Assembly (NCBI RefSeq): GCF_042453785.1
Contig: NC_091671.1
Span: 6,704,001-6,768,000 of the forward strand
Origin: Malus domestica
Taxonomy: Eukaryota; Streptophyta; Magnoliopsida; Rosales; Rosaceae
Reading direction: 5' to 3'
Length of the DNA: 64,000 nucleotides
Positions 1 to 64,000 of this stretch are shown here, piece by piece. How positions within the stretch are numbered: the first letter of the stretch is position 1; each line of letters starts with the position of its first letter. A program made the position numbers and the translations under genes. The notes under the pieces were generated by a model. The model searched no databases. It worked only from the letters and a program-made list of their open reading frames with translations, and was not told the DNA's origin.

Positions 1-2317
1 TCCCTTTCTACAACAAATAATTAAACTAGAACCAACATCTATTTTCTAGAAAAAAAATTACAAGTGCGCTTAAGTAAACACTATTAACTTGTTCAGATTT
101 TAAAGAAGCGGCACAACAATTCTCTACTGATTGGTTCATCGCTGATAATATTTTAACTTAACCACTTACACAATTTGGCATCGACCAACAAATACAACGG
201 GGAGTTTAGCACATAAAACTCAATGGACGCAAGATTATGATCAAAACAATGTTCACAAATTTTTTGTGAAAAAGTTGAATTTTATACTCATCTAACGACA
301 ATCAATGCATTGGTAATGCTCACCACCGCTTAACAAACAAAAAATTTTCCATTATCTGTTTCTTACCTGTGATCTTACATTGGAAATATGGTCTTAAGGT
401 TTTATTTATATATTAAACCTTTTGTTAGTATATCATTTTCACATGTTGGGTTCTCCGCGTATATGCGTATGGGAGGCTGCTCCTGTGCGCATGCAGGCAA
501 AGCATGGGGAGCAGGAAACAACACAAAAACAATTGGAGACTTGTTTCTACTTGTTAAAATATTGTCCAATTTAATACCAATAATACCATTAATAATGAAA
601 GATGTTAGCTACACCTTCAAATAAAAAATGTATCTAAATTTCCAATTTTTTTTTCAATGAGCATTTAATCTAATTGTATCACAAGATAGAAAGAAAAAAA
701 AATAGAAACGAAAAATAAAGTCAAGTAGCTTGAAACGAAAAATAGAAAGAAAAAATTATTCTATTTAGATTTACCAAAATTCAAGTATTTCTAATTGCCC
801 TAACACCTCTGTAATTTGGTGCCCTTCTAAATTGGCTAATGCAACTTGAAATGATGGATAATTGTATATGCATGAAAATAAAATAAATAAATAAAAACTA
901 TTAAAAAAAATCTAAAAAAAAGGTACAACCCAATAATTGAATTAAATAGGGGTTTTGGGGCAGGTGGGGCACCAACACGAATTTGTTACCATTAAAGGAA
1001 AGATTCCCTTTTCAAAGTGTTACCCCCACCTTGGAAAAGGATCCTCGCGGGATCCCTTTTTTTAGGATAGTAGAGATCACGTGATTGTGATCGTTTATTG
1101 TATATCGTGTGGTTAGAAATCATTTCAAAATTTAAAATTTAAAATTAAATATAAATAATACTTAATAAAAACTGATCGTACGATATACGATGAACGATTA
1201 CGAAATCCCTATGATCCCCAAACAAAGATCTGGCGAGAATCCTGCCCCCACCCTCTTTCCATAAAAGTCGAAAAGTCAGACATATTGCTACTACTCTAGC
1301 TTGCATGTGCATCATGTGCTCTTTGTCTCGAGAAAATTTTCAATATGATCGGTACACAAGATGTTATATCATGTGTTATTATATAAATAGTGGAATATGT
1401 GTGTTAAAAAATTAATAACTTATAAATAAAAATCTTCACCACTTATATAAAAATACGTGATATACCATATGTATTCCGGTCATAATGAAATTTTTTCATG
1501 AAGAGAAATGTTAAAAGTGGTTTTTTTCTAAGAAGACAATAATTATTGAATTATTCTAATTTACATGGAAAATATTCAAACATGAGTGTTCTGCTCCTAA
1601 CTAACTAATCTAACTCGCATCGTGACAACAACCATTTTTGTGAAATGCTTTCAATGCGAGCCATTTGCCAGCGAAGCCCAGACATGAACTTCTTGATGTC
1701 ATCACATGCTGGGCTTATTTGTTAGTAACAATTGGGCCAAGAATGACATGGTTCACTCTTAACAACAATTGGTGCATAATGCATATATAGGTTTTTATTC
1801 TCCTTTTCTTTTCGAAATTGTTATTGACAATCTAAAAATTCCATTTTGCACTCTAAAATTATATAATTAGAAAAAAAAATACACTTGTAAAGAGTTTAGA
1901 ATAAGATTTTTAGAGTGCTAATAACAGTTTCATTTCCTTTTTGGGTAAGAATTGATCTTTATAGGAACATCACCGACACTTTAGCAGAAGAGATTTTGTT
2001 ATCTTTCTATCTTTATCTCTTTCATCACATGACTTAATCATGTCATGTAATAAAAGAATCCGAGAGAAAGTGTTACATCCCCTAACCCCGATTATACCAA
2101 AAAATAACCCCCAAAAAAATAAAATAAAAAGAAGAAGAGACCTAGTCTTAGAACAAGTTTTATTCAACATGCAGCAGCAGCTTCCTTTTGCTTGCTCCAA
2201 AGAAGTCTTCCTATCTCAGAATTTTGGCCCTCTTTGCTTGTTCTTTGTTATTGCTATGAGGATTGAGAATTGAATTGGCAACAATTTGTGGTGGAAATAT
2301 TGTTTAGATGTAATTAA
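1..2317. other. AT-rich intergenic / laccase 3' flank
   Basis: No coding similarity is seen on either strand. The stretch is AT-rich with short homopolymer runs and holds one fold-back repeat (1037-1244, listed separately). The last few hundred bases lie just downstream of the laccase stop codon and probably hold its 3' UTR. I could not place the poly(A) site. Confidence 0.6.
1037..1244. repeat. Fold-back MITE-like repeat, family A (copy 1, diverged)
   Basis: The ends are GGATCCT-rich inverted repeats. The arms contain mirror-image copies of a 'cgat..tatcg' segment around an AT-rich core that reads tttaaaattaaatataaa. The same architecture and core occur at 38853-39005, 45791-45985 and 61146-61345, so this is a dispersed family, most likely a non-autonomous DNA transposon. 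No target duplication was resolved for this copy. Confidence 0.55.
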
Positions 2318-5300
2318 CTAGCACTTGGGAAGGTCACTTGGAGGTGGAAGAACAGATTCATTTGGGCCCTTGCCATTGTCCACCACAAATGCCATCTTCA
2401 ACCCCCATGTTGTGTGCACTTCAAGATGGCAATGCATAAACCAAACCCCTGCATACAAAAACAAAGGAGATAAATATGGTTTTATTGAAAATATTATACT
2501 GGATAAAGTCTTTTATGTTATATTATTAGACTGTTAATCAATACTACTGATGTGAAATCTTATATGTTGTCTTCTAATTATGCTCATTTCACGCATCTAG
2601 TTACATCTGACAGCTTTATTCATGCCTTAATTTTTTCTGTTGATTATAATTCATGTTTGTTTTGTACAATATTGGAGTAGGGGAATCAGACTAAGATGGA
2701 TAAATGCTTTTAACCAGTTTGAGCCTTGAAATTCTTTTTGTTTATTTTTTTCTGGAGTGCAATATGTTTGTTTAAATTTGGTTCTTTGCAACTCGAGAAG
2801 TAATATGAAATTATCATCTTCCAATTATTTTTCTAACACAAACTAAACACATAATTAAGGAAGATATACCTGGATTATCAGCCCTGAATCTGATAGCAGT
2901 CCATCCATTAGATGGCACTCCAATTGTGTTCCTCTCAACAGGATCAACAAGATTGAATCTTTTGGGATCCGTGTTCGGGTTGAAATTCCCTAGTCCCCTC
3001 CCAACCTCAAAGAAATTAAACCCATGAAGATGAACTGGATGGGTTTCAGGGGCAAGCATCCCAGTGCCTTGCAACACAAGTTGCACTGTGGTGTTGTAAG
3101 CAAGTCTATAAAGCCTAGTCCCCTTCTTGGTCTGCATATTCGTCTGCTGTGTCCCCGTGTAATTATAAGGATTCAGAGGGTTTCCGGGAAAATCATCGGT
3201 AAAAACTCCACTCATGTTGAAGAAATGTGCTTGAAGAAGTGCAATTTTAGGCATCACAAATGTGACATTGTTGATATCTGCCACCACCCTAATACCATTG
3301 GCACACGAATCACAAGTGTGAAGCCCTAAACCAACAGTGAACAAAAGGGAGTGGTCAATTTTCAATGGAACCCTAGCTGGAAACCGGATTGAGTTTAGAC
3401 TTCTGAGGGAGTTTGTAAAATTTGTTGCCACAAGTGTGGCATTTTGAGGAGGTGGGGATGTGAGAATAGTCCTCGTGCTTTCGAGGGTGCCTATGTAATG
3501 CAATGTAGCGGTGGCGGTCTTGTTGTCCACGACGATGGTCGGATTGTCCATGAATGGTGAGGCTGCGACCAAGTATTTTCCTGAGCCATGGTTTGTTGAT
3601 ACAAGAACATTTGTTGTTTGCCCCGGAGCTATGAGAACGGTGTCGGTTTTGAAAGGTTTTGTGTACACAGCATCGACTTCAACTACTGTTAATTTGTGGT
3701 TAGCAATCTTAAAGAAGAGCTCTTCGTTAAGTGCAGCATTGATGATTCTTAGCATGTATGTCTTCCCAGGTCTTACTGGTAATAATCCTCCTGGATATAT
3801 ATCATATATAAATTTGACGATTAGAAATCGAGCAAAACTGTAAAGATAATGTGACAGTTTATGTATGAATTAAAATAATTGATCATAATAATTATGTAAT
3901 CTACGTAATAAATACACATTAACTATCACATCATATGATCAACTAATGAGATCCGCTAATATTTACCTTGTGATTGACAAGTTGAGATCGGTCCTGGATA
4001 ACCATTGATTGTGTGAGCATCAGAGACATTTGGGGCTAAGCCAGATTTCAAAGCCTGTCTGATGACACGTTCCGTATCTGATTTCCACCATTCACCTGCA
4101 AGTTAAATTATAACAATCATAAGGAAAAAGACTCTTTCCAAATAGATTTCTTTTTATACTGAGCCATAGTAAAGGAGGAAGATTCGAACAAAGAAGATAC
4201 ATTATGAGAGTATGAGGGTAGTGATATTGAGCTCACCCAAAATTACAACGACTTCCTTTTGGGGTGCAGGAAATGGATACGGGACACCGAGCTTGGGTAA
4301 GACGACCAAGGCACCATGGATTGTAGCCCTGAGCCAGAGGATGTGTGCATGCCACCAAAGTGTGCCCCTTTGCCCGGTGATGGTGAAGTTGTATACATAT
4401 TGTTGGCCCGGCTGAATAGGACATTGGGTTATGTATGCCGGCCCGTCGGCCCAACCTGTCCGAAGTTGTCGGATCCCGTGCCTACAGAAAATAATATTAC
4501 AACATATTCGTATACTTACTAATCATATTACTAATCGCATCTTCTATAAAAATAAGTTCAACGGGACAAATTTGGGACATTACCAATGGATGCTAACGTT
4601 GTATTTGGCATGGTTGACCACCTTGACTAGTACTGTATCATCTTCCCTAGCATAAATGGTGGGACCAGGATACCTTCCATTGACAGTGACAATGGGCTTG
4701 CTTGAACACAATCTTGAGATGTTCTTCTGCACCACCTACAAAAACGACATGTAGCAGTTAATAGTGGAAGTTGTTAGTAAGATTGTAGCACTAGCATACC
4801 CATGTTTTTAAACAAGTCAACTGGAACACTAGGTAGGATTAGGCATACACAGCCCACAAGTTTGGTGGCCTTCTCAACTACACCCTCACACTTTGCCGTA
4901 TGATAAAGATTTGGGGTTTTTAAATTAATTAATCGTGTTTATATTACATGTTACATTAGTCATTTCTGTTCATTGTCACTTTTTTTTAAAGGGAGTGGAT
5001 ATGTGACGACACTTTTTAATACAATTTTTGACATAAGTTTTTGTGGGGCCTACTTCATAATATATTTTAATAATTTGAACTGTCTATTTTTTAGAACATC
5101 TTTCAGAGATCATCATTGATAAAAAATTCAACAAATCCAAAATCATTAAAACATTCATTTGTAGTGAAGAAACTAGACGAATACTGTTGTACAAAGAAAC
5201 TCTAAATCCTTAATCCAACAGTGATATGGTTTCAGATTTGGGTGATTTAGGTAGACATGATTTTTTAGGGAAGGGCTAAAAGATAGATGGTTTAGATCTT

Positions 5301-6805
5301 GAAATACAGTACAAAGTGAGCCCTACAAAAGCATGTGTCAAAAATTGTGTCAAAAAAGTGATGTCACAAATCTGTCTTCTTGAGAGTTTTTTGTTAAAGT
5401 TCCCAAAACAAAGGAAAACTAATGAAAATGGTTTGAAAATTTTGAGTTTTAATGATAAGGACAAAATAAAGGGTAAAGTGAATAATACCAGGATTGACTT
5501 TTTAGTGTAAAAATGTGGTTTTTCGTTAAAGTGAACAGTACCGGGAGCTTTTTGTTAAAGTTCCCAAAACAAAGGAAAACTAATGAAAAGGGCTTGAAAA
5601 CTTTGAGTTTTAATGATAAGGACAAAATAAAGGGTAAAGTGAATAATACCATGATTGACTTTTTAGTGTAAAAATGTTGTTTTTCGTTAAAGTGAACAGT
5701 ACCGGGAACTTTTTGTTAAAGTTCCCTTTAAACAATCCTTAGATGTTTTATAACTTGTGGACAATTTTATGGCTCGCAAACAAATAAATTGTCGTAACGA
5801 AACCACTAGTTTATTATTTTTTTTAAAACGATTCAAATTTAAACCTGTATAACGTCTATATATATATATATATATCATGTCCCGCATTGAGGTGAGAGCT
5901 GAATCAAATTTTGTTTATATCAATGTCAAGAACAAGAAAGAGAAGAATGACTAATGATGTACTGTCCACAATTATGTTTCAATTTTGTAAGTTGGCTAGT
6001 CAGCTCAATATTTAGTCAACTAATTAAGCTAGGATTAATTTAGCAAGAAAAACAGCGACAAGAACATGCATGCATACAAGCATGCTAGTCACCCTTATAT
6101 TATGAATTGCTAATAGTGGCCGTAAGTTTTATATTTTGTATGGATAATGCATACAAATATTATTCTTAATTTGAGATCAAGAAGTACGGTCACTATCAGC
6201 AATTCAAAAGATAAAATTTACAAGACAGACACTAATAAACTAATATTAATTGCTTCTTTTGAATGAGAAAATAAAAACCAAACACCAGATTTATACTATA
6301 TATATGCATATATACTGCGCTGCAGATTTGGCAAGGTGCAAATTCCCAGTAACGAAGAGTACTAGTACTGCATGGTTCCAAAACCCTTAAGCCATGTATA
6401 CAGTTGAAATATGCGACCTATGTACAAATTAAAGAATACTTTATAGACACAATCCAATTTTGAGTGAACCACGTTAAATAGTTTGTGTTCTTTTACGATT
6501 GTAGTTTTAGCATCTTTATCGGCCCCGCTGAACTATTGACAACCCTCCCCTTCCCCAACTATAGACACCAAAATGTGGAAAAGTACTAATCGTACGGCTA
6601 AAATATTTGGTACCATAAATGTCTGCTGCATGAGGTGGCAACTAATGAACCCTAGCTAGCTGCAGTATGCAAAACATTTAAAAGATATTAACTGAAAACG
6701 TATACTTACATTAAACTTGTAATGTCGAACCATGCATTCTACAGATGCCGGAAAACACAAACACGCCACCAGAAGCACGACTCGAATCCACTGCACCATT
6801 GCCAT
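2318..6805 (-). CDS. Laccase, LAC4/10/11-type multicopper oxidase (6 exons, 557 aa)
   Basis: An apoplastic multicopper oxidase (p-diphenol:oxygen oxidoreductase) expected to oxidise monolignols during lignification. Exons on the minus strand are 6805-6710, 4735-4584, 4481-4237, 4095-3967, 3790-2870 and 2448-2318. All have GT-AG borders and their lengths sum to 1674 nt, an open frame ending LPKC-stop. The N-terminus ([19 protein letters not shown]) is a signal peptide, followed by a RHYKFNVVQKN start typical of mature plant laccases. All four copper motifs are present: [23 protein letters not shown] and [12 protein letters not shown]. The axial position ten residues after the type-1 Cys is Leu. 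Length and six-exon structure fit the plant family. By remembered similarity it is nearer LAC4/IRX12, LAC10 and LAC11 than LAC17. Intron 1 (1974 bp) carries a tandem repeat. The gene looks intact. Confidence 0.95.
3724..3744 (-). promoter_or_regulatory. Candidate miR397 target site in laccase exon 5
   Basis: The mRNA segment encoding INAALNE is nearly complementary to conserved plant miR397. Against the miR397 sequence I remember there is one mismatch (miRNA position 3) and two G:U pairs (positions 6 and 15), with perfect pairing over positions 7-14 including the cleavage site at 10-11. miR397 control of lignin laccases at this codon block is established in Arabidopsis and poplar. Targeting of this copy is inference. 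Confidence 0.6.
5393..5725. repeat. Tandem dimer of a 161-bp dispersed repeat (family B) in laccase intron 1
   Basis: Two head-to-tail copies with a period of 161 bp contain the marker strings 'gataaggacaaaataaa', 'gtgaacagtaccggga' and 'tttcgttaaagtgaac'. A single copy lies at 39061-39217 and a degraded copy in reverse orientation at about 47250-47400. The family is probably a short non-autonomous DNA element. I did not find clear terminal repeats or a target duplication here. Confidence 0.65.
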
Positions 6806-7162
6806 TTTCTCTCGAGCTTTATTTCTCTCTCTCTCCCTCTCTCTCCCTCTCTCTCTTTGACTCTTAATTATTGCTCTTGATCTTTAGTTTTCTCTCCTAT
6901 AATAAAATTTATACGACCAAGCCTTACTTATAAAGAGAGAGAATCTCAGTCTCTGTTGCCATGTCGTTTTTGCTTATAGTTTGGTAGGTGTAGATTAATG
7001 AATTAATACTTAAGCATGGAGCTCTCTATACGTATAAATATATTAGAATGTACGTGTAGCTGAAGGCCAAGAATCTTATGGTAGTAGTAGTTATATCTTT
7101 CAAGTCAACTAAAACACTACTGTTATCTGAAGGCCAAGGTGGTCAGCAGCCACTGGTTTGGT
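6806..7162 (-). promoter_or_regulatory. Laccase 5' UTR and proximal promoter
   Basis: Directly upstream of the ATG is a CT/GA microsatellite-like leader (about 6808-6860). A TATA-like box reading TATAAATT on the minus strand lies at 6906-6913, about 100 bp before the ATG. A minus-strand ACCAAAC at 7156-7162 fits the secondary-wall MYB consensus ACC(A/T)A(A/C)(T/C) recognised by MYB46/83-type factors. The motifs are short and individually weak. Their placement upstream of a lignin-type laccase is what makes them worth recording. Confidence 0.4.
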
Positions 7163-9246
7163 GAACCGCCGTATGGGGTAAAGTACACCCAAACCCCAGC
7201 TAACAAACAAAAAAGTGGATGGATTGCTTCTCCAACCATGGAAATCTCTCAAAGGTCAAGGAAATGACAGACAACAAGCCACAATTAAGCTCAACAGAAA
7301 TTAACCACTTGATTTCTTTATGATATTTTAGCTTTATAACACCACTTTATATTGTTATTGACTAATTAATTAATGAGATCTATATATATTAGATAGAGAC
7401 AGTTACATCAATTAAGTTGGCAACAGAACATAACAGAAAAAGCTTCCATATATTATATAGACTTCATTGTTTATACTCTCAGGAGAAATTCAAAATTTCT
7501 AAACCAGATTAATTTGTACCTCAGCGACGCCAGTTTCACTCTTGGAGAAAAAGTTCCACATTATTCAAATGCAATCAAAGAAGGTTTATTAAAGTTTCAA
7601 AGATGGATGAGCCGTTAATTACTAACCAATATCGATATAGTTTAACTTCACCGCATGTGTAAACTAATAAATGGGGGGTTTTACCCAAAAGGGCATCGAT
7701 GCAAGGTTTAGTTCGGCCCAGAAGATCTGATGTGAGGACATGCTTAACATGCCCCCTCTCATGTGGGTCCACTCTTTAGCGAGGACATGTAAAGACAACT
7801 CCACAGTGGTACTTAACTCTTTTTTACTTAGATTTCAGGGACTAAATTCTGGCTTCCCTAATCAAGACTTTGGGATTTTCAATTCATGGTCCCAACTTGG
7901 GTTCAATCGTTGTGCAAACTTTTATATGTTGAGTTTTATACAAAAAGGGCTCAACGCAATTAGTAGTGCAACCATTCAATGTAAAGAGAATTTAACTTCA
8001 TTGGATTCGTAATGTGAGACATACTTCAATGGGTTTGAGCTCATTCATTTTTTGTCTAGCTGCACTCAATCTCCTTTTTGTTGAAGGACGTATTGAGTAC
8101 AAATCTTATGAGCGATAGACTATTGACAAATAAAAGGTTTTTGAACTCTTAAGGAGTTGCTTGGTGTCCTGAGGACGACTCCTTGGATCCATTTTTCTGA
8201 ATCAATGAAGATCAAGTTATTTAGTTCCATTAATTATTTTTGAAACTATAAATCATTTTCAAATTAATGCCAACAACCTTAGCATATATACTATGCTTTC
8301 CAAAACTAACAATCTGCTTTTTATATTTCTAATTGATGTTTTCAAACAAATAAATTAATTAGGGTTGCTGTCGTTATGATAACAACTAATTAAATAAGGT
8401 TGATGGATAATTTTCCATGCATTTGATCATCGGGGGAAGACTGTGAATGTGGAAGTTGAAATTGAAAGTGGTGGGTAGACGATGGAAACAAGCATACAGG
8501 GATGTTAACAGAAACCAGTACTATTATTTTATAGTTGAGCAATAGTTTTCATTAGATTGCCAAATCGATCGATCAGAAAGTCTATTTCCTGAAAGCTAAA
8601 GTTTTGAGAGGGGGTTGGGGTGGGTGGCAACCGCTCATCTAACCTTTGCATGATAGGTTGAGTTAATTTGACACTTGAAATTAATCTTTGTCGCCGTCAA
8701 GCCCTATTTATGAACTCTCTCTCTGCACTAAACATTACAAGGAAAAGAACAAATTAATTAACGAGTTCCTGTCATTTCCCAAATTTTACAAAATAGTTTT
8801 TCAATATTTTAACAGTATCATTTATCCTTATATGACAACGTGGCATTATTTGACCAAATTACCATACAAATGTCATAGTTTGAACCGTTTATTTCGCTTA
8901 TTATCATCTAAAGATCATCTAGAAAACTAACAAGTTGACGGTTGATGGTTAATCATGAGGATATTATTTGTTAACATAGCTGTCAATTTGTTCGACATAT
9001 ATAGTCTCCAAATTAATTAAATTTTCTACTAATGATCTTTAGATGATTGTAAAAAATGGATAATTCAGATTATGAAGTTTGTAATATAAAATGATGTTAT
9101 TGTTGTCATATAATGAGAAATGACTTTTTACATAAAGAACCAAGTATTATCCAAGCTAAAAACTAGCTGAGTAGAGAACTTAAAACAAAAATATAAAGGG
9201 ACTTATGAAACAACTTAAAAATTGGCTAGCTAAAATGATTTGTTTG
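7163..9246. other. Intergenic, no feature recognised
   Basis: AT-rich sequence with scattered short open frames but none with codon pattern, homology or splice structure I can support. It separates the laccase promoter from the Copia fossil. Confidence 0.5.
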
Positions 9247-9885
9247 TTGCAGTCATATTTAGAATAGGAATGTGATTGTGTAAATCTTAGGGAATATGAG
9301 AAAATATCTTATATTCTTATTAGGATTAGATTAACTATTAAATATTGTAATCCTAAAAAGAAATGTTTTACCCTTCCTACTACTAAAAATAAAGGCACAA
9401 TGAGGTGAATCAAACACATCTTATAATTAAATCAATCTCTCTTCTCTCTCAATTTTGCCGAACCCCTCTCTCTCTCTAAACCCTAGATCGTTCAATCAAA
9501 TAGGCCCACAACACATTATCAGCACACTCTTGCCAGAAGCTGAGGAATTGAAGCATCGTTGGAGGAGACTATCATCCACCAAATTCAAAGGCTTATTCGT
9601 TTTCTACTAATCAAGTACGCTTAAAATAAAAGAATAAATTTGAAATGTCCACGAAGCATGAAAACATTCCCCATAATGCATGAACCCCTCTATGTTTATA
9701 TTTTCCTTTCGATATATATATTGTATATGTTCATATATTTGTCAATATATATATTTGTTTCATGCATCGCACAATTAAATTGTTATGTGGAATTTGTGAG
9801 TCAAAGTACAAAATCAAATTAGAAGCAAATATGGGTTTCCTAAACCCTAAGGGATTTGAAAAAAAAAGGGAAATTGGGCATGGTG

Positions 9886-12221
9886 TGTGACACGTCCCGA
9901 CCTCGATATTCCCCGAATACCTAGATAGGCACGTGCTGGCCGACACCGAAGGGTGACGAAAGCCATTTATTGAATACAAGAGTAATGATTAGGAAGAAAT
10001 ATTCATGAACAAACATTAGAATCTAGAAGTAATACACAAAGTTTAAGGAAGTGCCTAGAGTGCACATAACACAATCTAAAACAAGATCACAAAAGGAAAG
10101 GTCATTACAAGATATCACTCAAGTGAGTGATAGACTGCTACTGATAGGGGAATGCCTCGTACGTTGTTTCGTAGTCCTTATTTCTAAGACCTGAATGGGG
10201 GCGCAAAACAAAGGTGAGTGGACCAAGTTCATATATACAATAATAATAAAACAGTTATAAATATACTAACCCCCACAATTTATATAAAGAAAACTACTAA
10301 CATAATAAGTGATGGTTTTATTGAAAACCCTAGCATGCCAAAAATATCTTAAGAGACATATTGTGAAACACAAAATATCAAACGTCTCATAAATCGTCTC
10401 TTAGCGTAATGTACTACTAGTAAGATCACTGAATAAATATATATCTCCCGGCCCTATGCCAGCACCGTGGTCTATGCACCCGTAGCCAGAGATTACCAAC
10501 TCCTGGCCTAATGCCTGCTCCGTGTCTCTCAACCCGTAGTTAGGGATTATTTCTCCCGGCCTAACTGCCAACACCGGATCCTCGCCCCAGGCGGCATAGT
10601 GTCCACTAGGTACGCACAAATAGTTACGCATTTCATAAATAACCACTTCATAGTATAAAGTCATCTATTGTCTATACTATAAAGAGGGGTTTCTAAAACA
10701 TGTTCTAGCATCCTCTCGTCATCCATCAGATAGTCTATCAGTTCATTATTTTTATAGAAAATACAATATTTTAAAATATAGCTCAATATAGGCCAACAAT
10801 TAATTCCTCACAAAAAACGAGACGATAAATAACATATTTCATAAATCTGCTTAACATAAATTCAGTTAATAACTCGTAAGACATGCATTTCATTTATGCA
10901 ATTAAACTATGAAATTATGCAAATTTTAAAAAGGGTCCACTCACAGATACTCCTTAGCAGTAGAGTTGTGCGGATAAGGATTACGAATTCCCTCACTAGC
11001 AACTTCACCTAAGCACAAAAATGTAATAAATAAATAAAATGATTTGGGTTGAATGGGTTAAGGTCTAATGGGTTTAGGTAAATGGTTTTGGTTTAAAAGG
11101 GTTTAGGTTGAAGAAGAGTGGTTTGGGCTTAAACCCAAACCCACACTCACACACACACACTGTACACACACACATGGCCTGCATACACCTACTGTGCAGC
11201 CCACACACACCTCACACACATACACACTTACACACGCACACACGCAACACACTCACGTGCACAAGCTTACACACACACACACGCACACACTAATCATGCA
11301 TGGACACACACACGTAACACATAACACACACATGCACAAACATACACTCACACAACACAACCCAAAACACACATATACATGGGCCATGCAGGGCATGGCC
11401 CAATCACACACACACTTCACACAAGCATGGCCCGCATGCCAATTAATAAAAAAGGGACTGGGCTGCTTCAAGACTGGGCTAAGGCCCGAGGTGTTTGAGA
11501 AAGCCTGATGGCCTGGGTGTAAATCGGGGAAGAACACCGAAAAGGAAAATGCTCCGGTTGACGACGAACAATTAAACCACTACTCAAAACAAGTACTAAA
11601 ATGAAGAGGGAAGAGAGTGGAGTAATTTCCATACCCTAATTTTGCCGTGAATGGCCGTGAGAGCTCGAAAAGAAACCTCGAAAGTCACACGTTCGCCGGA
11701 AAATATGGGTGAGTTTCCCCCATGCTGTTCCCGTCCACAAAACCTTGGAAGAACAACATAATTGTCATCACACAACGTCCAACAACCACAATGGTGATTT
11801 ACAAAGGTAAACAAACTTACCTAGCCAGAAAGAATTAAGGGATCCGTCAGAGGTCTCTTCTCTGAGTTCCTTGACCTTATTGCGACGGAGAAGGATAGAT
11901 TAATGGTGCCAGGAAGGTGATGAAAATTGTCTACACTGGAGTTTCTTGCATGTTGCTTGGTTCGTCACGGTGCAGGGAGTGAAATGGAGAGAAGAGAGAT
12001 CCCGTGAGAAAGAGAGAGTGAGATATGTCTGAGAGGAGAGACTCAGAAAGAGAAGAAAGGAAAAGAGAGCTAATAATCTGCCACTTGGCAGTTTAAGAGT
12101 AATAAGAAATCTAGATCAACGACTAAAATTAAAAGAGAATAAAGGATTAAATTGATAAATTAAAAAAAATGTTTTAGGGGGAAAATAGAAATAAAAAGGA
12201 AAATTGAGGGTGGTTATAACA
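9886..12221 (-). mobile_element. 2.3-kb LTR-like insertion inside the Copia leader
   Basis: This segment interrupts Copia leader sequence. It starts TGTGACACG and ends TATAACA on the plus strand, so it has TG...CA ends. Read on the minus strand it has a gene-like 5' part with pyrimidine-rich tracts and ends '..gtcgggacgtgtcaca', a style common at plant LTR ends. A solo LTR or LTR-bounded non-autonomous element is my best reading. I could not find a clean target duplication, so borders are approximate and family is open. Confidence 0.4.
11140..11420. repeat. Impure (CA)n microsatellite tract
   Basis: Nearly 280 bp of CA/ACAC repeats broken by short non-repeat words such as CATGG and AAGC. It produces spurious Thr/His-rich open frames that are not genes. 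It lies inside the 2.3-kb insertion. Confidence 0.9.
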
Positions 12222-15200
12222 GTGTGGCACACCCACCGCACCACCACTATGCATACTGATACTAGGCATCGGCCTGAGGTCTAAATGGATGGGCCTGGAA
12301 CCCTCCACCCTTGCACCGTGGCTCGTAGCCACGCAACAAACCCAGGCCTGCAACCTTCATTCAAATCCAGCCCAGTTGGCTGGGTGTTTCCCAAGGCATG
12401 CACCAGCCTACAAGACTGGGCCTTTTCTCCCGTAACACAAACCCGCATGCTAGCTTTTGCTGAACCTGCCCATGCTACCCCGTAGGCCCTTAGGCCTGTC
12501 CTGTCTCTGGACCTGTGGCCTACAGCCATTTGAGCTTTTTGCTCACGGCACCAAGCCCAAATTATTTTGGGGCTATATTTTCGATCTAATAATATTATTT
12601 AGCTTCTACAATTGACCTGGTATGATCCGATTGATTGAATTATTGACTTGAATATCACTTTTAAACATTAACGATTCAATAATTTATTGACTTGAAGATG
12701 AATCCAAAATTATTAACTTGAAGATCACTTTTGGACATAACGATTCAATAATTTATTTTTATACTTTGTACCGTCACGTACTTTCGTAGTAACGAAGCTT
12801 TCACACTTGAGTTCCCGAAGAACCTCAAATCCATTATATCCAAATTAGTATATTGCATTCTATGTTTCTTGCAGGAACCTCTCATTATGAACTAATTGTT
12901 CATAAAACTAAATTGAACCTGTAGTTTCAAATTTAGTACCTTTGAAACCCGAAGTTTTCATTCAAAACATATCACATGAAACCCATAGTTTTCATGCATA
13001 AATTAAACCACTATATGTCTATAGAACCTGTATGTTCTACGATATATGTCTATGGCTTACCATATGACTAATCACGTTTTCTCCCTCCGTTTTAGGGACA
13101 TGTCGAACTTGAACAAGCTCGATTTCTCCGCTCTATAAGTCTCTGGAAGAAACTATCTGAAGTGGGTTGAAGACGTGAAACTCTATCTCATTGCAAAAGG
13201 TATTATAGCCACCATCGAGGCACCTATCGCCGACAAACCTGTTGACGAAGCTCAGAAGGCTACTGCAATAATCTTCATCCGAAGACATATTCATGTTGCA
13301 CTGCAGACTGAGTATCTCGCTAAGGAGGACCCACGCACCCTCTGGCTTGCTCTGGCCGACCGTTTCGATCACCAGAAAGACATATACTTGCCTAAAGTAA
13401 GACACGACTGGCAGCATCTTCGTTTTCGGGACTTTAAGTCCGTGAATGAATACAATTCTGAAGTTTGTAGAATCTGTTCTCTGTTGAAATTCTGCAAAGT
13501 GGAACTAACTGAATCAGATCTCTTGGAGAAGACCTATTCGACCTTCCATGCCACCAATATTGTCCTGCAGCAATAATATAGGGCACAAAAATTCACCAAG
13601 TTTTCGGATTTGATCTTTGTTTTACTTCTCGCTGAAAAGCAAAACCAACTTTTGATGAAGAATCATCAAGCTCAACCGACTGGTTCGAATGCCGTGCCTG
13701 AAGCACATGCGACCTATTCTAGCAGCCATAAACGATGAAAGAACTGTCATGACCATGACAATGGGCTGCAAGCCCAACCACGGGCCCAAAGTTAACAGAG
13801 TGCCGCACCTAAGGGAAGAAATGTGACCCAGCAGCGTCCACCACTCGCCCCTAAGGTTTCAAACTTCAAGAACAAGGGCAAAGCTTTCGTTCAGGCTGCT
13901 TCTACTGAACTGGACATGTGCTATCGTTATGGATCAATAGATCATTGGTCACGCGTATGCCGAGCTTCCCCTGAGGCTATTGCCAAATATTATTCTCATC
14001 GTGAGTCTAACTTTGCACATGTGGATCATTCGGAAGATGCAACTACATCAATGGAGATATCGGATTTCCAGGAGGCATCAGCACCTATGGATGAATAAAT
14101 TAGACATGTTTTTAGGGTGTTTAGCCCTAGTGGCCGAACCCACTAGGAGTGGCCGGCCCTACCCCCTATTTTGCTAGGTTTATGGCTTAATTTTGAACAA
14201 TTTTTCTATGTATTTGGAATAACTTGTTTGGTTTTGATTTGTTTTGAATTATGGATTGTTATTTGAATGGATATTATTTTCTCGAATTGCTTAATTGAAT
14301 GAATAGACTTATATTTATACATGTGACCAATTCAATCAATTTATTTCTAGGTATGTCTAGTGGGGAAGTTAGTTGTCTGGCAGATAGTGCAACCACGCAT
14401 ACCATCTTGCTTGAACGACACTATTTTAATAACTTAGTACCCAAGAAAGCTCATTTGACAACTCTCTCAGGCCCATCCAACCTAATTGAAGGATACGAAA
14501 AGGCACGTATCATGTTGTCTAATGGTACAATTCTGACCATTAAGGAGGCACTCTATTCTCAACGTTCCGGAAGAATGTTGTTGAATTTTAGAGATATTTG
14601 AGATAATAAATATCATCTTGAAACCATTGAAGATCATGGTTCTGAATTTCTTTGTATCACTTCGTATGAATATGGCCAGAAGCATATTCACGAGAAGTTG
14701 GAACGCTTGCTGAATGGGTTGTACATTACAACCATTCACGGCATAGAAACCTATAATGTGGCCGGCCCTATGCCTGAGTTCCCGGACACTTTGTTGCTTT
14801 GGCATGATCATTTGGGACATTCTGGATGTGACATGATGCGCCTATCCTCATATCTTCACACGGGCATAAGTTACATTTCTATATTGGACTCTCACCATGC
14901 AAAATGTGTTATTTAGGGAAGTTAAATACACAACCATCATATGCAAAGATTATTCACGACCCCCCTAAATTTCTTCAGAGGATTCAAGGGGATATTTGTG
15001 GACCAATCCAACCAACCTGCGAACCATTTAAATATTTTATGGCGTTGGTTGATGCATCGACAAGATGGTAACATGTTTGCTTGTTGTCCACACACAATGT
15101 TGTGTTTGCTAAACTCCTAGCTCAAATCATTAAGCTAAGGGCTCACCACCCTGATTATCCGATCAAGTCGATTCGACTGGATAACGCTGGAAAGTTTACC

Positions 15201-17322
15201 TCACAGACTTTTAACGATTATTGCATGTCAGTAGGAATTAATGTGGAACATCCTGTGCCTCATGTTCACACCCAAAACGGCCTGGCAGAAGCTTTCATAA
15301 AGCGCATTCAATTGATAGTTTGGACTTTGGTTATGAGAACCAAATTGCCGGTATCTGCCTGGGGCTATGCAATATTGCACGCAATTATGTTGGTCCGCCT
15401 GAGGCCCATCGCTACCCAACCACATTCACCGTTATAGTTGGTCACTGGATACAAGCCTGACGTCTCGCATTTACGGGTGCTTGGGTGCGCCATTTATGTG
15501 CCAGTAGCACCGTCGCTACGTACCAAAATGGGTTCTGAGAGAAAAAATGGGAATCTATGTTGGTTATGATTCGACATCAATTGTTCGCTACTTAGAACCC
15601 TTGACAGGAGATCTCTTTACCACACATTTTGCGGATTGTCACTTTGATGAGACAGTCTTCCCGTCGTTAGGGGGAGATAAGCGTGCTAACGTTCCTGTAG
15701 AACGCCACGAATTGTCGTGGTATGCTCCCACTATGTCTCATTTAGATCCCCACACTGCCCAGTTTGAAACTGAGGTGCGTCGAATTATAAATCTTTAGAG
15801 CATTACTCAAAGCATGCCGGATGCTTTTAATGATCTAGCAAATGTGACAAGATCACACATACCCGCTGTAAACACACCTGTAAAGATAGATTTACCCCGG
15901 GTACGTCAACAACTCGCCTGGGAAGGTTGGACTATCCTCGAAGATGGGAAGGTCGCACCCTCCATGCGACAAGGTACATTGGTTGCTAGCCAATCATTTG
16001 CTCTGACCCTGAAACGTGGCAGACCCCTTGGTTCAAAGGATTCACAACCCTGGAAGAGAAAAATGGCACCAACTAGTGAACCTAGTTTGAATCTGACCAT
16101 CGCTCACTCATCCGTTCCAACGCATGAGGTTATTCTAAATTACGGTGATGCTTCAGATGAAACATGTCGGCCTTCCGAGAATCGCGAGATTTCGGTCCAC
16201 TACACAGTATTGGATGAGGTTTGGAATAGGAATAAGGTGATCGTCGATGATGCATTTGCATACTCAGTAGCTACCGACATCATGCTCAGCGATGACATTG
16301 AACCACGTTCCATTAATGAATGCCGACGTCGAACCGATTGGTCAAACTGAAAATAAGCAATCCAGGTCGAACTCGATTCACTCTCAAAACGTAAGGTATT
16401 TGAACCTATCGTTCCTACACCACCAAGCGTGAAGCCTGTTGGCTACAAGTAGGTTTTCGTGAGGAAGCGTAATGAGAAGAATGAAATAGTACGATACAAA
16501 GCACGCCTCGTAGCGCAAGGCTTCTCTTAGTGCCAAGGGATTGATTACGTGGAAACGTATTCCCCCGTAATGGATGTTATAACGTTCCGCTACCTAATCA
16601 GTGTGGTAGTTTCCGAAAAACTGAATATGTAACTTATGGACGTGGTAACTGCGTATCTCTATAGGGATCTAGATACAGAAATTTATATGAAAGTTCCAGA
16701 AGGACTTCCATTGACTAGTTCAAATAATTCTGAACCACGAAACACTCTCTCAATTAGGTTGAGGAGGTCACTCTACGGATTAAAACAATTCGGGCTGATG
16801 TGATATAACCGTCTGAGTGAATATTTGACAAGTCAGGGTTATATGAACAATGAACTATGCCCATGCATGTTCATAAAGAAGTCACATTCCAGATTTGCAA
16901 TCGTTGCATTTTATGTCGATGACATGAACCTCATTGGGATTCCCACAGAGCTTGAGGAAATTGCTACACACTTGAAATCGGAATTTGAGGTAAAAGATCT
17001 TGGGAAAACTCGATATTGCCTCGGCCGGGAGATTGAGCATTGTTCGGATGGAATCCTAGTACATCAATCGAACTACACCCAAATGGTGTTGCGACGTTTT
17101 AATGAGGATAAAGTGAAGCCTTCGAGTACACCCATGGTCGTTCGAACTCTAGATGCTAAACGAGATCCCTTCCGTCCAAAGGAGGATGAGGAAGAGATAT
17201 TGGAGCCCGAAGTTCCTTACCTAAGTGCAATTGGGGCTTTATTGTATTTGGCTCAGTGCACTAGACCTAACATCTCATTCGCTGTAAATCTATTGTCTAG
17301 ATACAGCAATGTGCCGACGTAA

Positions 17323-18147
17323 ATGCATTTTTTGACTGATTGAGAAGAAGAAATAAAATATGGAATTAAATGTTCTAAAACATGCCTTCAGTCTTCCAAC
17401 AATTCAATTATCCTTGTGAAGTCTCTATTAGTTGATTAAACGACGATCATTGTCATTTTGTTCCTTCATATTTTGAACCAATAATTAAATAGAACCAAAA
17501 TGGACCAACCCAGTCTTTGGGCCAGGGTTTGGATCAAAATCTTTTAACCTATCCTATTTCAAACAAACCCAGATTGAAATTTCTGCACCAAGTCAATCTT
17601 GAACTTAGAACTTAGAAGTAGGTACCACAATATTTGCAGGTTTTTTTTTTTTTTAACAATTTAGATCTTATGATACTCATGAGTTGTTCGATTCATGACC
17701 TACTAAAGTAGGAGACATTTGTCACGTGATGTGTGTTATAGGAACGGCAGGTATACGTACTCGGCCGGCTAGACAACTTAGTTATTACTAGAAATGGCAT
17801 AGTTCATGCCCAAATATATGACAATTTATAATGTTCATAAAATGGAGGAACCAACCGAAAGATTCATGCATGCAGAAAGAGTTCTGAAAATGTGTGCTTC
17901 ACATTTGAATTAACAAGGAGGTTACTTTGTACAGTTTGTAATTGTGACCTAGCATTGTCAAATATGTCCCCAGAGGCAGCAGCATTTCCAAATATACGTC
18001 CAAGGTTCTCCCAGAGGCAGCAGCATTTCCAAATCGGTGGACTTGTACAAATGGAATTCACTCCTTAACCAAGAGAAATTAAACATGATGAATTACTAAT
18101 TAACCATGATCCCGGCCAGGTTAAGATGCTCATTTGATCCAGCGAGG
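17323..18147. other. Intergenic with a 25-bp direct repeat
   Basis: Spacer between the Copia fossil and the USP gene. A 25-bp sequence (core GAGGCAGCAGCATTTCC) occurs identically at 17969-17993 and 18010-18034. No coding signal was found. The last part before 18148 is the 3' flank of the USP gene. Confidence 0.6.
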
Positions 18148-18634
18148 TTAAGCCAGAAGCCAGAAATTCTTTAGGGTTCTTGAGTTGAGAAGGTAGCCTC
18201 CATCTAACCCCTTTTTTTGTACTGCAACACAAGTTCGTTTGCTATTTTCGATCAAGTAGTCCGCTGTGTCTATCGCCTTTACCCCTCGCCCTCCAGGCCA
18301 CGTATATGATCTGTTTCACACAATATCAGAAATTATAATTAGCGAACAATTACATTGGAAGGAATTAAATTCGATTTTAAATTCAATTTTGTCATCCTCG
18401 ATCTCTGATCCCTTGGGCTAGCCAAATGACTTGAACTCATGCCACTTTCAATATATCATCGCCTTTTTGCATGAATTTCCGTTTTGTTTTCGTTTCTCAT
18501 TTTTCTTAACTTTTAATAAAAATCAAATTCAGATAAAAAAAATTAAAAGTGGAACGATATTATGAAAAGTCGAAGTCGAAGATATAGTCTCATGTTATGC
18601 ATATGTTAATCTTAATTTCTCCACTTAAAAAAAA

Positions 18635-18686
<52 letters not shown>

Positions 18687-19175
18687 CACACACACACAAA
18701 CAGAAGTATTGTAACTAGAACATCTACTGAGAAAGAAAACTCACCCTAAAATATCCATCGAAATTTTCCTTCGTTGCCCTATAACTATGATATCAACCCC
18801 AAGAACATCGCTTTGATGTAGAATAGTGTTTGCTTTGTCTCTGCCTTCCTCCATTGCCACCCTCTCCACACGCACACGCAGTTTTGGTTGTACACGTTCG
18901 CATACATTCTTCATTTCTTCAAGAAAATCCACGTCCTCCTCTAAGGTTCCTTCAAAGGACATTGTAGCGATGGCCGCGGAGGCGATGCTAGGTATTTTGA
19001 GTAACGTCGTGAATGTGTTTCGCCAGGTATTTTGGTTCTCAACAAAGAAAAGGATCAATTCATCGTGTTCAAGAACTGCATGAGAAAGCGCATATTGGAG
19101 TGCACCCGCTGATTCCCGGGTTGGATCTGCCACCACCATTACTCGCCGCGGAGGTGCAGTTGCTTTACGTTCCAT
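18148..19175 (-). CDS. UspA-domain (universal stress protein-like) gene, 2 exons, 197 aa
   Basis: Exon 1 (19175-18745) and exon 2 (18310-18148) join in phase 2 across a GT-AG intron to 594 nt. The start was chosen at MERKATAPP because the sequence matches the usual N-terminus just before the first UspA beta-strand (RRVMVVADPTRESAGALQYAL). Further marks are VDIIVIGQRR near the middle and a C-terminal RGVKAIDTADYLIENSKRTCVAVQKK followed by a short tail. The domain is a Rossmann-like alpha/beta fold (adenine-nucleotide alpha-hydrolase-like). Many plant members are stress- or kinase-associated, but substrate and role here are unknown. The usual glycine-rich ATP loop G-x(2)-G-x(9)-G(S/T) is only partly matched (VIGQRR...DILGSYTWPGG), so nucleotide binding is uncertain. 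The intron holds a poly(A)/(AT)n/(CA)n tract. Confidence 0.85.
18627..18702. repeat. Compound poly(A)-(AT)n-(CA)n microsatellite in USP intron
   Basis: About 25 A residues, then roughly 16 AT units, then an (AC)n run. It lies wholly in the intron of the USP gene on the opposite strand and is likely length-polymorphic. Confidence 0.9.
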
Positions 19176-19979
19176 GGCTCGTGTACGGCTGTAATTGATG
19201 GGGCAGCCGCCACAACTCCTACCCAAATGTTGCCACAATAAACTCCAAAAGGGGATGCGTAATAGAGGGGTATAGGGGAAGTGACGTATATTTGGAGGGT
19301 CTCATTTTTGTGTGTTTATTAAGAAAGATTACTGCATTGACAGCTTTGATTCACAAAGTTTTTTCTTTTTAGGGCAGTGATCCACAAATTAGCTAGTGAT
19401 TCTTGGGCATGCCATTATTAGGTAAAAATTGCAGACTACTATTCCTTAGGACGCGGTCAAATGTCAGCAAAATATTAGATTTTAACATATCCAAATTCCA
19501 AATATATAGGATACGATGAATGGGATATTTGGTGATAAATGGAAGAAAAATACTAGGGAGATCATGTTTTGAAAATATGTTTTGTAGAACACATGATGTG
19601 GCGGGCGATAATTAGATATCTTATTCAATGATTTTAAACAATAAATTTAACAATCAATTGCCACATCATATTGTTTACAAAATATGGTTACGATGGTCTC
19701 TTGGACTAAGAATCTAAGGACGAAAAAGGATAAAACAATCACAAAGAAATTATATCCAGGATGTCCACAACTGGAACCAAGAAGGACGAATTGCTTCAAA
19801 CCCTTGGAGTTAGCCTAAAAAAAATTCTTAGTATAATATAGTCACACCTTTGATGGTGTTAATAATTCATCATGTGTTACAATTTGAGTAGACGATATTG
19901 TTGACATATTATGAAACTAAGATATAGTATTAATAAATAGATACACATGTTATAACATGAACGAATGATGTTTAAAGTA

Positions 19980-20107
19980 TTGCATGTGAAGGCGCATATT
20001 GGAGTGCACCCGCTGATTCCTGGGTTGGATCGATCTGCCACCATCATCACTCGCCATGGAGGTGCAGTTGCTTTACATTCCATGGCTTATGTACAACGGT
20101 TATTGAC
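19980..20107 (-). pseudogene. 5' fragment of the USP gene (copy A)
   Basis: On the minus strand this starts MECKATAPPWRVMMVAD, matching the USP gene start MERKATAPPRRVMVVAD at the DNA level. A 4-bp insertion shifts the frame, and similarity stops after about 40 codons. Sequence upstream of the USP start (motif GGCAGCCGCCACAACTCC, seen at 19200) also follows at about 20336, beyond a MITE. Sequence on its other side (about 19510-19960) pairs with about 23710-24150. It is a broken partial duplicate, not a gene. Confidence 0.75.
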
Positions 20108-20323
20108 GGAGGCAGATTGTCTGCCCTCCTGTTTGGGTGCCCTTCCCATCCCCTCCTATTTTGTGCGGTCATGATTAAGTCACGTCAATATTTTTTTTAT
20201 AGAATAATAAGACAAAAAATAAAAAACAATAAGAATATAATATGTTGACGTGGCTTAACCGTGACCGCACAAATAAAATAGAATGAGAAGGACATCCAAA
20301 CAGGAGGCAGACAATCTGTCTCC
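20108..20323. mobile_element. 216-bp Mutator-like MITE with ~80-bp inverted repeats
   Basis: The left end begins GGAGGCAGATTGTCTGCC and the right end is its imperfect inverse, ending CAGACAATCTGTCTCC; the arms match for about 80 bp. It is flanked by near-matching 9-bp repeats, gttattgac (20099-20107) and gtcattaac (20324-20332). The related unfilled copy at 24297-24305 reads gtcattgac once, followed directly by the same downstream sequence. A 9-bp target duplication with long inverted repeats fits a Mutator-type MITE. It has no coding capacity. Confidence 0.8.
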
Positions 20324-20814
20324 GTCATTAACAGGGCAGCCGCCACAACTCCTACCCAAATGTTGCCACAAAAATATGACAACGTACCATATATTTTGGC
20401 AGCCTTAATGGACCTTTTTTCCCCTTTTGTTGATGGGTTTGAGAGAATCTAGATCCTCACCAGATTCTATTTATGATGATTTTAAAGATCCGTGAATCAT
20501 ATTCGTGCATGAAGTCAGATACCCGGCCACATACATACACACATTGTAGGACCCACACTGATGACTTTGTTCATCAGCCGCCGGAGACAAGTCAATGCAA
20601 TGAGCTTGCCATTTGAAAATTCTTTTCCGCCATGGGAGCCTGTATAATGGACCAACAAACTCATAAGTATGTAATTTTCTATTGAAATGTGGGCAAAAAG
20701 TTGATGAAAAAGATTAACCCCTTTGTTTGATGCGGTTGCTAGGTTTGCAGCTTCATTCTTTGTGAATTTTGGGTGCACCCCATAAGGGCAAGAGCAAAAG
20801 AGAGTCCAGAAGCC

Positions 20815-23359
20815 ATGGCAGAATTTTCTCTCATCAGAAATGATGTGTATACCGAAGATGGGACTGTGGATTTTCGTGGAAACCCAGCAAAGAGAAATGC
20901 AACAGGAACCTGGAAAGCCTGCCCTTTTATTCTAGGTACTTTTTGAAGATCTCTTACTTGCATGCAATGAATTTTAGTCCTGGAAATTGTATCAAAGATT
21001 GGGATTTAATTTTATTTCTACTGACACTAATTGTTTTTAATTAATTAATGTTTTTGGGTTTGATTTGTGAGTAGGGACTGAATGCTGTGAGAGGTTGGCA
21101 AATTATGGGATAAGCTCAAATCTGGTGATTTATTTCAAGACTCAACTAAACCAGACGAGTGCTGCTGCTACGAAAAATAACTCGAATTGGAGTGGAACTT
21201 GCTACCTTACTCCATTGCTTGGAGCTTTTCTGGCTGATGCCTATTTGGGAAGATACAAGACTATTGCCTCGTTCTCAATCATTTATATCATTGTAAGTTC
21301 TTTTGCCTTCAAATTCGTACTTGGTTTATTTCAATTTGAGAAAGTCGTTAACCAGTTTGATAACCATTTCGTTTTGAGTTTTTCATTAAAAATATAAAGA
21401 AAATATAGGATAATATTGTAACTAGTGAGTACTCTATGTACTTACTTTTTGATTTGGCTTATTTTTTTAAAACAATAAAACATGTGTTAAAATATTATTG
21501 GATAAAATAAAAAAGTGAATATTCACTAATGAGTACTCAAATATTATTCGAAAATATATGGAAAAATACAAGAAATAGATGTGAAAACTAAAAACTAAAT
21601 AGTTATCAAGCCTTCACTCCTATTTTGCTTATCCCAATTGATTTTCAAGTGGCCCCCTAAGTCAAATCATAGTTTACCGCAGGCTTACAATCCCTGGTTG
21701 CTGTTGGAGTTTGGTTTTGTTGGGTTTGTATCTCCTCCATCAATAGAAACTTACGGATTCTGTGATAATTTTCATAGGGGATGACACTTTTGACAATGTC
21801 AGCATCAGTCCCGGGCATGAAACCAACCTGTGTTAGCAAAGATAGTTGCCATGCAAATGGTGGACAAACTGCAGCAATTTTCATAGCGCTTTACCTAATA
21901 GCACTGGGGACGGGTGGGATTAAGCCGTGTGTCTCGTCCTATGGTGCAGACCAGTTTGATGATGACGATGAGGTTGAAAAGAAGCACAAGGGTTCTTTCT
22001 TCAATTGGTTCTATTTTTCCATCAATGTTGGTGCTTTGATTGCTAGTTCTCTGCTGGTGTGGATACAAGACAACGTGGGTTGGGGATTGGGTTTCGGTAT
22101 TCCAACAGTGTCAATGGCAATTGCTGTGCTGAGTTTCTTTGCTGGGACTCGGTTGTATAGGAATCAGAAGCCTGGAGGTAGTCCTCTGACGCGCATAATT
22201 CAGGTGGTTGTGGCGTCCATTAGAAAATGCAAGGTGAAAGTACCGGAAGACATTTCCCTTTTGTATGAGACTGAAGATGCAGAATCTTCCATCCAAGGAA
22301 GCCGCAAGCTTGATCACACAAATGAATTTAGGTTAGTTTTTAAACCGAAAAATCTTCCTCATAAAAGTTAATTTTGCTAAGATGGGATTAAGGCTCAGTT
22401 CAGCTGAATAATCAAACTATAAAATTGAGAGGTCTTTTTTCTATAGCATTAGAGCGAATAGTGGTTTTGTAGTTTTACTTTCGTTGTTGTTGCTGTTCTG
22501 TTGACTTGAAATTTTACTGCTCAGGTTCTTTGACAAAGCAGCAGTGGAGGTACAAGATGACCATTTAAAGGACTCGAAAAGCCCATGGAGACTCAGTACA
22601 GTTACCCAAGTAGAGGAGCTAAAATCAATCATAAGGCTGCTTCCCATATGGGCCACTGGTATCATCTTTGCTGCAGTCTACAATCAGATGAGCAACTTCT
22701 TTGTGTTGCAAGGCACCCTCATGGATATTCGTGTCGGCCGCTCTAACTTTGAAATCCCAGCAGCATCTCTTTCCATCTTTGACCCCCTAAGTGTCATTTT
22801 TTGGGTCCCAATATACGATCGAATCATTGTCCCAGCAGCTAGAAAATACACCGGTCACAAAAATGGCCTAACTGCACTCCAGAGGATGGGCATTGGCCTC
22901 TTCATCTCCATATTCTCCATGGTCTGTGCTGCAGTTTTGGAACTCATCAGACTCCGAAGTGTTCGACAGAACAACTATTACGAATACGAGCACATGCCCA
23001 TGTCAGTCTTTTGGCAAGTACCTCAGTATTTCCTCATGGGGGCTGCAGAAGTTTTCACATTCATAGGACAGCTGGAGTTTTTCTATGATCAAGCGCCGGA
23101 CGCCATGAGGAGTTTGTGTTCTGCTCTCGCACTCTCCACCGTTGCACTAGGAAACTACTTCAACTCTATTCTTGTCACCATCGTTACCAAAGCAACTACA
23201 AAGAACGGCAACCCTGGATGGATACCGAACAATTTGAACTACGGACACCTGGATTATTTCTTCTCGCTATTGGCAGTGCTGAGTGTTTTCAACCTAGGAG
23301 TATACCTCTTCATTTCCAACTGGTACAAGTATAAAAAGACCGTCGGGACTCTGGATTGA
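20815..23359 (+). CDS. NPF8: NPF8/PTR1-type peptide transporter, copy 1 (4 exons, 575 aa)
   Basis: A proton-coupled di/tripeptide transporter of the NRT1/PTR family (MFS fold, 12 membrane helices), closest by eye to Arabidopsis NPF8.1/PTR1 and NPF8.2/PTR5. Exons are 20815-20935, 21075-21292, 21778-22331 and 22525-23359, all GT-AG, summing to 1728 nt. The proton-coupling ExxER motif is present as ECCERL at the start of exon 2. Family signatures follow: [72 protein letters not shown] and [17 protein letters not shown]. The start ATG lies in agccATGG. Its N-terminus is seven residues shorter than that of copies 2 and 3. In the 5' leader, the acceptor AG used by a putative leader intron in copies 2 and 3 reads GG (20734-20735). 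It looks functional and is the most diverged of the three copies. Confidence 0.93.
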
Positions 23360-23439
23360 TATTGAAAAGAATTGATACCATAAGAGGTTGTTTCTGTTCT
23401 GTGATGATTTTTAGGTTTTACTTTGGTTTTCAATCGCTT

Positions 23440-23595
23440 CACTACCAAAAAAAAAAGGGGCTTGCCCTACAAACATTTGCGCGACGGAAGGTATTTCGAC
23501 GGGTAAATAAACTTTACCCAACGGATAATTCAATTGGTAGGGCGAAGACGGTAAACAGTTAGGGTTTATTTAAAACTTTTACCCGACCGACTGGT
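23440..23595 (+). mobile_element. Terminal fragment of a CACTA (EnSpm-like) transposon
   Basis: Similarity to the 3' flank of the other NPF copies stops and is replaced by a segment starting CACTACCAAAAAA, the canonical CACTA terminus. It continues with GC-richer subterminal words (gcgcgacgg, cgacgggtaaa). No matching opposite end was found, so this is a one-ended remnant. It abuts sequence related to the USP locus at 23596. Confidence 0.6.
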
Positions 23596-24420
23596 CGAAG
23601 ATATAGTCTCATGTTATGCATGATGTTAATATACATAGAAGTCTCATATTATGCATGATGTTGATATACATAAATCACATAAGAGAATCTCGCCTAATCT
23701 TACATCCATTCATCTGGTCATAAATGAAAGGAAAATACTAGAGATATCATGTTTTAGACTATGTTTTCTAGACTACATACATGATGTGACGGATGATAGT
23801 TGAATACCTTAATGATTTAAGCAAGAAATCCAATCATCAATTGCCACATTATGTTGTGTACAAAATATGGTTTACGACATTGGTCTCTCAGACTAAGAAT
23901 CTAAAGGACGAAAAAGGACAAAACAATCAGAAAGAAAATATATCCAGGATGTCCACAACTGGAACCAAGAAGAACAAATTAGCTTCAAACCCTTGGAGTT
24001 AGCCTATAAAAATTTCTTAGTATAATATAGTCACACCTGTGGTGCAGTTACTAATTAATTCATCATGTGTTACAATGTGATGGACAACATTGTTGACATG
24101 TTACAAAACTAAGATATGGTAATAAATAGATACATATGTTATAACATGAACAAAATGATCAACTTATGATGTTCAACTATTGCATGAGAACGCTCATTTG
24201 GAGTGCACCTGCTGATTCCCGGCTTGGATCGATCAGCCACCATCATCACTCGCCGTGGAGTGCAGTTGCTAAACATTCCATGGCTCATGTACAGCGGTCA
24301 TTGACGGGGCAGCCGCCACAACTCCTACCCAAATGTTGCCACAAAAAATTGATAATGTATACCATATATTTTGGCCGCCTTAATTGACCATTTTTCCCCT
24401 TTTGTCGATGGCCGGTTTGA
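23596..24420 (-). pseudogene. Rearranged partial copy of the USP locus (copy B)
   Basis: The first ~100 bp resemble the USP intron near 18573-18610. From about 23710 the sequence parallels 19510-19960. At about 24180-24290 it carries the USP 5' end again (minus strand), then the upstream motif GGCAGCCGCCACAACTCC at 24308 and flanking sequence like 20370-20440. Base changes and small indels disrupt the frame, and most of the coding region is missing. With copy A it brackets NPF copy 1. Confidence 0.65.
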
Positions 24421-24975
24421 GATGTAAACTTGAAACCTCTTTTAATGTGTGGTGAGAAGAGAACTACTGAGTGTATAGACCATTAATTAGTTTAAGGTTG
24501 CCCTAATCCTCAAGTAAAACTATTGTTTAGTGGTATCCTCTCCGCTTATTAGTAAGAAGTTTTAGTTTCACTCATAAATAACGAGTTCTATACCAAATTA
24601 TTATAGCTGACCAATTGTGTAACTTAACCAAAATCTTCCACCCTTTATGCAAAGATGGGTTAATTCAAGAGTTTGGAAGCTGGTGCTGAAAGAGAAAGGT
24701 GGGAGTTAGATAGACAAGCCCTTCCAAAAATATCTTGTAGCTGATAAGTCTTTTTACTTAAAATTTGTTTTTTTCAAATTAAGTTGAGTCTGATCACAGT
24801 TACGGCATACGGGGCTCTGAACATCTGAGCCTTTTAGAAGATGGATTTCAAGAAAAGGAGAAATTCTAGGATCCGGCATTTGGACCATATGTCATGTGGA
24901 TTCTAGACACAAAACTCGCCCTCATGGTCTACCAGCTCTTTGTTTGAGACCCATCACCACTCCATATAATGACCT
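24421..24975. other. Spacer between USP fragment and Gypsy element
   Basis: No gene or recognised repeat. Its last five bases (GACCT, 24971-24975) are the left copy of the Gypsy target-site duplication. Confidence 0.6.
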
Positions 24976-26575
24976 TGTTCGTCGCAGGAATACCCGTCGG
25001 GGATGACTTCCTGGCAAACGAGCACACAGCTCCCCTGGGAGGTTAGCGCCGGTTGAGGGCTGCTGTCGGGCTTCTGCTTTCTTATCGGGCTTAGTCGGGC
25101 AAGTCTCGTCGGTCAGGTCTTGCTCGGGTAAGACTCGTCGGGCAGTGCTGAAAGAGAAGGACATAGTTAATTTGAAAGGTGCCTTTGTGGGGCCTTAGGT
25201 ATAGGCCTTGAGGCTCACAATCAAGATTAACTTTGTAGGTGCTCAGGCGTGCCACTGCCATCTTCAGTATGGCAGATGTCGAATATATGTCAAGTTTTAG
25301 TTGTGAATACGCATATGCCCGAGAAACTGTGTTAGATATAACAGGTGCCTTTGTGGGGCATTAGGTGTAGGCCTTGAGGCTTCCTGTCAAACTAAACCAG
25401 TACTTGGACATATCATATTTGGTCTTCATGGTTGTGAAAGTCTTGTCACTATTATATTTCTAATTATCCGAGTCCGAGAAGTAGAACGAACCCAAATGGA
25501 TGCCTTTGTGGGGCCTTAGGTGTAGGCCTTGAGACTTCCCATTAGAGTTTGTTCCTGTGCTCGGACAGTTTAGACCGTGAAGTAGAATGAATCCAAATAG
25601 GTGCCTTTGTGGGGCCTTAGGTGTAGGCCTTGAGGCTTCCTATCAGAATCCATCCATACTTAAGCGTTCTATGATAATCATGACATAATAGAAACAAAAC
25701 TAAGAGGTAGGTCGATTACTTGCGCCCCAAGTAACTTCAGACTTCTTTTTTATGCCTTGAGGCCAAGGACTTTTAAACTGATCAGATTTACATGCCCGTG
25801 GACTTAGGACTTGGATCTGATTTGAACACTGAAGATATATTCAAATCGGATCTAAGTATTGAGGAAGCCTTTTCATCATGATTTTGCTAGAAACCACTTG
25901 TTTATAACTGGAAGTATACAACATATTACTAGGCTTTTAAAGAAAGAAAAGACAAAGACAGAGCCAAGAAGGTCGGGCAAGATTAAACCTTATCAGTTAA
26001 GGCTGATCTTCTTGCAGGTCCCTATCTTTGCAGCTTTGTCAAATGTCTGAAAGCTTAGAGAGAGAGAGAGAGAGAGAGAAAAAATACAAAAGTGAATCGA
26101 TACTACAACAAGTTTGAACAAGGTAGCAGAGCTATTACAGAGGTTGGGAGAATGGACTATCCCGAGGGGGATATAAGTTTATCCCGAATGGGATGAAGGC
26201 TTGGGCTGACTACAGCTTCGTTTGAAGGCAAATCTAGCTTTGAGCAGAGTTTTGGCTTGCATTTGTTTGTTTGTTTGTTTGAGTGTCCTTGTTCCTGTCT
26301 CTTCTTCCTCCTTTTATAGACGACTCGGTTTGGCTCCCTGTAGCAACAACTTTGCCCGAATGCGGTCTGAGGGTGATGACTCATCAGTTTTATTACATGT
26401 AATGCCACCATAAAGTACTTTTTGGGCTGTGCAGTCTGATCAGTCTACACCACTTGGTCCTTGGGTAGGTAAGCAAGTGGCCCTTTTCCTGCTCCCTAAG
26501 TTTCATCCGGACCTTCTGTTGGGCCGACTCCACCTTTGGGCCTAAAGTTCAGTTTTAACCCAACAGTGCCCCATT
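24976..26575 (-). repeat. Gypsy 3' LTR (about 1600 bp)
   Basis: Starts TGTTCGTCGCAGG and ends CCCAACA on the plus strand. It pairs with 33161-34747 along its length. It contains four direct copies of a ~40-bp unit with core TTTGTGGGGCCTTAGG (about 25180, 25345, 25500 and 25600), plus a (GA)n run near 26060. Confidence 0.9.
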
Positions 26576-29500
26576 CAATTAATGTGCAGGTTGGAATCCC
26601 AAGCGTCGACATTGATTGAATACCCGTATGCATGCATATCCGCCCTTGGGAATTTGTACTTCCGATGCCCCTTGCTCTTCTCCTGACCTTTGAACTATCC
26701 CCGGGGCCCTATAAATTCTAACTTGGAACTTCTCCAATCAAACCATCAAACCCCTTTTGCTTTGGTCTTTACTCCTATCCATCCATCCATCTTGATCGTT
26801 CTTATCTCTTCTCAAGAAACTGAGAAATGGGTTTCTCAGGTTTTGAGTGGATATTTCTAAAACTCCCATTTCGCGAGAAAAAGAGGCTTCACCTGATGAT
26901 TGCTATCTCCAACACCTTTGGTCAATCACCCCTCTATCTCCAACACCCTTGGTCAGGTGGCTTCCTCTTGATGGTTTGTCTTCCCGCAAACTGCGATGAT
27001 AAATCAAACTTGACCATCACATACATTGATGGCCCTGTCTGAGGATCCCCTACCAGGCCCATGTTGGCCGCACAACCCGATCACCCGATTGGGTTCCATC
27101 CATGAAGACATCGGGAAACTAGCTGAAGATACCACCACCTTCAAAGAGAATCGAATGTAATCCATAGGATTTGAATCTTGTAAACTTCACCAATTTGTCG
27201 ACATGAAATAAATACTGTTTTAGCAATTTCTGTCTTTCTGCCTTCTTTGAATGTTTGATGAACAAAATACCGCATATGAAACTTCTGAGGTCCGCCTCAC
27301 TCTGCCCCCTCTTCAATGTAGCAGTCCCTAACATCCCATAATGTAGGACAATATTTTTTTAAGAATTTCACATTAATGGGGTGTTTCTGCTCAATACCCT
27401 CGAGGTCCGCTAGGTAGTATCATCCTTTAGTCAAAATCCGACTAATAATGAAAGGACCTTCCCATGTCGGGCTCCACTTCCCAAAGCCTCGAAGCTGAGC
27501 TCCTAGCGGGAGAATTGTTTTCCACACTAAATCTCCTTCTTTGAAAGATTTGACTCTCACCTTCTTGTTATAAGCTCGGGCAACAGCTATCTTTCCTTCT
27601 TGAATTTGGTTCAAGGCTTCAATTCGGGCTGCATCCAAGTCCTCAACACCTTGACACATGGCTTCGATATATTCTGCACTATGTAACCCAAATTGGTTTT
27701 GAATTCTTACGGAACTAACGTTGATCTCCATGGGGAGTACTGCATCTTGCCCGAAAGTCAAGGCGTAAGGAGTCGTGCCCGTTCCTGCTCTCTTGGAAGT
27801 CCTGTATGCCCATAACGTATTCCCCAGCATCTCGTGCCACTTTTCCGGACTATCTATCACCATCATTTTGATAATGTTGACCAGGATCTTGTTGCTAGCC
27901 TCTGCCTGCCCATTTGACTGAGGGTAGTATGGACTGGACTGGATCATCTTTATCTTGTACTTGCTTGCAAACTCCTCGACCTCTTTTGCAATAAAAGATG
28001 GCCCACGATCCGTTACTATAGTTTCAGGCACCCCATACCTGTGCAGGATCTTGGTCTCGATAAAATTCTTGACCACTGCTGAAGTTATGGATTTTACTGC
28101 TGATGCTTCCACCCACTTGGTGAAGTAATCCGTTGCTACAATTATAAAAGTATGCCCTTTACTAGAGGCTGGATAAATTTGCCCGATGAAGTCCATTGCC
28201 CATCCTCGAAACGGCCAGGGTTTGACTACTGGATTTAAAGGCACGGAAGGCACGTGCTGGAGAGGTCCATGCCTCTGACATTCTTCACAACCGTGGGCAT
28301 AAGACTTGCAATCCTTTTCCATGTCGGGCCAGAAATAACCGTGCCTTCTTAGTAGCCATCTCATCTTTGTCCCTGCTTGATGTGCTCCACATATCCCCTC
28401 ATGTACTTCGGCCATTACTCTCATGGATTCTTCTTGGCCTAAGCATTTTAATAGTAATCCATCTGGGGTTTTTCTCAGCAGGTTCTTTGCCCACAAGACA
28501 TACTTGGTTGCTTGCTGCCTATTCTTCTTACTTGTGGGTGAAGAAGGATCCTTCAAATGACGAATGATAGGTGACCTCCAATCTTCCATCTTGGTCTCTA
28601 GAACCATTACATCCAGACTGAATCCCCTGTCTAAGATAGAAGGAAGGTTTCTTGTCTGGAGATAGAAGGAAGGTTTCTTGTCTGGATCTCGACATCTATA
28701 CCATACTTCCTTTCTTGCATTGGTACTCCTGAGGCTAGTTGTGCCATCTCATTGGCTGCTAAGTTAGACCCCCTAGGAATGTGATTGACTGATATCTCAG
28801 ACTCCCAGAAACTCAGCAATTGCGTTGCCGCCATATAGTACCCTGCCATAGTGATATGTCTGCACTTGAACTCGCCATTCAGTTGATTTATTACTAACTC
28901 TGAATCACCAAAGATCTCCACTTCTGCTGCCCCCAAGTCCATCAGGATTTCCAGACCAATAATCAAGGTCTCATACTCTGCCCGATTATTAGTATTTTCT
29001 TGGTAATCGAGCAGGAATGAGTAATAATGATAAACCCCTTGAGGATTTATAATCACAATCCCCGCTCCTGCTGCTTTCTGAGTGTGGGACCCATCGAAAT
29101 ACAGCTTCCAAGGTGTAATCCAAAGACCTGTTACCCTTCTTATCTCTTGCTGGATCCAATCTTCTTTGCTCGAAACATCACTTCTTGGTGGGATCCAAAC
29201 ACTAGTAACCTCCAAACTTTCCGGGATATTGATTACCTCACTTTGAGGTTCCTGATGTTCGGTCAGGAAGTCAGCAATTGCCTGGCCTTTGACTGCCCTT
29301 TGGGGTACATATTGAAAACTGAATTCTGACAGTGCTAGAATCCACTTCCTGATCTTTCCTGCTAGCATAGGCTTCGATAACATGTACTTTATCACATATG
29401 TTTTGGCGATGATGTGCACGTGACAGGGTAGCATGTAATGCCTTAGCTTGCTGGCAGTAAAATATAGCGCTAAACACAATCTCTCCACCGGAGAATATCT

Positions 29501-32500
29501 TGTTTCTACCTCGGTCAGAATTCTGCTGAGATAATATACGGCCTGCTTCTTTCCACCTTCATTATTTTGGGCTAGCAAACTCCCAATTGATCTTTCCGAA
29601 GCAGAAATATATAACTTCAAGGGCTTTCCCCTTTGAGGTGGCACCAGTACTGGTGGAGAAGTTAGGTAGGCTTTGATGCTGTCAAATGCCTGTTGGTGGG
29701 TCGGCCCACACTCGAAATTCTCTTTATCCTTCAATCTTAGTAGAGGAGTTAGCGGCTGGATTTTGCCCGCTAAATTGGCAATGAATCTCCTCAAGAAGTT
29801 GATTTTGCCCAGTAGCCTCTGAAGCTGTACTTTGTTGGTAGGTAGAGGTGACTCCAATATTGCCCGAGACTTGTTTTTGTCCACTTCTACACCTCTCTGA
29901 TGCACCAAGAATCCCAAGAAGTTGCTCGCTCTTACTCCAAATGCGCACTTCTTTGGATTCATCTTCAATTTGTGGATCCGCATCCTTATCAATGCTTGCC
30001 TGAGGTCTACTAAATACTGCTCTTCTGTTTTAGACTTCACCACGATGTCATCAATATACACCTCCATGCTCTGGCCAATTAGATCATGAAAAATGGCATT
30101 CATTGCCCTTTGATATGTTGCGCCCGCATTCTTGAGCCCGAATGGCATGACCAGATATTCATATGCCCCCACATGACCGGGACACCTAAAAGCTGTTTTA
30201 TGAATATCCTCTGGCGTCATCTTTATCTAATTATAACCAGCATTTCCATCCATAAAAGATAAAACTTTATGTTTTGCTACTGCATCTATGGATAAATCAG
30301 CCATGGGCATGGGATACTCATCTTTTGGCGTAGCACTATTAATATTTCTATAATCAACACAACATCGTACTGCTTTTGTTATAGCTTTTAAAACGGGTAC
30401 AATGTTGGCTAACCATTCCACGTATTTGGCCGGTCTGATAAAGCCAGCTTTCACCAGCCTTTCGATTTCTTCTTTGACATTTTCTTCTATCTCCTTTGAC
30501 ATCCTCCGTGGTGCCTGCTTGACAGGTCTATATCCCTCATTGATGGGCATTCTATGTTCCACCAAGGCTGGATCTAACCCTGGCATCTCGGTATAATGCC
30601 AAGCAAAACAATCTTTGAACTCTTGCAAAAGACAAATAATCCTGGCCCGATCTTCAGTCCCTAATAAACCGCTGATCTGAATTGGTCTTGGATCCTCCTT
30701 CGTACCTAGATCAATAACTTCCAAAGGATCCTGGACTTCTGGTGGTGGTTTATCAGGCTCTGCACACAAAAATTCGACCAACTCTGGGTTCTCGGGCAGG
30801 TCGTCTGGCTCGTCTATATCATATATGCATTCGGCCATTTGAATGGCCCTATCTAACTCCTCTTTGCAAAATTCCTCCTCATTTCCGTGCTGGCTGGTTG
30901 AAGCTTTTTCCTGCCATTCCTGCTCTTCTTTATATAAGAACTCTATTTCCTGTCTTCTTCCCTTCCCATATACCAACAGTCTTTTAATCAGGGATCTGAC
31001 TGCCATGACCTGATCTCTTTTCTTTTGTTCAATCATTGATGGTGTAGGGATTTTGGTATGAGACAGGGTATTTCCCATTCCTCCTTGGTGAGGAGCATTC
31101 CTTGTTCCAGAAGCTTTTGGGTCGTCACCTTGGTAGGGCGGCCGTTCTTATCAGCTCCTGAACACTTCAAGATTCCTACATTGGGGTTGTAGAAACTTGC
31201 TTCCGCCACATTGGCTGAGGGGAGGAACGGCCGTGATTCGGCCTCTACTATCTCCCAAAAGCCTGGTCCTTCAGTACCTGCTTCATGATATACAGCCACT
31301 TGTTGATGAAGAGTGGAAGGTATGGCTAAACTTTGGTGGATCCAATCTCTTCCAAGCAGGGCCCCGTAAGTGGCGGTGCAGTCCACCACAAAGAATGCCA
31401 GCATTATCTTTTTGGATCCCAAGTCCACTTCCAAAGGCAATATCCCATGAGTCCTGGTGATAGCACCTGAGAAGCTCGAGACCGTAAGGTCTGTGGGAAT
31501 AAGATCTTCTGTGCCTCTCCCCATCCTCCTCATTTGTTTGGCCGGTAACACGTTAACAGCTGCTCCTCCATCAATTAAAATTCTTTTGAAGGGCACACCT
31601 TCCAATTGAGCTGAAACGTATATAGGCTTCAGATGATTGGCCAACGAAATACTCGGGCGACTGAACACCATCTCGTCTGTGTAAATCCTCAAAGGACCAC
31701 CTTTGGACGCTTCTGAAGGCTCAGCCTTGCCCGAATCTTCCTCTTCAGCTACCTCCACATTGACGTGAGCCATCATTGGCTCAGTTGTTAAGTAATCACC
31801 CTCCATAGTAGCGGGTTGATCAGGCCTGGCGCCAAACGTGGCGGATAATACATACGTCATGTTGATGTGGAAATTATTAGGCTCGAGCAAATCTTCCTTC
31901 TTGCTCCCAATTTGGTCCATGAATTTGTCTAACCAGGCCATTACATCGGCTGGAAGTAATGGTTGTGGTATCCCTTCCTGTGGTGGTTGATTCATGCCCT
32001 CATACAGTGTTTGCTTTGGAACTTCACCAAAAGGATCCACCAATGGCAGAGAGGGTGGCCTCCTTTCAGGTGTGACAGTTCCCTCATGGGTAGGCTCCGG
32101 CTTCCAACCAGGGGTTGGCACCATAATCAGATCTTCTTGAGCTCTTCTCAAGATCCTATACTTCCCAGGATGTTGGCTCTGTGGCACATGATCCCACACA
32201 CCCTCCGTTTTGCTGTTGGTCTTCTCCACCTCATTCTTACTTCGCCAACGAAGCTGGTTACTACCTCCAGATGTTGCTCTCTCCAACTTTTGATTTTTTG
32301 AGGTTTCAGAGGTGGTGGGGGTCTTCAGGGAATTCATGTAGGCTTTGTGCTGCCTTTGAACCCTTCTGACCATGGAGGCTCCCATTGGTTTGGTGGGCTG
32401 CCCGTCATTTCCAACTATATACCATTTCCGCCCAAGATGTGCAGGATTTTTTTTCTTAACAGGATTAGCTATCCCATCAGCTCTTTTGATTTCCCTCCCC

Positions 32501-33160
32501 TTTTGGCCATTCTGAAGATAATCTGTACTTCTTCGGAGTTTGGCCTCCATATCTTCTGCTTCGTCAGAAACTTCATGGTTTCGAAACACTTCTGACAAAG
32601 CCTTGGGTTGGGAATCTCCTCCTAAGAGTTGAAAAATGCTTCGGGAAGTATCCTTCCTTGTTGCCTGATTAATCTTTTCGCGGGCTTCTCTTCTTGTATC
32701 TTCTTCTTTTCTCCTGATCAACTCGTGATCAATGAGGACTCCAGCCGGGGGAATCTCGAGCTCACATTTGCACTGGCATTTACTACACATAACCATCCCT
32801 TTGATTATGGCAGCCTTTGGATATTCGGGCAGCTTGTTTATCCCCTCCGTAGGTTTTTTGGCCAGTTTTCCTTCCTCTTCTTCCTTTGTAATCTTCCCTT
32901 TTCCTTTTTCCGCCCATGCCATATTGAGCATATTTATTGGGGCCTCTGAGAAGGGGAATGCAGGGTTGACTACAATCACCTCGTCTGGCTGGCTGGTTCT
33001 ACGTCTTTTTCCTTTGGGAGGAACCCAGTTATCATCACCTTTAGAGCCTGTGTAGGCTTTCTCCAATCTTAGCAGCATTTGACACAAAGTGGTCTGTAAA
33101 TCTTCTAGCATGTTTTTATCTATCTTCTGATCAGAAATCCCATCGGGCGTGCCAAAACTA

Positions 33161-34747
33161 TGTTCGTCGCAGGAATACCCGTCGGGGATGACTTACTGGT
33201 AAACGAGCACACAGCTCCCCTGGGAGGTTGGCGCCGGTTGAGGGCTGCTGTCGGGCTTCTGCTTTCTTATCGGGCTTAGTCGGGCAAGTCTCGTCGATCA
33301 GGTCTTGCTCGGGCAAGACTCGTCGGGCAGTGCTGAAAGAGAAGGACATAGTTAATTTGAAATGTGTCTTTGTGGGGCCTTAGGTATAGGCCTTAAGGCT
33401 CACAATCAAGATTAACTTTGTAGGTGCTCAGGCGTGCCACTGCCATCTTCAGTATGGCAGATGTCGAATATATGTCAAGTTTTAGTTGTGAATACGCATA
33501 TGCCCGAGAAACCGTGTTAGATATAACAGGTGCCTTTGTGGGGCCTTAGGTGTAGGCCTTGAGGCTTCCTGTCAAACTAAACCAGTACTTGGACATACCA
33601 TATTTAGTCTTCATGGTTGTGAAAGTCTTGTCACTATTATATTTCTGATTATCCGAGTCCGAGACGTAGAACGAACCCAAATGGATGCCTTTGTGGGGCC
33701 TTAGGTGTAGGCCTTGAGGCTTCCCATTAGAGTTTGTTCCTGTGCTCGGACAGTTTAGACCGTGAAGTAGAATGAATCCAAATAGGTGCCTTTGTGGGGC
33801 CTTAGGTGTAGGCCTTGAGGCTTCCTATCAGAATCCATCCATACTTAAGCGTTCTATGATAATCATGACATAATAGAAACAAAACTAAGAGGTAGGTCGA
33901 TTACTTGCGCCCCAAGTAACTTCGGACTTCTTTTTTATGCCTTGAGGCCAAGGACTTTTAAACTGATCAGATTTACATGCCCGCGGGCTTAGGACTTGGA
34001 TCTGATTTGAACACTGAAGATATATTCAAATCGGATCTAAGTATTGAGGAAGCCTTTTCATCATGATTTTGCTAGAAACCACTTGTTTATAACTGGAAGT
34101 ATACAACATATTACTAGGCTTTTAAAGAAAGAAAAGACAAAGACAAAGCCAAGAAGGTCAGGCAAGATTAAACCTTATCAGTTAAGGCTGATCTTCTTGC
34201 AGGTCCCTATCTTTGCAGCTTTGTCAAAGGTCTGAAAGCTTAGAGAGAGAGAGAGAGAGAGAGAGAAAATACAAAAGTGAATCGATACTACAACAAGTTT
34301 GAACAAGGTAGCAGAGCTATTACAGAGGTTGGGAGAATGGACTATCCCGCGGGGGATACAGGTTTATCCCGAATGGGATGAAGGCTTGGGCTGACTACAG
34401 CTTCGTTTGAAGGCAAATCTGGCTTTTAGCAGAGTTTTGGCTTGCATTTGTTTGTTTGTTTGAGTGTCCTTGTTCCTGTCTCTTCTTCCTCATTTTATAG
34501 ACGACTCGGTTTGGCTCCCTGTAGCAACAGTTTTGCCCGAATGCGGTCTGAGGGTGATGACTCATCAGTTTTATTACATGTAATGCCACCATAAAGTACT
34601 TTTTAGGTTGTGCAGTCTGATCAGTCTACACCACTTGGTCCTTGGGTAGGTAAGCAAGTGGCCATTTTCCTGCTCCCTAAGTTTCATCCGGACCTTCTGT
34701 TGGGCCGACTCCACCTTTGGGCCTAAAGTTCAGTTTTAACCCAAACA
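33161..34747 (-). repeat. Gypsy 5' LTR (about 1587 bp)
   Basis: Near-identical partner of the left LTR. It differs by roughly thirty substitutions and a few short indels, mainly in the (GA)n and GTTT runs. It has the same four internal TTTGTGGGGCCTTAGG units (about 33365, 33530, 33687 and 33787). Confidence 0.9.
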
Positions 34748-35608
34748 GACCTCACATTCTCTCACACCACCCCCATCACCCATTACTTACAGAGTTACAG
34801 GTGCCACACAAGACCTTCTCCAAGAAAAGGCCTTCAAAGTAATTATTATTTTGAATAATACACCAATACACTAACATAAACCCCCTCGTACATGATGGCA
34901 GAAGAACGTGTCTAAAATCACCTTAATGCTTCAATTTCGGTGTTGAATTTAAGCAATTTTGAAGACTCAGTGCCATTTGCCGGCGACAACAATTCTTTGG
35001 GTGGTATTTGCACAGCCCTTAATAGAAGTGTCTGTGCCATAACTTCTACACTCACAATCGTCATCAGCAGTTACGGCAGAGACACATACAGCAACTCCAC
35101 TTGTATCTGCGATTCACTGTAGCACATAAAACTTGATACAGCATTTCCAGCGCAGCAATTAACTGGTATGCATGCAACCGTAACTAGCGTGCCCCCAAGA
35201 TTCACCGTATCATCTGCACTACCGTGTGCATGTTAGTATAACCTCCAGACATCCGTTCAAACACATCTCTGTGTCTCCTTAAACCTGCATTTTGGAAAAT
35301 CTCAGTTGACCTGGATGGGATAATGGTATGAAAGCGAAGAGAAGTTGCTTACCTCTTCATTCCAAATTGGATTCCTTAAAACGAAGGTCATAACAAAGAT
35401 CGGCATTCAGTAATATGTCATGGAAGCTCCAAAGAAGTTCCTAAGCAGGAAGAAATACTGTGAGATTAGTCATGGAAAATGCCGTACGGGATATGGCTGA
35501 CAAAAACAACATTAGTATATATTGCACACTATCGTGGTCCACTTGTATGCATGAATAAGATTTGGCATACGATATTATCGCGGAATAATTCATCGGAAGT
35601 CTACTCTG

Positions 35609-35643
35609 TATACTCCTCAACAAAATGGTGTAGAGGAGCAAAA
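35609..35643 (+). mobile_element. Trace of a Copia integrase
   Basis: Translates as [11 protein letters not shown], the strongly conserved Copia integrase core word ([11 protein letters not shown] in intact elements). Surroundings do not extend into a recognisable element, so this is a small, old, broken relic. Confidence 0.4.
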
Positions 35644-36530
35644 AAAATTGTCATATCATAAAGTTGTTCGGGTATCTGTTTGGATCAAATATGCCCCGGT
35701 GTTTTTGAGCAGCAACATGAAATCTACAGTTTATCTAATAATTCTTATTTTCCCCAGTACTTTATATTTTCAAACTTCAATTCAGACCTCCATCAACACT
35801 TAAAATTTTCAACTGACCAAAAACCTCTCTCGAATTTTGTAAGGTTGAAGTTCCACCTCACAAAAATCTCGACCCTCCATCAACACCTACAAGGACTTTA
35901 AGCTTGTGGTTGGCATGCTTTTGGCTGGTTGACGGTTGGTGTATATCTCTGCAAGCAACCTGTACCTGTCGTCGTCGTCTCGTCAAGCTCAACTTCAAGG
36001 TGTTTGTTTTACATGCATGAAACAGAATTTATGTATATAACGAGGGAAGTTGATTTATTTTAACAAATAGGAATAGAATTTAGAATTTATAAGTAAGTTG
36101 TATTACTCATTGTATTACTAGTTAGTTTTATAACTAAACCTCTTCTTTCTTCAGAAATCTCTCTTTTAATATATAGTGAGAAGATAACTACCATTAGATC
36201 GATATTACGTGTAAGACTGTGAATCTAAAGTTATGAATTATAAGTAACGAATTCAATGCTAAATTATTATAACTAAAAGAGAGGGGGGGAAGTGAGACAA
36301 GCTAGCCCTTCCAAAATATCCTGTAGCTAGATAAGTCTCTTTATTTACTTTATACCTTCTTCTTATTTTTTAATATTGTCTTTGAAACTAGGAATAATGC
36401 AAAAACATCAACTACACAATGATCTCGTCATTTTGGACTAGATTTCAACGTACAAAGCTGGCCACAATTTTTTTTGTTCATACTTGACTTGGAAGTATGA
36501 GGCGTATCTATTTATTTGTTATACTATTTT

Positions 36531-36757
36531 AAAGTTGGTTTGGAAGTGTTTTAAAATGATTGAAATCATCTTTTTGTGAAAATATTTTTAGAACTAATTT
36601 TAGTAAAAACGCAAGTAAATCTTGAAAAAAAAAACACTTAAAATGCTTCCTGAAAGCTGGTGCTTCTTCCTTGTACCACTTCCAATGTTTTGGGAATCCA
36701 AAAATGTTTTTTTTAAAAGCGCTTTCAGTCATTTTAAAATTATTTTCAAATGAGCCC
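36531..36757. mobile_element. MITE-like element, family C (copy 1)
   Basis: About 227 bp with matching inverted ends (left 'tttggaagtgttttaaaatgatt', right the inverse of 'gggctcatttg..ttttaaaatgac') and an interior 'atgcttcctgaaag..ctggtg' shared with 62565-62794. It has no coding capacity. Confidence 0.6.
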
Positions 36758-38852
36758 ATTTTGTTTTTCCTTAGTCCAATATTAATCTCTGAGAATTTAG
36801 ATTAAGTCTGCATTCTTTGTCTCTACTTTGTTTTATAGCATTATAACCCATTTTTGTTAGCTTGAAAGGTGGCCTGATTTAAAGAAATGATTTTTTTTTT
36901 CTTTCTCTTTTTTATAAGGAGAACCAACTATTGGCTTCCCACGGCAGTCCACTCTTCTGTTTTAGGGGCCTGGAAGACTTACAGATGTATTTCAATCTTT
37001 TCCTAATCATCATCGTATAATTCACCTGCATCATAAATCAAACACAATACCTGCTTATAAAAACCATATATTTTAAGAGTGTGACAGATATATTTTCATT
37101 GAATTGTCTCCCAACGGCCGTTTCTGCCTATATATTATTACAACTACATTTGTGAAGACAACTGCACGGAGTAAACCTTATTATTTTATGAGTGTGACGG
37201 ATTGATGATATAGCATAGTTTCATACGCTTCCATAAAACAAATATTAAAACCGTTTAATTAGCCATCAAGAACAAGAAAAAAAAAGTAGTTTAGTTGCAT
37301 TGAGTTCAACGTTTCATTCCACACTCCTCCTCTCGTCTAACAGGGTCAGAGGCCACAATAATAAAATCCATAATTAACTCTCGAGGATTATTACTATATT
37401 CAATTTTCTATTAATTAGTGCGGAAGAATATTGCTCGGCTTCTTTGAAGAAGTCATTTTTCCTTGCGTGAGAAATCACAATACACGTGTATACTTATTGG
37501 AAAAATGAATACATATTATTTTGGAAAGTGTTTTTCGTACACTCATATTTATATCAGACAAACTATATTAATTTTTTGTCATTGATCTTCTTCAACTCAT
37601 TGGATCTGACCGTCGAAAATTGAGAGAGATATGAAAAGTAACAATGGGTGTGTAAATAACAATGCCCTTTATTTTTATTAAATGTGTACATTTTATTGCA
37701 TGAGCATGGATAATGGTTATTGATCTCTTATTAGAGGATATTAATGGTGTGTAATGTCGTATAATTGTCTTTGCGACTTTCTTTTTTCTTCAATCAGGTT
37801 GAAATCTCTAACAATATTTTTTAAAGAAGGTCCAATAAGGTTTATCTTATCTTCTTCGTGTACATATATATTTTAGTGATTCATTAATGAATATCGTAGT
37901 ATTTTATAAAATAAAAACTATTAAGTCTTACGACTTTCTTATTAAAAGGGAAATTCAAATTGCTCTGGTGGTTATGCTTTTTATTTCATCTCACTGCTTT
38001 TGGGTTCAAACCTTCTTCCCTTGCGTTAGTGTAGGACAATGTAGCATATCACTCGGTTTCTCCCTTAGTGTCAACTTGGTCCTTTCTCTTTTTTCTTTTA
38101 ATACAACGATGCATTTACACTAACTCACTAAAAGATGGGGGAATAAATTGGTTACAAACTCATTAATTACAAGATTCGAATATAAAATTTCCGACTTATA
38201 AGTGAAGACATATATGATGGTGTGGGGTTGTAGTTCAAGACTGTTACGGAGATTTTAAAGAGTGATAGCTATGAAACTAAGCACCTAGTTTTCTCTTCCT
38301 CTTTGGCAACTGAACTCTATGCACTAAGGTGTTCCTTGAATTTTCCATTGATGGTAGAGTCGAACTTACTTATGGCTGTTCAGTTACCATCTAAAGAGGA
38401 GGCCTGTCAAGCGGCAGAAGGAAATTATATGGATGAAGTCCATTGTCATCTGTAAGAACACAGCCTAGCAACAGCATCAACAGGAAGGGTATGTCACCAA
38501 GACCAGTTGTCAGAAGACGAGCATCCGTCTCAAAATTTGTTTACAAAGTCATTGTTTCTCTCATATTAATAAACACTTTTATAAAAATTAAGTTTAGTGA
38601 TGTAAATCATCCAACACATGACACAATTTAAATGAGATGTAACGCTCACGACCTAATCTGTGAGAGAGTGGATCGGCTAGTGGTTTCGACGTTGTAGTTC
38701 ATCATTTTGGGAGTCGAAACGACTTACAAAGATATTTCAGCATTTTTAGGCTATTATCATGTGATTTACGGGTGCCAAAAATCAAACTCAAAACATATCG
38801 TGTAAAATACAAGCTTAAAACTCCAACCCAACCATTGAGCCAAAAGAAGAAT

Positions 38853-39005
38853 GATGATCCTAAGGATCCTCAAATTATGTTCGTTCATCGTACATTGTGC
38901 AGCCAAAAATCATTTTAAATATTTTTATTTAAAATTATGATAAACAAACATGATTTGAAGATTCCCAAGATCCTCGTAAAGAGGATCCGAGAAGGTTCTC
39001 ATTCC
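38853..39005. repeat. Fold-back MITE-like repeat, family A (unit 1 copy)
   Basis: GGATCCTC-type inverted ends around 'gttcgttcatcgtacat' and an AT-rich tttatttaaaatt core. The homologous position in unit 2 is 45791-45985, so it was inserted before the segmental duplication. This copy is shortened relative to unit 2. Confidence 0.65.
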
Positions 39006-39060
39006 CAAAAGAAAATAGCTAAATAATAACTTATACGGTTGTGGTGTATGCATATAAATT

Positions 39061-39217
39061 TAAAGAAAACTAATGAAAAGAACTTGAAAACTTTGAGTTT
39101 TAATGATAAGGACAAAATAAAGAGTAAAGTGAATAGTACCAGGATTGACTTTTTAGGGTAAAAATGTGGTTTTTCATTAAAGTGAACAGTACTGGGAGCT
39201 TTTCGTTAAAATTCCCT
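39061..39217. repeat. Family B repeat, single copy, unit 1 only
   Basis: A copy of the 161-bp unit seen as a dimer in laccase intron 1. Unit 2 reads straight through from GTGTATGCATAT to TCACGCACCG (about 46027-46044), so this insertion is absent there. Confidence 0.65.
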
Positions 39218-39711
39218 ATAATTTATTCACACACTGTACTTCAAACGGCTATCGAAAACTCGGAATCTCCACCCTAACCCCACGGCAGAGCTTATGTTTA
39301 AGGGATCTGACCTTAAATCCAAAATATACGTCCACACACTGTAGGACCCGCACCGATGAGTCGATGACTTTGCTCATCATCCTCTGGGGACAAACCAACT
39401 GGCCACTTGCAAAATCTTTTCCGCCATAGGAGCATATATAATGGACCACCATACTCATCATTATACTGCCTTGGCCTCTCTTTTAGCCAATAACAGAGAA
39501 TTACGTTTAAGGGGCTTCATTAAATCCATCTGAATCTTTGCCAGTCTGCTCTTTGCTTCTCTGGTATGTAATGTTCTACCGAAATTTGGACAAAAAATTG
39601 ATGAAAAAGATTAACCCTTCTGTTTAATGCAGTTGCTGGGTTTGCGGCTTGATTCTTTGTGCATTTTGGGTGCACCCCAAACGGGCAAGAGCAAAAGAGA
39701 GTCCGGAAGCC

Positions 39712-42182
39712 ATGGCAGAAGATGATTTGCCCACCAAGGCAGCAGTAGCAGAAGAAAATGAAGTGTATACCAAAGATGGGACTGTGGATTTTCGTGGAAA
39801 CCCAGCAAAGAGAAATGCAACAGGAACCTGGAAAGCCTGCCCGTTTATCCTGGGTACTTTTTGAAGATCTCTAACTTGCACCCCATGAACTTTCGTACTG
39901 GAAACTGTATCAAATATTGGGTTTTTGTTTTTATTTTTATTTTTAATTAAGCTAATTTTTTTTTAATTGATGTTTTTGGGTTTGATTTGTGAGCAGGGAA
40001 TGAATGCTGTGAGAGGTTGGCATATTATGGGATGAGCTCAAATCTGGTGATTTATTTCAAGACTCAATTGAACCAGACGAGTGCTGCTGCTGCGAAAAAT
40101 AACTCGAATTGGGGTGGAACTTGCTACCTTACTCCATTGCTTGGAGCTTTTCTGGCTGATGCCTATTTGGGAAGATACAAGACTATTGCCTCTTTCTCAA
40201 TCATTTATGTCATTGTAAGTTCTTCTGCCTTCAAATTCTTACTTTAGTTTATTTCAATTTGAAAAAGTAGTTAGCCAGCTTGGTAACCATTTCGTAATGA
40301 GTTTTTAGTTTTTACGTTACAAATATAAGGAAAATATACGCGAGAAACGGGAGATAAAATTGAAAACTAAAAACTAAAAATGAAATGATTATCAAGCCGG
40401 CACTTCTATTTTGCTTATCCAAATTGATTTGCAGGTGGCCCCTTAAGTCAAATCATAGCTACTGCAGGGTTCCAACCATACCCTTTACCTTAATTTTTCC
40501 AAACATATGACCCTGGTTGCTGTTGGAGTTTGGTGTTGTTGCGTTTTTATCTTCTCCATCAATAGAAATTTACGGATTGTGTGATAATTTTCATAGGGGA
40601 TGACACTTTTGACAATGTCAGCAGCGGTCCCGGGCATGAAACCAACCTGTGTTAGCAAAGATGTTTGCCATGCAAATGGTGGACAAACTGCAGCAACTTT
40701 CATAGCGCTTTACCTAATAGCGCTGGGCACGGGTGGGATTAAGCCGTGTGTCTCGTCCTATGGAGCAGACCAGTTTGATGATGACGATGAGGTTGAAAAG
40801 AAGCACAAGGGTTCCTTCTTCAACTGGTTCTATTTTTCCATCAATGTTGGTGCTATGATTGCTAGTTCTGTGTTGGTGTGGATACAAGACAACGTGGGTT
40901 GGGAATGGGGTTTTGGCGTTCCAGCAGTGGCAATGGCTATTGCTGTGCTGAGTTTCTTTTCGGGGACTCGGTTGTATAGGAATCAGAAGCCTGGAGGTAG
41001 TCCTTTGACACGCATAATTCAGGTGATTGTGGCATCTATTAGAAATTACAAGGTGAAAGTACCGGAAGACAAGTCCCTTTTGTATGAGACTGCAGATGCA
41101 GAATCTTCCATCCAAGGAAGCCGCAAGCTTGATCACACAAATGAATTCAGGTTAGTTTTTCAACTGAAAAATCTTCGTTACTTGTAAAAGTTAATTTTGC
41201 TAAGATGGTAGTAAGGCTCACTTCAGTTGAGTAATCAAACTATAAGATTGAGAGTTCTTTTTTCTCTAGCATTAGAGCGAACGAATAGTGGTTTTGTAGT
41301 TTTACTTTCGTTGTTGCTGTTCTGTTGGCCTGAAATTTACTGCGCAGGTTCTTCGACAAAGCAGCAGTGGAGGTACAAGGTGATCATACAAAGGACTCGA
41401 AAAGCCCATGGAGACTCAGTACAGTTACCCAAGTGGAGGAGCTAAAATCAATCATAAGGCTGCTTCCCATATGGGCCACTGGTATCATCTTTGCTGCAGT
41501 CTACAGTCAGATGAGCAACTTCTTTGTGTTGCAAGGCACCCTCATGGATATTCGTGTTGGCCGCTCTAACTTTGAAATCCCAGCAGCATCTCTTTCCATC
41601 TTTGACACCCTAAGTGTCATTTTTTGGGTCCCAATATACGATCGAATCATTGTCCCAGCAGCTAGAAAATACACCGGTCACAAGAATGGCCTAACTACAC
41701 TCCAAAGGATGGGCATTGGCCTCTTCATCTCCATATTCTCCATGGTCTGTGCTGCAGTTTTGGAACTCATCAGACTCCGAAGTGTTCGACAGAACAACTA
41801 TTACACACGCGAGCACATGCCCATGTCAGTCTTTTGGCAAGTACCTCAGTATTTCCTCATAGGAGCTGCAGAAGTTTTCACATTCATAGGACAGCTGGAG
41901 TTTTTCTATGATCAAGCCCCAGACGCCATGAGGAGCCTGTGTTCTGCTCTCTCACTCTCCACCATTGCACTAGGAAACTACTTCAACTCTATTCTTGTCA
42001 CCATCGTCACCAAAAGGACTACAAAGAACGGCAACCCTGGATGGATACCGAACAATTTGAACTACGGACACCTTGATTATTTCTTCTGGCTATTGGCAGT
42101 GCTGAGTGTTCTTAACCTTGGAGTATACCTCTTCATTGCCAAGTGGTACACGTATAAAAAGACAGTCGGGAGTCTGCGTTGA
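39712..42182 (+). CDS. NPF8: NPF8/PTR1-type peptide transporter, copy 2 (4 exons, 582 aa)
   Basis: Proton-coupled oligopeptide transporter of the same type as copy 1. Exons are 39712-39853, 39997-40214, 40597-41150 and 41348-42182, all GT-AG, total 1749 nt with stop. It begins [16 protein letters not shown] and keeps [15 protein letters not shown] (ExxER motif), the [21 protein letters not shown] helix-loop, [10 protein letters not shown] and [17 protein letters not shown]. Conserved residues typical of NPF8 are all present, so this copy looks functional. A probable 5' leader intron runs from 39564 (CTG|GTATGT) to 39632 (TAATGCAG|TTGC), 80 bp before the ATG. Introns are short and lack insertions, so this copy gives the empty sites used to date unit 2 insertions. 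Confidence 0.94.
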
Positions 42183-43192
42183 TCGCGAAAAGAAGTGATA
42201 CCATACGAAGCTGTTTCTGTCCCATGGTGATTTTTAAGTTTTACTTGGGTCTTCAATCACTTGTATATTTGTCTTGTGTATGCAATTCTGTTAAACGTGG
42301 GTGTTCTTATGAAGCAAGAATGGTTAAAAATGGAGTGAATTACAAGTCAATCTTTACACTTTTGTGCAGTTGATAAGGGAGTAGGGCTACAATACTTAGA
42401 ATCATTAAACAGTTTGCCAGTCGGCCACTGCTACAGAGTCTTCTTTGATCCAATTCAACGGCAACGGCTATTCAATCTTCTTTGGTTGTCGTTGGATTAG
42501 ATCCAAAAGCAACTTTTAGTGACTGTATTCAACTTATAGATAGTTTTTTCAGTGTGTTTGAACACGGCCTTGTATACCAAGTATCATAATGCAAGTGGTT
42601 GGATTTTGACTTGTATTATGACACGTGGATCGTGTTCTTAGCACACTAAAAAAATTTCTCCAATATTTAGGAGTATTGTAGAGTTTTTGGTTTATAAGAT
42701 AACCATTCTCTCCAAACATTTGTGTTTTGAAATAGGGGAAACCCTCAATCGGAAAAGTTAGGACTAGAGAATAAGATCAATTAATTTGTAGTTTTTTAGG
42801 CATTGCATTACTGACTGTAGTGTGGGAGTCACATGGTTTTTATATTCTGTATGTATAAGCAAACGCATGAATATCATTTGAGGCCTGTCATTTAACATGT
42901 GCCATGTAGAATAAGAAATTATCGAATAATTCATGTACTCGTTCTAATTAAGTAAACATGTGACACGTGTTATGCCTTGTTTGCTGTTTTTCATTTTTGG
43001 GTTTCTTGGTTGGTGGGTCATATAAACCCGGCTCAGTTGTCATAACTAAAGACGTAGCCCAATTCTCTCTTTACCCTCAAACAAAAGCCATTTGAGGCCC
43101 TTCATCTAACGTGTACCATGTGAATCTCCCTGGTAATTTAGTTTCGACTAGGAGCAAGATTACAGAAAACTAAGAGATTTGAACGATCGCAA
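42183..43192. other. NPF copy 2 downstream spacer with a hairpin MITE
   Basis: 3' flank of NPF copy 2 and 5' flank of the next gene, collinear with 56074-57101. It contains a fold-back element at 42550-42648 (ends CAGTGTG / CACACTA) matching 56461-56568. No gene is seen. Confidence 0.6.
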
Positions 43193-43831
43193 ATGGTTCT
43201 CAAACGCTATCAGGATGCTAAAGCAGGTAATAGTTTGATCAACCTCATGTGTTGCATTTCCGCAATTTGTGATTCTCTTTCGAATTTTCTTACAACCCTC
43301 CAACTGTTTGATCAAATGCCTCAGTGAAATGCACTAACCCTTTCTTCCGTTTTGAATGCGCTAATTTCAGGATACCAATTGGCCAAATCGTTCAATGCCG
43401 AGAAGTACTTGAGAAAAGTGGGATTGGGCAAAGAAGACTACTACTTCTGGAAGCAAATAGGCAAGGCATTGGTATGCACATACACGCTCTTCGGCGTGGC
43501 CTGGCTCTACAACGAGAAATCGCCACTTGGGTGGTGGACGCTGAAGCCTAGGCCCAAGGAAGAGAGAGAGCTAGCACACCTGTACGAGCGTCGCGAGTTC
43601 CCATACCCTGGGGATGAGGAAGCCATGGAAGAGTTTGTTGCCAAGGGGGGAATGATCGGCACGACAATTGGTCCGAAAGGGTTTGTCGAGACAGACAAAG
43701 ATGCGTTTAACTATCAGAAGGAGCTGCAGAAGAAGAAGCTGGAGCAGGAAGCTCAGAAGCTGTGGGTGAGGATGAAGAATGAGGTCATTTCGGAGCTTCA
43801 AGAGAAGGGCTACGTCGTTGAAGCTGAGTGA
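43193..43831 (+). CDS. Conserved plant protein of unknown function, unit 1 copy (2 exons, 164 aa)
   Basis: Exon 1 (43193-43226) encodes MVLKRYQDAKA and exon 2 (43371-43831) continues GYQLAKSFNAEKYLRKVG, joined in phase 1 by GT-AG. The 164-aa product has one hydrophobic stretch (ALVCTYTLFGVAWLY), then a basic, Trp/Pro-containing segment, and a C-terminal Lys/Glu-rich helix (QKELQKKKLEQEAQKLW) likely to form a coiled coil. The single hydrophobic segment suggests a small membrane-anchored protein, possibly organellar; that is inference. I do not recognise the family by name. It is almost identical to the unit 2 copy, and the coding frame is kept despite diverged flanks, which argues for a real gene. 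It faces the OCTOPUS-like fragment tail to tail. Confidence 0.85.
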
Positions 43832-44251
43832 AATTTGTAAAAGTTGGCATGGCTACGTGAAAGTTTATGACGTTTGTGTGTAAAAGTGATTACTGTTCAC
43901 ATTGCTTTTGGATAAAAGCACTTTGTGAGTTCTTGCTCAAGAATTGTTGTGAGATAAATGTACAAGACCTTGAATAATTTTATGGAATTCTCATTATTGT
44001 TTTAACAAAACCCTACTAAGCAAAAGCGCCTCGCAAAGAAACAAGGGACAAACACACTGCTCTGACCAAGATGTCTGGTCTGCGTCTGCTTCTCGTTCAT
44101 TGAACTAGAGTGAACCAATGATTTCAAAGATAAATTGCCTTATTGGCAATTTTGGCATTGTTAGGAAAAAAACATGTTAGAGGGGAAGTGTGTGTTCCTC
44201 ATAAAAGAAGAAAATACATTTATATTCGGCTCTACAACATAACGAATACAT

Positions 44252-45137
44252 CTACAAGACATTCTTGGGCAGAGATTGTGAGTTGTTGCCTGGCCTGCTC
44301 TTCCCGATTCGCTCCTCCGGTAGCTCCTCAGTGGCGTCAAGTAAAACCGCAGCAACCCGTGATCGAGATTGATTGGTGAATACCGAGCACTCTTGTTCCT
44401 CAGCAGAGTCTTGACTTCATTGCATTTGTTTTCCACCCCAACACCATTCACATTGCTAAACAAGCCAACCATTTTGCACTGGTTCCGGCAGCTGACGCTG
44501 TAACTCCGAATCAGCTTCTGACTCACGGATGCGTTGGCTTCTTCTCCACTGGCAACCCTCCTCAGCTTTTGCCAAGAATCCGCGGATTCTGCATCCACGC
44601 ATTTCTTCTCGCTTCTCCTCTGCATCAAACCCCAAAAACTCCACTTCTTGTGCCGCCTATTTGGCTTTTGCTGATCAACATCAACTCCATTGGTTGATTC
44701 CGAAGCAGCATTTTTACAAACAGGTTCACTGCCAATACTAACGCCGCCGCAGCTCTCTTCCGCACGCTCATCATCTTCAGCAGGTTTCGACTTCGGATTC
44801 GAACCCATCGAACTCATCAATTCCTTCTCTGTAATCAGCAGCTTGGCCCCATAGAACAACTCTGAAGTGGCAGGGGAGACTCTGGCATTTGATCCCAACT
44901 TCAGCTCGTCAACCTCCGCAGCCAAGGATCGATCGAAACTCGGCCGTTCGAAGCTCCGCCGCCGCTGCGAATTGTAATAGTCTTTGGTCTGAGCTGACCC
45001 GCCTGGATTTCGCTCCCAGTTTTCTTCCACAACCAAAACCATCCGGGTCAGCCTCGGCTGGGCGGCTCTCGGACCCAAATACCCGTCCCAAGAAGGCCGA
45101 GGCTCGTCCATTGACATCCGACCCGGATCCTGATCTA
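44252..45137 (-). pseudogene. 5'-truncated OCTOPUS-like (DUF740) gene, unit 1
   Basis: Matches the 3' part of the intact gene at 58216-59742, from DPDPGRMSMDE to the C-terminus. Roughly the first 210 codons and the promoter are absent because the duplication breakpoint at about 45137 falls inside the gene. A 1-bp deletion in the last ~20 codons replaces the normal end (GKGRPGNNSQSLPKNVL) with a different tail that reads on to 44161. Otherwise the frame stays open, with its first ATG at 45117 (MSMDEPRPSWDGYLG). Expression would need a new promoter from the adjoining unit 2 start. Most likely a pseudogene. Confidence 0.85.
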
Positions 45138-45790
45138 AGATCTCCGACTTATAAGTAAAGACATATACGATGGTGTGGGGTTGTAGTTCAAGACTGTTAT
45201 GGAGATTTGAAAGAGTGATAGCTATGAAATGAAGCACCTAGTTTGCTCTTCCTCTTTGGCAACTGAACTCTATGCAGTAATGTGTTTCTTGAATTTTCCA
45301 TAGATGGTAGAGTCGAACTTACTTATGGCTGTTCAGTTACCATCTAAAGAGGAGGTCTGTCAAGCAGCAGAAGGAAATTATATGGATGAAGTCCATTGTC
45401 ATCTGTAAGAACACACCCTAGCAACAGCATCAACAGGAAGGGTATGTCACCAAGACCGGTTGTCAGAAGACAAGAGCATCCGTCTCAAAATTTGTTTACA
45501 AAGTCATTGTTTCTCTCACATTAATAAATACTTTATTTATAAAAATTAAGTTTAGTGATGTAAATCATCCCAACACATGACACACTTTAAATGGGATGTA
45601 ACGCTCACGGATCGGCTAGTGGTTTCAACATTGTAGTTCATTTTTATGGAAGACGAAAAGACTTATAAAGATATTTCAGTATTTTTAGGCTATCATCATG
45701 TGATTCACTGATGCCAAAAATCAAACTCAAAACATGCCGTGTAAAATACAAGCTTGAAACTCCAACTTAACCACTGAGCCAAAAGAAAAA

Positions 45791-45985
45791 TGAGGATTCT
45801 GGAGATCCTCAAATCGTGTTCGTTCATCGTACATCGTGCAGCCAGAAATCATATTAAATATTGTTATTTAAAATTAAACATAAACAATACCTGACGAAAA
45901 TTGACCACACAATGTATGATAAACGGACACAATTTAAGAATTTCCAAAATCCTCACAAAGAGGATTAGAAGAAGATCCTCATTCC
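45791..45985. repeat. Fold-back MITE-like repeat, family A (unit 2 copy)
   Basis: About 195 bp with inverted arms containing 'gttcgttcatcgtacat' and its mirror 'atgtatgataaacg', and GAGGAT/ATCCTC ends. It matches 38853-39005 and 61146-61345. The arms could fold into a long hairpin. Confidence 0.7.
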
Positions 45986-46100
45986 CAAAAGAAAATAGCT
46001 AAATAATAACTTATATGGTTGTCGTGTATGCATATTCACGCACCGTACTTCAAACGGCTATCGATGACTTGGAATCTCCACCCTAACCCCACAGCACAGC

Positions 46101-46867
46101 AGACAAGAACTATTTCATTCCGAATTAAGACCTAAGAATCTTCGCAATTCTGGAATGAATCAATGGACAAATTGGTTAAGGAGTCATTATCAATATCAAA
46201 TTGATGTATCTCAAATTAAATGGACTAGAGTAGTACCACAAAAATGGCGAAATATATTGAACTGTATAGCTCAAAATAAAGATTTATATAATCCATGAAT
46301 ATTGATATGTATATTCCATAAAAAAAAAATTAAAAAATTTATCTTAATTAATTGTTTCTGAGTCACTGGTTCTTATTTCTTTTCTTTTGAAAGGGGTCGG
46401 TTAATAAAAAAAATTAAGATATATAAAATAAAACTTAAATAGAATTTTCTCTTTACAATGGGATTTTAGGGAGACCTTGGCTAATAAAGCTAGATACTGT
46501 CACTTCCGTCAAGTACCAAAAAATCTGATTCCGCATCCCCGGGAAGAGGAGTAAGAGAAATCAAGTTTGACTAGGCCGCATCTCGACGATGAACTGTGCA
46601 AGTATTATAGGAATAAAAGGGGAAGACGAAACATAAATTGTGGATCAACTAAGCCCTCTCGGGGACTTGTTTAAGAATAAGAAAGAGGAATCTCATGTAA
46701 ATACCATGGTATAGGGTTTGATCCTATTCATGGGGATTCCGTAAAAATTCCATTCCAAAGAGAGTAAGTTCGAAAGAATTGGGATTTTTTGGAGATTGGA
46801 TGCAGTTACTAATTCATGATCTGGCATGTACAAAATGAAAACTTCATTCTCTATTCTACGAGAATTT
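46101..46867 (+). other. Plastid DNA insertion (NUPT): ycf1 and ndhB pieces
   Basis: Absent from the matching place in unit 1 (near 39296). The first ~200 bp translate as a degraded ycf1/Tic214 segment ([28 protein letters not shown]). The last part (46815-46867) is the start of plastid ndhB (MIWHVQNENFIL, then STR), preceded by AT-rich non-coding sequence that fits an ndhB upstream region. In plastid genomes ycf1 and ndhB are not adjacent, so the insert is composite or rearranged. About 19 bp of unit sequence (46868-46887) separate it from the next insertion. It is non-functional nuclear-integrated organelle DNA. Confidence 0.8.
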
Positions 46868-47440
46868 CAAGGAATCTGTCCTTAAATTATCACAAATGAT
46901 CTCTGAAATTGATCTACACAATCAAGACAGTTCCTGAAATTGAAAATCGATCAATGTAGTCCCTGAAAATGCATGTCACAAATCAATGTGGTCATTCCGT
47001 CATAATTTCGTTAAAAATTCTGTTAAATGCTGATGTGGCACATAAATGAGTCCTACAAATTTAATTAAATATTATTATGTGAATAAAAAACAATTGTTAT
47101 TTTTTATAATTAAAATCTTAAAAAAAAAAGAAAAAGAAGGAGATGATTTCATGATCTTCTTCACCTCCCATCCTCCCACTACAGCCCCCACCCCACCCCT
47201 CCCTCTCTCCCATGAATGAGGATATAGTTAAAAAAAGGAAGGTTTAATAAAACACTTCTGGTACGGTTCACTTTTAACGAAAAATCACATTTTTTACCTT
47301 TAACTGTCGTTATTTACTATACCTTTAAAAATTACTTTTCGTGAAAAGGTAATTTTTTTTAAACTTTTCGTTAGTTTTCCTTTAAAAATATCCTTCAACT
47401 TGAACTAGTGAAGTGACAGAAAAATTGAAAAGTCATTTAC

Positions 47441-47720
47441 CTGGAGCTTTGTCAATATGTGTGCAATAATATCATCTCTGGCTAAACCAAGGACTCGGCA
47501 AGCAAGTGCACGGAGACAGTCCAGTGCTGCAGGAGGAGAATATATGCATGGGTGGAGGAGATGCAGAAGAACCTTTACACCATTGTTGGCGTTAACAGAT
47601 TCCCTTGCTTGGCGGTAGCCTTGCTCCAATTGTGCAGCCATGCCTGCACAACCTGCCCCAACTCCTAAAGATATTCGGCGATAGCCTTGCTCTAACTGGG
47701 TTTGTTGAAGCTGCAACTTC
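47441..47720 (-). pseudogene. Captured exon resembling DCAF1 (DDB1-CUL4-associated factor 1)
   Basis: The minus strand translates with MAAQLEQGYRQARE, then VNANNGVKVLLHLL, IYSPPAALDCLRALACRVL and LARDDIIAHILTKLQ. I recall this as the armadillo-like region of plant DCAF1, a CUL4-DDB1 ubiquitin-ligase substrate receptor. After LTKLQ comes CAG|GTAAAT, an exon end with its donor site retained, so a genomic rather than spliced piece was captured. LEQGYR appears twice, suggesting a small internal duplication. One Leu expected in CRVLLGLARDD is missing. It is only an exon-sized fragment inside a transposon. Confidence 0.65.
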
Positions 47721-47762
47721 GTGGGAGAGAGGGAGGGGTGGGGTGGGGGCTGTAGTGGGAGG

Positions 47763-48153
47763 TGTTAGTATGTAAGTTGTTAAGCTGATTAGTAAACATT
47801 ACAAGATTGTTATGTGTGTCATGTCTCAGCTCATAGGCTGAGCTATTGTGTAAAATTGTGATGTGTTGATTAAGTCTCATAGGGCTTATCATTTGACAAG
47901 TGTCTTGATCTTAAGATAGGTTGTAATGGTTGGTTGAGATTGAATTGAGGTTATATCTCTCTCTCTCTCATCTTTGTCATCAGTTAAATGTCTCTTCGGG
48001 TTGTTATGCCCAGTATGCAATACAATGATAGAAGTTGAAAGGTTATGCTCTGTGTTTGTGCTTTCTCTCTGATTTCATCTTCTAAATCCTTACAAACATT
48101 TCTCTCAAATACTGTTAGACTTAGTTATATAGTTGTGTAGCTGGATTCCAACA
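47763..48153. mobile_element. Solo LTR within the Pack-MULE right arm
   Basis: A 391-bp insert with TG...CA ends (TGTTAGTATG to GGATTCCAACA), flanked by a perfect 5-bp repeat GGAGG (47758-47762 and 48154-48158). Removing it restores continuity of the right inverted repeat. It contains a CT-rich tract near 47960. The parent LTR family is not identified. Confidence 0.75.
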
Positions 48154-48831
48154 GGAGGGTGGTTAAGGGAAGAAGATGATGAACAGTGTTCAATCATCTG
48201 CTTCATCTTTTTTTATTTTTATTTTTAAAATTTTAATTAAAAAGATAACAATTGTTTTTATTATTTAAATATTTTTATTTAAATATTTAATTAAATTTGT
48301 GGATATGTTACATCAGCATTTAACATAATTTTTAATTGAATTATGACGGAATGACATATTGATTTGTGACAACCATTTTCAAGGATTATATTGATCAATT
48401 TCATAAACTATCTTGATTGAGTGAATTAATTTCATAGACCATTTATCATAAAAACCCAATCCAAAATATACGTCCACACCCCTGCATTGATGAGCCGATG
48501 ACTTTGCTCATCATCCTCTTCCCTACGCATACGCATCATTATACTGCCTTAGCTTATATAGTGGACCACCATACGCATCATTATACTGCCTTAGCTTCTC
48601 TTTTAGCCAATAACAGAGAATTACATTTAAAGGGCTTCATTAAATCCATCTGAATCTTTGCCAGCCTGCTCTTCGCTTCTCTGGTATGTAATGTTCTGCA
48701 GAAATTTGGACAAAAAATTGATGAAAAAGATTAACCCTTTTGTTTAGTGCAGTTGCTGGGTTTGCAGCTTGATTCTTTGTGAATTTTGGGTGCACCCCAA
48801 AAGGGCAAGAGCAAAAGAGAGTCCAGAAGCC

Positions 48832-51800
48832 ATGGCAGAAGATGATTTGCCCACCAAGGCAGCAGTAGCAGAAGAAAATAATGTGTATACCAAAGATGGA
48901 ACTGTGGATTTTCGTGGAAACCCAGCAAAGAGAAATGAAACAGGAACCTGGAAAGCCTGCCCTTTTATCCTAGGTACTTTCTGAAGATCTCTAACTTGCA
49001 TCCCATGAACTTTAGTACGGAAAATTGTATCAAATATTGGGTTTTTATTTTTATTTTTATTTTTATTTTTGTTGGAAACTCCATTTGTCCCACATCGGAC
49101 AGAGGGAGAAGAGAAGAGTACTTTAAATAGAATTATTCTACTTTAACTAACACCGAGGCCTTTGGTTAAGTGGGTACAGTATCGGTGTTATTGGAGTGGA
49201 CCCTTGATCCGATGAAAAATTCTACAATTTTTAATTATGCTTTTTTTTTTATTGTTTTAATTGATGTTTTTGGGTTTGATTTGTGAGTAGGGAATGAATG
49301 CTGTGAGAGGTTGGCATATTATGGGATGAGCTCAAATCTGGTGATTTATTTCAAGAGTCAATTGAACCAGACGAGTGCTGCTGCTGCGAAAAATAACTCG
49401 AATTGGGGTGGAACTTGCTACCTTACGCCATTGCTTGGAGCTTTATTGGCTGATTCCTATTTGGGAAGATACAAGACTATTGCCTCTTTCTCACTCATTT
49501 ATATCATTGTAAGTCCTCCTGCCTTCAAATTCTTACCTTAGTTTATATCAATTTGGAAATGTTGGAACTAAAAAGAATGGCAGTAAGCTATGCAAAGTTT
49601 GAGCGCACGAAAGCTGGGAGAATGTTATTAAGCTAAACAGCAATTGTGGCTATTAAATAGCCTTACACCGAGATAGGAATGAAGATAACTACCCACGACT
49701 TTACAGGTCCTATAATCATGGGCATGACTACGTTGAACATAAAAGAAAACAAACTGGTGGTTCCTCAAGTTAAGGAGGAATTATTCAACATAACAGAGAT
49801 AAACCCTAAAAACTAGGAACCCTAACCCTAACGGCTCGGAAGCTCCAACAGTTTCATCATCCTCCCTTAAATTGGATGTCATTGTCATTCAGTTTATACA
49901 TGGATATTCACACACACCCAGTAAGCTCCGCATCTTCAAAAACATATCAAGCTTTACAGGCTTTGTTAGAACATCTGCAATTTGTTCTTGTGTAGAACAA
50001 TGAGTTAACTCCAGAATTCCATCCTTGACAAGATCGCGAAGGAAATGGAATCTTATATCAATGTGCTTGCTGCGACCATGCATCACAGGGTTCCTTGAGA
50101 GTTTTATTGCTGAGATGTTATCACAAAACACCACGGTTGGACAGCTTTGCTCTTGATTTAGAACTTTCAAAATTCTTCTTATCCACACAACCTGGCATGC
50201 ACTGGATGCTGCAGCTATGAACTCAGCTTCGGTGGTAGAGAGAGTAACCACGGGTTGCTTCTTTGAAGACCAAGAGACAGCTCCCGAGCTCAGTAGAAAA
50301 GCATAGCCTGAAGTGCTTTTCCTATCATCTTGATCGCCAGCATAATCACTGTCTGTGTACCCTACGAGTTCTTCACTTCCTCCCTTCCTGTAGAACATCC
50401 CAAAACTAATTGTGCCCTTCACATACCTCAAGACTCCTTTTGCTGCTAGTAGGTGAGACTCAGTAGGACGCTCCATGTACATGCTGATCAGGCTGACGAC
50501 AAACATCAAATCGGGGCGTGTGGCAGTCAAGTACATGAGACTTCCCATTATCTGCTTGTAGATCGTGCTGTCAACTTCAGTTCCTCCTTCATCTTTTGTG
50601 AGCTTAAAGCCAGGAACCACTGGATTATGTACCGAGTTGCACTGATCCATATTGAACCTTTCCAGGACCTCTTGAGCGTACTTCGGTTGACTGATAAAGA
50701 TACCATCTGTCCTTTGTAATATTTCAATACCAAGAAAGTACCTCATTCTTCCAAGATCAGTCATGTCAAACTCGATCATCATGGATTTTTTAAATTTTTC
50801 GAACATCAATTCATCATTGCCAGTGAATATAAGATCATCAACATACAAACACATAATTAAAATGTTACCTCCACCAGTAGTTTTAGTGAATAACGTGTGC
50901 TCATAAGGACATTTGATGAAGCCTTCTCTAATGAAATATGCCTCAATGTGACTGTACCAAGCTCGGGGAGCCTGTTTGAGTCCATACAAGGCCTTCTTGA
51001 GTCGATAAACCTTAGATTCATGCCCCTTCTGTTCATAACCTGGAGGTTGATCGACGTAAACTTCTTCATTAATTTCCCCATGCAGAAAGGCCGACTTAAC
51101 GTCAAGTTGATAAACTGCCCAAGTTTTCTGAGCAGCAAGGGCTAAGACAATTCGAATGGTGTCCATGCGTGCCACAGGTGCGAATACTTCAGCGTAATCA
51201 ATTCCATACTGCTGACAATATCCCTTGGCAACTAGCCGAGCCTTGTATTTGTCTACTTCTCCATTTTCGTTGAACTTAGTCTTAAAGACCCACTTAACTC
51301 CTATGGTTTTCCCTCCTGATGGCAGCACTGTTAATTCCCATGTGTCGTTTTTTTCAATAGCTTGTATTTCTTGATCCATGGCTATCCTCCATTTATCGGA
51401 CTTCACGGCTTCTTCGAATATGAAGGGATCCCCATCAGTGAACAAGGCTAGATGTTCTAAGTTTACACTTTCTTCATCAGAGAGACCTTGTCCAGTTTCA
51501 TAGTCTCTCATCCATATTGGTGGTCTTCGGGCACGTACTTCTCGATACGAGGTTTCATCATTTGAAGTATTGCCTTCGGCAGACTCAGTTTCTCCACCCG
51601 ATTCTTCATTGGCTTCAGACTCTTCTTCATCCCCCTCTTCTGCCAGTTCTGCTTCTCCTTCAGTCTCCCACTCGAGATCAGCTTGCTTTTGACCTTCGTC
51701 CCAATTCCATTGTTGATCTTCTTCAAATACCACATCTAGACTAACAATTATTTTATTTGAAAGAGGATCAAATAATCCGTAGGCCTTAGACTCCTTACTT

Positions 51801-54800
51801 ACCCCAAGTAAAATGCATTTGAAGCTCTTGGCATCGAGCTTTACTCGTCTGTTGTCAGGTACATGCACGTGACAAATGCATCCAAAAACACGAAATGATC
51901 CACTGATGGTTTGTGTCCACTTCATGCCTCATCAGGTGTTTTGTTCTTCACAGTAAGAGTTGGACATCGATTTAGAACATGCACCGTCCAATTTACTGCT
52001 TCAGGCCAGAAGGTATTGGGAATGTGCTTTGCTAACAACATGCTTCGCACCATATTCATAATAGTGCGATTCTTCCTTTCCGCGACACCGTTTTGTTGAG
52101 GTGTATAGGCAGCCGTCAACTGTCTATGAATTCCATTCTCATTGCAGAAGTTGATGAATTCATGTGATGTGAATTCTCCCCCACGATCTGTTCTCAGGCT
52201 CCGTACGTATGTCCCATTTTCCTTCTCAACTTTTGCTTTGTAGGTTTTGAACGTGGCAAATGCTTCTGACTTCTCTGCCAAGAAATAAACCCACGTTTTT
52301 CTACTGAAATCATCAATGAAAGTGATAAGATACCTCTTATTGCTGTTTGAAACCGGGTTGATTGGTCCACAAATATCTGTATGCACCAACTGAAGAATGT
52401 TGGAGGCTCTCCACATGCTCTCCTTTGGAAATGGGTCACGGTGCTGTTTTCCCACCAGGCAGTCTTCACACACCTTTGGAGAAGTTTGAAACCGAGGCAA
52501 CCCTGTCACCATGTTCTTTAGTTAAAGCACTTTGAGCCCATTCCAGTTAAGATGTCCATATCGATGGTGCCAAATATCTGCTTGATCTGTGGTCAGTGTG
52601 GAGAAGCATTGTTGTTTCTTTGGTGCGAAGCGAGCACGTACTGCAAACATCCTGTTATATGTCATCCCAGTTTCCATGATTAAACCTTTCTCACAGTCAA
52701 AGATTTTGCATTTCCCATGTTTGATAAGTACTGCCAGCCCCTTTTCTTGTAACTGACCGATGCTCAACAGGTTGTTTTTCAGGTCTGTCACATAGAAGAC
52801 TTCTGTGATTGCATGCACAAGTCCATTAACCTCTATGCGAATCTTACCCTTCCCTTGTACAGTAAGACTCGAGTTGTTCCCAAGCTTCACTGATTCTCGA
52901 AAGCTGCTGTCGAGATCACAAAACATGTCTTTGTTCCCACACATGTGGTTGCTACACCCAGAGTCAAGGTACCAAATGTGCTCCACCGTATCCTCTTTGG
53001 AGTTCACAAGAGCCATCAATAGTATCTTCTCCTTTGTATATGCATAATTTGCTTTTTGTTCCGTGGCTCGCTTAGGGCATTCCCATTGAAAGTGCCCTAG
53101 TTCATGACAATGGTAGCACTCCAAGGTGGATTTGTCGAACCCAAACCTACCCCTTCCTCTTCCTCTTCCTCGATAGGTACCTCGTCCCCCACCTCTTCCT
53201 CCTTGCTGGGATCCATGAGTGATTTGAAGTGCTTGTTCCTCGTCCACATGTCGGCTGATCCGTTGTTCATGCACCAAGAGACTGCTTTGTAGCTCGTCTA
53301 TGGACATCATATCCAGATCACTGGATTCTTCAATGGAGCAAACCACGTAATCATATTTTGTAGTCATAGACCTGAGAATCTTTTCAATGATTACCACATC
53401 ATGCATTTGCTCCCCATGCGTTCTCATCTTACTAGCTATGGTGAGAGTTCTGCCAAAATAGTCATTAACAGACTCACCAAACTTCATGTGTAGCACTTCA
53501 AACTCCCTGCGAAGAGCCTGCAATTGAGCTCGCTTGACACACGTTCCTTGATACTTCTGCTTCAAGGAATCCCAGATATCTTTCGCCGTATCTTTCTTCA
53601 ACATGGTCTCCAGTGTCGAACGATCTATGGCTTGGAACAGGTAGTTCTTAGCCTTAAGATCCTTCAACCTCTGATCCTCATAGGTCTTCTTTGTGATCCC
53701 TGTCTTTACCAAGTTCCAATACTCCTTGGAACGCATAAAGTTCTCCATCAGCATACTCCAATGGTCATAGTGACCATCAAACTTTGGAATGGCAGGTTGC
53801 ACAAAACTACTCTCGGATGCCATATCTTTGTTTCTTCACTCTAGTACTGGACTTACAAGCCTTTTGATCAAGCCCCGTGATGGGGCTCTGATACCAGATG
53901 TTGGAACTAAAAAGAATGGCAGTAAGCTATGCAAAGTTTGAGTGCACGAAAGCTGGGAGAATGTTATTAAGCTAAACAGCAATTGTGGCTATTAAATAGC
54001 CTTACACCGAGATAAGAATGAAGATAACTACCCACGACTTTACAAGTCCTATAATCATGGGCATGACTACGTTGAACATAAAAGAAAACAAACTGGTTCC
54101 TCAAGTTAAGGAGGAATTATTCAACATAACAGAAATAAACCCTAAAAACTATGAACCCTAACCCTAACGGCTAGGAAGCTCCAACAGTTTCATCAGGAAA
54201 AGTCCGTTAGCCAGTTTGGTAACCATTTCGTATTGAGTTTTTCGTTAAAAATATTAGGAAAATATATGCAAGAAACGAGAGATAAAAAATGAAAACTAAA
54301 AACTAAAAATGAAATGATTATCAAGCCAGCACTTCTATTTTGCTTATCCCAATTGATTTGCAAGTGGCCCTTAAGTCAAATCATAGCTTACTGCAGGGTT
54401 CCAACCAAACCCTTTACCTTAATTTTTCCAAACATATGACCCTGGTTGTTGTTGGAGTTTGGTTTTGTTGCGTTTTTATCTTCTCCATCAATAGTTTATG
54501 GATTGTGTGATAATTTTCATAGGGGATGACACTTTTGACAATGTCAGCATCGGTCCCGGGCATGAAACCAACCTGTGTTAGCAAAGATGTCTGCCATACA
54601 AATGGTGGACAAACTGCAGCAACTTTCATAGCGCTTTACCTAATAGCGCTGGGCACGGGTGGGATTAAGCCGTGTGTCTCGTCCTATGGGGCAGACCAGT
54701 TTGATGATGACGATGAGGTTGAAAAGAAGCACAAGGGTTCTTTCTTCAACTGGTTCTATTTTTCCATCAATGTTGGTGCTCTGATTGCTTTTTCTGTGCT

Positions 54801-56073
54801 GGTGTGGATACAAGACAACGTGGGTTGGGGATGGGGTTTTGGCGTTCCAGCAGTGGCAATGGCAATTGCTGTGCTGAGTTTCTTTTCGGGGACTCGGTTG
54901 TATAGGAATCAGAAGCCTGGAGGTAGTCCTTTGACACGCATAATTCAGGTGATTGTGGCGTCCATTAGAAATTACAAGGTGAAAGTACCGGAAGACAAGT
55001 CCCTTTTGTATGAGACTGCAGATGCAGAATCTTCCATCCAAGGAAGCCGCAAGCTTGATCACACAAATGAATTCAGGTTAGTTTTTATACCGAAAAATCT
55101 TCGTTACTTATAAAAGTTAATTTTGCGAGTAATCAAGATTGAGAGTTCTTTTTTCTCTAGCATTAAAGCGATTGGTGGTTTTGTAGTTTTACTTTCGTTG
55201 TTGTTGCTGTTCTATTGGCCTGAAATTTTACTGCGCAGGTTCTTTGACAAAGCAGCGGTGGAGGTGCAAGGTGACCAGATAAAGGACTCGAAAAGCCCGT
55301 GGAGACTCAGTACAGTTACCCAAGTGGAGGAGCTAAAATCAATCATAAGGCTGCTTCCCATATGGGCCACTGGTATCATCTTTTATGCAGCCGGCAGTCA
55401 GATGAGCAACTTCTTTGTGTTGCAAGGCACCCTCATGGATATTCGTGTTGGCCGCTCTAGCTTTGAAATCCCAGCAGCATCTCTTACCATCTTTAACACC
55501 CTAAGTGTCATTTTTTGGGTTCCAATATACGATCGAATCATTGTGCCAGCAGCTAGAAAATACACCGGTTACAAGAATGGCCTAACTACACTCCAAAGGA
55601 TGGGCATTGGCCTCTTCATCTCCATATTCTCCATGGTCTGTGCTGCAGTTTTGGAACTTATCAGACTCCGAAGTGTTCGACAGAACAACTATTACACATA
55701 CGAGCACATGCCCATGTCAGTCTTTTGGCAAGTACCTCAGTATTTCCTCATAGGAGCTGCAGAAGTTTTCAAAGTCATAGGACAGCTGGAGTTTTTCTAT
55801 GATCAAGCCCCAGACGCCATGAGGAGCCTGTGTTCTGCTCTCTCACTCTCCACCTTTGCACTAGGAAACTACTTCAACTCTATTCTTGTCACCATCGTTA
55901 CCAAAATGACTACAAAGAACGGCAACCCTGGATGGATACCGAACAATTTGAACTACGGACACCTTGATTATTTCTTCTGGCTATTGGCAGTGCTGAGTGT
56001 TCTTAACCTAGGAGTATACCTCTTCATTGCCAAGTGGTACACGTATAAAAAGACCGTCGGGACTCTGCGTTGA
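48832..56073 (+). CDS. NPF8: NPF8/PTR1-type peptide transporter, copy 3 (4 exons, 582 aa, Copia in intron 2)
   Basis: Exons 48832-48973, 49291-49508, 54523-55076 and 55239-56073 keep GT-AG borders and total 1749 nt, so the frame is intact. The ExxER motif (ECCERL) is present. It differs from copy 2 at about 20 residues in exons 3-4. Some are unusual for NPF8: [11 protein letters not shown] where copies 1 and 2 read [11 protein letters not shown] or [23 protein letters not shown] instead of [12 protein letters not shown], placing a Lys in a helix; and a Phe for Ser in [10 protein letters not shown]. Intron 1 holds a 157-bp LTR-like insert and intron 2 (about 5 kb) a full-length antisense Copia element. 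Splicing across it is possible but untested. It may be a transporter under relaxed or altered selection. Confidence 0.85.
49070..49226. mobile_element. 157-bp LTR-like insertion in NPF copy 3 intron 1
   Basis: TG...CA ends (TGTTGGAAACTCC to AAAATTCTACA) with a 5-bp repeat ATTTT on both sides (49065-49069 and 49227-49231). It is absent from the same intron of copies 1 and 2. Internal TCCCACATCGG is a word often seen near plant LTR starts. Fits a small solo LTR. The ATTTT duplication lies in an AT-rich context, so it is weaker evidence than a mixed 5-mer. Confidence 0.6.
49560..49859 (-). repeat. Copia 3' LTR (300 bp)
   Basis: Begins TGTTGGAACTAAAAAG and ends CAACAGTTTCATCA on the plus strand, paired with 53899-54195. 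Confidence 0.92.
53899..54195 (-). repeat. Copia 5' LTR (297 bp)
   Basis: Partner of 49560-49859. The initiator-Met-type primer-binding site lies immediately inside it at about 53885-53896. Confidence 0.92.
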
Positions 56074-57101
56074 TCATGAAAAGAAGTGATACCATAAGAA
56101 GCCAGTTCTGTACTGTGGTGATTTTTAGGTTTTATTTTTGTTTTCAATCACTTGTAAATAGTTTGTCTTGTGTATGCAATTCTGTTAAACGTGAGTGTTC
56201 TTATGAGATGTTAAAACTTTCAATGAAGCAAGAATGGTTAAAAATGGAGTGAATTACAAGTCAGTCTTTACACATTTGTGGAGTTGATAAGGGAGTATGG
56301 CTACAATACTTAGAAGCATTCAACAGTTTGCCAGTCGGCAACGGCTACACAGTCTTCTTTGATCCAATTCAACGGCAACGGCTATTCAATCTTCTTTGAT
56401 TGTCGTTGGATTAGATCTAAAAGCTCTAAGTGACTGTATTCAACTTTTAGAGAGATTTTTTAGTGTGCTGGAGCATGGCCTAGTATACCAAGTGTCATAA
56501 TGCAAGTGGTTGGACTTGGACATGTATTATGATACTTGGTATATTGGGTCGTGTTCTCAGCACACTGAAAAATTTCTCCAATATTTAGAAGTATTGTAGA
56601 TTTTTTGGTTTGTAAGGTAACCAATCTCTCCGAACATTTGTGTTTTGAAATAGGGGAAACCCTCAATCGGAAAAGTTAGGAATAGAGAATAAAATCAATT
56701 AATTCGTAGTTTTTTAGGCATTGCATTACTGACTATAGTGTGGGAGTCACATAGTTTTTAAATTATGTATATGTAAGTAAACGCATGAATGTCATTTGAG
56801 GCTTGTCATTTAACATGTGCCATATAGAATAAGGAATTATAGAATAATTGCAATACTCGTAAACATGTGACGTATGCGCTATGCCTTGTTTGCTCCTTTT
56901 TCATTTTTGGATTTCTTGGTTGGTGGGTCATATAAACCCGGCTCAGTTGCCATAACTAAAGACGTAGCCCAATTCTCTCTTTACCCTCAAACAAAAGCCA
57001 TTTGAGGCCCGTCATCTAACGCGTACCATGTGAATCTCCCTGAAAATTTAGTTCGACTCGGAGCAAGATTGCAGAAAACTAAGGGATTTGAACGATCGCA
57101 A
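56074..57101. other. NPF copy 3 downstream spacer with a hairpin MITE
   Basis: Collinear with 42183-43192. At 56461-56568 is a near-palindromic element of about 108 bp with arms of roughly 50 bp (ends TAGTGTGCTG / CAGCACACTGA; interior TATACCAAGT and its inverse). It was present before the segmental duplication because unit 1 has it at 42550-42648. No gene is seen. Confidence 0.65.
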
Positions 57102-57737
57102 ATGGTTCTCAAACGCTATCAGGATGCTAAAGCAGGTAATAGTTTGATCAACCTCATGTGTTGCAGTTTCCGCAATTTGTTCTTCTATTTCGATTTTTCA
57201 ACCCTCCAACTGTTTGATCAAATGCCTCAGTGAAATGCCCTAACCCTTTCTTCCGTTTTGAATGCGCTAATTTCAGGATACCAATTGGCCAAATCGTTCA
57301 ATGCCGAGAAGTACTTGAGAAAAGTGGGATTGGGCAAAGAAGACTACTACTTCTGGAAGCAAATAGGCAAGGCACTGGTGTGCACATACACGCTCTTCGG
57401 CGTGGCCTGGCTCTACAACGAGAAATCGCCACTTGGGTGGTGGACGCTGAAGCCTAGGCCCAAGGAAGAGAGAGAGCTAGCGCACCTGTACGAGCGTCGT
57501 GAGTTCCCATACCCCGGGGATGAGGAAGCCATGGAAGAGTTTGTTGCCAAGGGGGGAATGATCGGCACGACAATTGGCCCGAAAGGGTTTGTCGAGACGG
57601 ACAAAGATGCGTTTAACTATCAGAAGGAGCTGCAGAAGAAGAAGCTGGAGCAGGAAGCGCAGAAGCTGTGGGTGAGGATGAAGAATGAGGTCATTTCGGA
57701 GCTTCAAGAGAAGGGCTACGTCGTTGACGCTGAGTGA
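57102..57737 (+). CDS. Conserved plant protein of unknown function, unit 2 copy (2 exons, 164 aa)
   Basis: Exons 57102-57135 and 57277-57737, GT-AG, 495 nt with stop. The product is nearly identical to the unit 1 copy; the change I see is near the C-terminus (VVDAE versus VVEAE). It has the same layout: short basic N-terminus (MVLKRYQDAKAGYQ), one hydrophobic segment, EFPYPGDEEAMEEFVAKGG in the middle, and a charged C-terminal helix. The intron and flanks differ more than the coding sequence, consistent with purifying selection on both copies. The family is not recognised by name. Confidence 0.87.
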
Positions 57738-58063
57738 AATTGTAAAAGTTTGCATGGTTATGTGAAAGTTTATGACGCTTGTGTGTAAAAGTGATTACTG
57801 TTCGCATTGCTTTTGGATAAAAGCACTTTGTGAGTGCTTGCTCAAGAATTGTTGTGAGATAAATGTACAAGACCTTGAATAATTTTATGTAATTCTGATT
57901 ATTGTTTTAACAAAACCCTACTAAGCAAAAGCGCTTCGCAAGGAAACAAAGGACAAACACACTGCTCTGACCAACATGCCTAGTCCAGTCCGCTTCTTGT
58001 TCATTGAACAAGAGTGAACCAATGATTTCAAAGATAAATTGCCTTATTGGCAATTTTGGCATT

Positions 58064-58102
58064 CAACAACAACAACAAAACTTTTTCCCACTAAGTGTGG
58101 GG
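58064..58102 (-). mobile_element. 39-bp 5'-truncated SINE tail with an 18-bp target duplication
   Basis: On the minus strand it reads CCCCACACTTAGTGGG, then AAAAAGTTTTGTTG and further TTG units, which I recall as the 3' end of Au-type plant SINEs. It is bracketed by perfect 18-bp repeats attggcaattttggcatt (58046-58063 and 58103-58120). Unit 1 (about 44145-44160) has the target only once. Target length and 3'-only content are what LINE-driven retroposition with 5' truncation leaves. Confidence 0.75.
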
Positions 58103-58215
58103 ATTGGCAATTTTGGCATTGTTAGGAAAAAAAACATGTTAGGGGGGAAGTGTGTGTGTTCCTCATAAAAGAAGAAAATGCATTTATATTCGGCTTTACA
58201 ACATAACGAATACAT

Positions 58216-59742
58216 CTACAAGACATTCTTCGGCAGAGATTGTGAGTTGTTGCCTGGCCTGCCCTTTCCCGATTCGCTCCTCCGATAGCTCCTCAGCGGC
58301 GTCAAGTAAAACCGCAGCAACCCGTGATCAAGATTGCTTGGTGAATACCGAGCACTCTTGTTTCTCTGCAGAGTCTTCACTTCATTGCATTTGTTTTCCG
58401 CCCCAACACCATTCACATTGCTAAACAAGCCAACCATTTTGCACTGGTTGCGGCAGCTGACGCTGTAACTCCGAATCAGCTTCTGACTCACGGACGCGTT
58501 GGCTTCTTCTCCATTGGCAACCATCCTCAGCTTTTGCCAAGAATCCGTGGATTCTTCATCCACGCATTTCTTCTCGCTTCTCCTCTGCATCAAACCCCAA
58601 AAACTCCACTTCTTGTGCCGCCTATTCAGCTTTTGGTGGTCAACATCAACCCCATTGGTTGATTCCGAAGTGGCATTTTTACAAACAGGTTCACTGCAAA
58701 TCCCAACGCCGCCGCGGCCCTCTTCCGCACGCTCATCATATTCAACAGGTTTCAACTTCGAATTCGAACCCATCGAACTCATCAATTCCTTCTCTGTAAT
58801 CAGCAGCTTGGCCCCATAGAACAACTCTGAAGAGGCAGGGGAGACTCTGGCATTTGATCCCAACTTCAGCTCGTCAACCTCCGCAGCCAAGGATCGATCG
58901 AAACTCGGCCGTTCGAAGCTCCGCCGCCGCTGCGAATTGTAATAGTCTTTGGTCTGAGCTGACCCGCCTGGACTCCGCTCCCAGTTTTCTTCCACAACCG
59001 AAACCATCCGGGTCAGCCTCGGCTGGGCGGCTCTCGGACCCAAATACCCGTCCCAAGAAGCCCGAGGCTCGTCCATTGACATTCGACCCGGATCCGGATC
59101 AGTATCGCACGATCTTCTCCCCAATGCGTACTCTCCAACCTCCGACTGGGTCTCCCGCCGCTTCTCCGCTACGAAACCCTCGTTCTCAACCTTCTTCATC
59201 TTCTGCTTCCGCCGCCATTGCCTCACCTTCCTGCACAAAACCGACGTCGTTCCCCAAAATGTCCCTGCAATGTCCTTCAAATCCCTACCCGCACCCTTCT
59301 TCTTCTCCCATTCCAGATCTATCAACTCCTTCATCGTCTTGAACTCCGCATCCGCATCCAAATCCAAAACATTACCTTCGTCTCCACCTTCGTTCTTCTC
59401 CTCATCTCTCACTTCGACATCGAACTTTCTCGGCACTCCCTTGCGGTCGTCGTCGATGTTGAAGAGCTCGGACAGAGTGTTCCGGGCCCTTACATCGCAG
59501 GACTTGCGCCGGGTCGGGTCAAGTGCGTTTTCCGACGACGATTCGGGTCTCGTTCCGGCACACGACTTGCATCTCCGGAGCTCAGACCCGGAATGGGGGT
59601 TCTGAGTCGGGGGTTCATGGTGAGCGGCGGCGGCGGAGTCGAGGCCTGCGAGGCGTTCGCTTAGGCAGGGGGCGCAGAATCCGGTGATGGGTTTGGTAGG
59701 GTGACGGTGACAGGTGGATAGGCGGTGAGTTTGGGGTTTCAT
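58216..59742 (-). CDS. OPL: OCTOPUS-like protein (DUF740 / UPF0503 family), 508 aa, intronless
   Basis: A single-exon gene. The start was chosen at ATG 59742 because MKPQTHRLSTCHRHPTKP opens the conserved N-terminal Cys/His-containing block (TCHRHP..ITGFCAPCLSERLAGLD) of this family; upstream in-frame sequence is low-complexity. Further conserved parts are RRKSCDVRARNTLSELF, MKELIDLEWEKKK, DIAGTFWGTTSVLCRKVRQW, RPSFDRSLAAEVDELKLG, KWSFWGLMQRRSEKK and the C-terminal HGLLRFYLTPLRSYRRSES. OCTOPUS (At3g09070) is a polar plasma-membrane-associated protein promoting phloem differentiation, and paralogues are OPL proteins. Which member this represents is not decided; at 508 aa it is shorter than the ~680 aa I recall for OPS. 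It converges with the unknown 164-aa gene upstream. Confidence 0.88.
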   Translation of the reverse strand: MKPQTHRLSTCHRHPTKPITGFCAPCLSERLAGLDSAAAAHHEPPTQNPHSGSELRRCKSCAGTRPESSSENALDPTRRKSCDVRARNTLSELFNIDDDRKGVPRKFDVEVRDEEKNEGGDEGNVLDLDADAEFKTMKELIDLEWEKKKGAGRDLKDIAGTFWGTTSVLCRKVRQWRRKQKMKKVENEGFVAEKRRETQSEVGEYALGRRSCDTDPDPGRMSMDEPRASWDGYLGPRAAQPRLTRMVSVVEENWERSPGGSAQTKDYYNSQRRRSFERPSFDRSLAAEVDELKLGSNARVSPASSELFYGAKLLITEKELMSSMGSNSKLKPVEYDERAEEGRGGVGICSEPVCKNATSESTNGVDVDHQKLNRRHKKWSFWGLMQRRSEKKCVDEESTDSWQKLRMVANGEEANASVSQKLIRSYSVSCRNQCKMVGLFSNVNGVGAENKCNEVKTLQRNKSARYSPSNLDHGLLRFYLTPLRSYRRSESGKGRPGNNSQSLPKNVL

Positions 59743-61145
59743 TGCTCTTCTAGAGTTGGAGGAGGAGGGCGGAGGCGGTGGTAGCTGAGAGTGCGTGCAT
59801 GGCAGAAGAAGGAAGTGGTGTGTCAGTAAGAGAGGCGGTGAAGTTGAGAAAGGAAAGGGAAATTGGAAAAAAAATGGAAACACCGGATAAATCCCCTTTT
59901 TGGGATTTTATGGTATCCATGAATCATTTTTTATTTTATTTTTATTTTTCTAAGCAATTAGCATGGAGATGCAGGAGTCACAGAGGAGGAAGAATCCTAT
60001 GCGTATAGGAATTTATGGCAATTTTAGCAGCATGCATATAATAAAATGTTATTTATGTTGTAGGGCCTATTTATTTTTATTTTTTTAAAAGGATTCGAAC
60101 GTTGTTTTGTCACGATAATCTATCTTTTTGGTCTGAAAAGACTCATATAGGAATTTCAGTCTACCCTTGATCATCATATAATGATTCATCAACGTCAGAA
60201 ATCGAATTCAAAATGTGTCGTCTGAAATACGGATCAAGATATGTTGATATCCCAATTACATTCACACATTGACATATTTTAGTTAGTACATGCATTAACT
60301 TATCACAATTATGTAAACGGCTGAACAACGGAGCCTAATGTTCCTCTCGATCTAAATTATTAGAATAGTCAATAGAAGCTGAAATATAAGTTACCACTGA
60401 GTAGTTACAATGCTTGTTCACTAAACAAGATTTAGGTCCTCTTATTATCTTAATAACTTTTTAGTTCAAATATAAGTTATCTATTAAGAACAATGATGTG
60501 TAAAAAAATTGTGAAAACTTATTCCATCGAAAAAATGATTTCCGCATCCTCTTTTTATGTTCTCATGCACTCATTTCTTTATAGTCTTTGAATTGAATAA
60601 TCAACGGATATAAATAAAAGAAGAAGCATGGGAGCAAAAAATAATACTGTGGAAATTGTTTCTCTTTTCGGTAATCTCAGCTTCATATTTTTTTTTTTGT
60701 TGGATTGAATCGAACAATAATACATCAAATTATTTGGTATATAATAAATGAATTTGCGTAGAAGTTAAAACGTTTGCTAGTGCATGATTATCTTGTTGAA
60801 CTTGAAACTTCTTGATGAGTCTTGAGAACTTTGCTTGCGGTTGCAGCAGAAGAAGGGCGTGCATGTAAATATCAGTCAGTGTGAAGTAGAAGGAAACTTA
60901 CAGCTTTCCGGCCCACGGAAGGCCCAACATTAGTCGCACACTTTTCTTGGATTCTGGGTTTGTTAACGTAAACAAATGCAAAATCCAACCACTTCCTTGC
61001 GTTGCGGACGTGCACAAAATTTTTAGGTCAACTGCACTACGGACACCACCATTGACATCGAAATCCACAACTTATCTAGCATTCCCAAACCAATATGTGG
61101 TGGTAAGAAATAAGGAGTTCAAATCCTCCCAGGAGTATCATCGCT
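59743..61145. other. OCTOPUS-like upstream region and intergenic
   Basis: The first ~150 bp are the probable 5' leader and promoter of the OCTOPUS-like gene. The rest is AT-rich spacer with no supported gene. Confidence 0.5.
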
Positions 61146-61345
61146 GGATCATTTTTGTGAGGATGTTAAGAATCCTTCAATCACATTAGTTCATCGTATA
61201 TTGTATGATCATAAATCATTGTAAATATTTTTATTTAAAATTGAATATTAACAGTACTTGACAAAAATTGACCACACAATGTATGATAAACGGATGTGAT
61301 TAGAGGATTTCTGGGATCCTCACCGGTGAGGATCCTCTATCCAAA
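61146..61345. repeat. Fold-back MITE-like repeat, family A (copy 4)
   Basis: Contains GAGGAT...GGATCCTC inverted ends, 'agttcatcgtatattgtatgatc', and the core tttatttaaaattgaatatt, then 'gaccacacaatgtatgat', matching the unit 2 copy closely. It has a strong potential hairpin and no coding sequence. Confidence 0.7.
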
Positions 61346-61584
61346 TCCTTTGCACTCAAAATGTTTTACGTGTCACTCAATGAGGTAGGTTATAAAGATG
61401 TCACAAACGAAAACATTTGTGCACTTTCCTATAAACTATGATGTATGTTTATCATACACTTCATCATCTATTATGTGTCTTTTCACTGTAACCCTGATTA
61501 ACTTTCATATATTTTTTTGTTCTTTTCACTTAACCTGAATTAACTTTCATATTTCTTTTTTAACAAATAATATTATATACACTA

Positions 61585-61715
61585 AGAGGGAGGGGGAAAG
61601 GGGTGGCTTTAGCCTTACAAGGGGCTAGCAATAATGTGATTCAAATTCTCTTTTAGCGAGAATCAAACCTAAAACTTTTCACTTACAAGTGAAGATGAAT
61701 ACCACTAGGCTTTCA
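61585..61715 (-). mobile_element. tRNA-derived SINE-like repeat
   Basis: On the minus strand it opens GCCTAGTGGTATTCATC, resembling a Pol III A box, and about 45 bases on has GGTTTGATTCTCGC, resembling a B box. It then reads into 'attgctagccccttgtaagg'. I associate this pattern with Rosaceae SINEs, from memory. Ends and target duplication were not resolved. Confidence 0.5.
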
Positions 61716-62564
61716 TATTAAATGTTCATTTTTCAATTTTGAAAAATATTAACTAGAGTTAGGCAAAAGACATGTGGCAGATAATGAGGTGTATTGTGAG
61801 CATACATCATAATTCATGATGGTGGTAAAAATGCTCCCGATCACAGGAAGTTTTCGGTGCAGAAGATTTGAAGTTGAAAATAAGGTACCTAGAATCTTTG
61901 ATTGATTAATATATTAATTCTCGAAATACTTGCTCGATGTTTGTCTTTTTACATTTCGGTCACCTTCCAAAAAAGATGTACATAGAGATATCATCACCCG
62001 AGGCCACTTCAAGCATGCTCGATCTCCCTGTTTGCAATGCATGTACTGCACAACTTCTCAGACACGCACGTGCACGCACAGACCTCATTTTACTATATCA
62101 AATTGAAATAAGTATATGACCATCGTATATTTTATGAGAAAGCTGAGAGAAAAAAGAAGCCGACTAAATTTAACAAATCGATATAAAATTGGAAGGTAGT
62201 TGGGTGGGAACAATGTTGCTTGAGATCTTACTATGTTACTAAGTGATATTGTGTAATACTTAATTTAAACTGAATTTTTTTTAAAATTAGAAATACGTAT
62301 TCTGACGTAAGTTTATATTGTTGATATTTGATAGTTATTTTTTATATTATTTAGCATCAAGATGTCAATATAAGGATATTAATATGCGGTTGCATAAAGG
62401 GTTACTTTCGATCCGTTTGTATACGTTCCACCGTCTAATTTTAGTTGCCCTAAAAAACCCCACGTTGTGTAATGGCTACAGCAAATTTAGTAGCAGCTCC
62501 TGCTTTTATTACGTGTCCAATTTGTGTTTAAAATTTAGCAGCGAAGTAGTGTTCTGCTGTTTAA
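61716..62564. other. Intergenic, no feature recognised
   Basis: AT-rich, with no frame I can support. It ends at the TAA target repeat of the next MITE. Confidence 0.5.
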
Positions 62565-62794
62565 GAGCTCATTTGGACGTACTTTTAAAATGATTGAAAA
62601 CACTTTTTGTGAAAATGATTTTAAACCAATATTTAGTAAAAATACAAGTAAATTCTAGAAAAGTACTTAAATGCTTCCTGAAAGAAGCACATAACTGGTG
62701 TTTCTTACAGATAGCACTTTAAGTGCTTTTGAAACCCAAATTTTTTTCTTTGAAAACACTTTTAGTTATTTTAAAAATACATCTAAACGAGCGC
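62565..62794. mobile_element. 230-bp MITE-like element, family C (copy 2), TAA target duplication
   Basis: Ends GAGCTCATTTGGACG and the inverse of GCGCTCGTTTAGATG, with about 35 bp of inverted similarity including TTTTAAAAT. It is flanked by TAA on both sides (62562-62564 and 62795-62797). A 3-bp TAA target duplication fits PIF/Harbinger-type MITEs, although 3 bp is weak. The interior matches 36531-36757. It lies about 140 bp upstream of the thioesterase-like ATG and so sits in its promoter. Confidence 0.65.
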
Positions 62795-62934
62795 TAAACT
62801 CCCGAGTCATAAGCTTAGGAGGGCTTAAAAATAACCCAACTTTAGAAACGAATGGGCCCAGTCCAACCCAGGCCGTTACTTTGATCTCAACGTCTGCAGA
62901 GAAGGATCAGAATCAAGGCGCTGAAAAAGCCAGC

Positions 62935-63576
62935 ATGGAGAAGGCGAAGAAATCCTTGGAACTGACCCACGACGAGTCAGAGGCCGCGTCGCGACTCACC
63001 GTTACACCTCACCAAGCCGGCGCCGGGCCGAGCTTCTACGAGTATTACGCTCTTCGCGGCATCCGAGTCGACCGAGTCGAACCTGGACTCGTCGTCTGTT
63101 CTTTCAAGGTCCCTCCCCGCCTCACCGTAAGCCACAGAACCCCTCACTCGTTCGATCACAAGTCAAATTTTCCATAATTTTAATTGAAATTAACTTCTGT
63201 TACTGATTGGTATTGTTAGGAGCATCAAATTCCGCTAATTTAGATTGAAATTTAGCTAATTTAACTTAAAATTGAACTAATTTTACTTGTAGCTTAAGCT
63301 AATTTGACCTGGAATTTAGCTGATTTATATTGAATTTTAGTTGATTTAACTTGAATTTTAGCTGATTTGAGCTGTGAGCATGTGATCCAAAATTGGTTTG
63401 GCTTAAAGTTTGCAACTTTGGAATTTTGGTTGTAGGATAGAAGTGGAAGGTTGGCTAATGGTGCAATTGCAAACCTGGTCGATGAAGTGGGTGGCGCCGT
63501 TGTTCATGTTGAGGGTCTTCCTATGAACGTTTCAGTGGACATGTCCATCTCGTTTATGTCCACTCCCAAGCTTGAT
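62935..63576 (+). CDS. Hot-dog-fold thioesterase-like (4HBT superfamily, ACOT13-like), 5' exons only
   Basis: Exon 1 (62935-63126) encodes MEKAKKSLELTHDESEAAS... to CSFKVPPRLT. Exon 2 (63436-63576) encodes DRSGRLANGAIANLVDEVGGAVV...MNVSVDMSISFMSTPKLD and ends at LD|GTAAGC. Both junctions are GT-AG in phase 0. FYEYYALRGIRVDRVEPGLVVCSFKVP plus NGAIANLVDEVG and SVDMSISF follow the pattern of plant acyl-CoA thioesterase-like hot-dog proteins (ligand helix, then the strand with the VDMSISF core). Substrate is unknown. No further convincing exon appears before the window end, so the gene continues beyond 64000. Confidence 0.8.
63225..63385. repeat. Degenerate short tandem repeat in thioesterase intron 1
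   Basis: At least six imperfect units of about 20-24 bp on the theme 'tagctgatttaacttgaatt' fill most of the intron between exons 1 and 2. It is a minisatellite-like expansion with no other sign of function. Confidence 0.65.
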
Positions 63577-64000
63577 GTAAGCAAACCTTTTCACTCGAAT
63601 ATCCTGGTTTTGCTGTTTTTCGATTGGTCGTATCTGGATGTATGTGTTCAGTTTAGCATGCTTTCTTGAACCGAATGTCATCAATTGTTGCCACTGTTTG
63701 AAGTAATGCGCGTAAAAGGCTTAAATCAACTTGTTTTATATATAAGACCAACATTGCCAATTGAAACACGGTTTCAATTTGCCAGAAATATTCAGTTTCC
63801 TGGATTTGATTTCAGAGTTTGTCTACTACAATGCGAAGTAAGTAGGGCTAATTTGGGTTTCTGGTACTATTTTGTGTTTCCGTTTGGTTGGTTTTACCTT
63901 TCATGTCATGTGTGCGGTATACGATTTGTACTTGTCAATTTGACAGACTTTCTTGAATGTCATTTGTGTCGACAATGTTTGAGGTTATATGCGGAAGAAT
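63577..64000 (+). other. Thioesterase-like intron 2 (continues past window)
   Basis: Follows a good donor (GATGTAAGC). No acceptor plus open reading frame giving the expected C-terminal strands is visible before the window ends. Confidence 0.5.

Follow-up and report, generated by a model that had tools for sequence, protein, structure and literature searches.

The window analysed here is a 64,000-nucleotide stretch of the Malus domestica genome (RefSeq assembly GCF_042453785.1, contig NC_091671.1, positions 6,704,001 to 6,768,000 of the forward strand). Positions 46887-48457 of this window are occupied by a long-armed inverted-repeat element of the non-autonomous Mutator-like type, and a gene of the NPF/PTR transporter type begins 374 bp downstream of it. 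The 5' part of this gene (48832-49508, plus strand) has its ATG at 48832 and a second exon at about 49290-49508. The product of the second exon matches SLC15A1 (E = 8.9e-16) and NRT1.1 (E = 1.1e-9) in a search of solved structures, and a Pfam search with a 73-aa NPF exon recovered no family at E values up to 0.001. Between the arms of the element lies an exon fragment of DCAF1. It lies upstream of the NPF gene and is encoded on the other strand, and only in this latter sense does the term antisense, used in the preliminary description, apply; the two do not overlap.

In the window, the NPF 5' part is present in three tandem copies (20667-21343, 39316-40265 and 48458-49559), and the two copies that were read at the insertion point differ by the element plus other insertions. 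A pair of direct repeats (49559-49859 and 53898-54195), which are 97% identical and about 4.3 kb apart, probably represents both LTRs of a retrotransposon that lies within the NPF gene. The NPF intron also harbours a short dispersed repeat (49064-49228) with matches on many chromosomes, several of them as pairs about 400 bp apart, which we assume may be a TRIM-like element. Moreover, the segments 43002-45135 and 56912-59100 form a direct duplication of about 2.1 kb with 95-96% identity. Rfam searches of 40000-60000 gave nothing at gathering thresholds.

The left arm of the element spans 46887-47216 on the plus strand. The right arm, on the minus strand, is split by an inserted LTR into an inner part (47718-47762) and an outer part (48159-48457). 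When the LTR is omitted, the two arms agree at 263 of 312 aligned positions (84%), the alignment having 44 gap columns; 20 shuffled right arms reached 46% on average and 49% at most. The inverted repeats of about 330 bp postulated before are thus borne out, and the proposed span of 46888-48457 was correct to within a few bases. The inner 45 bp of the arms match at 44 positions (98%), a strong match but not the perfect 40-bp one that had been reported, whereas the outer arms are about 79% identical. The right arm has an intact tip (reverse complement GGGTTTTTATGATAAATGG) and ends at the boundary 48457|48458. The left arm, by comparison with sibling elements, has lost its outermost ~6 bp, the family tip GGGTTT. 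The interior could be assigned to DCAF1 sequence, a MITE and a remnant of a TGA-type gene, and the sequence inserted into the right arm to an LTR. No transposase is among the parts so assigned; the earlier statement that the element lacks one agrees with this inventory. The preliminary anatomy had captured the arms and the exon. It did not include the solo LTR and the MITE nested in the element, nor the filler at the junction and the damage to the left tip.

The captured DCAF1 sequence amounts to 319 bp on the minus strand, in which a partial exon with its splice donor is joined to intron sequence. The exon part (47441-47682) has an open frame with one codon deleted, and is followed by intron (47382-47440) with the GT of the donor at 47440-47439, in the context CAG|GTAAAT. 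A distal piece of the intron (47214-47236) is identical over 23 bp to L009 5671-5693 and overlaps the left arm by 3 bp. Once the MITE in the intron is discounted, the capture is contiguous in a gene on contig C15 (L009 5375-5693). Our genome searches covered the 651-Mb assembly with its 19 contigs (C1-C19). The captured stretch without the MITE was found at three places, the element itself, C15 and C8, and all three candidates were scored. Its identity to C15:8038374-8038678 is 94.7%, and to the C8 copy 90.8%. An 80-aa peptide from the window matches the DCAF1 entries 7v7b and 7okq (E = 3e-4), and the large exon of the C15 locus matches DCAF1 structures (E = 1.6e-44). Thus, the host-like exon with its splice donor, the DCAF1-like peptide, a parental locus and, as detailed below, a dispersed set of siblings, for which a genome search had been proposed, were all recovered.

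The two DCAF1 loci were compared with the window and with the element. When seven stretches of the C15 gene were searched against the window by tblastn (E up to 0.01), the captured stretch alone was found; the exon does therefore not belong to a normal spliced DCAF1 gene at this site, which had been put forward as a point to be checked. At the C8 locus six of the seven stretches are present; their protein identity is 82-98% and no stop codon interrupts the matches. The 10 kb surrounding the C8 DCAF1 gene did not yield the first stretch. The 10 kb around the C15 gene contain no arm match at E values up to 1e-3, and those around the C8 gene a single one of 20 bp (95%, E = 5e-4). No second element with DCAF1 cargo was found in the genome among the three candidates, all scored, nor any sign that the element was amplified after the capture. 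Because the intron is present, the capture must have been copied at the level of DNA.

Comparison of the three sequences gives a clue to the source and the fate of the capture. Of 291 comparable positions, 24 are variable: the capture alone differs at 10 of them, C15 alone at 2 and C8 alone at 12. The small number of C15-specific changes suggests, in a comparison without an outgroup, that the piece was taken from the C15 gene after the C15 and C8 copies had separated. Within the captured exon, the two genes show 12 synonymous differences from each other and no nonsynonymous one. The capture differs from C15 by 5 nonsynonymous codons and one lost codon; the capture-specific counts of 4 synonymous and 5 nonsynonymous changes gave P = 0.006 in Fisher's test. 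No purifying selection on the captured exon was found, in view of its 5 nonsynonymous codons, the lost codon and the 4 capture-specific synonymous changes. Judged by these substitutions, the DCAF1 genes on C15 and C8 look constrained and the captured exon unconstrained. The captured exon is most likely a decaying fossil in a functionally inert, presumably no longer mobile element.

The junctions of the capture turned out to be informative. Reading inward from the right arm on the minus strand, the arm end GAAGTTG is followed by GCAGCTTCAACAAACCCAGTT and by 19 bp of DCAF1 (L009 5428-5446). The sequence then returns to L009 5375 via a shared ATCGCC, continues through the remaining DCAF1 and reaches the left arm, with which it shares TTC. 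The 19-bp piece (47677-47695, minus strand) is an exact copy that is out of order, and its 6-bp microhomology ATCGCC can be read as the trace of a template jump. The stretch between it and the arm (47694-47714, minus strand) is a 21-bp remnant of exon 1 of a TGA-type bZIP gene. Its length is 19-21 bp, and the final TT could equally be DCAF1. The four junction overlaps of 1, 2, 6 and 3 bp sum to 12, for which a simple random model gives P of about 5e-4; the model is rough, as it leaves base composition and our own choice of boundaries aside. Two other interpretations of this region were rejected. A 10-bp stretch at the right junction, GAAGTTGCAG, had been considered an inverted scrap of DCAF1, but the siblings L063 and L067 show GAAGTTG at the inner end of their arms. 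Similarly, the filler at first appeared to be unique in the genome (only itself within two mismatches), until a shifted 21-bp pattern found sibling elements.

This 21-bp remnant matches a sibling element on C17 at 21 of 21 positions, elements on C2, C9 and C15 with one mismatch, and a host gene as well as one further place on C16 with two; the reversed pattern, used as a control, also gave one match within two mismatches. The C16 host gene encodes DOG1 (PF14144, E = 5.7e-32) and bZIP (PF00170, E = 5.6e-7) domains, a combination that we take to mark a TGA-type factor. In the sibling elements the remnant sequence belongs to a larger host-derived interior, and the TGA-bZIP fragment is present in at least five of them (L063, L076, L081, L082 and L014, on C15, C2, C17, C9 and C12). 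These siblings form an amplified Pack-MULE lineage in their own right. Since the remnant is common to their cargo, the family already had the TGA fragment, of which the copy studied here keeps a scrap. Direct copying of the remnant from the C16 host gene is an alternative that the matches also allow.

Two insertions are nested in the element. An abundant MITE with approximate ends at 47230 and 47388 interrupts the captured intron. At least 39 matches of 83-88% identity, one of them only 37 bp long, were found besides the element itself, C15 and C8, with 40 of 1493 candidates scored. As the MITE is absent from the DCAF1 genes on both C15 and C8, it entered the intron after the capture. The right arm contains a 391-bp solo LTR (47763-48153, plus strand), flanked by the target-site duplication GGAGG (47758-47762 and 48154-48158). 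Seven matches of this LTR were fetched, and just after the LTR, in the direction that corresponds to the plus strand here, two of them (L004 and L005) show TGGTATCAGAGC, two (L003 and L007) show a variant of it and the other three show neither. We consider TGGTATCAGAGC to be a primer-site-like motif. From its position past the LTR on the plus strand we infer that the plus strand is the sense strand of the solo LTR, which thus faces the NPF gene and not the captured exon.

The arms belong to a dispersed family, for which at least 50 matches were obtained including the element itself, with 40 of 1226 first-look candidates scored. Sibling elements end in GGGTTTTTATCACAAATG or a near variant of it. 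A target-site duplication of 9 bp is the hallmark of Mutator elements, and it was counted here with the ends fixed at the family tip, using 21 of 33 locus records. Seven records were left out because they repeat the same element (L030, L034, L038, L039, L040, L051 and L052), four because they have one end only (L026, L029, L033 and L036), and L046 because its outer left end is not clear; the right end of L012 was placed by hand. Among the 21 siblings, five have flanks identical at 9 of 9 positions, five at 8 of 9 and 11 at 7 of 9 or fewer, for which we regard shifted or damaged ends and age as the cause. Flank identity peaks at 9 bp, with a mean of 0.69 versus 0.40-0.51 at 6, 7, 8, 10, 11 and 12 bp, and none of 420 control pairings of left and right flanks from different siblings was exact at 9 bp. 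The copy at 46887-48457 has no intact target-site duplication of its own, and the 9-bp rule therefore rests on the siblings. Together, the arms shared with a dispersed family and the 9-bp duplications of its members support, at the level of sequence, the classification of the element as Mutator-like. A locus on C2 that was considered as an autonomous 5-kb MULE was rejected, since it is a sibling interrupted by an LTR retrotransposon. Finally, the interiors of two siblings (L028:1805-2280 and L045:754-1418) resemble mosaics of pieces from several other places, and a search for their host gene named none.

The insertion site could be compared with its counterpart in a tandem NPF paralog, which is free of the element. 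There, the sequence GGGATCTGACCTTAAATCCAAAATATACG at 39302-39330 (plus strand) is uninterrupted. The match between this empty site and the left flank of the element runs as far as TTAAAT; on the right, the flank picks up at AATCC. The left junction is ~13 bp short of what a 9-bp target-site duplication plus a full tip would give, which indicates a small deletion there; the left tip seems to have lost these ~13 bp in this way. Farther to the left, at about 46105-46867, the flank contains an unrelated patchwork insertion that is absent from the tandem paralog. It holds a ~180-bp repeat with many copies, a 245-bp stretch that is up to 98% similar to places on C5 and C15, and a piece of about 150 bp (46300-46450) with a 95% match to contig C19, which we assume may be of plastid origin.

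These results lead us to regard the element, with a probability of roughly 0.93, as a single-copy Pack-MULE that lies upstream of an NPF gene and whose cargo, now decaying, was copied as DNA from the C15 DCAF1 gene through template-switching repair. The original proposal of a Pack-MULE carrying a DCAF1 exon accordingly holds, with the 9-bp duplications of the siblings, the empty site in the paralog and the C15 parent behind it. As the donor gene, the empty site, siblings with the earlier cargo and short junction overlaps are all preserved, the copying path is readable. It would have led from one arm over ~20 bp of older TGA-bZIP cargo into 19 bp of DCAF1, then by a jump of ~66 bp back within DCAF1 through the 319-bp piece, and on to the other arm. 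The element lies upstream of one of the tandem NPF genes, and the adjacent copy lacks it. Later, the captured intron received the MITE, and the right arm an LTR retrotransposon of which a solo LTR is left. Template-switching repair is probably what replaced the older cargo. A more specific version, to which we give somewhat less than even odds, has the cargo swapped in a single repair event: a MULE carrying TGA-bZIP cargo would have broken internally, and the inner end of one arm would have been copied onto the other, followed by the scrap of old cargo and by DCAF1 in two jumps. The recopying of the arm in such an event is suggested by the 98% identity of the inner arms as opposed to about 79% in the outer ones. 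If true, this would be a legible plant case of Pack-MULE formation by gap filling or template switching, which might have occurred in situ, with no transposition involved.

That a processed pseudogene or a segmental duplication of DCAF1 came to lie between unrelated inverted repeats could be imagined from a fragment so short and alone, but this explanation has a negligible probability and was rejected on account of the retained intron and the direct junctions between arms and fragment. The ends of the fragment coincide with the inner ends of the arms, the sequence of the empty site picks up again precisely at the right tip, and no C15 sequence past the 319 bp and its 19-bp repeat was found. 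The two remaining rivals concern what the element might do. It could act as an insertion in the promoter, in which the element and its LTR alter the expression of the adjacent NPF gene and the cargo is irrelevant. The distance of 374 bp to the NPF start codon, the absence of the element from the tandem copy (39302-39330) and the shared orientation of LTR and NPF gene would fit such a role, which we nevertheless deem unlikely, as this NPF copy seems to hold the further LTR element (49559-49859 and 53898-54195) and may be impaired already.

Still less probable, in our estimate a long shot, is a role as silencer in trans, in which a transcript of the element or a hairpin of its arms would give rise to small RNAs that lower DCAF1 expression. 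Exact matches for such RNAs exist: the capture shares 89 of 281 21-mers and 75 of 278 24-mers with the C15 DCAF1 gene, and 46 of 281 and 34 of 278, respectively, with the C8 gene. Small RNAs from Pack-MULEs are, moreover, described in passages of PMC8277862 and PMC13317346. Yet the solo LTR, to judge from its primer-site motif, would be transcribed towards the NPF gene rather than the captured exon, the captured intron is split by the MITE, and the DCAF1-bearing element is present in one copy only. The 12 synonymous and 0 nonsynonymous differences between the C15 and C8 exons, furthermore, are as expected for genes that still matter. We therefore retain the interpretation as an inert, decaying Pack-MULE.

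Pack-MULEs are reportedly known from rice through the work of Jiang et al., in 2004, as cited in PMC8903248 and PMC13317346. Like these, the element described here has Mutator-type arms, no transposase inside, part of a host exon with intron sequence, a parental gene elsewhere that is devoid of arms, and a 9-bp target-site duplication in its family. It differs from them in its host, its single copy, its damaged left tip and target-site duplication, and the apparent replacement of its cargo. A search of the openly licensed PMC literature found no paper that treats a Pack-MULE and DCAF1 together. In its accessible passages, PMC11197308, a paper that names Malus, has Pack-MULE in the reference list only, and those of PMC8903248 mention neither Malus nor apple. 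The latter passages show that captures by Pack-MULEs, be it of one locus or of several, are well documented. As in the Pack-TYPE elements covered there, genic material from more than one locus is joined in one element; unlike in those, the first cargo is here a junction remnant of ~20 bp that was identified through siblings. The effects of small RNAs from Pack-MULEs are reviewed in PMC13317346, as far as its available part shows.

The type of event is thus well known. Of interest are the readable junction and the probable exchange of cargo, and the copy at 46887-48457 is an unusually readable record of how a piece of a host gene was captured. The passages of PMC8277862 treat the way in which plant Pack-MULEs acquire gene fragments as an unsettled question. 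They argue for an origin of animal Pack-TIRs by gap filling or fork switching (FoSTeST) and consider it worthwhile to explore this model for plant Pack-MULEs. The parent is nearby in more than half of the animal Pack-TIRs treated there, whereas the donor of our element is on another chromosome. With the Pack-TIRs, as portrayed in these passages, the element shares short fillers, microhomology at the breakpoints and a capture that is present in a single copy.
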